Assembly (NCBI RefSeq): GCF_020085105.1
Contig: NC_058042.1
Coordinates: 21,542,001 to 21,606,000 of the forward strand
Length of the DNA: 64,000 nucleotides
Direction of reading: 5' to 3'
Source of the DNA: Siniperca chuatsi
Taxonomy: Eukaryota; Chordata; Actinopteri; Centrarchiformes; Sinipercidae
Made by a program: the position numbers and the translations under genes. Below are positions 1 to 64,000 of this stretch, piece by piece. Numbering within the stretch: the first letter of the stretch is position 1; each line of letters opens with the position of its first letter. The notes beneath the pieces are model-generated. The model made no database searches and was not told the origin of the DNA. It worked only from the letters and a program-made list of their open reading frames with translations.

Positions 1-2300
1 TTCAGTGTTGCTCAGCGTTGGATAGGTGAGAACCCCAAACTAGGAAGTCTTCATTTTCAAAGTATCTGGCCCTTTGTCATTGTCAGGCAGGGTAACATGA
101 TGATGTTTTTAGTGGTGTATAGCTCCCTCTATTGTCACACCTCTTGTGGGTAACGAGCAGAGAACTAGAAAAGAAAAGGAAAAAGGGACCGGAGTAAACT
201 TCTGATGCACGATGCACCACCCGAGAGTTTCAAAAAATTTTCTTAATCACATTTTCTTTGTCTTTGGTTCATTCTTTTCTTCTTAAACTGTTGATTGAGC
301 CAAACTAAAATGGCCAGGCAGTGGAAACTGAACAGGCATGAGAACCAAACTGCACACACCTGAGTGACCATGCCAATACTGTCTGCAACAATGGTTCAAA
401 TATGTTGTTTTAAAGCCTTTTTCTTTTTAAACTAGTCTTGAAAACATTTTTATTTTATTTTGTATTATTTTTATGTTATACACAGAGGAAATGACTGTAA
501 TAATTAAGTAGTCCAGCGCCTCATTTTGATTGGATGATTAAATGTTTACATCTTTAGCACAGTGTGCCAAAGTTCCTTCCTGTTTTCTCTGTATGAGGAA
601 GAATGAGAAGAGGTAAAAGTCGCAGAGAACTCGTTCAGTGTTGGGTGCACATTTGCCTACAGTGTATGTTGTGTATCACATCTTCCCGTTCTCACTTCGA
701 CACGTAGGATACACCGGGGTGAGAATGGCTCTTAGCTGCTGATAAGGTGTCAGTTTTATAATGGACACAGGGTACAAATTTGGCAGTTTCCTTATTTGAT
801 GTCTTAAAATGTGTCTGCAAAACGTCTGAGGCAGAACCAACTCTGTGTGTGTTAACACTTTGCAAGATTGACAATATTCTTCCTCTCTTTCTATGATGCT
901 TTTAGCTTTTTTTCTAGACAGGCATCTGTATTAGCATTAAAAGGGGTCATATAACTGAACACCAGTCAGCGAACAGGAGCGTCTTCCCCACTGAGCCAGA
1001 AGGACTTTATTCATACTCACTGTTTTGGAGGGAAACAATCAGCTGGTTTATTTGGTGGAATTTACCAAGAGAGGAGGTGTAAAAGTCGAGCTTTGTGTTC
1101 TCTCAGCTTTTCATGATTTGTCCTAACAAGAGGGAAGTCTTTCACCTCAAATGCCCTCTTAGGATTAACAGAAGAGCCCTCTCTGATATGTGAAAAACCC
1201 CGCTGAGACATCCAGCTAAGGACTGCTAAAGCTTCTCCATCTTTTGCTATGAGTGACAGTAACAGTGTTTGAGTCAGGGCATAAGGGGGGCTTAACATGC
1301 ACATAAGACACTGTACTGTACAAGTCTCATCAACCAGTAATGACCGATAAACGGTAAAACAGTAATCAATAGAGAGGGACATGAAGTAATGGGGTAATGA
1401 TGTGTTTTTTAAGAGGAATGTGGCTTCATTGAATGACAGTGGTGGGTGAAATGGTACGAGGGGTCACACATGTAAAAGTGTATATTTTTGTATATACCTA
1501 CATCAGTGTGTGTACAGTATGTACATATATACACAGTGTACTCAGCCGCGGTTCCTAGTTTTGTTGTCAGACTGTACAGCGCTTCTAACTGTTCCCTGTT
1601 TTATAGATTCTGCAGAAATTCAACTTTGAATGAGGAGAAATGATTAACTTAAATAAATGCATTTATATATATATATATAAAACTAAATGGTGTCAAGTAT
1701 TTTGGTCTGCTTCAGCGGTTGATGGTGCAAGTTCAGAATAGATAGACAAGCACCAACACAAACATACCCAGATATTATAGCATATTGATATATCTGTTGG
1801 TCGGTTTCAGTTTTGACAGTTTCGCAGCCATGGATTTGAACCACTATCTGCAAAAACGGATGGCCAATGTGGTAAACATGTATTCTTTTTCCATCCATCA
1901 GTCAAACGTCACTGTGTTTTCTTATATTGTGGGAATGGCAACCTGACCTCAAACCACCCAAATGCTGTGCTGTGAGGGAACATTTTGGGCAGCGTTAGAA
2001 TAATATTCCTGGTAGAGTAATTACATGGCAACATATTGTGCTCCTAATAACTGAATAACACACTGTACACATTTCCTGTAAATGACTAATCTCAATTTCT
2101 GCAGGGCAGAGAGCTGCCTTGACATGAACTACGCCTCAAATTTCAGAAGAATGCAGATGGGCAATATTTCCTCCAGCAGAGATGGGTTACTGGGGCAAAA
2201 GCAATATGGTTAATGTAGTGACACATTTACACCATTTATATATTTGTAGCCACTGGAGAAGACGGCCATGATTCTGTACTGAACCATTTTGTTCTTCTGT
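1..2300. other. Left flank, no gene recognised
   Basis: No open reading frame here resembles a known protein, and no exon with credible splice sites was found. The stretch around 1480-1680 is AT-rich, carries UGUA-type motifs and ends in a possible poly(A) signal (AATAAA at 1652-1657), so it could be the 3'UTR of a + strand gene lying to the left. That is only a guess; in human the + strand gene upstream of SMYD2 is PROX1. Confidence 0.3.
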
Positions 2301-2319
2301 GACATGAAAAACAAAAGTA

Positions 2320-2700
2320 TGTGGACTCCACTATATGTGTTTTAGCAGCATATTAATGCTCATGGTTTTGGAATGAGATGTTCAACAGTCTCCACTCCTA
2401 TGGGAAGGTTTTCCATAAGACTTGGGAACCAGCCATAAGTGCGTTAAGGTCGGACACTGATGTTGGACACTGGACTGTCAGTGTTCCAGTTCATCCCAAA
2501 GGTGTTGGATGGGGTTGAGGTCAGGGCTCTGTGTAAGCCAGTCCAGATCTTTAAACTCAGAAAACCATTTCTTTAAGGTCTTTGCTGTGTACACTGGGGC
2601 ATTGTCATGTTGAAACAGGAGATGACCTTCCTCAAACTTTTGCCACAAAGTTGGAAGCACACTATTTTCTGAACTATCCTTGGTAAGACTTTACTTAATT
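2320..2700 (-). mobile_element. Decayed Tc1/mariner transposase fragment
   Basis: Read on the minus strand, 2478-2660 gives a peptide with hallmarks of the Tc1-like DDE transposase C-terminal half: an HDNAP block (the second catalytic Asp region) and, downstream, SPDLNPIQHLWDELE (the region with the third acidic residue). No full-length ORF and no clear terminal inverted repeats were found, so this is a dead 5'- and 3'-truncated copy. Outer limits are approximate. Such remnants are abundant in teleost genomes. It lies about 0.8 kb upstream of smyd2 and has no evident role there. Confidence 0.8.
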
Positions 2701-3320
2701 GGAATTGAGTATAACATAAACCATGGAAAACAGCCCCAGAATAAAAGTATGGTAATTTGGTATTTTGGGCAAAATAGTGTACTGTATAGGAGATCACTGT
2801 ATGCTGTGTTGCTGGGATGTGCATATCTGTCTGTCTGCCAAATCATTCTGGTAACTTAAAAAAAAAATGTATCCAGTAAACAAAAGGTAGGTATGAAAAT
2901 ACATATAGAAATATATATAAAACAACAAATGAACAACACCATTGCTTATGCACATTAATCAACATCACTGCAATCACGGCAAGCATATTGCGAAGTAGGT
3001 CATGTACAATGCAGGCAATTAACACAAAACAATGTTAAGCAGACAACCAGCACAGGCACTTAAAACATGACAACATACATCACATCACATTACATTACAG
3101 AAGACACAGGCTGTGTAAAAGCAGAAGGGACGCAATCTGACAAACAAACAAAAAGCCAAGCAAATGCAGGCAAGGTAAGCATGCAGTGAGCAGGTGTGAT
3201 GGCAGGTCTGTCTGCTTTTATATCAGGACATCCAGCTACAGCGCATCTGTTCACCACAGAGTCCATCAGTGCATGCATTAGTTACTGTACACTGTACAGT
3301 GGCTGCATGTCTGTGTCGTC
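2701..3320. other. Region upstream of smyd2, little structure
   Basis: AT-rich to 3180, then increasingly GC-rich towards the gene. No TATA box is obvious. The 3300-3470 part is the likely TATA-less promoter and 5'UTR of smyd2, but the transcription start cannot be placed from sequence alone. Confidence 0.35.
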
Positions 3321-3326
3321 GCCTCT

Positions 3327-3340
3327 CCAGCAGGGGGCGA
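3327..3340 (+). promoter_or_regulatory. CTCF-like motif in the smyd2 promoter region
   Basis: The 14-mer CCAGCAGGGGGCGA matches the core CTCF consensus (CCASYAGRKGGCRS) at nearly every position. It lies about 130 bp upstream of the smyd2 start codon in a GC-rich stretch. Single motif matches occur by chance, so binding is unproven. Confidence 0.35.
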
Positions 3341-3470
3341 TGAGAGCCGCACCGGACACGCAGAGGACCGGAGAGGAAGAACGGGTACCGACAGAAGCTG
3401 ATCAGATTCCTCAGCACACACAGGTGGTGGTCGGTAGTATCTGACCGGAGAACCGTAAGCAGAACAAACC

Positions 3471-6400
3471 ATGAAGAACGAAGGTATAGAGGGGACGGAG
3501 AGGTTCCTGAGCCCGGGCAGTGGCAGAGGCTTGCGGGCGGTGAGGCACTTCGCGGTGGGGGAGCTGGTGTTCGCCTGCCCTGCCTACTCCTACGTGTTGA
3601 CAGTGAATGAGAGGGGAGCGCACTGTGAGCACTGCTTCACCAGGTAACATCTTACCTCTCTGAAACAGCTGGGAAAAACACCTCTCTGACAGTTAGCTTC
3701 AGGCTGTTTTTGTCTTATTTTTAGCCTAGCTTAAAAAAGAACAAAGCGAGTAATGTGTCCAGTTCAACGCTGGCTAATCTCATCACCGAGCTAGGTTAGC
3801 TTGTAAACCTCTGGACACCTACCTAGCTGGTGCAGACTTAAATGGGTCAGTGCGGTGAGGCAACTTTCACCTACAATAACCTTTAGTGGTGATTTTTTTA
3901 AAATCCAAAATGTAAAAAGCCTGCTTTCCTGTAAGCTTAATGAGCCTATTAGTATGTTAGCACATGGTCTTACATAAGCTACTCATACTACTTAGAGGTA
4001 AGATACAGTTAAGGGAGCGCTTCACAGATTTCTTCTGATATCTTTGTCATAGTGTGACATTTACTCTGTGAGAGTACTTCCTTAAAGGCAGCCTCTGTTT
4101 ATCCCTACAAGTCCTACACACATGCTTGATGCACTCCAAATAGTAAAAAAGAAAACCTGCAGTCTTTATGATATCAGAGTCTGACTTTATTATTATTATC
4201 AGGTTTAAAGTTTTACTTATAATTAGAATTGAATTATAACATGATTTTGAGTCATTTGTTGGTAGTTTAAAGCCCATGCGTGCACCAGTAACGGTGTAGG
4301 ATGTGGAGTGGTTAGAAAGGCCAGCCTACAACATTCAGAGAGTATTGACATGTGTAGGTGTGTGTAGGCATACTGTGTCAAAAACATAAAGGAAGGTTAA
4401 ACTGCAGTGCACTGGTCCTTTTTAAGGTTCAGCCCTCTAGCTTGCCTACTTGTCTTGTTGAGATCTGATGCACTATGACACTCTTTATGAGATGCTTTAG
4501 AGTTAAATTAACGCCCTCTCACACGCTCACTTTTATACACACGTGTGTCCTACCCAAGCTGCCTTTAAGGTTTGTAGAGCAGTAAAAGGTTAGGGTGCTA
4601 AATATAGTTGTCCATGTGTCCCAAGAGAGGAGGAGCCAAGAGATGAGAAGGCCAGGGGTGCATGTGTGCATTGGGGGTGGGGGTGGCACTAAACTAACCT
4701 CTGTTGTTGTTTCAGCTTAAGTGTATCCCACCTTTTGTCACAATTCTGAAAAGACTCTGATATATTTAAATGTTGTTCTGATAAGAGCTCCACTTCTCAC
4801 CGCTTTAGTAGAGTAGCATTTTGTGTCTTTATGTCATTGCAGGAGAGAAGACCTTTTTAAATGTGGCAAATGTAAGCAGGCCTACTACTGCAATGTTGAC
4901 TGTCAGGTAAGAGTGCTTTCTGCTTCCTTTATGTTCATTTTTATGGAGGGCTTGTAATTTCTGTGTGTGTGTATGTGCGCCAGTTTCCACAATTAACTAA
5001 AGGAACGGACCATGAATACATTTTTACTGCAAACAGTAACTTTTATAAAAATATATAACAATATGTGGACCTGGGGTGCCCTGGTAGCTCACCTGGTAGA
5101 GTGTGCGCTCCATGTACTAAGGCTGAGTCCTTACCGCAGCCCTTAGCCCTTTGCTGCACATCCCCTCTCTCTCTTCCCCCTTTCCTGTCTATCTTTGGCT
5201 GCTAAATAAAGGCAGAAAAGCCCCCAAAAATACAATAAAAAAAATAAAATAACAAAATATGTTGTCCTACAAATATCTATTTTAGTCTTCATTTGTTTCG
5301 GTCTTATTCCTGCTATTTTTTTTTTCTAATAGAAGGACAAAGCGAATGAAAATAGGCAGCAATCAAGCCATTTGATTCTTGTTTTACATTTACAAATGTT
5401 TTTGGTGTCAGTTTGAACCGTTTGTGTGCATCCATATGTGTCAGTACCACCACAGAGTGAGTTAAAAGAACTTATTTTTATTATTCTTGTGACCGACCTT
5501 GGACTATAAATTGAGGACCCCATCAGCAGAGCTCCAGCAAGAGACAGAGAGAGTGTATACACACACACACACACACACTGCTGTTGCTATGGCGATTCAG
5601 TCTGTCCTCCCTCTGCCTAGTTTTAGTTTCATGGCACAAAAAACACTTGGTGCACTGCAGTAAAACTGAGAAGTTTCTGTCCTTTTCTGTGTGTGTGCGT
5701 GCATTTATGCAGAGAGGTGATTGGCCAATGCATAAGCTGGAGTGTGTAGCTATGTGTGCCTATGGGGAAAACTGGTGTCCATCAGAGACCGTCAGACTGG
5801 TGGCTAGACTCATCGTGAAACAGGTAAAGTAATATGAAGTAGGAGTAGAAATGTTTCAACATTCAGACATGTCTTTTTTTTTATTGGGAACAACATGGAT
5901 GTCTATGCAGGAAAGGTTTAACATAAACAGCAAAGAGAGAGAAGATAGATGTGAGATACTTTTACAGAACAAAAAGACATGAGACATCATCCTTCTCAGT
6001 TTATAAGCAACACTGTGCACAAGAGTTCCCAACTTTTAATCTTAGGGTAGCAATACTTATGACACTGAGAACAAAAGTAGACCAAAGACTAAAGCAAAAA
6101 ACAACAAGTGTTGTGTGTTAAAAGGCTGAGACGCCTTTTAAATGGTGGGCAGACTCCGTACTGCTCGGCGCATCACAGGCGTACGCCGACGACGTAGTGA
6201 TGCGGACCCACTGGTACTCATAAAGGGACTGGAGCAATCAGTAATATTATTAATTACACCTGTGGTTTTCCTGCCATCACAAGTGCAAGGAAAACTCAAA
6301 ATGACCAGCCTCTATTTGAAAACTGATGGCTGAACGGAGCCATGTGAGAATGTGACTGGAAAGTCAACACAAAGTTTATAACCTTTAGACAAACTTTAAA

Positions 6401-9400
6401 GAAGATAAAGAGTCAAACAAAATAAGGGGCTGACTTGATAATAAGTTCATTTTATGAGCTAGACCATATTTTATGCAATAAAACCAGCTGTGAGCTGCTG
6501 GAGCAGCGATGCAATGACTTAATTTATCTCTTTTCATTTGTATACCTTTGCATGAGTAGCATCAGGAGTATCCTGGGTGTCATGTCTTTGCTATTCATTC
6601 ATTGCAGTTCAGAAAGGTGACTTGTTCAGACTGGCATCATCAAACAAAAACAATTAAATCGAAGCAAACTATAGTGTTGCAATGTTAACACAACCTTGTT
6701 GTTTTACTCTGTTTAAATTAAAGTGTTGGTCCTGTTGAACACTAAAGTTCTTGAAGCCAGTGCTCTTATCCAGCTGCTGTATTGTTAGTGTTTTAATCAC
6801 TTCTTAATTGGCCAAAAGGTCTTTAAAAAACAATTTGCTACAATAAAGCAAGACATAGAAAAGGGCAATTTGGTTATTTTGTGTTTTATTTTGCATGATT
6901 TTGCTTTTTTGACTAAAATGACCACATGTCTCTCGACCGTGTCTCATGTTGCAGAGAGTCACAACAGAGCGCACCCCTTCAGAAAGGCTGCTACTGCTCA
7001 AAGAGTTTGAATCTCGTAAGTAGATGTGTGTGTATGAATACATGAGCGTGTACGTTTAGTTACATTTGCGTGCACTTTTAGTTACATGGTGCAGTCTGTG
7101 TGTGAGTGTGTGTGATCTTTCTCTGTCTCTGCAGTTGTAGCAGTGTGTCTATTAATATCCTCTGCTGTAGCCTCGAGTCCTGGTTCTGTCTCTTTTCATT
7201 CACTCCAAGTCTGCAGAGCACTGGGACTTAAATCCCAAGGCTCTGGGTGCTGTAATTTCATGTTCTCTCCCCTCCTTTAAAAACTACTGCTACTGTGCCC
7301 TTGAGCAAGGTACTCAACCCTCTTCTCTGAGGGACTGTGTACTGAGAAGCAAGGTATTAACACATGTACTCCATATACCTTATGTCAGCCCATAACTACA
7401 TAGAAGAAACTAAACTCTGCCCAGCTTAATGTTGTGCGACAAGAAGATTTATAGCATTTTCTGTTTTGTTTTTATGGTGCTTTTTAGATAAAGACTAACT
7501 CAACTGTATTATTGAGGTTGTATAAAATGTAGTCCTGAAAACACATGTGAAGCATTTCCCAATAATCTGAATCATACATTGTAAGTTGAGAAGAGTGTAT
7601 TTGTCCAAAAACAAGACTTTGTTCCATCTAAGCGCCCACAAATTGTTTTCTCTGCTCTGTTCGGTGTTCATCATTTAGTCTGAGCTGTTGTTGCAGGCTC
7701 AGATGTGTCATCAGAGGATTGTCACAGAATTAACCTTCACACCTATCTCTCATGCACACAAAGCAAATCAGTGGCCAGCTGCTGCCTGTTGCCACCAGAC
7801 TGTCTCTGTGTGTCTGTTTGAGTTAGTGTGACTGACAATGGCACATGGCCTACAGCAACAGCATATCCTACACGTTACTAACACTGAGTGGTTCTACTAA
7901 GGAGCCATGTGATAGATTATTATGATGGTGGTAACCAATAATAAAAAAAAACACATACATACTCTCATTTTTTCAAGGAGAATGCATATTTAAAGTCATT
8001 TTTGCATGGTCCCTTTGGTAATCTCTCTCCTCTAAAATGGAAGAACTGCCCCAAACAGTTAACTAGACTAAAAGTCTCAATTCTAGCAAGTGGCCCAATA
8101 AGTTTGCAAAGTTCATTACGCCTCACAATACCAAAGTGCTAGTCGGAACAAAATAAAAAAATTACATTTTTGCCTCACTAGTGGTAATAGCAACGTCAGT
8201 GCCGTGGCCATGGAATGATTAAAATTTCAAATGTTTATCTCGGAAGCCCGAATGTGTTCAGAAATCTCTCTGAGATGTCTGCATCTTAGATTATGAGATG
8301 TCCTGTTTGCAAAGTGGACATTTTAGCCTGAGGCTAGAACCAAAGGAGCGTGGAGAGTCAGTGTTCATACTCAAAAGCACTTTAATGGCAAAGCACATGA
8401 GCTAATAAACACACAACCTTCTAGATACAAGGTGGTCTCTTTATGATGGTCTGGTTTATGGTGTTGACTTTGTCTCCATGTCCTTTTTTGTGTATGTTCA
8501 TCTTTCTTTGTTGTCCTCTCTGTTTCTATTTTTCTGTCTCTTCCTCTGTTTGTGTTTCATTGCCTTTTCCAGATTTAGATAAGATGGACAGTGAGAAGGA
8601 GGAGATGAACCAAGCAGACATAGCAGCACTGCACCACTTCTACTCCAGACACATCAGTGACCTCCCCGACGAACAGGCCCTCACTGAGCTCTTTGCACAG
8701 GTAACACTGGATAACACTACATCCCGAAGGTTTCTTTGGATCATAGGATGTTCCATGTTTCTTTGGTAGTATCTTTAGAGTCACTCTGTACTGTGTGGGT
8801 TGTTGCTAGAAATCCACTGATTTAAAATCCTCCTGTTCCTAGAAGGATCCAGGATCTTGGGTGTGTTTTTGTTACTGTCGTGTGTCGAGCATCAGAGGTC
8901 TTGGCTGACACATAGACAGGTGTTGACCTTTCTTGGTCTTGGAAGGACATACTGGGTTGCAACATACACACAGAAAACATTTAGACACACAATGTGCAAA
9001 TACAGTATGTTTACATGTGCACACTACTCATAGTCATACGTTCTTAATGCTTGTGTTCACACATCTTTTTATCTTTCTCCCCTCACATCACCCCCAGTTG
9101 TCCTGCTCTTGTCAGCAGTTACATCATGGAGATGGCTCATGTTCTGGATCTGTATCGCACACACGCGCTGGTCCTGTCTGATTTACTCTACAGCATTAAG
9201 CTCTCTGATCTGTCTGTTAGCGCTGCTGACTCTTTTCTCTCCACGCTACACCAACAGACTCTTTGGCTTCTTATATTACAGCTACATTTAATCTCCACCT
9301 CCTCTGTGGAGGAGGTGTTACAGCACAGGAGAGTAGAGGGTGATGCAAGATGTATTATCTTATTACTCACCCTGTTGTTCTCTGTCGCCACATGTTTGTT

Positions 9401-12400
9401 TGTGTCTTCCCTCCTTTCTTTCTTGCCCTGTCCCTCCTTCTCTCTCCTGTGTTTTGTCTTTGTGTCTCCAGGTTAACTGTAATGGTTTTACCATAGAGGA
9501 TGAGGAGCTCTCCCATCTGGGATCAGCTATTTTTCCTGAGTAAGTAGTCCATGTCAACACATCACCATCGTTCAACAGCTCATCAATTCATCAGTGTATT
9601 TATCTACTGATAAATCCTAAATTCCTCCCTCTGTCTCCTTACATCCACTATATCTCAGCTGCTTCTGATTCGTTTCATTATTTTATTTTATTTTTATAGT
9701 CAGTGTGACATATCCATAAACCATCAACCATCAGTCCCAACATCATAAAGCTTCTAAATGTAACGCTTTTATGAAAATGTCTGATTTCACAATTTTTCTT
9801 TAAACTTTTGTGCTTCTCCTCCTTCCTTTCTTCCTTCTAGTGTAGCACTGATGAATCACAGCTGTAGTCCTAATGTCATAGTGACCTATAAAGGCACAGT
9901 GGCTGAGGTCAGAGCTGTTCAAGAGATAAACCCTGGAGACGAGGTAAGTAAACATTGAGCTCATCTAGCAACGAAGGTGCTTCTCGCAATTTTGAGACCA
10001 CATACAATCACAAAGAGATACATATGCTTATGACAGTCTTTATTTTGATTGATGTAAGAGGGCCATGATTTTTTCATATTTCATCTCCCTCTCTCTCTCT
10101 GTAGATCTTTAACAGTTACATAGACCTGCTCTATCCAACAGAGGACAGGAAAGAGAGGTTGTTAGATTCCTACTTCTTCACATGCCAGTGTACTGAGTGC
10201 ACCTCCAAGTCCAAGGTACTGTTCACGCTCATACACCTTCATAAAGTTTTTGATAGAATTGGAGTGGAACCTTTTTGCTTTGTTGATGTGAGGAATATAC
10301 AAGAAAGTGTCTCACCTGCATCAGTCTCTGCTGTCTGTTGGAGAACTGCTGCAGGTTCATGACATGATACAATTTCTGTCCTCTCTGTGCCAACAACAGA
10401 ACTGATGTTTCTGTTGTTTGTGTTACTGCGTATGTTTGTTTGAAATTGTACCTTACACTGTCAAGCAAGCTGAGTAGCTGTGTCCAAATTCCATACTACA
10501 TACTAACATATGAACTTCATACATGCTTTATACTATATACACCGAAGGCTGTGGAAACAGGACACTTGTAATTCAGTCCCAAATGAGGACAGAAAGTGCC
10601 ACCTGTGTGATTTTGGATGAGGTTAAGAATGAAATGCACTTTATATTCTATCAAGATATTCGAGTTAAGCTTTTCCTGAAAATGTCCCAGTCTGTTTGAT
10701 ATGACTGATGTACAAGGCAGTCAAAAAAAATCCTATCCATTCATTCACCATTCTTTATAGTATATCTTGTTTTGGCAGGAAATGATAATAGACATGTGGC
10801 AATGGATGTCTAGTATCCTTTTGACTTTGGAAAACAACTGCCAGTTTCATATTTGGAAACTTAAACAATGAGAAATCAACATTTATTTTGAAAATGTGGT
10901 CCTTTTTTATGTGTTCTGAGATCTTCCATGAGCTGTCTCAGCAAGTAGTGTCTAATCATTTCCAGCTGTGAGTAGCTCCCATTGTGCGTATTTGAGTACT
11001 TTTGTGTACTATTCCAATGTGAACACACCACATACTGGTCAGAATTAGTGCGTATAGTAGTATCAAATTGGGACGCGGCTAGTGTTACAACAAAGGCTCA
11101 ATCGTACCCTTGTTCCTTTTACATAAACTCCTTAAAGCTTTAGAGTATCTTGTGTAGGATATGTTACCATACATCTATTTCCTACGTCATTTCTTTCCAT
11201 CTCTTTCTAGGATAAAGAAAAAATGGAGATCAGGAAGCTGAGTTCTCCACCAGAGCCAGAGGAAGTCCGATCCATGGTCCGTTACGCCAAGAATGTCATC
11301 GAGGAGTTCAGGAGAGCCAAACACTACAAGAATATCCTCTTCCTCTCTGGTTTCCATTTTCTCACGTCTTCTCCCTCTCAGTCTGTCAGTTTGTCTTTCT
11401 TTATCAAGGACAGTCTTTCACTTCTCAGCCTCTTCTTCTTTCTCTACGTTGCGTGTGCCATTATTCCTTGACTCTCTGGCACCCCCCAGTGAGCTGCTGG
11501 AGATGTGTGAGCTTAGCCAGGAGAAGATGGGAGCCATATTTGCAGACACCAACGTCTACATGCTGCACATGATGTATCAGGCCATGGGTGTCTGTCTCTA
11601 CATGCAGGACTGGGAAGGAGCTATGAGCTACGGAGAGAAGATCATTCAGCCATATAGGTAAATTGATCTGCAGGGAGGCAGTAATGCATTTACAATAGAT
11701 CCTTTAGTGCACTCTCAAGCTTGATGATGCTAAAAATGTTTTCCCTCTGTGGTATACAACACTCAGCCACATCTGCTATGTCTTTTAACTTTTATTATTG
11801 TACTCTTCCAGCTTGACATGTTTTGAACTTTTGTAACACTACAACAAAACCCAATGTAACATTAATTATAGATTATAACTCTTGTTTCCTCTCGCTTTCA
11901 CTGCTTAGCTTGATGTATAAATTATATTCTCTCTACAGTGTTCACTACCCAGCATACTCTCTAAATGTGGCATCTATGTATCTGAAACTGGGACGTCTGT
12001 ATTTGGGGCTGGAGAAGAAGACACAAGGAGTCAAAGCTCTGAAGAAGGTACATTTACAGACATCTGGTCAGTTGTTATGTTAATAGGTGGCAAAGTGAAG
12101 GTAGAAAATATTTTGGGCTCCAAAGAGCAGGAAGGGTAAGGACAGAAAAATTAGCAGAAGATAAGTGAGCTGTAAAAGGCAACTACACTCAGAATAACTC
12201 ATGAAGAAAAAATAGGTTTAGAGATGTGAGGTGAGTCAAGTGCTTGTTCAAACCTTGATCCACAGAAGCACTTGATAGCCATGAATTACAATGTCATAAG
12301 CTGTACAAATGTGTTGGGGGCTAACCACATCATACATTTGCAATGTGTCTTTTAATGATTTTAAAATACTGTTTTTTTTCCTGTCTTCAGGCAGCTGCCA

Positions 12401-12474
12401 TCATGGAGGTGGCTCATGGGAAAGATCACCATTATGTAGCGGAAGTCAAACGAGAAATTGAGGAGCAGAAGTAA
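3471..12474 (+). CDS. smyd2: SMYD2, SET and MYND domain lysine methyltransferase (complete, 12 coding exons)
   Basis: Exons: 3471-3643, 4843-4906, 5713-5823, 6955-7015, 8573-8700, 9472-9539, 9841-9943, 10105-10215, 11211-11331, 11483-11657, 11939-12047, 12391-12474. They join in frame to 435 codons (human 433). From the family: SMYD2 uses S-adenosylmethionine to monomethylate lysines on p53, RB1, HSP90 and histone H3, in cytosol and nucleus. Seen here: the GxG SAM motif (residues 18-20); an intact MYND zinc domain with Cys 52, 55, 65, 68, 74, 78, His86 and Cys90; the NHSC SAM-binding motif at 207-210; the catalytic Tyr241; post-SET cysteines 263, 265, 268; and the C-terminal TPR-like helices. 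One residue is inserted relative to human near 166. The start is chosen because ERFxSPG and GRG follow at the expected distance. All introns are GT-AG except intron 9 (AT-AC). Which teleost co-orthologue (a or b) this is cannot be told. Confidence 0.97.
5072..5245 (+). mobile_element. tRNA-derived SINE in smyd2 intron 2
   Basis: The head has an A-box-like segment (TAGCTCACCTGG, about 5093-5104) and a decayed B-box region. It is followed by a body with TTTGCTGCACATCCCCTCTCTCTC and a tail resembling CCTTTCCTGTCTATCTTTGGCTGCTAAATAAAGGC, ending in A-rich sequence. This layout is that of a SINE family common in spiny-rayed fishes. Lies in sense orientation within the intron; a related copy is at 51905-52110. 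Confidence 0.7.
5558..5580 (+). repeat. (CA)n microsatellite
   Basis: Short uninterrupted CA/AC dinucleotide tract in smyd2 intron 2, about 130 bp upstream of exon 3. Confidence 0.9.
7140..7335. repeat. Possible old SINE-like repeat in smyd2 intron 4
   Basis: Contains the phrase GTGCCCTTGAGCAAGGTACT (7295-7314), a segment recurrent in fish interspersed repeats, near a stretch of mixed composition. No clear tRNA head or target duplication seen, so the class is uncertain. Confidence 0.35.
10473..11083. mobile_element. Palindromic MITE-like element in smyd2 intron 8
   Basis: The two ends are inverted relatives: the left end reads CTGTGTCCAAATTCCATACTAC and the right end, reversed and complemented, reads CCGCGTCCCAATTTGATACTAC. 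The interior (about 0.55 kb) has no coding potential. This fits a non-autonomous DNA transposon. Exact ends and target duplication were not resolved. It ends about 130 bp before smyd2 exon 9. Confidence 0.65.
11332..11482 (+). other. smyd2: U12-type AT-AC intron of smyd2 (intron 9)
   Basis: Between two well-conserved coding blocks there is no GT donor. The sequence right after the Lys codon plus one A is ATATCCTCT, matching the U12 AT-AC donor consensus ATATCCTT in 7 of 8 positions. Near the other end TTCCTTGAC (11464-11472) matches the U12 branch site TTCCTTRAY, with its branch A (11471) 11 nt before the terminal AC (11481-11482). Removing 11332-11482 restores the reading frame and yields K-T-P-S-E-L-L-E, against K-S-P-S-E-L-L-E in human SMYD2. 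The intron is 151 nt with no polypyrimidine run typical of U2 introns. It must be removed by the minor spliceosome. Confidence 0.92.
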
Positions 12475-14790
12475 ACAAGGTGCAGCAGGAGGAGCAAAAT
12501 GATTAAAGCAACAACAACAAAAATACACATCACAACTGCATGCCATGCATCTTATTCCTCTCCGTTTTCCGTCGCCCATTCTTTTGTTTTTCATGCCTCT
12601 TTAGGCAGGGTTTCTTTTTCTTCATGTCTACCGTCAACATATTCTGGCTGAGGATGACCGAGTTTTGCATCTGCGGCTGCCCACTGCCTGTCAGACCTGG
12701 AGTTAAAAGCAGACAAATTGGGGTTAAAATGTTTGGAATGAAAGAAGTGTTAGAAATACTCACTGTTCTAACCTTGAACTTCATTTGAATGTGTTGTTTT
12801 CTGTATGCTGAAACTCATTAAACCCATTCAACAGGATCACATCAGTGGAAAAAAGAAAAACTTTAACACAGCCTCTCAGAAGAAACAAAGCTTTCATGTG
12901 ACAGCTACGTAAGATCCATTTTCTGGCGTGACATTTTGCCCAGTTTTTCTTTCCTTGTGAGTCTGAAATCATTCATTGTGTTCTGTAGACCTATCAAACA
13001 GACATTTATGTCTTTGGCACAGTTTTAGCTGCACAGCTGTGCTCCAGAGCAGTTCATGATTTGGACTTCTGTACAAACTGGTGAGTAGTTGTTATGAAGG
13101 GCATTACTACTTATTCACAGCCAAGGCATTTTAATTCTATCAAATATTCAGCACCAGAGTTTCTGGCTTCATTGTTTCTTGTTTAAACTGTGAAAAAATT
13201 ATGACTGACCATGCGTCAGGTACTCTGTAGCAACGGAGAAGAGAATGCAAAGAACTATTCCTGAATGAATAACCAGAGTTTTGATTGGCTTGTCTTACAG
13301 TATGTTTTGCTTGTAAAGAACCAGAAAAGGTGTTGCACGTGTTATTGTTTATGTTGTGTGTTTTTTGTTTTTTTCATATGAGGCTTGTTGACCAAAAGGG
13401 CCACAGGTTTAACTGACAAGGAACCAGCTATAATTCTCTATTCACAGTGTATCCTTAAACAGGGGTGCTGATCTGAGGCCAGTTTGCCTCTTAAGTCAGA
13501 GTGAAGACATTGGTACTATGATCCTGGATCAGAGCCCCTTTGCTCTCAGGAAAAAAGGCGCAACACTGTAGCTTTTGTTGCCTTTTGTCAAGAGATACAT
13601 TATTGTACCTTTTTTTTTTAGTGTTTTCTTAGAAGCATCATGAATCCAGATTGTCATTACCCTGGGAAGGAAATCACCTTAGCAGCAGTGGACAGAATAT
13701 TAAAATACAGTATAACTTTGTAGGATATACCTTTTTACATACAAGTGATAACGAGGGCGGTTATCATCCTCAACATACACTTTTAATTTTATAATCAACA
13801 AGAATGAATCAAATGTTTTTCATCCCCCTTGCTGACAACGAGGTTGGTCATAAATGCTGGAAGTGTTGCCTGTGTTTGATGGTTTTAAATGACCCTGAAA
13901 TCGTGTAGGAGGAGGAGCAGTTACAGGTCGTACAACTAGTTTTTTCTCTGCTGCAGATTGTGTGATGGAGGCTTTAAAAAGTTGAAAGTTAAGGCAATGC
14001 AAAGATCATCACCTGGTTCTTGTTGCAGTCAGATTTTGTACATTTTTTTGTGACAAAGTGAAAGCAAAACCTGTATGCACATTTTGTTTAATTTTATCAG
14101 TTTCTGTCAGTGGACCGTTTTGCTGCGTGCAGTCTTCACACCATGCACCACTAGAGGAACTGAAGATCTAATTCCTTCCTTCTTTTTAATGCCTGTAGCT
14201 TCTCCCTCTCGTTTACCGTGAATCCAGTTTTATGCACCACATGAATGTGGGTTACTGAGGGGTAGAAATAGCCCATTGTTATGAGTTGCCTGTGATCGTA
14301 TTTGTAGCAACTCCTGCATAGGTGACTCTTTTTGTCACCTGTAAAACTGCATCGAGAAGGTGCCTGCCTTACAGCTTTGCATAGGTAATACAAAAGCACC
14401 AATGAGCAGCTCTGTTCCACATGTTTATTTTTTGTGTATGTTTTTACAAAGGAAAGACAGAAAAAAGGTTTGTAGACTGGTTTGCACAAACCAAAAAAAC
14501 ATCTAAACCCTCTGTTTGCCAGATTTGAACACTATGATTTGTTTTCTTTTTTCTGTGATGTCATGAAAGATAAAACCTGTGGCACAACGGTTAAAAGAGT
14601 AAATCCATACTCATGCTGCACATGTAAAACCAGATGAAAGGCCACCTAGATGATGTTTTCTACAGTTTCTGTAATGAACTGTTACTTTATCAGGCATGAA
14701 TGTTATTCTGTTGGAATGCATAACTAAAACCTGAGCCTCTGATTCTTTCTGTATCATGTCAGTGGAACTCAATAAATGACAGTATGACAC
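12475..14790 (+). other. smyd2: Probable 3'UTR of smyd2
   Basis: About 2.3 kb of non-coding, AT-rich sequence following the smyd2 stop codon and ending at a canonical poly(A) signal. No exon of another gene was recognised in it. A weaker ATTAAA near 12816 could give a shorter transcript. Confidence 0.6.
14771..14776 (+). terminator. smyd2: Candidate poly(A) signal of smyd2
   Basis: AATAAA, followed within 30 nt by a GT/T-rich stretch (CTTGCTTTGTT) as expected for a cleavage element. It is the last canonical signal before the cenpf promoter, about 450 bp away. Confidence 0.6.
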
Positions 14791-14802
14791 TTGCTTTGTT
14801 AT

Positions 14803-15003
14803 ATACAGTGGTGTGCAAAAGTGTTTTCCCTCTTCCTGATTTCTTATTTTTTTGCATGTTTGTCAGACTTAAATGTTTCAGATCATCAAACAAATTTAAA
14901 TATTAGTAAAAGATAACACAGGTAAACACAAAATCCGGTTTTTAAATGAAGGTTGTTATTATTATGATTAAGGGAAAACAAAATCCAAACCTACATGGCC
15001 CTA
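14803..15003. mobile_element. Fragment of a fish DNA-transposon repeat
   Basis: Starts with TACAGTGGTGTGCAAAAGTG and continues with a block (about 14840-14930) including TTTGCATGTTTGTCAGACTT and TTTCAGATCATCAAACAAAT, recognisable as a widespread interspersed repeat in fish genomes. Only one end is present; the matching inverted end was not found, so it is a truncated copy. I am not certain of the superfamily. It separates the smyd2 3' end from the cenpf promoter. Confidence 0.6.
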
Positions 15004-15142
15004 CATCCTCTAGTTTATGAAAGCAATGAGTAGGATAGTAAGACAAGAGTTTCCAAGGATGTCAGGATATCCTGATATCCTGCGTGTGTGGTGACAAAGT
15101 CACACCACATATTGGCACTGTTGAGGCAGGAACGTAAGTAAG

Positions 15143-15223
15143 CCAATCATGTGCGCTGTTTGTCTGACGTCACGTGAACTGGCCAATGGGCATGGAGCTG
15201 AGGGGATTGCGGTGGAGTTTGAA
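15143..15223 (+). promoter_or_regulatory. cenpf: cenpf promoter: two CCAAT boxes, CRE/E-box and CHR
   Basis: Seen in order: CCAAT at 15143-15147, TGACGTCA overlapping CACGTG at 15165-15176, CCAAT at 15183-15187, and TTTGAA at 15218-15223. The second CCAAT box and TTTGAA are separated by 30 bp. TTTGAA is the canonical CHR, bound by DREAM and B-MYB/FOXM1-MuvB complexes, and CCAAT boxes (NF-Y) about 30 bp upstream are typical of G2/M promoters. GCGG at 15209-15212 is a loose CDE candidate, spaced 5 rather than 4 nt from the CHR. CENPF is a known G2/M gene, so the arrangement fits. No TATA box is seen. Confidence 0.65.
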
Positions 15224-15227
15224 TTTT

Positions 15228-15277
15228 CCAACGTGAACAACCCAAACAGTGCATGAGAAAGAAACATCGCGCCCAAA
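15228..15277 (+). other. cenpf: Probable non-coding first exon of cenpf
   Basis: A strong donor (AAA then GTAAGT) starts at 15278, directly downstream of the promoter motifs, and the first coding exon has a 3' splice site (TAGTCAG, ending 16077) ten bases before its ATG. A short 5'UTR exon therefore probably ends at 15277. The transcription start is inferred, not seen. Confidence 0.5.
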
Positions 15278-15334
15278 GTAAGTGCTGCTATCTTCATTCG
15301 TAACTCTTGTAGCGAATCATTTTAGCCTCAAGTT

Positions 15335-15993
15335 AACGTTGGCACATGTAGGATTTCACTACACATTTTGTAATTTCCGGCCGTTGATTGGTAGATTTTT
15401 GCTTAAAATAGCGTAACGTTATGCTAAAACCATGTCCAACCCAGCCAACGTTAGGGTAACGTTAACGTTACGTCCAACAGAAGCATATTTGTAAAGTTTA
15501 CGCTCCACTTCAAATTAACGTTAATGTTAACATCATTAATATATCAGAGGTGAGTTTCGCTAGCGTTAGTTCACGTTAATTAACACTGAAACTAATGTGG
15601 TAACATTGACGTTAGTTGACGTTAACGTTACGATTAGCTATGTCCGAATATTTGCCAACTTCTCGGTACCCCCACGTTAAACATAACTAAGGTAAGTTAT
15701 AGCGTTAACTAACCAATAACGTATGGACGGTAACGCATTAACGTTACCGTCTTTTTACAACGTTAAATAAAATGTCGTGCATTAAAGTCAGTGCATTATT
15801 GTTGCTGTTAACTTATATAGAGAGTTAACTTTAATAATATGTCATTTTATTTGGCATTACAACTAAAGGATAAGAAGGGGTTAAGATTAGTTCATTTTTA
15901 CGTGATTTTAACTTGTGCATTGTTGTGTTCTTAGGACAAAAACATTTGTTTTCATTGAATATATATACAGAACTTAGCATTTACCCTAACGTT
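15335..15993. repeat. Cluster of AACGTT palindromes in cenpf intron 1
   Basis: Ten copies of AACGTT start at 15335, 15415, 15447, 15458, 15464, 15517, 15624, 15740, 15759 and 15988, most embedded in GTTAACGTTA-like context, with further GACGTTA and CACGTTA variants between. Spacing is irregular, so this is not a simple tandem repeat. The rest of the window has hardly any. CpG is unusually well kept in this stretch, suggesting an unmethylated promoter-proximal region. Confidence 0.75.
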
Positions 15994-16087
15994 ATGTATT
16001 GGTCATATCAGTGTCATTAATGAGCTTTTTGCAGGATTGTTTTTCCCCTTTAAATAAGTTGATGTCTGTTTAGTCAGGTTATAAACC

Positions 16088-18366
16088 ATGAGCTGGGCAG
16101 TGGAGGAGTGGAAGGATGGACTTTCAGGGAAAGCCCTGCAGAAGATCCAAGAGATGGAAGTCCAGCTGGACAAACTGAAGAAGGAAAGGTCCCAGAAACA
16201 GTTTCAGCTGGACTCCTTAGAGGCTGCCCTGCAAAAACAGAAACAAAAGGTCAACAGAAATGGAACAGGAATAAGTGTAGACCTTTGGGGAAATTATCAT
16301 TTCAGAAAAAATACACACACAAAGAAAGATTTGGAAAATTATAGAAATACGTCTATTAATTATCTATGTTCCTCTTTCTCCAGGCGGACAATGAACGTTC
16401 TGAGACCTCTGCTTTGAAAAGAGAGAACCAGTCTTTAGTAGAGTCATGTGACTCTCTGGAGAAAGCCCGTCAAAAGGCCAGCCATGATCTCGGAGTCAAA
16501 GAGCAGCAGGTCAGTTCCTGATATATCTGCTGCAGTTTATTGCTAGTTAGTTTGAAATTCAAATTGCAATATGGCCAAGTGCAATTTCCAAATCGCAGAA
16601 GCTGCAATTGTTTAATAAAAGGTCAAATGTGTGACAAAACAGCATTATAATGAAGTACTTTGGTGCTGCAGAGATGCCCTGGCCTACAAATCTTGTTCTC
16701 CAGATGTAAGGAAACATGTTTGTTTGGTACAGATCCCAACAAATGTCACATCATCATGATTTTAATAGTTTTTTCAGTGAAAATGAAAACTGTGATGCAA
16801 AAATTATCTTTCCTACTAATCATGAACCATCTTAATATCTGTTAAAATAATCGCAATATGATTTTTTGCCATATCGTGCAGCCTTTTTAACAGCAGATAA
16901 TCCTTTTTCACAGATGTACTCGAATGTATATTTAAGCCAACATACAATGTATTTTTAAAATGAAATGTATAGAAAGAAACACCCAGTATTTTATCTCTAT
17001 GGGCTATTACAACTGGAATGTTACATAGTAACTGGAGAGCAGCTCAGTGTCAAGTACCATAGAGCTGTCCAGTAGACAAAGACATAGTCACTAGTAACCA
17101 ACCAACCACTGTGATGGCCAAAAAAAGGAAATTGAGGCTCAGGTTCTACTTATCGGGAATTAAACATGAAATTTTAACTTTCTGTGATCTTGACTAAATC
17201 CCTTTCCTAAACCTAGGTGAGCTACCTGGAGGGTCAACTTAACTCCTGCAGGAAGACCATAGAACGACTGGAGCAGGAGCTCAAGAAGTGAGTTCAGTGT
17301 CTGTTCATATGCATTTTTATGTAAGTAGTGCAGGTGGATTCACACATGTAGCTCCTGTGACTTGGTGCTTTGTCAAGTACTGAGTAAGTCGTCATTCTTA
17401 ACATGAATAGATAGAAACTATTTGACCTGATGGAAAGAACTGAAATCCTGACTCTTGAATGACTGTTAATGCTGTCTTTGTTGTCACTCCATCTGCTCAG
17501 GTACAAAAATGAACTGGATCGTTCTCAGAGCCAGCCTGCTGGCTCTTCCTCCTTGTCATCCTCCTCCTCTGAGCTTCAGCCCTACTCTACTCCACAGAAA
17601 AGTTTCCTTACCCCAGCTCCTGTCCCGGCCTACAGACAGCAGGGTATTTCAGTTTGTTTTTATCCTCTGTGTCTCAAAATTATGGGGTATATGTTTCATA
17701 CGGTCATGTTATTAGACGTTTCTTCTCCTTTTTATCTTCACCTCAGTTGTTTGATTTCCATCTGTATGCTTACCTGTCTGGCTGGTATTATTGCAAATGT
17801 TAGTGATGTTGCTGCCTCTCATCTACTTGGGACTTTGTATGTGAGATGTATATCTCAGTGACTCTGAAACTGAGTTTGTCAGTTTACCCTAACGTGGTAT
17901 TTGTATTTGCGCTCCATAGATAACAGATTAGAGGAGCTTCAGGAGAAATACAGCCAGGAGGTAGAAGAAAGAAAAAGGCTGGAGACTGAACTCAAAGTCC
18001 TGCAGGTCAAAGTGAGTACATTACTTATATTTATTATGTGGGTTTGTCCCTTCGTAGTTGATGGTGTTAACGTATCTCTTCTCTTTTAGCTGTTGAGTCA
18101 GTCCTCAGTCAATGTAAGCCACAAGGACATTGCTGCCCGCCAAGGTGGATCTTCCATATTCCCTTGGCAACAGCAGGATCAGGCCCACAACCGCCAGTCT
18201 CAGTCAGATGCAATGGAAACGCCTCTGAAGAGGAGGGGGACATCCCTGTGGGACGCCCATGAGGAGACACCCATTAAACCCAGCCAGCGGATGAGCTCTT
18301 CCAGAGCAGTGCAGAGTCCCAGTGGATCCTCCCAACAGATGGAGCAGCTAAAAACCATCAACCAAG
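16088..18366 (+). other. cenpf: CENPF N-terminal domain coding exons
   Basis: The first six coding exons (residues 1 to about 290) encode the Cenp-F_N region. The first 54 residues form a coiled coil ending QLDSLEAALQKQKQK, identical to human in that stretch. Then follow a TPQK-containing linker, EVEERKRLE, and a low-complexity Ser/Pro-rich stretch with TP and SP sites (METPLKRR, EETPIKPSQ) that look like CDK sites. In human this end contains one of the two microtubule-binding regions. Confidence 0.85.
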
Positions 18367-21300
18367 GTGGGCTGTGTATAATTTGTTTTGAAATTAATAT
18401 CGTATGTAGTGTTTGGTATCTTTTCCGTGAAATATTTGATAGCCTTTTATTTTGCACATCCATCACCTCTAAAAAATATATTTGACTCATTTTGGCTCCT
18501 GTCAGATGTCCTGACCATGTCCAGCAACAGGGCTTTCATTTTTATTGTTTCTTCATCAGAGCTGCGTGGCCGAGTGTCAGAGCTGGAGAGGAATCTGTCT
18601 GCTCAGGAGAAGGAAATTCGTAGCCAGGCTTCCAAGCTGCAGGAACTACACACCCAACTGAACCAGGCCCGCAAAGAGCTGACCGAACAGGACAGAGACC
18701 TGACCAAGACCAGCCACGAGCTGAGTCAGGCCAACGACAGACACCAGCAGGTTTTGGTCAAGGTAGGCTTCCATCATTGGAATGTTGAGATTTTATTAAT
18801 ATGGGATTATTTGTTTTTGTTCTGTTTCTGCCTGATTACATAGTTTATAGTAGGAAAGATGGCTTGAAAACAGAAGAAAACATGTAAATGACAAATATTC
18901 TGCCAATTGTTCTCAGTGTTCATCAGTTGAGCAGAAGCTGAAACAAGTCACGGAGGAGATGAGCTGTCAGAGGCACAACGCTGAGAGCTGCAGACGGGCT
19001 CTGGAGCAGAAACTCAAGGACCAAGAGAGAGATGGTCAAAAGGTGCAGCAACCTGGAGACATAACTTTATTAGACCTTTAATGTTTTTAGGTTTTAACAA
19101 CACTATGTAAATAAAATTTAAATTTTATTTATTTTAATCCCAAACTTTTGTGCCTGTTGATACATTTTGTGTAGGAGCTAGCCCAGCTGCAAAGTTCTCA
19201 CCAGGCTTTGGAACAGCAGCTGAACCAGACCAGAACCAAGCTAACACAAGAGATCCAACAGTCCAAAAAAGACTACAACGTAGTGCAGGCTGACATGGAG
19301 AAGGTAACTTTGTAACATCTCTGTTCTGCTCTGCATTTTTCTACTCTGATTCATTCTGTATTCACACATCCGTCAACTTGGATAACTTGGAAGAAAAGTC
19401 ACTGAACTGTCTCTGAGGTACCTGAGTTTTACCTTGTTATTTGCAAGTGCCTTCATCATTTCAAGTGTTAATTGTTAAAAAAACAAAAACACTATGTCAA
19501 AAGCACACAAGCTTCTTCTAGTTATTTCTTTGTCATTATGTTATGTAGCTATATTATTGGCTACCTCAATGGTGCTGTTACTGTCAGCATTCACATACCC
19601 AAATGTATTTAGAAGATGGCTGTGAGAACAGCAGAGTATTAGGCTCGGTTTAGCTGGAGTTGAATACAGTTCAAAATGTGGTAGACTGATGCCTTTACCG
19701 TGTTTTCTGATGCTCCACTCCTGTCCTGTACTTCACTTTCAAGAGCCTAACTGATGCAGGATCAACTATTTCAGTTTGCATGCAAGGTATGCCAACCAGC
19801 AATGCAGAAAACGCTGACTTTTATCTCGCAGGTCACATTTGAATATTGAAATTCAACTGTTTGCATCAACTTTTGTCTGTTGAAGGTTTTAGGGCATTTG
19901 TATGTGACATTTGTGTCACATTTCTCAGACTTTCTGCCATTGTTTGTACTTCTACCTTCTCTTAACTCTTCTCTCCTTTTGCTCCTTTCCAGATGTGCTT
20001 CCAGAAGAGTCAGATGGAGAAGGAGGTGGAGGAGCAGAAACAGAAACTGCTGAGGTCAGAACAGACCTTGCAGGCCAGCCAGACCAAAGAGCAGGACCTC
20101 CGCAAGAAAATGGAGGTGGGTTGCTTTTCGTAGAATATCCACTTACTGTAGTTGTGAAATCACCTAGCGTGTCCCCTAATATAGCTTTTTTATCTCTTCT
20201 TAATGTTTGAACAGCCCTTTGTGGCCAAGTTTAAGTATCAAAAAATACCACCAAATATCATTATATTTTAACCAAATTACCAAAATGTAAAGGTTTCAGT
20301 ATGTATTTATCTCAACACTATGAACAGCTCTTCCCTATTCAACATTTCTTCTTCTTCACCTTCACTATAAGTGTTTGTTTGTGCAGCAAAAACCGTAAGA
20401 CCTAGGTGGGTTGCAAATTCCACCCAGTACTCAGGCACATATAATGACACTCACTGACCTCAAGGTGACGCTGTAATAATCAAGTTTACACAATTATCTC
20501 AAGTGACTTGGCCTAGAATCAAAATTCTTTCATCATTTTAATCTCTCATCTGCGTTTTTTCATCTGCAAGTTTTGTGATTCGCATCATCTACGGACTTCA
20601 CTGATCTTAAGTTGTTTAAAGAAATTTCGATACGTCAATCTGTTTCAGTTATACAAGCCAATATCAATTTTTATCAAAATAGCAACAAAAGAGCTACATC
20701 AAATGTTTCTGAAAGTAGATTTATATACCTCAACAGAGCATCAGCATGTAGTGATGACCACGCTGAATTATTTTAAAGAAAATCAAGAATTTTGCTTCTT
20801 GTCAATTAAATAAGAAACAAGCATCCAAATGCTCACAATTTGCTTGGAGCCCAATCATTGCCGCTTGTGGCTATATTTTCTTTTTCTTGTGATCTCCATG
20901 TCTTCCCCCAGCTGTCCCCTTTTTTTTTTTGCTGCCACTCATGTTTTCTCCACATTTCTTCTTCCCTCCAGGAGCTGCAGAAAGAGAAGAACAGTGCGAC
21001 TGTCCAGTTGGACCAGAGCAGCAGGCGTCTGAGTCAGCTGGAGGAAGAGAAGAAGAGTGCAGACCAGAGCCTCAAACGCATCCAGGGATTACTAGATGAC
21101 CTAAAAGGTAAATTAGCAGAATGGCAGAGGGTAGCAGTTATTTTAGAGAATTATCTGAGGCTATCTCAGTTTTTAACTTGTTTGTCTGTTTGCTCTTTAG
21201 CAAAATCAGAGGGGCAGGCGGACGAGCTGAAGAGACTTCAGTCTAAACTGGAGCAGCAGACTCAGGCTTCGGCCCGGGAGCTTGAAAACCTGAAGAAGAC

Positions 21301-24300
21301 ACTTTCTGATGCAGAGACCAAAAATGACAGGTAAACATAGTTTTACTGTAGAAGAACAAGAAAGTTCAGTCACACTTTGTGAAAAAATAAAGAGTACACT
21401 ATATCTGTGGTATTCAACTTAAACTAACAACTAAAATATTTTTATTACACTGTAGATCTCAGAATGAACTGCAGAAACAGAAGCAAGAGACAGAGAGGCT
21501 GACCAACAGATTGACAGTCCTAGAGAAGGAGAGCCAAGAGCTGAAATCCAATCTCACTGCGAGACAGAATGAGTGTAAGGAACTGAAACAAGAATATCGA
21601 GCTCTGCTGGAGTGGAGGAACAACAAGGAGACCTTGATTAATGAAACTGAGGCTGTGCAAAAAGACCTCACTGACAAAATTGGCAACTTGGAGAGCAGTC
21701 TCATCTCGCTGAATGAGGCTAATGATGAACTCAAGGTACGGTGCTGTGGTTCCCAATATATTGACTTAAATTATGGATAAGGAAAGATATGCCACACAGT
21801 TTATCTGAATTGATAATCCTGCATACTGAATCTAATCGGATAAGAAATACTTTTGCTTTATTAAAGAGCAATAGTAAATATGCAAAAGAGAAAATAAGAC
21901 AGGTCTCTTAAAATGAACAGTTAGTTTCATTTTTAGAAAAACCTACATTTGTATTGCTTAAATTGCATACAACAATATTATCTAAACTAAACCCATTTAG
22001 TGCATTTAAGTGCCATATTACATTCTGGGTTTTAAAGATAACATGTTCTGAAGTACAAAAACAAACACCTAATGCTTTGAAAAAGGTTTATATACTTAAG
22101 TTTCAACCTACCTACAGCTCAGGCATAACGTAAGCCTTTATTGTCTTCTTTGTGGCATTTGTAGGAGGCAAAAACGAGTGGACAGGAACAGTGACTATCA
22201 TAATAGTAAATAACATGAATGAAGCTCAGGCTTTCACAAATTGACCACAGCATTTTATTTTCTGTGGTTATTTTCTTGAGCAAAATCTAGCTAAGTTAGG
22301 GACATCATAACTAGCCACCACATTAATTTATGTTGTTAACTAGCTATTACATATAGCCTACATTCTTTAGTAGCCTTCATCTACCTTGTCGGGTCTGCTC
22401 TGTGAACTGGATGCAGAGACTGTAATGTTATGCTTTCTGCTGAGATGCTGAAGCACAGACGTTGTGCTATTGTGGTGGACTAGTTCAGTTTTACAAAGTT
22501 TAATGTGAATATCATCAACCAGTGTTGCCCAGCACATTCTAGGATGTGTTGTATTATTCTTCAATCATTACCATTAATGACCTTTTTCTTTGAAGATTCT
22601 GTGGGCTGATGCTGAAACATAATTTTTACTGTTGGCGTTTTAGATATTTTACTTTCTTTCTGTTAAAGTGTTGTGCTAAAAATATGTTGACATAATGCCA
22701 TCCAGGATTGGAATAAGAAACATAACTGACTCCAAAAATACAATTGCCATCATCAGTAATCTTTTAAGTAGTTAAACCCTCACCTTCAATTCATTTTTAC
22801 TCACTATTGTAGAAGCAGCTCATGAGTGTAGAGGGAGACAAGGCCAGTCTGTCTGCTCACATTGATTCCTTGAAGGGAGAACTCCTTAACAAGAGCACAG
22901 AGTTGGAGGAGAGGGAGCATCAGTACAAGGAGCTCCAGTCTCAGTTCTCCAAGGCTGGACAGAAGCACACCAAAGACCTGGAGAATGTTGCTGTGCAAGT
23001 GGCTCAGCTTGAGGCACAGGTGATTTATTGTATTATTTGTTTTTGTTTTGTTTTTTAGTACATTTTCCAATAATTTGTGGTTCCCAAGGTACAAGAGGTT
23101 TAATGGTATCCAAGATATCCCTGCAAGGTTCATAAGCAAACATAATAGGTAAAAAATTGTTTTTGCCACTGAAAATGAATTCTTAGTTTTGTGTAAGGCT
23201 CAATGATGTAAGAGCAATGAACATTTATGTCCCTTGAAAGATTTTTTTCTTTTAAAAATGTTGAATGTGGTAATTGGGAAAAATAGCATCCCTCTTTCCC
23301 GTTTTGTAATGGGATTAGCTGAAAACAATCTCTGCATCTTTGAAGTGTACTTTTATTCAGATTTTGGTCTTGTTGAGAGCACAGGATACCCAATGACATT
23401 TTAATAACTTACTGTACCTAAAGCAATATAATCAATAGTCATTGATTTGTGCTTACTCTTTTATCTGAACAGGTCAAAGATCTGGAGTTGCAGCTGCAAA
23501 AGGAAATGACTCGAGCAGAGCAGGCTGAGAGGACCAACAAGGAGCTGCAGGACGAGCACAAGGCAGCCTGTGACTTGGCTCGCTCCAAAGACCAGCTGGT
23601 GGAGTTGGGCCAAGCAGAAATTAGCCAGCTGAGAGAGAGCCTCGCTCAGGCCACTGCGCAGCAGGGGGAACAAAGTGCCAGGTGGGAGTTTTGTTTGTTG
23701 TTGTTTAGCCCTTCGATACATCATACTTTTACAAACTTTATAAGGTTTGGTTTTTGTTGAGACTGTGTCTTAGAGCTGTTGATTCCACCCTGCTTCATTG
23801 TGCAACATGAGACTGCAGGATTTAAGAGGTTAATGGATACAGCCACAATGAAATACTTAGTGCCTTATGACATAAGCATGATATGAATACTGTGTCCTCA
23901 TTGTTTCCTTGGGCAAACAATAAATGTAGCTTGCTTTTTACATGCTTATTTTCTGTCTTTGGTGTAATCTCTACCAGGTTGGCAGAGGAGAAGGCAGCCC
24001 TACTGAAGCAGTGTGAGGAGAGTGTTTCAGCAAAGGCTGAAGAGACTGAGCAGCTCAAGCTGCAGTTGGAGGAGGCTCAGCAAAAGCTGCTGCTCACCAA
24101 AAACCAGGTCTTTTTTACTGGACTGCATCAGAAATAGAACAAGCAGTCTTTTGTTTACACATTCTGTCATTTCTTTTGGAGTTGATTCAACTTTAGCTGT
24201 AGTTAGTGATGTTCTAATGGATTGCAATATATTATAATGTACAAAATAATCTTATGACCAATGTGTATATCATGATCAAAGTATCTTTGCTATCATACAC

Positions 24301-27300
24301 TTAATATTTACTTAACATTAATGTCTGGCAGTTGAATAGTATTCAAAGAGTATTATGACTGAGTGTCTTTAATGTTATTGGCAAATTAAATCTATTCTGC
24401 TGACCTTCTAATAGTTGAATCTTCTGTTCATATTTCAGGTCAGTTCCATGGGTCAGTTCCTGAAGGTCCAGGAGCAACTGGGAGCTGAGCTGCAGAAAGA
24501 AATTAAGACACTGTCAGACAATGAAGAGGAACATAAAAAGATGAATGAGAAAAAATCAGAAGAGCTCAAACAGTTAGAGGAAGAGCTGAAGGATCTGCAG
24601 AGCTGCACAGAAGAGAAGGAAAAGCAGCTCAGAGAGGCTGAAGCTCAGATTTTGTCTCTGGAGAAACAAAAGGCTGAGCTGGAAGATGCAGTTCAAGAGG
24701 TGAAGAAAAAGGCTGAGGTAAAAATGTATTATGTTTAGTGAGTTCTACATATATAGGCTGTACTTTTTACAAATAATAAACTTAAGTCTATTTCTTATTA
24801 AGAACCTCCAACAGGCTCATACTGAGAAGATCAACAACCTTCTGGAGCAGATATCTTCCTTAGAAGAAGAGGTAACTGCAAGCAAAGATGCAGCAGAGAA
24901 GCTTCCAGTCTTGAAGAATGAACTGGACGCAGTCAACCAGTCCCATGCTGACCTTAAGAAGTGTCTAGAAGCTCTTGAGAGGAGTCACTCCTCTACTATT
25001 GAAATCAAGTCTAACTTGGAGAACACCCTGGCTGAGAGAACCAGTCTGATCTGTACTTTGGAGAAAGAAGTCAAAGAGCTCACAGAGAAGATGAGCAAAG
25101 AGTCAGAGAGTCACGCTTTGGAGATTGAAAATGTTCTTAAACAAGAGAAGCGCCTTAAAGAGAAGCTTGAAGCCGCTAAGCAATCAGTAACTGCTGCAAA
25201 AGTGGAATCAAGTTCTCGACGGGAGGAGATCAAGACCATGAAGACGACTCTGTCTGCTGCTTCACGTGGCTTAGAAGAGAGAGACAACATGATAAAGAGT
25301 CTGAAGGAGAAGCTGAATAAAGCAGAGGCAGAGCAGGCCAAAACGTCTGATCTCCTGAAGGAGAAAATGGATGCCATGAACAAAATCAAGGTTGGTAACT
25401 AATGTATTCTTGGTTTTGTTTTGGGCCTTACATGTCTTCTTACGTAGAGTGGAAACGTCACTATATTATATCAGTCTTGTGTGGCTCAGGGTATTGTAAC
25501 AAATGGTAGACCAGAAGAGGTATTCTTCAAGTAAAGTGTGATGAGTCATTGTTTTAATAATTTGCTTTATTCATTTCATTTTTCACATTAAGGTGCAGCT
25601 AGAGATGCTGCAAATGGACCTGGAGGACAACGAGACAATCATGAATTCTTTTGACAGTCAGGTGGAGGAGCTGAGGAGAACCATCGAGTCACTGGAGGCT
25701 CAGCTGGCTCAGAACCAAACCCAGATGTCTGACATGGAGGCCAGGCTGGAGGACAGCAAAGCCCAGGTAGAGCCACTAACTTGCACAAAATAATTTTGTG
25801 CCACAGATGCTAGACTTGGTGTGGCGATTCACTTTTATTATTCTTCAGAGCCCAATATTTTTACCAGTGCCTGTTGCTCTGTAGGGATGAAAACATCCCC
25901 AATTGGATTAAATCTAAACTCTAACCTTTTCAGGTCTCTGTCTTGGAAACCCGGTTAGAGGAGGTCCAATCTCAGAACTCTGTGCTGGAGACACAATATG
26001 TCACAGCTAGGGAGGAGTTGATGGAGAGGAGCTGTGAAATAACTCGCCTGGAAGAGGATGCTGTCAAACTAAGCCAGCTGGAGGAGAGCGTTGCCATTTT
26101 AGAGTCTAAACTCAGTCAGACCACAGAGGAAAATGTCAAGTTAGAGACAACTCTCAGGCAGATAATTGAGGACAAAGACAATAATCTTAACCATTTACTA
26201 CAAGAGAAAAACAAACTTGAGACTACTTTAAAACAGTTAACAGATGACAAAGAGCAAGTCGAAACTGAACTTATTCAAGTAAACGCGGAGAAGAAACAGC
26301 TGGGAGCCAGTCTAGACACACTAGCTGAGGAGAACAAACAACTGCAGACCAACATTAAGCAGCTAACTGAAGAAAAGCAGAAAATTGATCAAATAACTGT
26401 TGAGAAACAAGAAGCCGAATCGACCCTTAGACAGGTGATTGAGGAGAAAGCCCAACTAGATGTTACCCTCAATCTGATAAACCAGGAAAAAATCCAATTT
26501 GAGGTTAGACTAGTCGAGCTAACCTCTGAGAAAAAAAACTTGAATCGAGTAGTTGAGGAAAAGCTTCAGCTGGAAGTTAACTATAATCAGCTTACTGAAG
26601 AGAACATCAAACTACAATCGAGTGTGAATCAAGTGACTGAAGAGAAGCTGCAGTTACAAGAAAGCATAGAGAGGCATGAAGACAAGGTGGCTTCTCTTAA
26701 AGAGGAGAACAAATGCATCCAGCAGCAGCTCGAGATGAGAGAGGAGAACAGAGAAAGGTACAGTACATGTTTAACTGCTTTCCACTTTGAAGTTTGCATG
26801 AGTTACTATAGTTCAATTCTTCAGTATGTATATTTTTGGTACTATATGACTTTTATGTTGTATCACAGGAGCCAAAGGTTTGAGGCGGAGCAGGCAGAAC
26901 TGCATCAGAAGTTGGCAGGCTTACAGAACGAGCTGACTGTGTTACAGCAGCAGTACGATTCACTGCTGGAGCAGGTGGGCCAACAAAACAGCCTCATAAT
27001 TCAGCTCTCAGAATTGCAGGAAACCCAGACCCAAGGAGGAAAAATCAGCTACATGGAGTCTGAGGAGACAGAAATTGGTGGTGAGCATAAACCAAAACTA
27101 AAGTTCTTCATGAAACACTGCTGTGGCTTTACATTTATATTGAATTATCTGTAACGCTTTCCCCCAGCAGGAGCAGCAGGACAGATTGCTGTAGAGCTGA
27201 CACTTGATCCAAGCGTCAGTACCAATACTGAGTCCCTTCCGGTAAAGGAACAGCTGAGCCCTATGGTGTCTGAACTGGGTGAACCTTCCCACCAGTCTGA

Positions 27301-30300
27301 CGAGGCTTTCAGGTACAATGAGTTTTGTACTAAGCACAAAGCCTTTTGTGTGTTACATGTGTGCTTTATTAAATCGAATCTCCCTCACCCCTGGTAGTGA
27401 GACAGAGCTGGTCTTCAAGGAGGACATCATTGAGCAAGAGATGATCCACGAACAACTGGGCGAGAAGAGGGAGGCATGTGTGGCCGATTTAGAGGAAATG
27501 AGGGGGAACGAAGAGCAGCAGCATCAACAGCAACCCTTAGATCAGGTAATAACAATTATTACAATGCATATTTGTCCTTTGGTCATGATGCTGCTGGGAT
27601 ACTTACTTTGAGTCATCATTAATGTAATCAGGGAACTTGATAATTGCTACTGAAATTTCTCTACCACAGAGGAATGTTTAGCATTCAGCAGTTTGAGCAT
27701 TGTCTTTCAAAAAGTTTAAATTTATGCCATCTATACCTCAGATTGTTCACAAGTGTACTGTGAATACATAAGCATTATTATTGAGTGTGTTTTATAACAT
27801 AAACAGAATGACCTTGGGTATCAGTCTTTATGATGTTTTATTTCGTCTTCTTTCTTGCAGCTTCCTGAAGACAGCAGTTGTTCCAGAGATGTTCTTGAAA
27901 GTAAACCTGAAATCTATGAGCTTTCTCCACCATCTTCCCCCCTTGGTGAGACCAGAACGTTAGAATCCTCTATTGAGTAATTAAATTGTGCTTATGACTG
28001 CAGTTTCAATAATAATGTGTTTTCTTGTGTTATTTATTTATTTATTTACTAACTTAAAAAATAAATCTAGAGGCTATTGCTCCAGCCAATATAAGCATTA
28101 CACCCTATTATAGACTTCCAAGGAATTAGACTTGACACTTGATACTGATTAAGATGCATTCTGATTCACACTATGAATTATTGCTTTAAATCTGATCAAT
28201 GATGTTTAAATAAACTTGTATGTGTTCAATCTGTCTATCAGCGACAGAATCACCCCAGGTACAAGATGACCTCAACCACTACAAGGAAATGATCACAAAA
28301 CAAGAAAATGAACTCCATTCCCTGCGCTCAGAGTTTGACCTACTGAACTCCGACCTCGCACTGAGAAAGGAGTTGACTGCCGAACTGGAAGTCAAAGTTC
28401 AAAACTCAGAGAAGAAAGTTCATGCAGCAGAGGAAGAGGCACATGGTGCAGCACATAAGCTGAACATCGCTTTGGAGGAGAAGAAAGGCCTTGCTGACCA
28501 GGTAGGGGAAGACATGCCAAATACCAATAAAAAATAGTCAATTCCATTACGACACTGAAGTATAACTGATACTAATACTGTGTGCTCATTTGTAGCTGGC
28601 TCAGCTGTCAGAGGAGAGGGAGACATTAACTCTGCAGCTGCAAACGGTTAGATGCCAGCTGGCTGATGTTATGGAGATGCTGGAAGGACTGGAGATGGCC
28701 AAAGGTAAATATTTTCCTATCTTACTGCAAATGAGGGATTTCACCATACAAGATTATTTACTGATTTTAAACCTCAGTCTGAAACAAAGTGCTAAATGCA
28801 AAGAGCAGCATATGAAGGAACACGCAGGCTTTAAGGTTTGTACAGTGTTGTTGTATGTTTATTAATTGGATATTTTCCTTGGTTCTGAAGGTGGATGGGA
28901 CGAGAAATTCCTTCAGCAGGAGAGCGAGCTGAAGAGGGTTCGCTCCGAGAAAGCTAACCTGGAGCAGCACATCCTGGGCATGGAGTCTGAGCTGGAGACC
29001 TTGCAGGAGGAAAGGACCAAACTGAAGGATGAGATGGAGACCCAGAAGAGGACTTGTTCAGGCATGGAGCAGCAGATAGAAACACTCACGACAGAGGTGA
29101 GCACTCGTGTCAAAACACTATATGTATAAGGGCTGTGCATGTATCTGGAAAATTAAAGCAATGTGCGCCTTGTGCAAAAACTGACAACACAGCAAGACAT
29201 TATTGAACATGGTCTGTTTTTTAAGCTTACACTTCATTCAGTGTGGCATAACTATTCTAAATCTTACTATTTCTCCAGACAACCCAGCTGAGGTCTGAAC
29301 TTGTGTCCTGCACTGAGGAGCGAGATGACCTGAACCAGTCTTTGGGCCATTGGAGAGAGAAAGTTCACAGTCTGGAGAAGACTAATTGTGAAACCAGAAA
29401 CCTAATTTCCATCCTGGAGGACGACATCAGAGCAGGGAGGAAGGAGTATGAAGCCCTGCAAAGCAGCATGGAGAAACTGAAGACAGAGAGGCAACAGGTA
29501 TGTACATGGAAAATTCAAGAGAGAGAGTGGCTTGAGTTAAAGGTCTGGGACCTGTGCACATTTCCTTGTGTCAATTAGGCTTTTATAAGTTAGCTTGCAT
29601 TGATAGCATAAGGAAATGTACATTTGTCTTTCATCTTGTTAGGTTTGCTATTTCAGGCCAGTCCATTCAGAACATAGCAACATGGATGGATAGTAGAAAT
29701 GCCTCTTTGATTCTATTGGGTAAATGATGAAAGATGAAATCACTGCACATCACATCACTGCAGCTAAAGTTATGTTAATAGCAAAAGTGAACAATAGATT
29801 AATGTAACATTGTTGCTCATGAGGTCTGATGAAGATATACTCATGTGGTCACACATGTTGACACTCTTGAAAAGGATGAATAATCTTTGAACTGATGTTA
29901 TTGTGCACTCGCATGCCTTTTGGGTGTGTGTGCGCTACATTTCGTCCGTTGCTGATTGTTGATGTTTCAGTTTTCTTTATGAAGAGTTCATTCCCTTTTC
30001 TTTCACTAAAGCTGTTGGAGCAGATTAAAGCGCTGGAGCAGGCAATATCCAAACAGAGTGGAGAAAGAGAGGAGCTTATTGGGCAGCTTGACAAGATCAC
30101 AGAAGACCACACCTCGGCCAATCAAAACACTGAGTCCATGGTCGGCAAGATACAGGTGAGGTCTTTATCTCGTTAAAATCAAAATAAAGAGTTGTGTGTT
30201 TTAAGAAAGCATTTACAGTTTGCATACCTTTATTACAGAGTGCATGGACAAATAAACCCACAGATGGTTCAGATGCACTTTAGTTTCAGTAGTTGTGTAG

Positions 30301-33300
30301 CATCAACAAGATTCACAACCAGACTGTCAACATATTGCCTAAGCATCAGTTAAATACTGTATACTCAAAATACCACTACTGATGATGATGATGGCGATGG
30401 CGATATAGAGATTATGGACATTAACTTTGTAGCCCTTTCATCTTTGATGACAAAGGGGACATAAAATGTTTAATTCTAATCTACCTTGTTTCCCTCCTGT
30501 TTTTCCTCAAGGCTTTAGAGGGAGAAGTGTGTCGTCTCTCGCAGTCTCTAGAGTCCTCTCTACTAGAAAAGGGAGAGATTGCCTCTCGTCTGAACTCGAC
30601 ACAAGATGAGATCCAGCAGATGAGGACCGGTATTGAAAACCTCCAGGTCCGCATCGAGTCTGACGAGAGGAAGAAAAAGAAGATGGGGGAACTGCTCAAA
30701 GGTGACTCTTAACATCATTTGAAATTACATAACCTCTTGAGTTTTGTGGGTTGTGTTGGTCTAAATGTGTGACTCTGACTTCTCTAGCTGCCCAGAGAAA
30801 GTCTGACTCACTGCAAGATCGCATTGATGCCCTGGAGCGAGAGGCTGAAGATGTAGAGCAAAGTCTGGAGGAAGCTGTGCTACAGGTATTCTGTTGTAAC
30901 CTGGTGTATGCCAGAATAAATAACCAGCTATTTCTTACCATTGCAACTTATTTTTGCCTGGATAAAATTCACATGTGAGGTGGTTTGATAAGGTCAGCAT
31001 TTGCTCACCTTGTTTTAAATGCAAATTTTTCATGCTCTTCCACAGGCTGAAACAGCCAAAGCTGAGCTGGAGGAGGAAAGGAGAAAGGTGCCTTCATATT
31101 AGTCTGTGTTTGGCTATCTGATGCCCTTTGCTGTGTATCTGTGATGTTTTTTCTTTATGTTCTAATGGTAAAACATGACAGTTGTTGTAAACCAAGCAAT
31201 ATATTAATCAGATTTCTTCTCCCTTTTTCTTCCTTTCTTTCATGCTCTTCCTTTCCATCCTGATTTTCTCCTTCACCCTTGGTTTCTTTCCTTTCACAAA
31301 CTCTCTGCTGCTGTCTGTCTTCATCCCTCACCACCTCCTGACCCGCAGGTGGAGGAGGAGAAGAGAGAGCTTGGCAACAAACTATCAGAGCTCTCTGCCA
31401 CGCTGGACAACCTGAGATCTGAGAAAGAACGCATGGAGAGAGAGCTGGAAACAAAAAACAGAGAGATAGAGGAACTGAAGGCCACTAAGGAGGAGCTGGA
31501 GAGAGGGTTGGAGAAGGCAGAGGTAGATCGAAGAGAGGAGGAGGAAAGACAGAAAAACAGGGTAGAAGAGCTGGAGAAAGGAATGAGAGAGGAAACAGAG
31601 AGGCAAACGAGACAAGTGGATAACCTCCAGGCGCAGCTAGAAGCCTCTCGGCAGAGAGAGATCTCCCTTGAACAAAAGAGTGCAGAAACAGAGAGGGAGA
31701 AAGAGAGGATGCAGTCTCTGCTTGTAGAGATGGAGAAAGAGAAAATGTGTCTGCAGTCTTCTTTGGAGGAGTGGCAGACAGAAGGAGAGAGGCTCCGCTC
31801 TCAGGAAAAGGACTGGGATCAAGAGAGAAACAACCTAAAGACCAGTACTGAGGCTTTGGAAGAAGAAATTAAAGTGCTTAAAACACTCATAAAAGCTAAA
31901 GAGGAAGAGAGAGAAGTGTTGGAGAAGGAGGCAGATCAGAGACACGCCTCAGTAAAATCCATCTCATCTCTTATGGCGGAGAACAAACAGATTGAAGAAG
32001 AAAATGGACGGCTGGCTGAGGAGAAAGAGAAACTTCTCTCGACCCTGTTTTCAGTGGAACAAGAGCGAGATAACCTGCACTGCAGTCTTGCATCTGTAGA
32101 AGAAGAGAGAGAAAGACTAGAACAAGAGAGGGGGGTGTTAGCTGATGAGAAAGAGAAGCTTCAATCCAGCCTTTCCTCGATCGAAAAGGAGAAACATGAC
32201 CTGCAACAAAGTCTCTTTTCATTAAAGCAAGAGAAGGAAAGAATAGAGGACGAGAAACAGAAGTTAGAGGCTTTAATTGAAGTAGAGAAAAATAACCTGT
32301 CGTCAGCTCTTTCTTCACTGGAACAAGAGAAGCAAAGAGCAGAAGAGGAGAAAGAGAAACTCACAGAAGAACAAGACAGTCTTCAGTCTACAGTTGCCTC
32401 TATGGGGAAGGAGTTGGAAATGTACAAGTTGTCTGTCGAACAGCTCAATGAGCAGGTACACACACATGTAGTTTACCTTTACTTGTTTTTGTTACCTTCA
32501 ATCCTATAAAAAGCTTAAATGTAACAATTTCTTTTGTACATGCATGGTTCAACACAACAGGTTCAAAATGTCAGTGCAGCAGTATGTTTCCAGCCGCCTT
32601 TTACATGCAGGACTAAGCCAAATCTGCAGTAGACCACACAGTAGTAACCTCAGCCTGTGGCATTAACAGGAGCAAGTTTATACATTCACAGGCTTTAACA
32701 GGGAAAAGTAAAATATAACCACACTGGCATTATTCTTTAAGCAGGAGTTGTGTGGCCCTGTAAATGAGACAGGTGAAAGTGATGTTTTATTGTTATCTTA
32801 CCACTTTCTGTCTTCCTGTTTCAGGTGTCAGAGCTGACATGTCATGCCGCTTGTGTGTCTAAAGAGAGAGACTCTGCCCTGAGCAAGATGAGTCTTTGGA
32901 TGAAGACGTGCAAACAGCTGGAGCAGGAGAAGCAAGTGATGCTAAACAGCTCAGGTGTGGAAATACATTTAAGCAATTTTCCGTTATTTTCAAAACTTGA
33001 TGTGGAAGTAATCCGGACAGACTAGAATTTTCACTCTGGACCAATCTTCAGTTTGTGTTTTTAAATAAATCCAAATTTATCCAAGATTTGAATAATTCCA
33101 GACAAAGAAATATTATGAAAAGTATAGACCATGAGATAATTCTGTTTTATCATATGATGCTACTTCTGATTTGAAACAGGAGGGCAGCGATAGCATGCAG
33201 TATGACTTGAAAAATATTAAGCATAATAAATTCAACATTTACAAAGTGGACACATGTAGAACAAAGAGTAATTGGAGAGAAACTCAGGTTTTCCATTGTA

Positions 33301-34738
33301 AACAGTCAGGTTGGTGATTTTTGCCAACTTTTCCGTTTAGGATGACCGACTCCAATGCCCTGACCTGCATTGTGCGCTGAAAACATGGAGATGAAATCTC
33401 TAGAAAGTGCAGCTGAATGATTTTGTTAACATGGGCAACATTCTTGTTAACAGGCGATGGAAAGAGCAGCGAGGAGGTGCAGACTGACGTGAACCAGCTG
33501 AAGACGGAGGCAGAGGAGAGACAGAAGGAAGTGGAAGACCTGAAGACTGCCCTGCAGCAGAAGAGGACAGAGGCAAAAGAAAAAACTAAGGAGGTGCAAG
33601 AACTTAAGGCTGCCCTCGATGGAAGGAAGAAGGAATTAGAAGAGAGAAACAGAGAGCTGGAGGAGATGAAGAGTGAGTTGATTGAACTAAACAAACTTCT
33701 GGAGGAGAAAAGCATCGAGGCAGATGAGAGCATGGATAAATACTGCAGCCTGATGGTTAAAGTCCACAAACTGGAAGAGACCAATGATGCACTGACAACA
33801 CGACTGGAGCAGCTCACTGCTAACCAACGTGCTAACGTAACTAACATCCACTCCAGCAGCACTGACAGTACGCACTGCCGGCGCTCAGGAAGGAAGTCTT
33901 CCTCCAAACATCAGGAAGGAAAACTGGGTGACAACACTGAGAACATGGCTCCTTCAACACCTCCAAGGTCTCCTCAGGGATCGTCTTCAGGGAAACGGGG
34001 TCACCATGATATCTGTGATAAAGACAGTGCCCAGGAGGCCCTGCACAACCTGACAAAGAAGATCAAAGCCAACGCAGTGACTACGCCTATACCAAGAACT
34101 GAACCGGAAGATGAGGAGTTCAGACCAGAGGGACTTCCAGAGCTGGTGCAGAGAGGTACGTGCTGTGTGGTAATTTAATGTAGCCACAACTCAGTCACTA
34201 GTTCCCCTGGAGTCATCTGGAGAAAAAGGCACCTGTAGTTTGTTTTCTGTGCCGGTGTATTCTGCTGTGAGGTCTAATTTTAGCAGTCTGGCCTCTCATG
34301 TTAGTGGGATACTTAGCAGTAACTTAGATGGAGAAAATGTGTTAATGTTTATAGGGAATTACAAGAATGAGCACCACTAACATGCTCTGCTCACATTTCT
34401 GTTGGTTTGAAATACTGTGTGATTCAAGACCCTCAAGCTTTTTGTTCTTAGATTTACACAGACCTCCATGAGCTTGAGACACTATGTGTAAAATGAACTG
34501 TACAGACACAGGTGCAATTTCACAAAAAATGATAAATCACTGGGTGGAATACTAGTAGGCAGAACAAAGTCATCATTTGTACTCTCACAGGGTTTGCTGA
34601 TATTCCTCTGGGGGAGGCCAGTCCATTCATCATGAGGAGAACCGCAGTGAGGCGCTGCAGTCCTCGACTGGCTGCCAGACAGACTGTTCCCACATCTGCA
34701 CCTGACGTCAAGGTGAGCAGCTACAACCATCTCTCTCT

Positions 34739-34781
<43 letters not shown>

Positions 34782-36101
34782 CAGTACAGTACAGTACTCC
34801 GCCTGTGCCGCCTGTCCCCAACAGCCAGCTACACAAAATGACACTCGATGGCCACTTTATTAGGTATACTCGCATGTCAACACAAATGGCGAGCTCTTCA
34901 AAGTAACGACTCGCATCTCTGCAATATACAATATGCTCATTACGCAGTATAAAATAGTGTTGTGAACAATGGGGTGTGACTCCAGGTGTGAGGCAGAAAA
35001 GGAGAACAGAGATGAATAAATCTTAATCTGACCTGCCAGTGTCTCTTACTGTCTTGCATTTGCAGTCAGCTTGACCTGTCAAAAAGACACAAACCTTTTC
35101 TTTTCCTTCTTCAAGTCTTTGTCTGCTTTGATGTTAGTGTTGCTGTTTCTTGTTGTTTGTGTGTTACAAAGTTTAGTATTTAGACTAAGCTAAAATATTA
35201 ATGATGCCTTGTCACATGTGGGAAAAACCACACTTCAGTATTTCTGCATTTTCTGAGAAGTTGGATTTTTTTTTGTTTGTTTGTTTTGTGATATGATGCT
35301 CCACAAAAACAGACAGGGGCACATTGTTTCAGCTATCAGGAGGAGCCAGACCAAATTGAATATTAATATAACTGTGTTATTCAGCGGAATGTTATTATGC
35401 ACTGTACATTCATAACCAATGGAAAATTAATTCTTAATTTAGCACTGGCTCAAAATATTCATGCAATGTCACTATAAAGGCAGTGATACACTCATCTTTG
35501 AGGGCACCTGTTGGTGTCTGAGGGAACTTATAGAGACGGCTAACCAGAGTAGAAGAGTTCATGATTTCCGCCAGCTTTCTGGGTCAATGTGTATGTGTTA
35601 ATTTGGGTTGCCGGGCCCCTAATATGCGTACAGGATATCCGGACCCCTCTCACCTTTTAGTCAGTCCAGGTCAGCTTCTAATCGCGTCAAGTCAGCTGAA
35701 GTGAACCAGTAGTGATTTAGAGGATCTAGAGGTTTCAGGTCAGAGAGGTCAAGAGGGAAAAAAATGTCTCACAGTCACCCGTTTGACTGACCCCCGCTGT
35801 ATGACTGTCTTTACATGTGTTTAATTTCCAAATGTCCCACTCCCTGCTTTGTTGTGTTTTTCCTCTTTCACTCATTCTCTCTTCATCTTGTCATCTGTCT
35901 TATCTTGCTCTTCCTCTACAGGTTTTGGGGCCCATACCCCTCCAGAGTCCCTCGGCAGACGGCTCCAATAGGAAGTGTCTCTCCCCAAATGGCGAGGAGA
36001 AACTGCGTCGTTCACTGAGTTTACGGAAGACGCCAGAACAGAAAGAGAAACAACTTTTAAGAGAACAAGCACAACAACAAGACAACTGTCACGTTCAGTA
36101 G
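16088..36101 (+). CDS. cenpf: CENPF (centromere protein F / mitosin), complete, 37 coding exons
   Basis: Exons: 16088-16249, 16384-16509, 17217-17287, 17501-17643, 17920-18011, 18090-18366, 18560-18762, 18917-19042, 19175-19303, 19993-20115, 20972-21107, 21201-21330, 21456-21735, 22813-23019, 23473-23681, 23978-24107, 24439-24717, 24803-25390, 25593-25766, 25934-26757, 26869-27080, 27171-27312, 27398-27545, 27861-27945, 28242-28501, 28596-28704, 28891-29096, 29279-29497, 30012-30155, 30512-30701, 30788-30885, 31046-31087, 31349-32455, 32825-32954, 33454-34155, 34591-34712, 35922-36101. All GT-AG; they join in frame to 2834 residues (human about 3114). From the family: a G2/M protein at nuclear envelope and outer kinetochore, binding microtubules at both ends and dynein regulators. 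Seen: N-terminus MSWAVEEWKDGL, almost as in human; HKDIAARQ motif in exon 17920-18366 region; nearly continuous coiled coil; C-terminal Rb-binding-type segment; CAAX end. Intron phases all agree. Confidence 0.96.
25934..26757 (+). other. cenpf: CENPF exon with heptad-register coiled-coil repeats
   Basis: An 824-nt exon (about residues 1196-1470) consisting of serial leucine-rich units of the pattern L-x-Q-x-x-x-E-K-x-x-L-E, spaced mostly 14 or 21 residues apart (multiples of seven). Examples of the unit core are LKQLTDDKEQVE, IKQLTEEKQKID and VNQVTEEKLQLQ. It has no breaks and no prolines, so it predicts one long continuous coiled coil. The repeats look internally duplicated and have no obvious one-to-one match with the human protein. 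Confidence 0.75.
31349..32455 (+). other. cenpf: CENPF largest exon, E/K-rich coiled coil with 32-42 residue repeats
   Basis: Encodes 369 residues (about 2089-2457) extremely rich in Glu, Lys and Arg. The core EKEKL or EKQKL recurs at codons starting 32021, 32147, 32252 and 32348, that is at intervals of 42, 35 and 32 residues, each followed by an LxSSLxSxExEKxxL-like stretch. These are imperfect tandem repeats of a coiled-coil unit. Purine bias is very strong, which also explains the long antisense open frames here. Confidence 0.8.
33454..36101 (+). other. cenpf: CENPF C-terminal exons: Rb-binding-type segment and CAAX box
   Basis: The last three coding exons. The first carries the KEADEYLDKYCSL-type block of human CENPF (here EADESMDKYCSL) and then a Ser/Pro-rich basic linker with a KKIK cluster. 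EFRPEGLPELVQRGFADIPLG runs across the intron at 34156-34590 and is followed by SPRLAARQ, the conserved CENP-F C-terminal motif; the human counterpart has been reported to bind Rb and mitochondrial Miro. The protein ends C-H-V-Q, a CAAX farnesylation box like the human C-K-V-Q. Confidence 0.88.
34742..34797 (+). repeat. (AC)n microsatellite with CAGTA tail
   Basis: About 36 nt of AC dinucleotides immediately followed by several tandem AGTAC/CAGTA pentamers, starting 30 bp inside the last cenpf intron. Confidence 0.95.
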
Positions 36102-37165
36102 ATCGACGTACACACACACACATTCTTGCACTTGTGATTTATTTGTAGAAATATACACATGCACACTCATAAATGCACAAAAGATTAACACTCCACTTTT
36201 TTGTTTTTTAAAAACACTCACATTGAACTTTAAAGACATTAATTTTAAAATTTAACATCCACCCTTAAAGCATTTAACACTTAAGATGCACATTTTTCTT
36301 ACTTTCTTTTTGGGGGTGGCGGGCTGTGTGTGTGTTACACTTTCTTCCAGGACTGCAGAACTTACTCATTCATTATGCTCTGTTTTAAGTGATTTTTAAT
36401 GAAACTGTCTGCATCTTTAAAATGTCAGATAAATATTTTTCCTGAGTGTTTTTAGAATTAATGAAACCACCTTTGTTTTATGATCTCTTCATTTTGTAAG
36501 TATCTTTGTGTATTTACCACCATTTTCTTTTGTACTTTTCTGATGTTCTTGGTGTATGTGAGAAATGTCTTGAACTTTGTACATAGCAGATGATATATAT
36601 GGCAAGAACAGCTATGCTTCATCCATCTATTAGTCCTGTAACTTATCACCTGATTGCTAATGGCAGCTAAGATTGTGTAGATTTTCTGCTCTGACTTTCA
36701 TATTTTCTAGATATTGTTATAGTCAAGAAAACAGCTGATTTTTTTGTTTTTGTTTAGACTTTTGTCTTTCTTACTGATCTTTGCAACAAATGCTGAAACT
36801 AGGTCTGCTTTTTATCAGCTTCTGGATTTTATTTAGGTATAATTCAATGTTATTGACAATGCCAAATAGTTTAAAATTGCCCTTTTTTACTAAATGATTT
36901 CTAACTGCTTCATAACTTGTGTGGTGTCGTTGTCACATAGAGATGTGTGTTTTGTCTTTGACACTGTTGTTGGATGAAAAGTTATGTGAGAGTATTCACA
37001 GATGAGTATGTGTGCAGTTGTTATAGAGGTACACAGTACACTCTTCCACCACAGGGTGGAGAACCTAACAGAGCCATATGGAGAAAAGATGTTGGATATG
37101 AGTGTGCAGGGCTGAGTGTGACTGTCTGATACACCTCAGGAGAAATAAAATATCTAATGAGATTA
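36102..37165 (+). other. cenpf: Probable cenpf 3'UTR
   Basis: AT-rich sequence with no coding potential between the cenpf stop codon and a canonical poly(A) signal at 37144-37149 (AATAAA). The end is inferred. Confidence 0.5.
37144..37149 (+). terminator. cenpf: Candidate poly(A) signal of cenpf
   Basis: AATAAA about 1.04 kb after the stop codon, followed by a T-rich stretch (GATTATTTTATGGTT). First canonical hexamer in the 3' flank. Confidence 0.5.
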
Positions 37166-37169
37166 TTTT

Positions 37170-39240
37170 ATGGTTCCTCCAGCCTTTGGAGAAACTAGAA
37201 AATAATTGTAAACTGAAAAGTGAAAAGCATAAATTCAGCTCAAGCAGCTGTGTTTGTGATGCATGAAACAAATGTTTAGTTTTGGTCAGAAGGTTTTTGG
37301 TTATTTTTCTGAATGCCAACTAGACTTAAAAATGTATTTTATCTTGCATACACAAACCTGTTTGCTCCACAGATAATAATAATGATAAGGGAGGATGTTC
37401 GTTTGACATTTTATTCATGCAGCATGAGACTAAGTGGTCCCACATTTCTGTTAGTTGAAGATGAAGTGAAAAAGTAATGTACATTTTTGAAAGGATTCAC
37501 TTATACAAAATAGCTTCTCCTTTGGATGCCATGTAATTTAATGTCCATACTGTATGTTGCACTGTCCCCTTACAGTCAGAAGTGTTGAGCTGTAAACTGA
37601 CAAATGTATTGTTTAGTTAATTGCAAACTGATTATGATCAGATTTTAATTTTTTAGATTTAACATATTTACACATATAGATTTTTAGACTAAAAATATAT
37701 TTTGCTGGTTCACCTTTTACTTTACTCCATGCCTGTGCTATAGGACATCAGGCCACAATGAACTCTTTCCAATTCACCTTACATCACAAAATCACCAGAA
37801 GGTGGTGTTGGTGAGGAAACACCAGCGGCTCTCAACCTTCTCAGTAATGCAGCTCTTTGTTTAGACACCAAATTTCAAAGCACACCTAATCAGAATTTGC
37901 TCATAAAGGACACACGCAAGTATTGTGCAGTTTAACAAGAGATGAACGGACAATAAACTAATTTCCTCATGATGGAGTATGGCAATCATACAGTGATTCT
38001 GTTTGATTTCATTAGGTCGTCTGCGGGTATTAAAGTAAAAAGTGGCGGGCTGGTTGAGGACTGCTGCACCACAACTGCTGTCCTTGGATTAAGTCCAACA
38101 GTACAACTTTAGAAACACGATTCAGCATGTGAAATTTCATGGCACCTGCTACATTTAAAACACTGCCAAAAAACAACTGAACAGAAAACACAGTAGCACC
38201 AATAGCTGAAATCAACACTAAATATAATCTCATTCTTGTCCCTTTTCTAATAGACCCATGTGTTTACTCCTCACTGCACAGAAAGAACAATGTAACCATT
38301 TCTAATTCATGACTAAATTTGACAGATTGTGTCACTGAATGACACAATAAGCCGACCAAACTTTTTAACTGAAAGCGGTAAATTACACGTCAGTACCCCA
38401 CAGTTTACATCATCAAATGTCCTTCCTGCTGACTTGAGTGTGACAATAGAAACACATGGGAACGGTGGCTAGTGTGAAATGTCCAAAAAAAAGGAACTTT
38501 GCTTTGTCTCAGTGACATTGATCTTCTCATCTGGTGTATAGATGTTAGTATTAGTGGTATTGATGTGTGCTGACCTTTGACCCCAGGCCTAGTAAAGAGG
38601 CATTAAGATAAGCCAGGTATTCCTCAGTTTTTTGTTGGAGCATCACTGAGTTTTTATATTCACCTGCTTTGTTCATTCACTCTCATATCTTCTTTTTTTC
38701 TCTCGCTCTGCCAGGCAGTGGGTGAGGGGGCAGCAGGGCATTCTGGGTTATGGGAACAGCAAGGAGACGAAACGGTCACACACCTCAGAGCGGATACAGT
38801 CCTGCTCTGATGTCTCTGGCTGGATCTGTTAGCAGAAGCTGCAGTGCCAGAACCAACTCTGGAAGGGGACACGGGAAATGAGGAGTGGATCCACTGAGCT
38901 ATGTTATCACTGGCACTCAGACTAGAGAGTGTGTGTTTGTGTATGCATGTGTGTGTGTGTCTGTCTTTAAAACTGACAGACTGACTGACCGTCGATCCCC
39001 CTGCTGTATGCATGATTTGTCCCATTCTTCATCCAGCAACACTGTGTAAGCAGCAGTTCTCAGGGCCAGAGGAGAGTCACTGACAGGAAGTGTCGACCAG
39101 TTTGTGTGAACAGGACGGAGGGAAAGAGACAAAAAGAAGAGTAGAAACTAAATGATGTAATCTGCAATGTTAAAATACAACCAAGAAGTTTTGTTTTACT
39201 GGGAGTGGATGGAGCAATGCACCACATGGGGACCACTTTC
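37170..39240. other. Intergenic, no gene recognised
   Basis: Unique-looking AT-rich DNA. A GC-richer patch at 38710-38900 opens both strands but shows no recognisable protein and no consistent splice signals; it might be a transcribed non-coding segment or an undetected exon. Confidence 0.4.
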
Positions 39241-39244
39241 AAGT

Positions 39245-39548
39245 CACCCTTTATAAAGGGCTTATAAGTTGGTCTTATAAGGCTTTATTGATGGTTAATA
39301 AATAATTTACTAAGACTTTATAGATCAATTATTAACCATTAATAAGAAACCTGGGTTGCCAGGTTGCGAAAAACCCCTTTAGCTGTTTTGTTCATCAGAC
39401 TTCATTAAACTGTTTGACCAGCTAAAGGCCAAACATTTTTCTTATTAAAACTTTTTTTATTAAAACTGATCTATAAAACCATAGTAAGTTATTTATTAAC
39501 CATTAATAAAGGCATTAGTTAAAACTCATAAATCTTTTATAAAGGGTA
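39245..39548. mobile_element. Palindromic MITE with about 100-bp inverted arms
   Basis: The left arm begins ACCCTTTATAAAGGGCTTAT and the right arm ends CTTTTATAAAGGGT. When the right arm is reversed and complemented, its body (TTTATTAATGGTTAATAAAT) matches the left arm (TTTATTGATGGTTAATAAAT) almost base for base through ACTATGGTTTTATAGATC. The centre contains GCTAAAGG / CCTTTAGC inverted words. No ORF. This is a non-autonomous foldback or MITE-type DNA element. Confidence 0.8.
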
Positions 39549-41593
39549 CCTTATCAGAAAGTTGCACCAAAACATGTTCTGTATGAAGCTACAAGACATA
39601 CTGTAAGTTTATCAACGTTTTTTGAATTTCAGTCCAAAGTAGGTTCATAAAATTATTAAGGACCCTACTGATAGATTTACATGTCTTATAGCATTAACTA
39701 CAGATTGTGTGTACAATATTTTCTATTGCTGCTGATGTCCTGCATTCATTCCTATCATCATTTGACCTGGCACAGGTGTTCCTTTAAAGAAGCACTCAAA
39801 CAATTTAGTATTGCACTTACGAGAGACAGATACCCTGACATTAAGTCCCCAGTTTGAGTTAAGATCCAAAATTTTCCATAATGCAACTTGTCTTTGTCTT
39901 TTGTTAGACGCTTCCTACCTGGTAAACTCTAAATGCAAGCTTTCTGTTAAAAATGTGTGGTCCCCAAACTGAAATAACTCATGTGAAGTCAGTTGAGTCA
40001 TTTTCTCACAGCCTGAGTAGTACTCCTTGTGACTAGTAAATTGAAAAATGGTGGAGTGCCCCCTTTAAAACATCCCAGTTTATCACATGCAAGTCCAAGA
40101 GAATCTAAAAAGAAACACAACAAGCCCCCCACTGGAGTCTTTAAAGGTCTTAAAATCTAGTTGCTTCTGTTCTTTTTGGTTTTGTTAGTTGTGCATGTGA
40201 TGGATTGGCATGGTTAAAGCTGCACCAACATCTGGCATGTGTGGAAGGTTAAATGAAGCACATGTCCTGTTGGACAGTGGTGGGAAAAGAAGATTGTGTA
40301 GTTCAGTTTGTGCTGTCAGGGGTGACTAGCCAACATGTCTGAGTGTCTGAGTCCTCTGTGAGAACAAACAGTAAGGCTTGAAACCAATGGAGGGAGGAAG
40401 AGAAGATGAGATAGGATCTCAGATTGAAAAAGAATAGATAAATGGCTGAAGAAGAATTCTTACAAATGCATGTTTTCATAGGGAAATAAAAGAAAAACCT
40501 GCCTGATCACCTGACCATGTTGGCTTGACTTCCCACTGAAACTACTGTATGTCTAACTTTCACAGGATTGCCTCCCTGCACCCACCGCCTCCTCTTGGAT
40601 GGAGATATAATGTTCAATTACACACACAGAGAACAAACTATTACCAGTGTCCCCAGGCTGTTTTTATAGCACCTTTCTAGCAAAGAATCACCTCCACATG
40701 CACAGAACTAAAAATAGTAACCATTGGAATAAAATAAACATAAGACTCATGTTGAACAACGATACAGAATGGTTGATACACAGTACCAGTGCTTTCTGTC
40801 TGCCCCATGGAGCTGCTTGTGAGCTTTCTGTGAAAAGTTATGGAGACATATACTTTTAAAAAGTGTGGATTTGCAAATATCAGCCAATTCAAAAACCTTA
40901 ACTGGACCTGGGTAGGGTACATACTTACTGACCAGAGATATGTATGTAAATTTATCCCATTTGTTAGATCGTATAACAACAGAAGAACTCATATGCCAAA
41001 TAAAGTATGAGTGAAGTAACTACAGTAACTATTCTTTGAATAAATGAGCAAACATAATGGGTACTATGCATTTCAGAAACTGTTGAATCCAATATCTTGA
41101 TGTGGCAGGATGGACCAGGGATCAGTGAGGTTGATCCACAATCAGTGGGGCTGGAGTTTGATCTCCACAGGGGCCATGCTTCTTACAGGGGCAATCCACC
41201 CAAATTACAAAAAAAAATAATTTTTCCACTTCGCTCTAATGGTTTTAACCATGCAGATAGTATTGGTTTTATTTGTGATTTTAAGGTCTTGGCTGCAGAG
41301 ACTTATTTGTGTTGCTCAAAGCAAAATGACATTTACAAAAACTCAAAGCAACATGTGAGTTTGTCTTTAAGTACAATGTCCTGATTACTGTGGATTATCC
41401 ACTGACCTCACTGTGAACAGTTTTAGAGAGAATATAGTGTAGTAAATAATCTTGTTTTGTAATCTGAGTAAAGTGACATCTGAAGGTGTCCTGTCCTGGA
41501 GTAGGATACTGAGCATGTGATGTGGCCCAGTGGTGCAACATCCCAAGAGCCCACATCAGTGGATGGGTAAGGTACTCTGGCAAGCAGCTCCTT
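39549..41593. other. Intergenic, no gene recognised
   Basis: No exon, RNA gene or clear repeat found. Short open frames on the minus strand (40677-40992) show no family resemblance. Confidence 0.4.
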
Positions 41594-41598
41594 GCTTG

Positions 41599-41988
41599 TG
41601 TTACGTTTGTTGGCTCGCAGGAAAAAGGAAAAGGACCCAAGCGCAGACAGTACCAGCAGACAGGTGCAGTTTAATGAGGTACAGGTAGGCAGGCAGCAAT
41701 CCAGGTAACAGACAGGTAGGCAGATAATGGTCCAAGCGTCAGGAAACCAAAAGCAGGAGTCAACATAGCAACTGAGACAAACTGACAAAGAACAAAGGAA
41801 TCACACCAACTAAAAACACAAGTGAGGGAAGGATAATTAGACACAGGTGAACCCAATCAGGGCGGGGCAAACAATCAAAACTGGAGGGAAAAGCAAACAA
41901 AGATGGGGAGTAAAACTTCAGGACAGGGGATGAGAGTATTTCAGAATGAAACAGGAAATAACTATACACTAACCCTCAAACCATGACA
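41599..41988 (-). mobile_element. Solo LTR, minus orientation
   Basis: On the minus strand the element begins TGTCATGGTTTGAGG and ends AACGTAACA, the TG...CA ends of an LTR. Near its 3' end is CTGCGCTTGGGTCC, preceded by ATTAAA as a possible poly(A) signal. The flanks are GCTTG (41594-41598) and GCTTT (41989-41993), a 5-bp target duplication with one mismatch. No internal retrotransposon sequence adjoins it. It is related to the LTR at 60450-61002. Confidence 0.8.
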
Positions 41989-42202
41989 GCTTTTAGTGGT
42001 ATAAATGGAGAAAAAGACTTTTGCATGTATTCTAGACTATATGTATGTAGAAGCCTGCATGTGTCTTGAATTTTGACTTATTTCTGACTGACTGCAACAG
42101 GCTACTGCTTCTTACTCCCCACAATCCAACCACCATCCTCATCGTTAGATATAAATTTGAAAAACCTGTCAAAAGATCTCTTTTAGACAATTGTTTTAAT
42201 AA

Positions 42203-42650
42203 AGCAGTAGTTTAACATTTTTGGAAATGTGCTTGTTTTCTTTCAGAGAGTTAGATGAGAAGATCAATACCACTCTCATGTCTGTATGGTAAATATTAAG
42301 TTACAACCAGCAGCTGGTTAGCGTAGCCTAGCATAAGACTGGAAATAGGGGGAAACATCTAGCAAGTTAAACAAAACCCCCCTACCAGCACTTCTAAAGC
42401 TCACTAACTTTGTTTATTCCGTACAAAAACAAGTATTAAAGTATAAAAAGGACACTTCTTGGACGGGAGCAGTAAATTCCTTAAGTCTCCGCTATGTTTC
42501 CTAGCGACATCGCGCTAATTACTAGAAGTTACTAAAACCATAAAACCTATTTACTGGAGAGACATGAGAGTGGTATCAATCTTCTCATCTAACTCTCCTC
42601 AATAAACCAAATAAGCCTATTTCCTAAAATGTTATTGTTATTCCTTTAAG
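42203..42650. mobile_element. Palindromic DNA element (fish MITE type)
   Basis: Left arm contains AGAGTTAGATGAGAAGATCA and ACCACTCTCATGTCTGTA; right arm contains GACATGAGAGTGGTATCAAT and CTTCTCATCTAACTCT, the reverse complements. Outer ends also match (TTAACATTTTTGGAAAT against ATTTCCTAAAATGTTA). The internal words GTTAGCGTAGCCTAGCATAA and CTACCAGCACTTCTAAAGCT are typical of a very abundant repeat in spiny-rayed fishes. No ORF. Confidence 0.8.
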
Positions 42651-43129
42651 ACATATACAGATATGAATAATCATTGAAAAATCATTTGTGTCTCTGTTAT
42701 GGTTTTTCCACAAAAAAAGTTCAATTACCTTGTTAAAAAACTACTCCTCGTCCCTCATTGAAAAATCCAGATTTCATAAATATGCAAATATTAGTTTAAC
42801 TGCTGGACACAAGTCATCTCCTACATCACTGAAAAGTATATTCTCAGTGTATGTGTGCTGGAGGTTTCCGGTTTCTATCTAACCTTTGTGTAAATTGCAT
42901 ACTGATCTGTCAAACTAGTTGTGATGTCACAAATCATGCTCTTACATAAAGGTGTCAAACGCAGATTTAAGGTGAGCACAGAGAAATTTTCCTCCTTTAG
43001 CAGATGAACAGCCTTCTAGTAGCCAAACTGCACATACATCATTCTGTACAGTGAAGCTCAAACGAGTGAAGTAACAATAAAAACAACACATTTTTGAGTG
43101 GATGGGGGGCTTTAAATGATTATATTGCA

Positions 43130-43468
43130 TCTAGGTGTGTCGCGATATACTGGTGTTGATGATAACCATGATTTTTAAAAACAAAATATTAATATCATGT
43201 TAATAATACACATATGATAATATTGTATAAATAATGCCATGTCTAATCATTTCCATTTCTTTCTGTTCTCACTTTGTCATAGTAGGTGTTGGTAAAGTAA
43301 ACACACAATAAATTAAAGATGAATTTGACTGATAGCGTTATTATTTTATTTGTTTAAAATTTTCTATAGATATTGCGATAATATTGTTATGTTATGTTAT
43401 TGTTATTATTTTGGACACGATAATTGTGTGTGTGTGGTGGAAATTTGATATCATGACAGCCCTAATTG
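43130..43468. repeat. Interspersed repeat with CGATAT-rich ends
   Basis: Opens with GTGTGTCGCGATATACTGGTG and closes with TTTGATATCATGACAGCCCTAA, words typical of a fish non-autonomous repeat whose ends are partial inverted copies. The interior is TA-rich with repeated GATAATATTGT words. Class uncertain. Confidence 0.5.
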
Positions 43469-44280
43469 CAACCAGTTTTCCCTTGTAGAACTCATTTTAA
43501 TTATGCTATAACCAGTCCTGTGGTTTCTACATTACTGCTGGTTCTCTCAACCTTGGCTGGCTAGATGAGCTCTTACAATAGAGAAAGTATCATGGTGAAA
43601 TGAGCCACTGTACTGTATCTGTCTGACTGTGTGCTGTTGATTCTGGTCTGTACTTCCTGCTTTGATAACTTTACTTCACGCATCATAACCCTTGCTGCCG
43701 CTGGCCAGTCACACTCATCAGACCACTCTATCATCCAGGAAGTTGAAACACTAATAATTACTCAGTGGTTCACCGGCTGTGAACTGTGTGAGAAAAGATA
43801 CTGATTAATGTGCTTCCAAATATTTAATAAAGCAGAGTTATGTCTGGCAGTGGTGAGAATGAGGTGGTCATTACAGGTCTGGGAGAAACTTTAAAAGCCC
43901 TGAAAACTTGATTAAATGTTACGAAAAAAATCTCTATAATTTTAAATACCCATGACTAAAAAAGGAACATGCAGTTAAAGTTTTAAAAAAACATCTTTCG
44001 TTATTCGTTACTTTTTCCCAGTGAGCCTCGTCAACTTCAAACCAGTGATAAGAGCATAGAGGGAAAAAGAGAAATACAGAAATCTTTTATGTGAAAGATG
44101 TTCTAACTTTGGCAGAGATTTGTATGTTCATGTTGGACCTCATCACTCACAGCAAGTGAGAAAATAAGTGTTCAGGGCCTCTCTCTTGTGTGGTAATAAG
44201 CACATAAATGTCATACTGATTAGCTGCTCACCCAAAACACAGCTGCAAGAGGTCTCTTCATTCTTTATCTACTGTAATCA
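43469..44280. other. Intergenic, nothing recognised
   Basis: AT-rich sequence without ORFs of note, splice-like structure or recognisable repeats. Confidence 0.4.
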
Positions 44281-44289
44281 TCAGCCCTA

Positions 44290-44329
44290 AACCCTAAATC
44301 AGGGGTTTTCAAAACCCTGATTTAGGGTT
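44290..44329. repeat. Near-perfect 40-bp palindrome containing telomere-like words
   Basis: AACCCTAAATCAGGG pairs exactly with CCCTGATTTAGGGTT, and TTTT/AAAA extend the stem, leaving only an extra G and a central C unpaired. The left side continues outwards to give two CCCTAAA heptamers in tandem (44285-44298). It would form a very stable hairpin. Confidence 0.85.
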
Positions 44330-44479
44330 GAAAACACAATTGTGATCACACTGTGATCTTTGGCATGCACTTGCTGGAGGAGCCTTAGTACAGTGATTAA
44401 GATGGTACCATGTAGGTGAGCCCTTTACTTGGACCGCTGTTCATCTCGTAGGGTCCCTCCCTTCTGGGCCTGTTCGTCC

Positions 44480-44752
44480 TCACTCATTCTTCTTGGATTT
44501 TTCCTGTAACAAGATTTCTTGATGTATGTTAGCAATCTGTTTTACAAACACCTTTATATCTTTTTCCAAAATATCTAAAGTGGGACCTTTTTGCAAATGT
44601 ATGTATGGGGGACTGGCATGGGTCGACCCGTAAGCATGCAGTTTAGGTGACCATAACCCCATGTTTGTTATCTTCTTGATTACCTCCCCCCCTTGCGCAA
44701 TGTTGAAAACCTTGCACCTCAGGATGACAATAGATAACAGATCAGTACACAC
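44480..44752 (-). pseudogene. Open frame of 90 codons in retroviral remnant, unidentified
   Basis: Directly downstream of the RT/RNase H remnant in the same strand. Its product is moderately hydrophobic at the start, then has a proline/glycine stretch and an amphipathic helix with many Lys and Gln. I cannot assign it to gag, pol or env. Its position suggests it is retroviral, with intervening sequence deleted. It has no sign of being an expressed host gene. Confidence 0.35.
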
Positions 44753-47559
44753 AACCCGTTATGATAGAGGATGCTTTTTCATACATCAAATGTGCTGCTG
44801 CTAGAGCTTGATAGCAAGGTGGCGAGCCTTGTTCTGCAGGCAATAGGGCAGTGGATTAATACTCTACTGGCTTTATGACATTGTTGTTGTGTGTCTGAAC
44901 AAACAAGTAAATCATAAACGCGTTGGATAACAGTACTGCTGACTTTATTTGGTAACACATGCAAATCTTCTTTTAATACTTTATTGAACACATGGAGGGC
45001 GTGCGTAAACCTTGAGTGTATTAATTACCTTGGTAAATGCAAACAAGTGTTTGGACTTAGTGGCACACTGTAAAAGTGGAGCAAAGATCAATGACTGTGT
45101 AATATTTAGAAGTTGGAGGAACATTTGTCAGCAGTGTGTGTGGATTAGAAACCTCTGCTTCATAGTCTTCTATCACTTCATAAAAGGCTCTGAGGTTATA
45201 CCACTGAACCTAAATGTTTAGACTCATAGTCAGGGTTTGCTTTTAGGCTAATGTGTGGATGAGCATTTTTTATTGTTCTTTCAAATATTTATATTCAGAT
45301 AAAGTTAATGCAGCTCCTTCTTTTAATCAGTGAACAATGGTGTCAATCTGGTCCTCAGCTAAAATACAGGCATTTGTTAGTGCCTACAACTTCTCGTTTT
45401 AGGAGATAAAGTATTAAACAACTTTAGTTATTTTGCAGATTCAGAGTATTGATACTAGATATAGTCCAGAAATCAAGGTTACAGATAAACTCATATTGAT
45501 TCATCAGCTGCAACATTAAAACGAAGGACACATTAATGCCTCAATAATTATAAATAATATGACATTCTGTCTTTCTGAAATGGGCTATTCTACATAATAT
45601 GTACTTTTACTTAAGTAGTCCCTCTTCTGTCTGTATCACTAGTGTTTCACAACCATGTATAATTATCATCAAAGTTAATCAATGGGATCAATGTAGCTGG
45701 ATGTGAAGGCTGATATTAAAGTTAGACAGAATGGTCGCATTGTAACTTGATCTGGGCAGCTGTTATGTGTCGGGTGTCAGAAGTGTTCAGGATATACAAT
45801 ACAGATTTGACATAGCCACGACTTCACAACTGAAGTCTATAACAATAGCTGTATCTGTAACAGCTCGCAAACAGACTGTCATCCCCTGTATTACAGGAGG
45901 CCGTGTAGAAGAATAGAAAACCATCAGGCAGTAATGAGAGCCCTGTTTCTGAACCAAGATGCCCATGATGAAACCATTTGTCTCCGAAAAGGCAGATCAC
46001 TGTCTGGTGCAAATGTGAGAGCAGCCTTCAAGTCTCTGACTGCAGATGCCATGTTTGAAGTTCATTGAAGAGAGTTCAGAGTAGCAACATAAACGAAAAA
46101 GTCCATTTCAGTGAATCTTTGAATCCAAAGCCGGCAGAGGGAGCACATCTCTACTGTCTGGTGAAAGGAGACAACCATTTTTTCAACTTTCCCAGTTAGG
46201 TGACACAAGATTGACAGCGTGGTGAGCAATGCTCTATGACCTCTTTCAGTCAAAACATTTCAGGAGGAGAATGGAGTTTACAGGCCTTCTCAGAAGCAAC
46301 ATGCCTACATCAGGTCAACAAGGCCAAAAAGTCTTTCTTTTACCTCCAAGGCTTATTTTGTAGTAACAATACTATCAGATAGTTAATGTTAATGCACAAA
46401 TACATCACTGTGTAATATTTATGAGTCATGAGGTTATGAGGCCAAATTAGAATTAACACCAACCAAATTTAGAATTGCAAGATCTTATAGATCTTGAACA
46501 AGGTGCCATTCAAGTGTGGCAAAACTTTATGTAGAGGAACTAACATTACAAAGTCAACATTGCTTTATGCAGAGCCCCTAATATACTCTAAGGGAAGCAA
46601 CAATTGCAGTTTAGAAAAGTTGTACATGTAAATGAAGTGTGAAATTGCTCTGATACATGCAGAACTACACTCAGTTTCAGAAATGGAATGTAAACAATCC
46701 AAAAAAAAAAACACTTTTGCGCTCCCGTTTTCCTCTTATTTTCTTTTATCTCCTTTATTGACCTATATATTTCTATCTCTTCCCTTGTTCTAATCTTAAC
46801 CTCCCAACTTTATCTCACTTATCCTGCACAATACCCCTGCAAAATAGTTTAAGAAACTTTATCCCCAAAGCCAGGTAAACAATGTTATTCCCATCCTTGT
46901 CCATGTCTTTACCTGCTCTGGTCTTATTTTTTCTATACATGCTATCATATAGTTTAATATTATAGTTAATAATTAATCACCCGTTCCTAAAGACTGCACT
47001 GTATTTTTTGGAAGTTCACATCAATTGGTACATGGCAAATTACTTGTTTGTAATTTTACACTTGCAACATTCAATGCTTTATTCCTTGTCTAGTGAGTTT
47101 CCTCATGTATAATAATAGATAAGCTTTTTCATCCGCACGTACAGACCTCCTGAGCTCCTGAGAGCGGTAACCACGAATGTTTAGCTTATTATCCAGCGAA
47201 CGTACTCCATTTATGAATGCTCCGTTCAAAGTAACAGTTATGAACATATCAAACTCAAAGTACCAGTTGTGAGTTAAAGTACAGTCTTGCTTGTTTCTAG
47301 GCCACTCTGGCCTAAGGCCTTATCACACAGCCTCTATTACTTTTTACTCTATGTCTTTTACCTCCGGGTTTAAGGCTAATGCAGTATACTTTACTAAAAC
47401 AGGACCTCTTGTCCCTGCACGTTTTGACCTATCACACCTGCAGACCTGTCTATACTAAATTTGGACACAAAACGTAGACATCGGTAGCCACGATAGGCTT
47501 TAATTTATTAGACTCTGATTACCCTGACTCCTTTTTATAGCCAGAAGTGTTTTTTTATT

Positions 47560-48230
47560 TGGAGAGGGTTTTTTTAATGCTACTTCTTACCAGTTTGTGG
47601 AACAGAAATCCAGAGCAATATCTACACACAGATTTTTACTAATAATAAGCAAAGTGCTTACCTTGTTAGTGGCCACTCTGTGTGTGAAGAAAAGCTCTGA
47701 AGGCCCGTCCGCAACTGTGGTACTGTGGTAGCTTGCTCTTGTCCAATCTGAGTTCGCAACCCCAGTTTTGTGGTTGAAATCAAAGGGTTGGAGGCAACGT
47801 CATGAGTCACGAGTTTTTAAAAGACCTTTATTAAAACCAATGAATCAGTTTACAAAGCGACTGAATTTACACAAGCATACAACTAGTATTTATATATTCC
47901 TCACGGAGGGTGGTAAACCCCATGCACCAGTTACAGCAAATCCTGATTGTACACCTCTTGACTTCTTATCTATTGGATGGCACAGCGTGGCCTGATTTAC
48001 TCTATTTGTTATATTCAAATTAAAAGCACAAGCACTGATTGTGTTTAAGTCTAGACTTTGGAATAGCACCTCTGAAGTTTGTTTGTCTTCATCAAACAAG
48101 AGTCTGCGGCACAATGCTCTGGGTCGAGGTGTAAGGTCATCAACATGCTGCATCACACAAAAAATCAATAATGTTATACCACATGAATACATGCAGAGTT
48201 ATAATGATGTTTCATGAACATGAAACATAA
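47560..48230 (-). repeat. Probable LTR of the endogenous retrovirus
   Basis: Minus-strand TATATAAAT (complement of 47891-47899) is followed about 65 nt later by AATAAA (complement of 47827-47832) and a further U5-like 150-200 nt. Both LTR ends are uncertain, no primer-binding site was recognised and no second copy was found in the window. Confidence 0.45.
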
Positions 48231-48239
48231 GTATTAACT

Positions 48240-49780
48240 ATTATCTTATGAGTTTCCACCACAAGAACACCTGCATGCACCTGTCCCTTTCACCTTACGC
48301 AGTATCTCTGCCTCTTGTATTTCTGAGCATCTCAGAGCAACTGAAATTCTTGTTGTTGTTTTTACCTTCAGTGGTTTAACTACTCACTTTGCTGCAATGA
48401 TGTAGAAGTGTACTCCAGGGTGTGTCAGTACACCATGACATCACTGTTAGGTGTGGTTACAGGTGTAACAGAGTACACTTATGACCACTGGATGGGGTCA
48501 GAGTTAGAATTGAAACTTTTAACCAGACAGGGTAGAGAAACCCTGCTTTTTAGCCCAGTAAAGTTTTGCAAATGTTAGCATTAAATTCAATTATCATTTA
48601 CACACCAAGTAACTAATGAGGTTGAACTTTTTGTAATGGAGATGGAAGAGCTTAGGATCTATCTTCTTTTGTTGTTTGGGAATTTCTGTGAGGACAGCAG
48701 CAATAACTGTACAAAAATGACTTATCATATGACGCATATTCTTCTAGTTACACAGAACCAACAGCAAAGGTTGCGCACTTTGAATAACACAGCAAACAGA
48801 GAAAGAATTAAAATCTGTTATATTTTCAAGTCATATATTGTATAAAACTCCTTGTTACATTGTGTTTAGACAAGCTCTACAGACATTATTAATACAATGT
48901 GTTCTCCCAGACTCACAGTGTTGAAACACTACAAGTACAAACATACAGTTTAGGAAAAAAAAACGTCGTCATAAAAAGTATTAACATATCTAGCACATTA
49001 ACAGAAAATAAAAGTCTTAGTTTCATTTTAGCACAGCTAAATAAGATGATTGCGTAACAATGTCATGCTAACAAACTGAATAGCAAAGACAGAAGGCAAA
49101 GGCAGACCAACCAGCAACTACACAGTGTAATACTGTTTCCATTCAGTGTTAGTACTGAACCATAGAGACTGCTATAGTAAAAGTCAAAACATCTACAGTA
49201 TATTCCATCTTTCTATCAGCACAATTAGGATGTCCAGTGGGCTTCTTAAAGACTCGTTAGGACGTCTGATAGAATTAAAATAATCCTTTCTCGCAGATAC
49301 AAGTCAGTTAGGACTGAAAAAAGCTCAAATAATAGTAACCAAATCCTTATAGCAAGGTTTATGATTCATTAGGTTTTTTACCTGCTGTTCTCAGCATATC
49401 ATTGATACCATATAAAACTACAAGCTGCACCACAGACTTATTTCTTCTTTTCTTTGTCATTACATTCACTAGATTCATTCAAAACCCTCTCAGTAAATTC
49501 TCAACATGAATCATTTTGTTAAGTTGTTAAATTGGTTTCACACTCCTCATGTATGTGGTTAATAATCTGAGGGTAAAATTCTCTTGCTTGGATTGTTAAA
49601 GTGAAAAGTTTGTGTGTTAAACCGTGTAGTTGTCGTTAATGCCACATAGCAACAAAATTGAAGCCTTCTGATTGGATGGACTGGTTAGCTGTGGAAGCTA
49701 CAGTATAGCATGTTGTTACGTTCAAAGGCTGTTAAATCAAAGTGCATTTTCAATGGCAGGCGTACACACATGGAAGAAAA
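48240..49780. other. Intergenic, nothing recognised
   Basis: AT-rich sequence without recognised genes. On the minus strand, AATAAA (complement of 49863-49868, just outside) could serve as a distal kcnk2 poly(A) signal. Confidence 0.35.
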
Positions 49781-49785
49781 CCCTC

Positions 49786-49786
<1 letters not shown>

Positions 49787-49842
<56 letters not shown>
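49787..49842 (+). repeat. (TG)n microsatellite
   Basis: Uninterrupted TG/GT dinucleotide tract of about 56 nt. Confidence 0.97.
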
Positions 49843-49843
<1 letters not shown>

Positions 49844-49849
49844 GCTGGG

Positions 49850-51900
49850 CATTAAAACAGAATTTATTCTTGAACTGTAGCATTGAAACTTTCATGACCT
49901 GTCAGTGTGCAAATCCGTGAATCCACCTATCAAACCATAATATCTCAACAATGTAAACACAAATGATTCAATTTCTCCAAGTTTCTCACACTCTTATCCT
50001 TCAGTTCATAAATGTCCACAGTAAATTGATTAAATTAGATACAATGTTCTCCAGGACACCAGCGGTATGACAGCTGACAATGACAGACAGAGATCAGATA
50101 CATTTCCTTGTAATTGACATTTCTTGCAATTATTTGCATATTTGGTAGCACTACTCAAAAATAGTTTACTGTGAGCTATAGCAGCTTTGGGTCGGTCAGC
50201 AGAGAGTAGAAACTGAAACGTTTGCTGGAATAACCTCTGACACGCAAAATGTGTCAGAGGCCAATCTGATTCTCCGATACATTATGTGTCAGAGTATAAA
50301 TGAACATTTCAGCTCAAAGGGTCACTGCATCATTCATATGTGACTGCTACAATTTCCCAGAACATTTTCTGCTTCCAGACACTAAAACAGATAAGAGCCT
50401 GCAACAGTCTACTTACTTTATCCACTGAGCCATACAAATTATATTAATATAAAAACACTATTGAATGAATATGGCCACATGTGGATCCAGCCCAGCAGAA
50501 CATCATGAGTGTGAACAACTGATTTTGTTTTGTTGGACTGGATACAGACCAACCGCTTTGGGCTTATAAAACACCTCATTTTCCTCAGTTGAAGTAAATA
50601 ATTGTCACTGATAACACAAAAATAAGTATGAACTCTTGTTAAATCAGTTGTCCACCTCCCAGTTTGTTGTGCTCGGCCTTGGTTTGGCAAAGTAAAGAGT
50701 TTAAGGCACAGCAATTGTTTGACAAATTGCCGCATAGAGCCACTCAGTGCTCTAATTCCTTTTAAAAACTACATCCAGAATCAGAAAGACACACTTTGAC
50801 CACTTTGAACCACATCCATCTTCTTCCTCTTCTTTAAAACTAAGAAGAGTTATATCATCTATTGATGCCTTCCATAAAAAAAACAAAATGTTGAGGTGAC
50901 AACATTATAAAGACATCAAAAGTAGGAGTAAAGACTCACTACACTCCAAACAACAAGACTGTAGGACTGCTGGAAACTACAGTGATCAAACAGAGTAAAT
51001 TCTTAGCTCTGATAAGAAGCTACACATCCTCCAGTTTAAAGGTAAGATAGAGACATCACTCTTTGGTTACTCAAAACCATGTTTGAATGATGGGAAGGAA
51101 GTTATACTTTGAAATGGCTTATACTTGTTGTTGATAACGACAGTAACTATTTAAACTGAATGTGTAAATTAAACATTTAACTACAGTACATGTTGTACCA
51201 GGTTTGGAGGAAAAATATGCCAAAAATAAATGAAAGCAATTTCAGTGGTCTGTGGTAGTGATTATAATTGTTAGAAACCCATCTGTAATAAGCAATAGAT
51301 AATAAATTCAGTATCCTACCCTGTAACCTCTTTTACCTAAGCTACTATTCCACAATATATTCAGTTGATTCAGCCGATTACAATAGTGGAAATTATATAC
51401 AGAAAGACTTTAAACTGCATATGCTTTTAAGTCTTATATTTTAGTTTTTGTGAAGGACTGACATTTTTCAGAGCTGCAAATATTTCAACATTAGAGTTAT
51501 CAACTTTTCCCAGGTGGGAAATCTGACAAATTAGCCACTAATGTGAGCTCAATCTAGAAATTCTCTGTACTCAGTTTGTAGCTTGATCAACATCACAGTC
51601 CTCCATTTGTGTAGTTCAATAGAGCACACTGCTCCATCTCATCTGTAGTTCAAACAATATCAAATCCCACCATCTCACAATCTCAACATCTTTACATTCT
51701 GCAGTCATTTAGCACAAAATCTACCTCTCCCCATCACGAGTCCACCATCTTTGTAGTTCAGACATGATCTTCTGTAACATTTACAATTCTCATATCATCA
51801 CATCCCACCATATATGTAACATCTCTTACATGTTTCAGTTAACATCCTTCTGGGATTGTCAGTGTTGTTCTGAATGCAGATGGCAAACAGCAGCGTCCTT
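49850..51900. other. Possible kcnk2 3'UTR or intergenic DNA
   Basis: AT-rich, no ORF of note. A perfect 10-bp inverted repeat with a 7-nt loop lies at 50234-50260 (CCTCTGACAC / GTGTCAGAGG). The 3' end of the kcnk2 transcript cannot be placed from sequence. Confidence 0.35.
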
Positions 51901-51904
51901 CTTA

Positions 51905-51987
51905 AAAACATGGCCGAGGGGTAAAGCCACACACCATATAACTGCACCGCCCATGGTTTGATCCAGCCGGGGACCTTTGTTGCATGT

Positions 51988-52041
<54 letters not shown>

Positions 52042-52110
52042 CTATGTTTCCTGACTGCCTGTATAACATCAACTGACTAAACTGACAACTCAATAAAGAA
52101 AGAAAATGGC
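51905..52110 (+). mobile_element. tRNA-derived SINE with internal (CT)n expansion
   Basis: Shares its plan with the SINE at 5072-5245: a B-box-like GGTTTGATCC (51956-51965), then TTTGTTGCATGT, a CT-rich stretch, CCTATGTTTCCTGACTGCC and a tail ending ACTCAATAAAGAAAG and A-rich sequence. Its CT stretch has expanded to a pure microsatellite at 51992-52038. It lies in the 3' flank of kcnk2, antisense to that gene. Confidence 0.7.
51992..52038 (+). repeat. (CT)n microsatellite inside the SINE
   Basis: About 47 nt of uninterrupted CT dinucleotides, at the place where the SINE family normally has only a short CT-rich patch. Confidence 0.95.
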
Positions 52111-52607
52111 AACAAACAAAAACAAAATTATTCGTAAGTTGTAAAGCTGCGTTGTAAAAATTTATCCTAAATTGTTAGAATGTAAAATATTGAAGTGTTG
52201 CAAACACAGACAGGCATCATGGATATTCTTCTGACTTTTAGATATTAGGTTACCAAAAACTGCACTTTTATGTGTTTTTTTCTCTAAATGTCTTTTGTCC
52301 TTTAGCAAGGGTTAGCTGTTGATTTCAACAAGATAAACTTATGTTCTGTTCACTGGCGGGATGAAGTGAGAAAACTGACCCACTGTCAAAAAATCCACTG
52401 GAGTGTTCATGAACAAGGCTTACATCCCTGTAGAGGGGTGAAGATGTCACTGTTGGGGTCACAAAGCACCACTTTATCATTGTTACTTGATTTTTGAATA
52501 AAAACAGTTCATTTGGTCGAGCAACTCTGCTCTCAGCACTGATGCCACCAAGGATGACACATGGAAAAACCATGGAAAGATCTCGAAAGGTGTTGACCGT
52601 CCTCTTT

Positions 52608-54830
52608 CTACTTGAGGTGTTCAATGACTGAGCTATCTCCTCTCTCTGGGTCTAATCCGTTCATGAACAAACCACCGTTTTTTGCCAGAGGTGTCATCAG
52701 GCCCTCCAGCTCGGCCTGCTTCTCGTTCCTGTCCCGTTCATCGTTGAAATTGACTGACACGGTCCTCCTGGGCAGAGTGAGCTCAGGGCCAGGGCTAAAT
52801 CCCAGCTCTGACGACAGTTTGCGTTTAATTGACGTGGCACGCTGGAACTTATCGTAGATCTCAACGCTAACACGGCGACGTGTTTCTTTGAACTCTGCTG
52901 AGACGTTAGCCGTCCACTCTGCAGCATGAGCTCTGATCTCTCCTACCTGCAAGCAGAGAGAGAGAGAGAGAGAAGTTAGAAGATAGAACGGAGGGATTCA
53001 CATGGATGGCAGGTTTGATTCTTGAAACTGTTGTGTGAACTGTTCAGCAAACAATGCCTGTTTTCATGACAGTGTCAGTTAAATGGCTAAAATATAAAAT
53101 GAAAATGAAATAAAATAGAGAGAAATAAAGAAAAGGAAAAATAGAGTAGAAGAGAACACGTGGAACGGCATTTAGAAATAACCTTTAAAGGACCTTTTTG
53201 GTGGTTTTGTATGAGGAAGGCTATTAACAGTGGTCTGCAGTACTGTGCATTACTGTAGCACATTTCCAGGCACCTTCTGGACAGCAGTTTCCATTCAGTT
53301 CAGCACAATATAAAAATCAACATGCGGAGGAGCTTTGTTATAATGTTCCAACTTTACTTTATTTGACAAAGGTTCTGTAAATTATCTCCATGTGTTATTG
53401 CAATTAAATTCAAACTGTCACTGCTCTGACAACTTTGCTTGTTGGTGCATTCAAGGATACTCGAACATCCAAGACTTGCCAGTCGATCACCAAATCACAT
53501 TATCCCTTTTGTCCATGTTTGACTGTTTTTATTTTTTGTCTATATGATTTTTTTCCACAAGTTGATAAATGTAATGGCAACAGTACAGTCCTTTAATGAT
53601 CTAAAGAGTCTGCATTCATAGCACACTGTGTGTGTGTTTTGTGTTCAGCCTTTAAAAGAGAAAACAGAGCGAGAGAGAAAGAGTGAAACGGAGAGTGACG
53701 ATTACACTGACCAGGAAGTCAACTCAATTACAATAAAACAATGTATCTGCAACTACGTAGGATGTCACAGAGTATTAATCAGCCATGTAAAATGTGACAC
53801 ACACATACACAAACACACAGCTGAGTACACCTTAAATAACTAAATAGCAATAATATGTATATTTCTGGTGGAACAGAGCATGATGTTACAGCAGAGACAT
53901 TATGTTGCAGAGAGCATGCTGCTGCATTTTTTCATCTGACTTCTAAAGCTGAATTTTGAGCTAAATTTATGAAAAAAAAATCAGTTTTGGGAAACACAGC
54001 CATTGCATTACTATCTGTACATCTCAATTTAAATTAATTAAACACCTCACTGTCTGTCTGTCTTCAGATAACCACAGAATCCGATATGAATAGAGGTTTT
54101 CTCTGCTACACCACATAGATTTTTACTCTGTATACCCACTGTGACACGAGGCCATGAAATGCTGCAATACAAATGGAGCAAAACACTGTTTAGCACTTTG
54201 CCGGAAGGGACGAGTCTGTGTATCAGACATCAGGTCTATGAGGTCTTTCATTACAAAAATGTTTTTGCCTTTGACAGTAAAAAAACAGTACAAGTAACAT
54301 TAGAGCTAAGTGAGAGCAAACTCTGTGTTCTGTAGTTTTTCTACAAATGTTACGAACGCAGTATCATGACACCTAACGACAGACAGGCCAATTACTCCTA
54401 ATGAATATAGCCAAGTCTTTCAGTGTTGCTTCTGTTCTTATTCACAAATTCTATACTGTAAGTAAATCCACTTCAAAATAAGGGCAGTTTGATAAAACAC
54501 TGACAGAGACAGAAAAGACAAGAAAAGGCAGACTGACACACAAAAGGAAGAAGTGAAGTAGGGGTTTGCAGAGCCCTGAGCCAAAACACTAATATGCTTA
54601 TTTTGTCTTAATATCTCATCAAAGGGGTACTGGAGCTGCCTTAGAGCCATTCTGGTATCACTCACTTCAGGGCTGAAGAGACCCCTGTGCGCACACCTCA
54701 AATACAGTCTCTAGGTCTGACTATATCACAGTTCCTGATGATAATAACACACACACACATTTACAGGTCAGTAAGATTATGGCATATCTCAGCAGGACTT
54801 CAGAATGACAACCCATGGGGAGCATCAGTG

Positions 54831-54882
<52 letters not shown>

Positions 54883-57800
54883 TGATCATGCATCGACACC
54901 TAACAGTTGCAAACCGGTATCATTCAACTAATTATGTTTAACTAATGGGTACACCATGTCATGTCATCATGTCATCATGTTCTTGTCAAAGATACAAGAG
55001 TGAAACTCTTATATGAGAATTATGTTTGTTAGTTAAGAACTGGCTAAAATGTATAACCAAATCTTTATTCACACTCACCTCTCACTAAAACCCCATTGAA
55101 ATCTAATTACAACAAAGGTGTCGACTCTACCATTCTGGATGGGAACTGCCAGGTTTTTCAATTGAGGGCCCCTGTGAAAACTCCCAGGAAACAACTGAAT
55201 TTATTTGCATAACCTGTGTTGTATTTAGAGCACAGACAGCTCTAGATAAATTTTGAGATAAGGACATCATCACACATTGTCCAAATGATCTCTTTCTTTC
55301 TCTCTGGAGATGTTCAGTATTGGCCTATGACTGTGTTTATGTGTTTGGATGGCAGACAGTGGATTGGATTAGAAAACAGTCTTATCATTGAAATGAAGTT
55401 AAGCAGAGGGCAAAAGTTGAGGCAGGGACGTGGCACTGTAACCGAGTAGCACAAATAAGCTGTGTTGCTGAAAGAGAGATGGAAGGACAGAGAGATAAAG
55501 AAGGCGGAAACATATACATCAACAGATAAATAGGTATGTAGAGAGAAAAAGAAAGAATGACGACACCAACAGTCTCATACCTCTTCTTTCGTCCTCTTGG
55601 AGATGACTCTGAGCCAGTCCCCTATCATGCTGAGGATGGCAGCAAAGTAGGCTAGTCCCACCAGAATCCAGAACCATACAACTGGTTTATAGTAATCTAA
55701 GTACTCTATTTCTGAACCACCTAGACAAGGAGACAGAGGCAGACAGAGACAATGGCTGTGTTATATTCAGTAGAATCCAAAACAGTCCACCCGATGAGAT
55801 ATACAGTCATGATGCAGAGATACAGAAAGGTTTGAAGTGTCTGTCTGTGTTGATATTCGATATTCACTGCCTGTGTGTTTGTACCTGCCACAAAGTCTCC
55901 AAATCCTATGGTAGTCAGGGTGATGACCACAAAGTAAAGGGACTCCAGCGCAGACCAACCCTCGATGTGTTTAAAGATTGCTGCTGGGAGCGCCACAAAC
56001 AGCAGGCAGCCGAACAACACAAACAGCAGGGTGGAGATAATGCGGATCTTTGTCTGACTGATGTCCCAGTGCTGCAGGAGAGCGAGCGAGAGAGAGAAGC
56101 AGAGGAAATTAGCGATATGATAGTGGATTTTAACTGTGCGACAGGTACATTTACAACTTCTAGAGATCTGATCTGTTTGGTCTGTTGGTGATCACTGCGA
56201 ACGTACATAAAGCTGTGGCCCTAAGTGTTCATGGTTTGTTGAAGTTCTTTGGTACAAAAGCTGAGGAAAGCTGTAATGTAAACCGCAAATTATTTGCCTC
56301 TTCACTGGAGCTATTGGAGTGATGGCAAGCAGGTGGTTGAAAGAGAGAATCCAGAGCCAATGTAGATATTTTTATGCTAAAATATGTACATTTGTCACCT
56401 TGTCCAGCAGCGAGAAGTAAGTGAAATTATGTTCAAACCATAGCAAGATGAACGTTGTGCGGCAGTCAATATGAAAGGAAAGGCCATCTGGGCCTATATA
56501 CAGGGTATGGGCTTATACTGTTTTTGATGCATAATAAGACAAAGAGTCTACAGTCATGCTAGCGGCTCTGGGAGGATGTACTTATTTAGCACAGTGCTAA
56601 AATGCTAACATCAGAATGCTACCATGCACACAGTGACAATGCTATCAATGTAAAAAAAACAGACGCACATTTTTCTTGAGTCTAAACAAGATACTGTATT
56701 GTAGATATCTGTTTCACAAGGACTCGCAACACTGCTTATTACATTTACAAAGAATAGACAACATTTCAGCCCAAACTGGCTCTTCATCAGGTACAGAGGC
56801 ATCTGTTGTGAGCTGTTGTGAGACATAAAGTAGAGAGACAATGCTAACATACTAATGTTAAGCAGGTGTAATGTTTACCATGTTCACCATCCTTGTTTAG
56901 CATGTTAGCATGCTAAAATTTGCTAATCAGCACTAAACAAAGTACAGCTGAGAATGATGGGAATGTCATGAGTTTTACAAGTATTGGACAAAATGAAATT
57001 TTGTCCAAACTTATTACAATTCATTCCAAGTTGGACATTAAGGTGTGTAACAAATTTCATGGCAATCCATCCAATATTTGTTGAGACATTTCACTCAAAA
57101 CCAAATGTCAAATCAATTCATCCTCTGGGAACCATGAATGTTTGTACAACATTTCTTGGCAATCCATCCAATAGTTATTGAGATATTTCAGTCTGGACCA
57201 GACACATAACAGATACGGCACATTGTTGAAAAGAAAACTGCTTTTGAAGTGAAATGGTAAAACAGCCAGACGCTGTCAGCAGTAATAGCATTATTCCATC
57301 AATTGGTCCCTTGGGTGCAGTAGAAAAGAAAAGACATTCACAGTATTCACTGAGGGTAATGCTGCAGTGTCGTACAATCTGGGCACAGAGCAATGAGGCT
57401 TTGACAAACACACACACAAACACACGCTTACACAATGAACTTTTGTCCTCTGTCCTCAGCCTCACTCATGATATTCATTACTGAGTCCCTCGGGTGCCCT
57501 GAGAGCAGCAGAAGGAGCAAATCATTTTAAGTTACACACTCTGTAGTCAGATTCCTGCTCTAGTCTAGAAAGCAAATTATTCACAACAGCAACTCCAACT
57601 TTAAAAACTTTTCAGCCTGACCCATCTCATCTTAGAAACACTGTCTTTAACTGAAAATTCAGATAACATGACAAATAAATGAATCAACATGAAAATGTAC
57701 TATTCAACAACAACAACTACAAGGAGACCTACTTCTCATTCACATAGTTTTAGCATTTTAATGAGTTTGGACCAGAGAATAAGAGACTTTATATACTCAG

Positions 57801-60800
57801 TTTGAGCTCTGGAGTCAGCTGCTTAAAGACCGACCTACTGTACTTGCTTTTAATTAAAAGTGGCAATCATTAGCAAGTTTACGGCTTAAATTTTCCACTT
57901 TTGCACAGGAATCCTCTCACTATGTCACTCAGCTGGAGAATTATTCATCCACATGTAAATTAAATTCAAAGATTTTGTTTGCACTTCATCTAAAGTACCA
58001 TTTACACACACATAGCACACCTACATACTATGAGCTCTAGGCTGCACATTTTGTGGCCAACTGTTTTTGTTCATGGCTTCTAAACCAGCTCAGCCTGCAG
58101 AGAATCGGATTCTTAACAGTTTAAAAGGCCACGAATACAAAAGATCAATAACACAAAGGGTTAAAAACCAAGCTGACCTTGTTACTGAAAATTCATCATC
58201 AGGGATTAATTCCCACTGGGGAAACTCATGTTAAAAGAAACAGTAAAAGTGTGAAACCACGGCACTGCAAGGTCCTTTTAATAAAAGAATTCAAAGAAGG
58301 AGGAGGATACATCTCTGAGGGATGGAGTCTACCCAAATTCTTTATGGTAATGTAGTTTTGCATCAATGTGACAAAACACTTTCAACTCTATTGATTGTAC
58401 AGAAAATGAACTATATCACAGAATATATCAGTATTATGTCATCAGATTATTATGTACTATGATATAGGGTTTAACCATCTCACTTACTCTTACCACATGC
58501 TTTGCCTAAATCAGTGAGTAGCATGCTAGTTAAATCAGATGTCGGCCTTTGTAAATATGATCTAAAAGAGCTGGTGTGGGTGAGGACATTGTTGAGAGTG
58601 CTGTGAGTAAACTCTCCTGTGAAATACAGTATCTGTGTGTCTGTCCATGCTATGTGTTTGTGTATGTCACTCCAGACTCACCATGAACATTTTCTCCACT
58701 CTGGCGATGCCCTTGCCGAATATGGTGCCGAGCTGATCTCCTACACCAGCCAAAAGGAAGCCGAAGAGAGGTATCCCTAGCAACGCATAGACAATGCAGA
58801 AAATCCTTCCACCTTCTGTGTGAGGAGAGATGTTCCCAAAACCTGCAGAGAGGACAGAAAGAAAAAGAGACTGAGAAATATGTCACCAGTTCATGCTTCC
58901 CACAACAGTGCACTCATGTAAACACTCATCGTAATAAGTGAAACTACCTAAGCCATGTGATCAGATGATCAGATATAACAAAGCAACAGGTGAGATGAAT
59001 TACTATTTATTCATGTGTTACAGTGCTCCTACAAGATGGTGTGAGTAAGTGACTGTCTACAAAACAAAAGAAGCAAAAGGAAACAAGAAGGGTAATAAGA
59101 GGAGTATGAGAGAGAGTGAGCGCATGGAGACATAACATCCACTGAACACACACATGCATGCACGGTAAATGTATGGCCATGGAGACGGCACTGAATGCTA
59201 GTTTGATTATATCCGGGAAGCGGATATAGAGTCAGTGACCCCTCCACTTCTCACAGCAGTAAGTCATTTTACATAACTGACCGTAACAGCAGGAGTGTGC
59301 ACAGAAAGGCATACATAACACATTCACTTACTTGAAAGGACATTTAAATGATTAGAAGTCATACTGTGATACATACTAAGGAGTGTGACACATCAGACAA
59401 ATACACATTCACACCACAAAAAATCTGATGTCTGAACCACTGGTCTAAATAAACACAGAGGTGCTATATGTCCCTCGTGTGTGTGTGTGTGTCCTACCAA
59501 TGGTTGTGATGACAGTCCCAGCAAAGAAGAAGGCAGAGCTCAGGTCCCACAGGCTGCTGTGGTTGGTCATTGTCCCTGCCGGGTTTACTCCTGAACGGAT
59601 CGCAGACACAACTTGCTGTAGGGGGAGAGAGAGAGAGAGAGAGAGAGATTTGTGTTCAAATTAGTGTTTCAGATCTACAGTCATCAAAGAGTTACCATTA
59701 GACACTCAAATCATCCTCAAATTTTGAATAAATACCACATAGTGTTACTTTCTTGCTGCTCTAAATAATATTACTATGAAATATTTAACAAGGTGCTTTT
59801 GAGCCATGTGTTTCTTGTAGCGGTGCAGGCAGGAAACATGCGTTTGTGTGCTTGCCTGTCTAATGAATTAAAGATGGAAATATATCAAACTTGAGATAAC
59901 CGTAGGCAAGGCAAAAATCTGGAGCTGTCAAAGAGAATGCATTAAGGTGAATGTAGGAGCCCCAGAAGGAGTTAATAGTTCAGAATTGGCAACAGGACTG
60001 GACTAACAAAATCAGAAACAAAGTCTCTGTGGCTCAACATTTGATCCTTCTACTCCTGTGAAGCTGTAGGAGCTGTCCATGGTTCTGGAACCACTGCAGC
60101 TGTGCTGAATTACAACCTTGTACAATACATACATCACTTTTTAATGTGAGGTAAGTCTCACCTTAACCAGCTCCTCCAGCTGGCTCTGGTTGACACAGGA
60201 GTGTCTAGACAGGAACTCCAGCTTCTGGGACAGGATGGCCAAACGCTGGGCACTAGGAGAAAGAAAGGAGAGAAAGTAAGCAAGGTTGAGAAATATTAGT
60301 GATTGTGTCTTCATATTTCAAAAACAGTGTGCACCTTTCTCAAAACCCTTCAAAGAGATAACAGTAAGTGTCAATGACTGATGACTGTACAGCAAAGTCT
60401 CCTAAATTAATAAGTGCTGATTTTGTTTAAACTGTGTGAAAATAACTTGTGTCATAGTTTGAGGTTTTGTCCTGTTTCCTGTTTTATTTTGTAGTATTCT
60501 CCTCCCCTTGTGGTTTTACTTCCTGTCTTTGTTTGGTTTCCCTTCAGTTTAGATTGTTGGCCCCTCCTTGATTGATTGCTGTGTCCCGTTGTCTCACCTA
60601 CTTTAGTGTATTTAGTCCGGGTCTTTTCCTTTGTTCATTGTTGGGTTGTTGTCCCTGTCGTGCATTTTTCGTTGTACTTTGTTCCCGTGTCCAGCATCCC
60701 GGCATTTCTTACCGTGAGTTCAGTTGTATTAATTCTTTGTTCCTTGGACCTTGCCTGTACTGTGGAGTTTTGTATCTTTGCCTGCTCCCTGTCGGATGTG

Positions 60801-62282
60801 TTTGCTTTGTTTGGACTTGCTCCCTGGTTTTGACGGAGCCAGTACCTACACTCCCTGTCTTCATCCCCGGAGCCTCGCTGCTCCGGAAGAGCTCACATCC
60901 CCCAGTGTTTACTTGCAGTATATAATAAAAACGGCTGCTATCTCATCCAAATACCACTTCCTTGTGTTCTGCATTTGGGTCCTTCAACTGTGCACTATAA
61001 CAACTTGTGATAGTAATATTTTGGCTCTAAGCCATTCAGTGATCGGCAAACTAGCAGCAGCACTAGCAGAGCACTCTGTTCTCTAACCGAAGCCAGTATG
61101 AACTCTATTTGAGTTCAACACTAGGTCTTTCCTCTATGGTGGAATTACTTAATCTCAGTCTTTATTTAAATGTGGGTAAAAAGAGTAATTTGATGGAAAA
61201 GCTAAGTAAATCTGGACATCGTCTGTGTAGCTGTGGAAACAAAATCTGCAGGATTTTGGCCCAAAGCATATAGCGCTTGAATTATAGAGGCCCAATTATT
61301 GAACCCTGGGGGACTCCACACGTTATAGTGAGCCACTCAGATTAGTTATTACCAGTTGCAACAGCATAGCCACTGCCATCTAGACACAACACAATTCTGT
61401 ACCAGAAAGCCCTAAATATTAGTTCAGTCTATGCAGAATTAGTGTTCTATGATTGACGCTGTTGAAGATTGTAATAATATCCAGCAGCACTATAGGACTA
61501 ATATTTTTCCTTATACAGTATTTAGACAAATGTCATTATGTACCTTTATCAGAGGGGTTTTAGAAGTGGAAAATTGTCATTAAAAATCAAATTACTTTGA
61601 AAAATTAGTAACCTAAATAAAGATACAATTCTCAATTTTCACAATTAAAAAGTTTTTAAATAGGTTAATAATCCACATGCAACCTTTTAGAAGGGACTTA
61701 ATACCTCCAGCTTTCAGTAGCATTCAAGAAATGCCTGAAAGGCGTGAGCAATTTACAGCTAGTAGACAGAATGTCAATAACAGGGGTATGATGGGTAAAT
61801 GGATGTATGGATTAATAGAGGATGGATAGATGGGTGGACGGCAGACAGGTTGATATATATAAATAAATAAATAACCTACCTCTCGTGAGGCTGCTCCAGG
61901 GATCTGAAGACTGCTGCTCCCATCACCAGGTACAGAACCACCAAAAGAAAGATGGCTGTCACCGTCTTCCATTTCATCACTGTGGCAACCACCTACAACA
62001 CTTCAACTGATCAATCAACCCACATACATACAGGAGGTCCCCTGAAATAACCTATAATAATGCCGAAAGGACATTGTAGGCGAGCCTTTTCCACCCACTG
62101 TGGAATATGCACCTTGTGAAAAAATGAATAAAAAATTTATTTTAAAATCTGGACTTCTCTCTTTTTTTCTCTCACCTCACTCTCCTCCCCGGGAGTCAGT
62201 GTGATTGGCTTTGTGGAGAAGGAGAGGCGGGGCTTGGTGTTGTGAGTGGCAGATTTAGGGTCCAATAAGTCTGGAGCTGCCA
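52608..62282 (-). CDS. kcnk2: KCNK2 / TREK-1 two-pore-domain potassium channel (5' exon missing)
   Basis: Exons in transcript order: 62282-62176, 61992-61880, 60252-60162, 59615-59498, 58842-58682, 56071-55885, 55720-55581, 52946-52608; they join in frame to 418 residues after one base from an upstream exon. From the family: a mechano-, heat-, lipid- and pH-gated background K+ channel of neurons and heart. Seen: N-terminal DLLDPKSA and RLSFSTKP; M1 after VMKWK; extracellular cap with SCVNQS (cap Cys and N-glycosylation site) and a second NHS site; pore 1 filter TTIGFG split by an intron; pore 2 filter TTIGFGD; M4 with [15 protein letters not shown]; then the [11 protein letters not shown] tract with the pH-sensing Glu and basic lipid-binding residues; a PKA-type RRRVS site; C-terminus VIEHLK against human VIENIK. 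KCNK10 is less likely because the N- and C-termini match KCNK2. Confidence 0.95.
52951..52973 (-). repeat. (GA)n tract next to the last kcnk2 exon
   Basis: Short GA microsatellite on the + strand, which in transcript sense is a CT-rich tract just 5' of the last-exon acceptor (TTGCAG at 52952-52947), so it doubles as the polypyrimidine tract. Confidence 0.8.
54832..54880 (+). repeat. (CA)n microsatellite
   Basis: About 48 nt of uninterrupted CA dinucleotides in the last kcnk2 intron. Confidence 0.97.
56490..57205. mobile_element. Composite fish interspersed repeat in kcnk2 intron
   Basis: Contains multiple GCTAACAT / ATGTTAGC and TTAGCATGTTAGCATGCTAA words, then CAGCTGAGAATGATGGGAATGTCAT, and twice a unit containing TTTCATGGCAATCCATCCAAT or TTTCTTGGCAATCCATCCAA followed by TAGTTATTGAGATATTTCA. 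These blocks recur together in percomorph genomes as an interspersed repeat. An unrelated insert (about 56640-56830) with TTTCAGCCCAAACTGGCTCT interrupts it. Class unresolved. Confidence 0.65.
59624..59648 (+). repeat. (GA)n microsatellite
   Basis: GA dinucleotide tract about 10 bp upstream (in kcnk2 sense) of the pore-1 exon, again contributing a pyrimidine tract to the acceptor. Confidence 0.9.
60450..61002 (+). mobile_element. Solo LTR, plus orientation, with perfect 5-bp target duplication
   Basis: Begins TGTCATAG and ends CTATAACA, so it has TG...CA ends and short imperfect inverted repeats. It is flanked on both sides by ACTTG (60445-60449 and 61003-61007). An internal AATAAA (60924-60929) and the CTGCATTTGGGTCC block near the 3' end match the pattern of the LTR at 41599-41988. 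No gag-pol sequence adjoins it, so it arose by LTR-LTR recombination. It lies in a kcnk2 intron, antisense to the gene. Confidence 0.9.
61211..61510 (-). mobile_element. Decayed LINE reverse-transcriptase fragment
   Basis: Minus-strand translation shows, with frameshifts, a [14 protein letters not shown] block (around 61315-61287) and further on a Y-x-DD-like motif (TDDVQI, around 61228-61211), the signature motifs of non-LTR retrotransposon RT (L2/CR1/Rex group). Stop codons and shifts show it is dead. It lies in the same kcnk2 intron as the solo LTR and in sense with kcnk2. Confidence 0.7.
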
Positions 62283-62289
62283 CTGTCAG

Positions 62290-63721
62290 GGGAAATGAGA
62301 AAATGGCATTGAGATTTTTTTCCTCACACGTTTTCCCCTCCCTGTCTCTGCTCTCTTACTCTGGTCAAACACATATAGCTGTTAATTTTACATGTCCTTA
62401 TAAATATATCACTGATGGGGACTTTAAGCGACCTTTAAATCCTGACTGGTGAAAGCATCAATCAAGCACTAGCATTTAGTCCTCAGGCATTTTCTCCCAT
62501 TCATGCTGCAACATTTGGCGTGTAAGTGTCTGTGCAGTCCTGTGAGGGAATGGAAATGGTCAGAGTATGAGTGTTTGAAAGATAGAGTAATAAGGAAGAC
62601 ATAGTTTGTTGGTCTGTCTGGTAAGACAAAGAGGGATGGAGAAAGAGGGCTGAGGTCTTTATGAAATAACTGCTTTTATGTTTATATTACTTTTAAGCAG
62701 GTGAGTGAGAGGTGTGTTGTGATTTCTGTTTACCAGGCTGGGTGTCCAAACTAAGGTAGGTATTATGAGCAGAGAAAATTAGACTAACAGCTCAGTTTTG
62801 TATCTGTTGTTTTCTGATATAATTTGTGTGGAGTCAAAAAGAGGAGAAGAGAGACATTTTAATGGAGACGGCAGCAGTACATTACAGTAACCAAGTTGAA
62901 TAGCAGATGTAGTGAGAGGGTGACAGATATCACATTAATGTAAAGGCCAAACACTGTCAGATATAATTACAGTACTTTTGGAAATATTATGATATAACAC
63001 AGTATTTTGTCCCTATTTCTGCAGGAAAATCGTCTTAATAAGGTTATGGTATCCTCCAAATAGTGCTGTGGTAGCTTGTAGCTAACTTTGGGTGCGCTCA
63101 ATATTTACTCCGGGGTGTCCCTGTTCATACAGTGTTACTCTGTGTCAAGTGCTCCACAACAATCAGAGGGATTGCAGATATCCTGCATATTAGGGGTAGC
63201 CAATCAGATTCACCCTGCCCCTGCCTATTGCACAGTCCTAGTAGGAATGTGTGTGTGTCCATGTGTGAGTGTGTGCAGGAGTGTGTGTGTGATGTCTGGG
63301 GGGATGAATGGACTACACTAAACAATATGCCTCCCGTTGCTGTACCAGGAGCTCACATGTGCCTCAATATGGTTGTACTAACCAGATCAACCACAACAAG
63401 CATTGATTTCTGCCCTTTTCTTTAAAAGATTTAGTCTTTATACTGAATGCATAAAATGTTATTAGGATTGAAAAAAGGTCGAAAGCACTTAAGTTGAGTG
63501 CCTCCACCTGAAGATTTTACCAACACAGTATGTGCTGGTGACTTAATAATCTTTCTTCACCTTAGAAACTCTCCACCTCCTTTTGAGATATCAGAATAAC
63601 TGAGTGTAACAACTGAAACTCCAGATGTTTAGCAGCTTTTGGGACACATTTATGTTGGTTGTCTGACAAGTTGAAATATTTGAGCTGCGGTTGTGCAGGA
63701 AGCAGAGCTGCTGGAGATAAT

Positions 63722-63756
<35 letters not shown>

Positions 63757-64000
63757 CCATCCTCTCTCACTAAATGGAGAAGTAAAACAAGTGGAGTAAT
63801 GCATGAACTTCAAGACTACATGTTATTTTTTTACTGAAATATGTATTTATTAATATTGTGTACAAATTAGCTTAGATGAAGTGGAAAACATTTAGGGGCA
63901 TATTCACAGAAGGATTGCGATTTGCGACCGCTAAACCTGCATAAATAACGACAAAATGAAACCGTGTACTTCTCAAAGCACCCGCAAAGGGTGAACTGCA
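62290..64000. other. kcnk2 5' intron or flank
   Basis: Upstream of the first recognised kcnk2 exon. No exon matching the short N-terminal peptide of TREK-1 was found, so this is probably intron and the start exon lies outside the window. A GT/CA-rich region occurs at 63245-63295. No other gene recognised. Confidence 0.5.
63724..63755 (+). repeat. (CA)n microsatellite
   Basis: About 30 nt of uninterrupted CA dinucleotides. Confidence 0.95.

Follow-up and report, generated by a model that had tools for sequence, protein, structure and literature searches.

The smyd2 locus and its neighbours

The window, by which we mean the whole 64-kb stretch of Siniperca chuatsi DNA analysed here, contains a smyd2 gene on the forward strand. 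Read directly from the window and translated exon by exon, the gene model comprises 12 exons with a coding sequence of 1308 nt including the stop codon, and it encodes a protein of 435 amino acids with no internal stops. The spliced protein matches a solved SMYD2 chain (3s7b) with an E-value of 3.1e-235 and contains SET (PF00856) and MYND (PF01753) domains above the Pfam cut-off; the gene name smyd2 is supported. Ten of the eleven introns have GT-AG termini, the exception being intron 9, which begins with AT and ends with AC. The last bases of exon 9 are CACTACAAG A, with position 11331 as the final one. The coding and domain features of the locus are as follows.

3471-12474, + strand: smyd2 coding region including introns (model and translation; SMYD2 chain match; Pfam domains)
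11211-11331, + strand: exon 9, whose 3' end encodes ..EEFRRAKHYK followed by A, base 1 of a split codon (model and SMYD2 chain alignment)
11483-11657, + strand: exon 10, opening with the CC of the split Thr codon and continuing with PSELLEMCELSQEKM.. (model and SMYD2 chain alignment)
16085-16414, + strand: CENP-F N-terminal domain (Pfam)
33417-34175, + strand: CENP-F C-terminal Rb-binding domain (Pfam)

Downstream of smyd2, a cenpf-like gene extends over positions 16085-34175 of the forward strand. Long open frames separate its two terminal domains; two of these frames, 24722-25399 and 25925-26700, were tested and gave no Pfam match. On the reverse strand, Pfam recognises an Ion_trans_2 ion-channel exon at 55724-56191, which we take to resemble a KCNK2-like two-pore potassium channel, and the order smyd2-cenpf-kcnk2 presumably recalls that of human 1q32-q41. 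Nothing in the window scored at or above the gathering threshold of any Rfam family.

Boundaries and signals of intron 9

The features of the exceptional intron are listed below, one per line.

11332-11482, + strand: intron 9, AT-AC, classed as U12-type, 151 nt, phase 1 (model, register and motif scans; orthologue in PMC7367187, Table 1)
11332-11340, + strand: 5' splice site ATATCCTCT, 8/9 to RTATCCTTT (human orthologue, ATATCCTTTA)
11464-11472, + strand: predicted branch site TTCCTTGAC, branch A at 11471, 9/9 to TTCCTTRAC (identical nonamer in the branch regions of five mammals)
11481-11482, + strand: 3' splice site AC in the context GGCAC (model and register scan; AGCAC in five mammals)
11469-11471, + strand: TGA that is in frame upon retention of intron 9, its A being the branch A (frame translation)

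Across intron 9 the spliced frame reads KHYK-T-PSELLEMCELSQEKM, and KHYKTPSELLEMCELSQEKM aligns with KHYKSPSELLEICELSQEKM with no gap at the junction in the two SMYD2 chain alignments inspected. When every pairing of exon ends from 11300 to 11419 with exon starts up to 11519 was scanned, five registers produced a gap-free KHYK.PSELLE junction, with the termini GA-GC, AA-CA, AT-AC, TA-CC and AT-CC; AT-AC is the sole recognised pair among the five, and neither GT-AG nor GC-AG occurs in them. The original prediction that AT and AC boundaries restore the right frame and residues is thereby borne out. The region searched also holds 47 in-frame, stop-free joins with candidate termini (17 GT-AG, 16 AT-AG, nine AT-AC and five GC-AG), of which 11332-11482 alone yields a gap-free junction, and the GT-AG, GC-AG and AT-AG alternatives were accordingly rejected; AT-AG combinations are described as disfavoured in PMC3584512. 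An AG acceptor at 11489 and an AC acceptor at 11472 were discarded as well, each of them shifting the frame and running into stops.

The consensuses of U12-type introns are RTATCCTTT for the donor and TTCCTTRAC for the branch site. Scored against these consensuses, the donor of intron 9 agrees at eight of nine positions, as opposed to three to six in the ten other smyd2 introns, and its branch site at nine of nine, as opposed to five to seven; the one donor mismatch in intron 9 is a C instead of the consensus T at position +8. The intron ends TTCCTTGACTCTCTGGCAC, with 11 nt from the branch A to the last intron base, which falls inside the optimum of 11-13 nt between branch A and 3' splice site that PMC3584512 gives for U12-type introns. 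Direct reading of the window and the motif scan agreed exactly with the original proposal on the coordinates, the donor, the branch site and the spacing of 11 nt. A distinct polypyrimidine tract ahead of the acceptor is not expected in U12-type introns. The overall pyrimidine content of intron 9 is 75%; pyrimidines occupy 14 of the 20 positions from -23 to -4, inside the range of the ten GT-AG introns of smyd2 (11-20 of 20), so that this measure is of no help in calling the class.

Within the 64 kb, ATATCCT is present six times on the forward strand and five times on the reverse strand, the donor heptamer alone thus not being rare; the nonamer TTCCTTGAC has a single copy on both strands taken together, and the full arrangement of donor, branch site and AC is found once. 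Of 300 dinucleotide shuffles, 2 contained this arrangement when its span was capped at 500 nt and 24 when it was capped at 3,000 nt, figures that were computed without demanding placement at the required phase-1 junction. No further U12 intron was detected on either strand of the window by a search for ATATCCT or GTATCCT with TTCCTTRAC and a suitable acceptor within 3,000 nt, which relies on exact motifs and misses weaker U12 introns.

The original prediction had suggested setting the intron beside that of human and other vertebrate SMYD2 genes. In Table 1 of PMC7367187, which has no fish SMYD2 row, the corresponding SMYD2 intron is U12-type, phase 1 and AT-AC in human, chimpanzee, dog, mouse and rat. 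Its donor is ATATCCTTTA in human, chimpanzee and dog and ATAACCTTTC in mouse and rat, which differ at +4 (ATAACC), and all five branch regions contain TTTCCTTGAC, each intron ending in AGCAC (PMC7367187). Judged by gene, position, phase and boundaries, all of which agree, the fish intron is orthologous to the mammalian one, the gene being assigned by protein similarity and the position by junction codon and phase. The macaque row, printed among class-conversion examples, is U2-type, with the donor GCCCTGATGG, yet TTTCCTTGACT / GTTTCCTTGACT are kept (PMC7367187); because TTTCCTTGACT is kept with this donor, the U2-type row may be an annotation error.

The boundaries could be right and the intron nevertheless be removed by the major (U2) spliceosome. 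U2-type introns with AT-AC ends do exist but are rare, making up 0-0.07% of U2-type introns across 24 genomes (PMC7367187, Table 2). Removal of intron 9 by the major spliceosome is very unlikely in view of the donor and branch matches to the U12 consensuses, the U12-like spacing between branch site and acceptor and the U12-type class of the five mammalian AT-AC orthologues in the same survey. The same signals and orthologues uphold the U12-type class that had originally been proposed.

The junction in related SMYD2 proteins

A protein search returned 484 matches, and the figures that follow cover the best 120 of the 484, which are close relatives and not a random sample. An exact K-x-P junction is present in 68 of these best 120 of 484, the middle residue being Thr in 49, Ser in 18 and Pro in one. 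Among the 52 without it, 38 have a read-through of the donor after KHYK (NIL in 37, YIL in one) and 14 are truncated or otherwise rearranged. NIL corresponds to the translation of A followed by ATATCCTN, and YIL to that of T followed by ATATCCTN, in the phase of intron 9; the single YIL entry is that of a lizard (P0114), as expected if the split codon there begins with T (Ser), as in human, and not with A.

This translated donor, seen in P0002, P0003, P0022 and 35 more of the best 120 of 484 entries, spans teleosts, a sturgeon (P0080), a lungfish (P0084), a frog (P0110) and the lizard. Together with the mammalian rows, its spread suggests that the U12 donor of SMYD2 appears widely conserved across bony vertebrates, as judged outside the mammals from protein sequences instead of DNA, with mouse and rat carrying ATAACC. 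Two entries do not give the ATATCCT reading, P0099 (Denticeps, KHYK-NIF) and P0011 (Lepidogalaxias, KHYK-NPL, labelled low quality); these deviations may be altered donors or sequence errors.

Alignment gaps were counted from five residues before to six residues after the junction residue. At intron 9 they affect 51 of the best 120 of 484 proteins, compared with one to nine of the 120 at each of the other ten junctions, which confirms the original prediction that gene finders would mis-model this exon pair. The entries that are not exact by motif outnumber the gapped ones by one (52 against 51) owing to P0021, in which NIL replaces TPS without a gap. At intron 3, 39 of the best 120 of 484 do not match, eight of them gapped and 31 merely divergent, and gaps alone were therefore used to compare junctions. 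Sources were assigned by hand to four classes, with P0029 (NCBI and lgn sources) counted as NCBI-named and P0111 (351 aa) taken as a partial short-contig protein. Within the same best 120 of 484, the gap at intron 9 is found in 25 of 30 uniref-only entries, 13 of 14 NCBI hypothetical or unnamed entries, 13 of 66 NCBI-named entries and none of ten short-contig proteins. All ten of the latter, from contigs of 1.8-3.6 kb, have the exact junction; at lengths so far below that of the 9-kb smyd2 gene, the contigs are probably transcripts.

A GT-AG intron with shifted boundaries, adding or removing a few residues, would also place an intron here, and the ranges scanned do contain 17 in-frame, stop-free GT-AG pairs. 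None of the 17, however, gives a gap-free junction, and the exact K-x-PSELLE is found in the ten short-contig, probably transcript-derived, proteins and in the two displayed SMYD2 chains. Shifted boundaries are, moreover, hard to reconcile with the translated donor held by 38 of the 52 non-exact entries among the best 120 of 484, and in P0009, P0035 and P0092 the tripeptide FLD, possibly a translation of the branch site TTCCTTGAC, stands upstream of PPSELL; we consider a shifted GT-AG intron extremely unlikely. Next to no credence can be given to retention and translation of the segment, since the upstream frame, open for 46 codons, then meets the TGA at 11469-11471, the 151 nt shift the frame with loss of the C-terminal part, and no short-contig protein retains it (0 of 10).

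With the AT-AC boundaries at 11332-11482, the NIL/YIL entries are probably mis-models of intron 9. The tripeptide would serve as a simple finder of mis-modelled SMYD2 entries and makes donor conservation readable from protein databases alone. This fingerprint of mis-annotation is a modest, useful extra, and the comparative support that it brings is new.

Predicted minor splicing of smyd2 and comparison with known introns

The 12-exon model, the gap-free junction with its sole recognised termini, the donor and branch scores, the spacing, the five mammalian orthologues and the junctions of the relatives lead to the conclusion that intron 9 of smyd2 is almost certainly an inherited U12-type AT-AC intron of bony-fish smyd2. 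From what is generally known of this pathway, ATATCCT would be recognised by U11 and then by U6atac, TTCCTTGAC would pair with U12, and the minor spliceosome would join 11331 to 11483; removal by this machinery is expected from sequence and orthology. Retention would shift the frame by 151 nt and introduce the stop at 11469-11471, leaving a truncated SMYD2, and would probably lead to nonsense-mediated decay. SMYD2, which methylates p53 and RB1, would be a clean, conserved minor-intron target, the output of which should fall upon failure of the minor spliceosome.

On a broader scale, it seems fairly likely that the AT-AC U12 intron of SMYD2 persisted across bony vertebrates, with a donor that is mostly ATATCCT (ATAACCT in mouse and rat), that much public annotation, mainly of fish, misses it and yields KHYK-NIL/YIL, and that the macaque 'U2-type' row may be a similar error. 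The original prediction presented the intron as a rarity, and its class stands, whereas its novelty does not: the intron has been published in five mammals, and AT-AC introns make up 12-26% of the U12-type introns of the surveyed vertebrates (human, 26%; zebrafish, 22%), with 8% in Xenopus (PMC7367187, Table 2). With the mammalian SMYD2 U12 intron already on record, its fish counterpart is an ordinary, well-preserved example. A full-text search of open-licence literature, with supplements and the IAOD database outside its scope, found no paper on SMYD2 and minor splicing beyond PMC7367187; a further match, PMC5877747, concerns FUS.

With U2-type AT-AC introns, whose donors and branch sites do not carry the extended U12 motifs, intron 9 shares only its terminal dinucleotides, and it possesses both U12 motifs. 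It agrees with U12-type AT-AC introns in general, as described in PMC3584512, in its donor, its branch site and the 11-nt distance from branch A to intron end, and differs from them in nothing essential. The closest relative is the mammalian SMYD2 intron (IAOD; PMC7367187), with which it has in common the gene, phase 1, the AT-AC ends and the branch site TTCCTTGAC, as well as the donor ATATCCT in human, chimpanzee and dog. The differences are the C at +8 of the fish donor, the fish GGCAC in place of the mammalian AGCAC, the ATAACC of the mouse and rat donors, and the split codon, which encodes Thr (A|CC) in the fish and Ser (T|..) in human.
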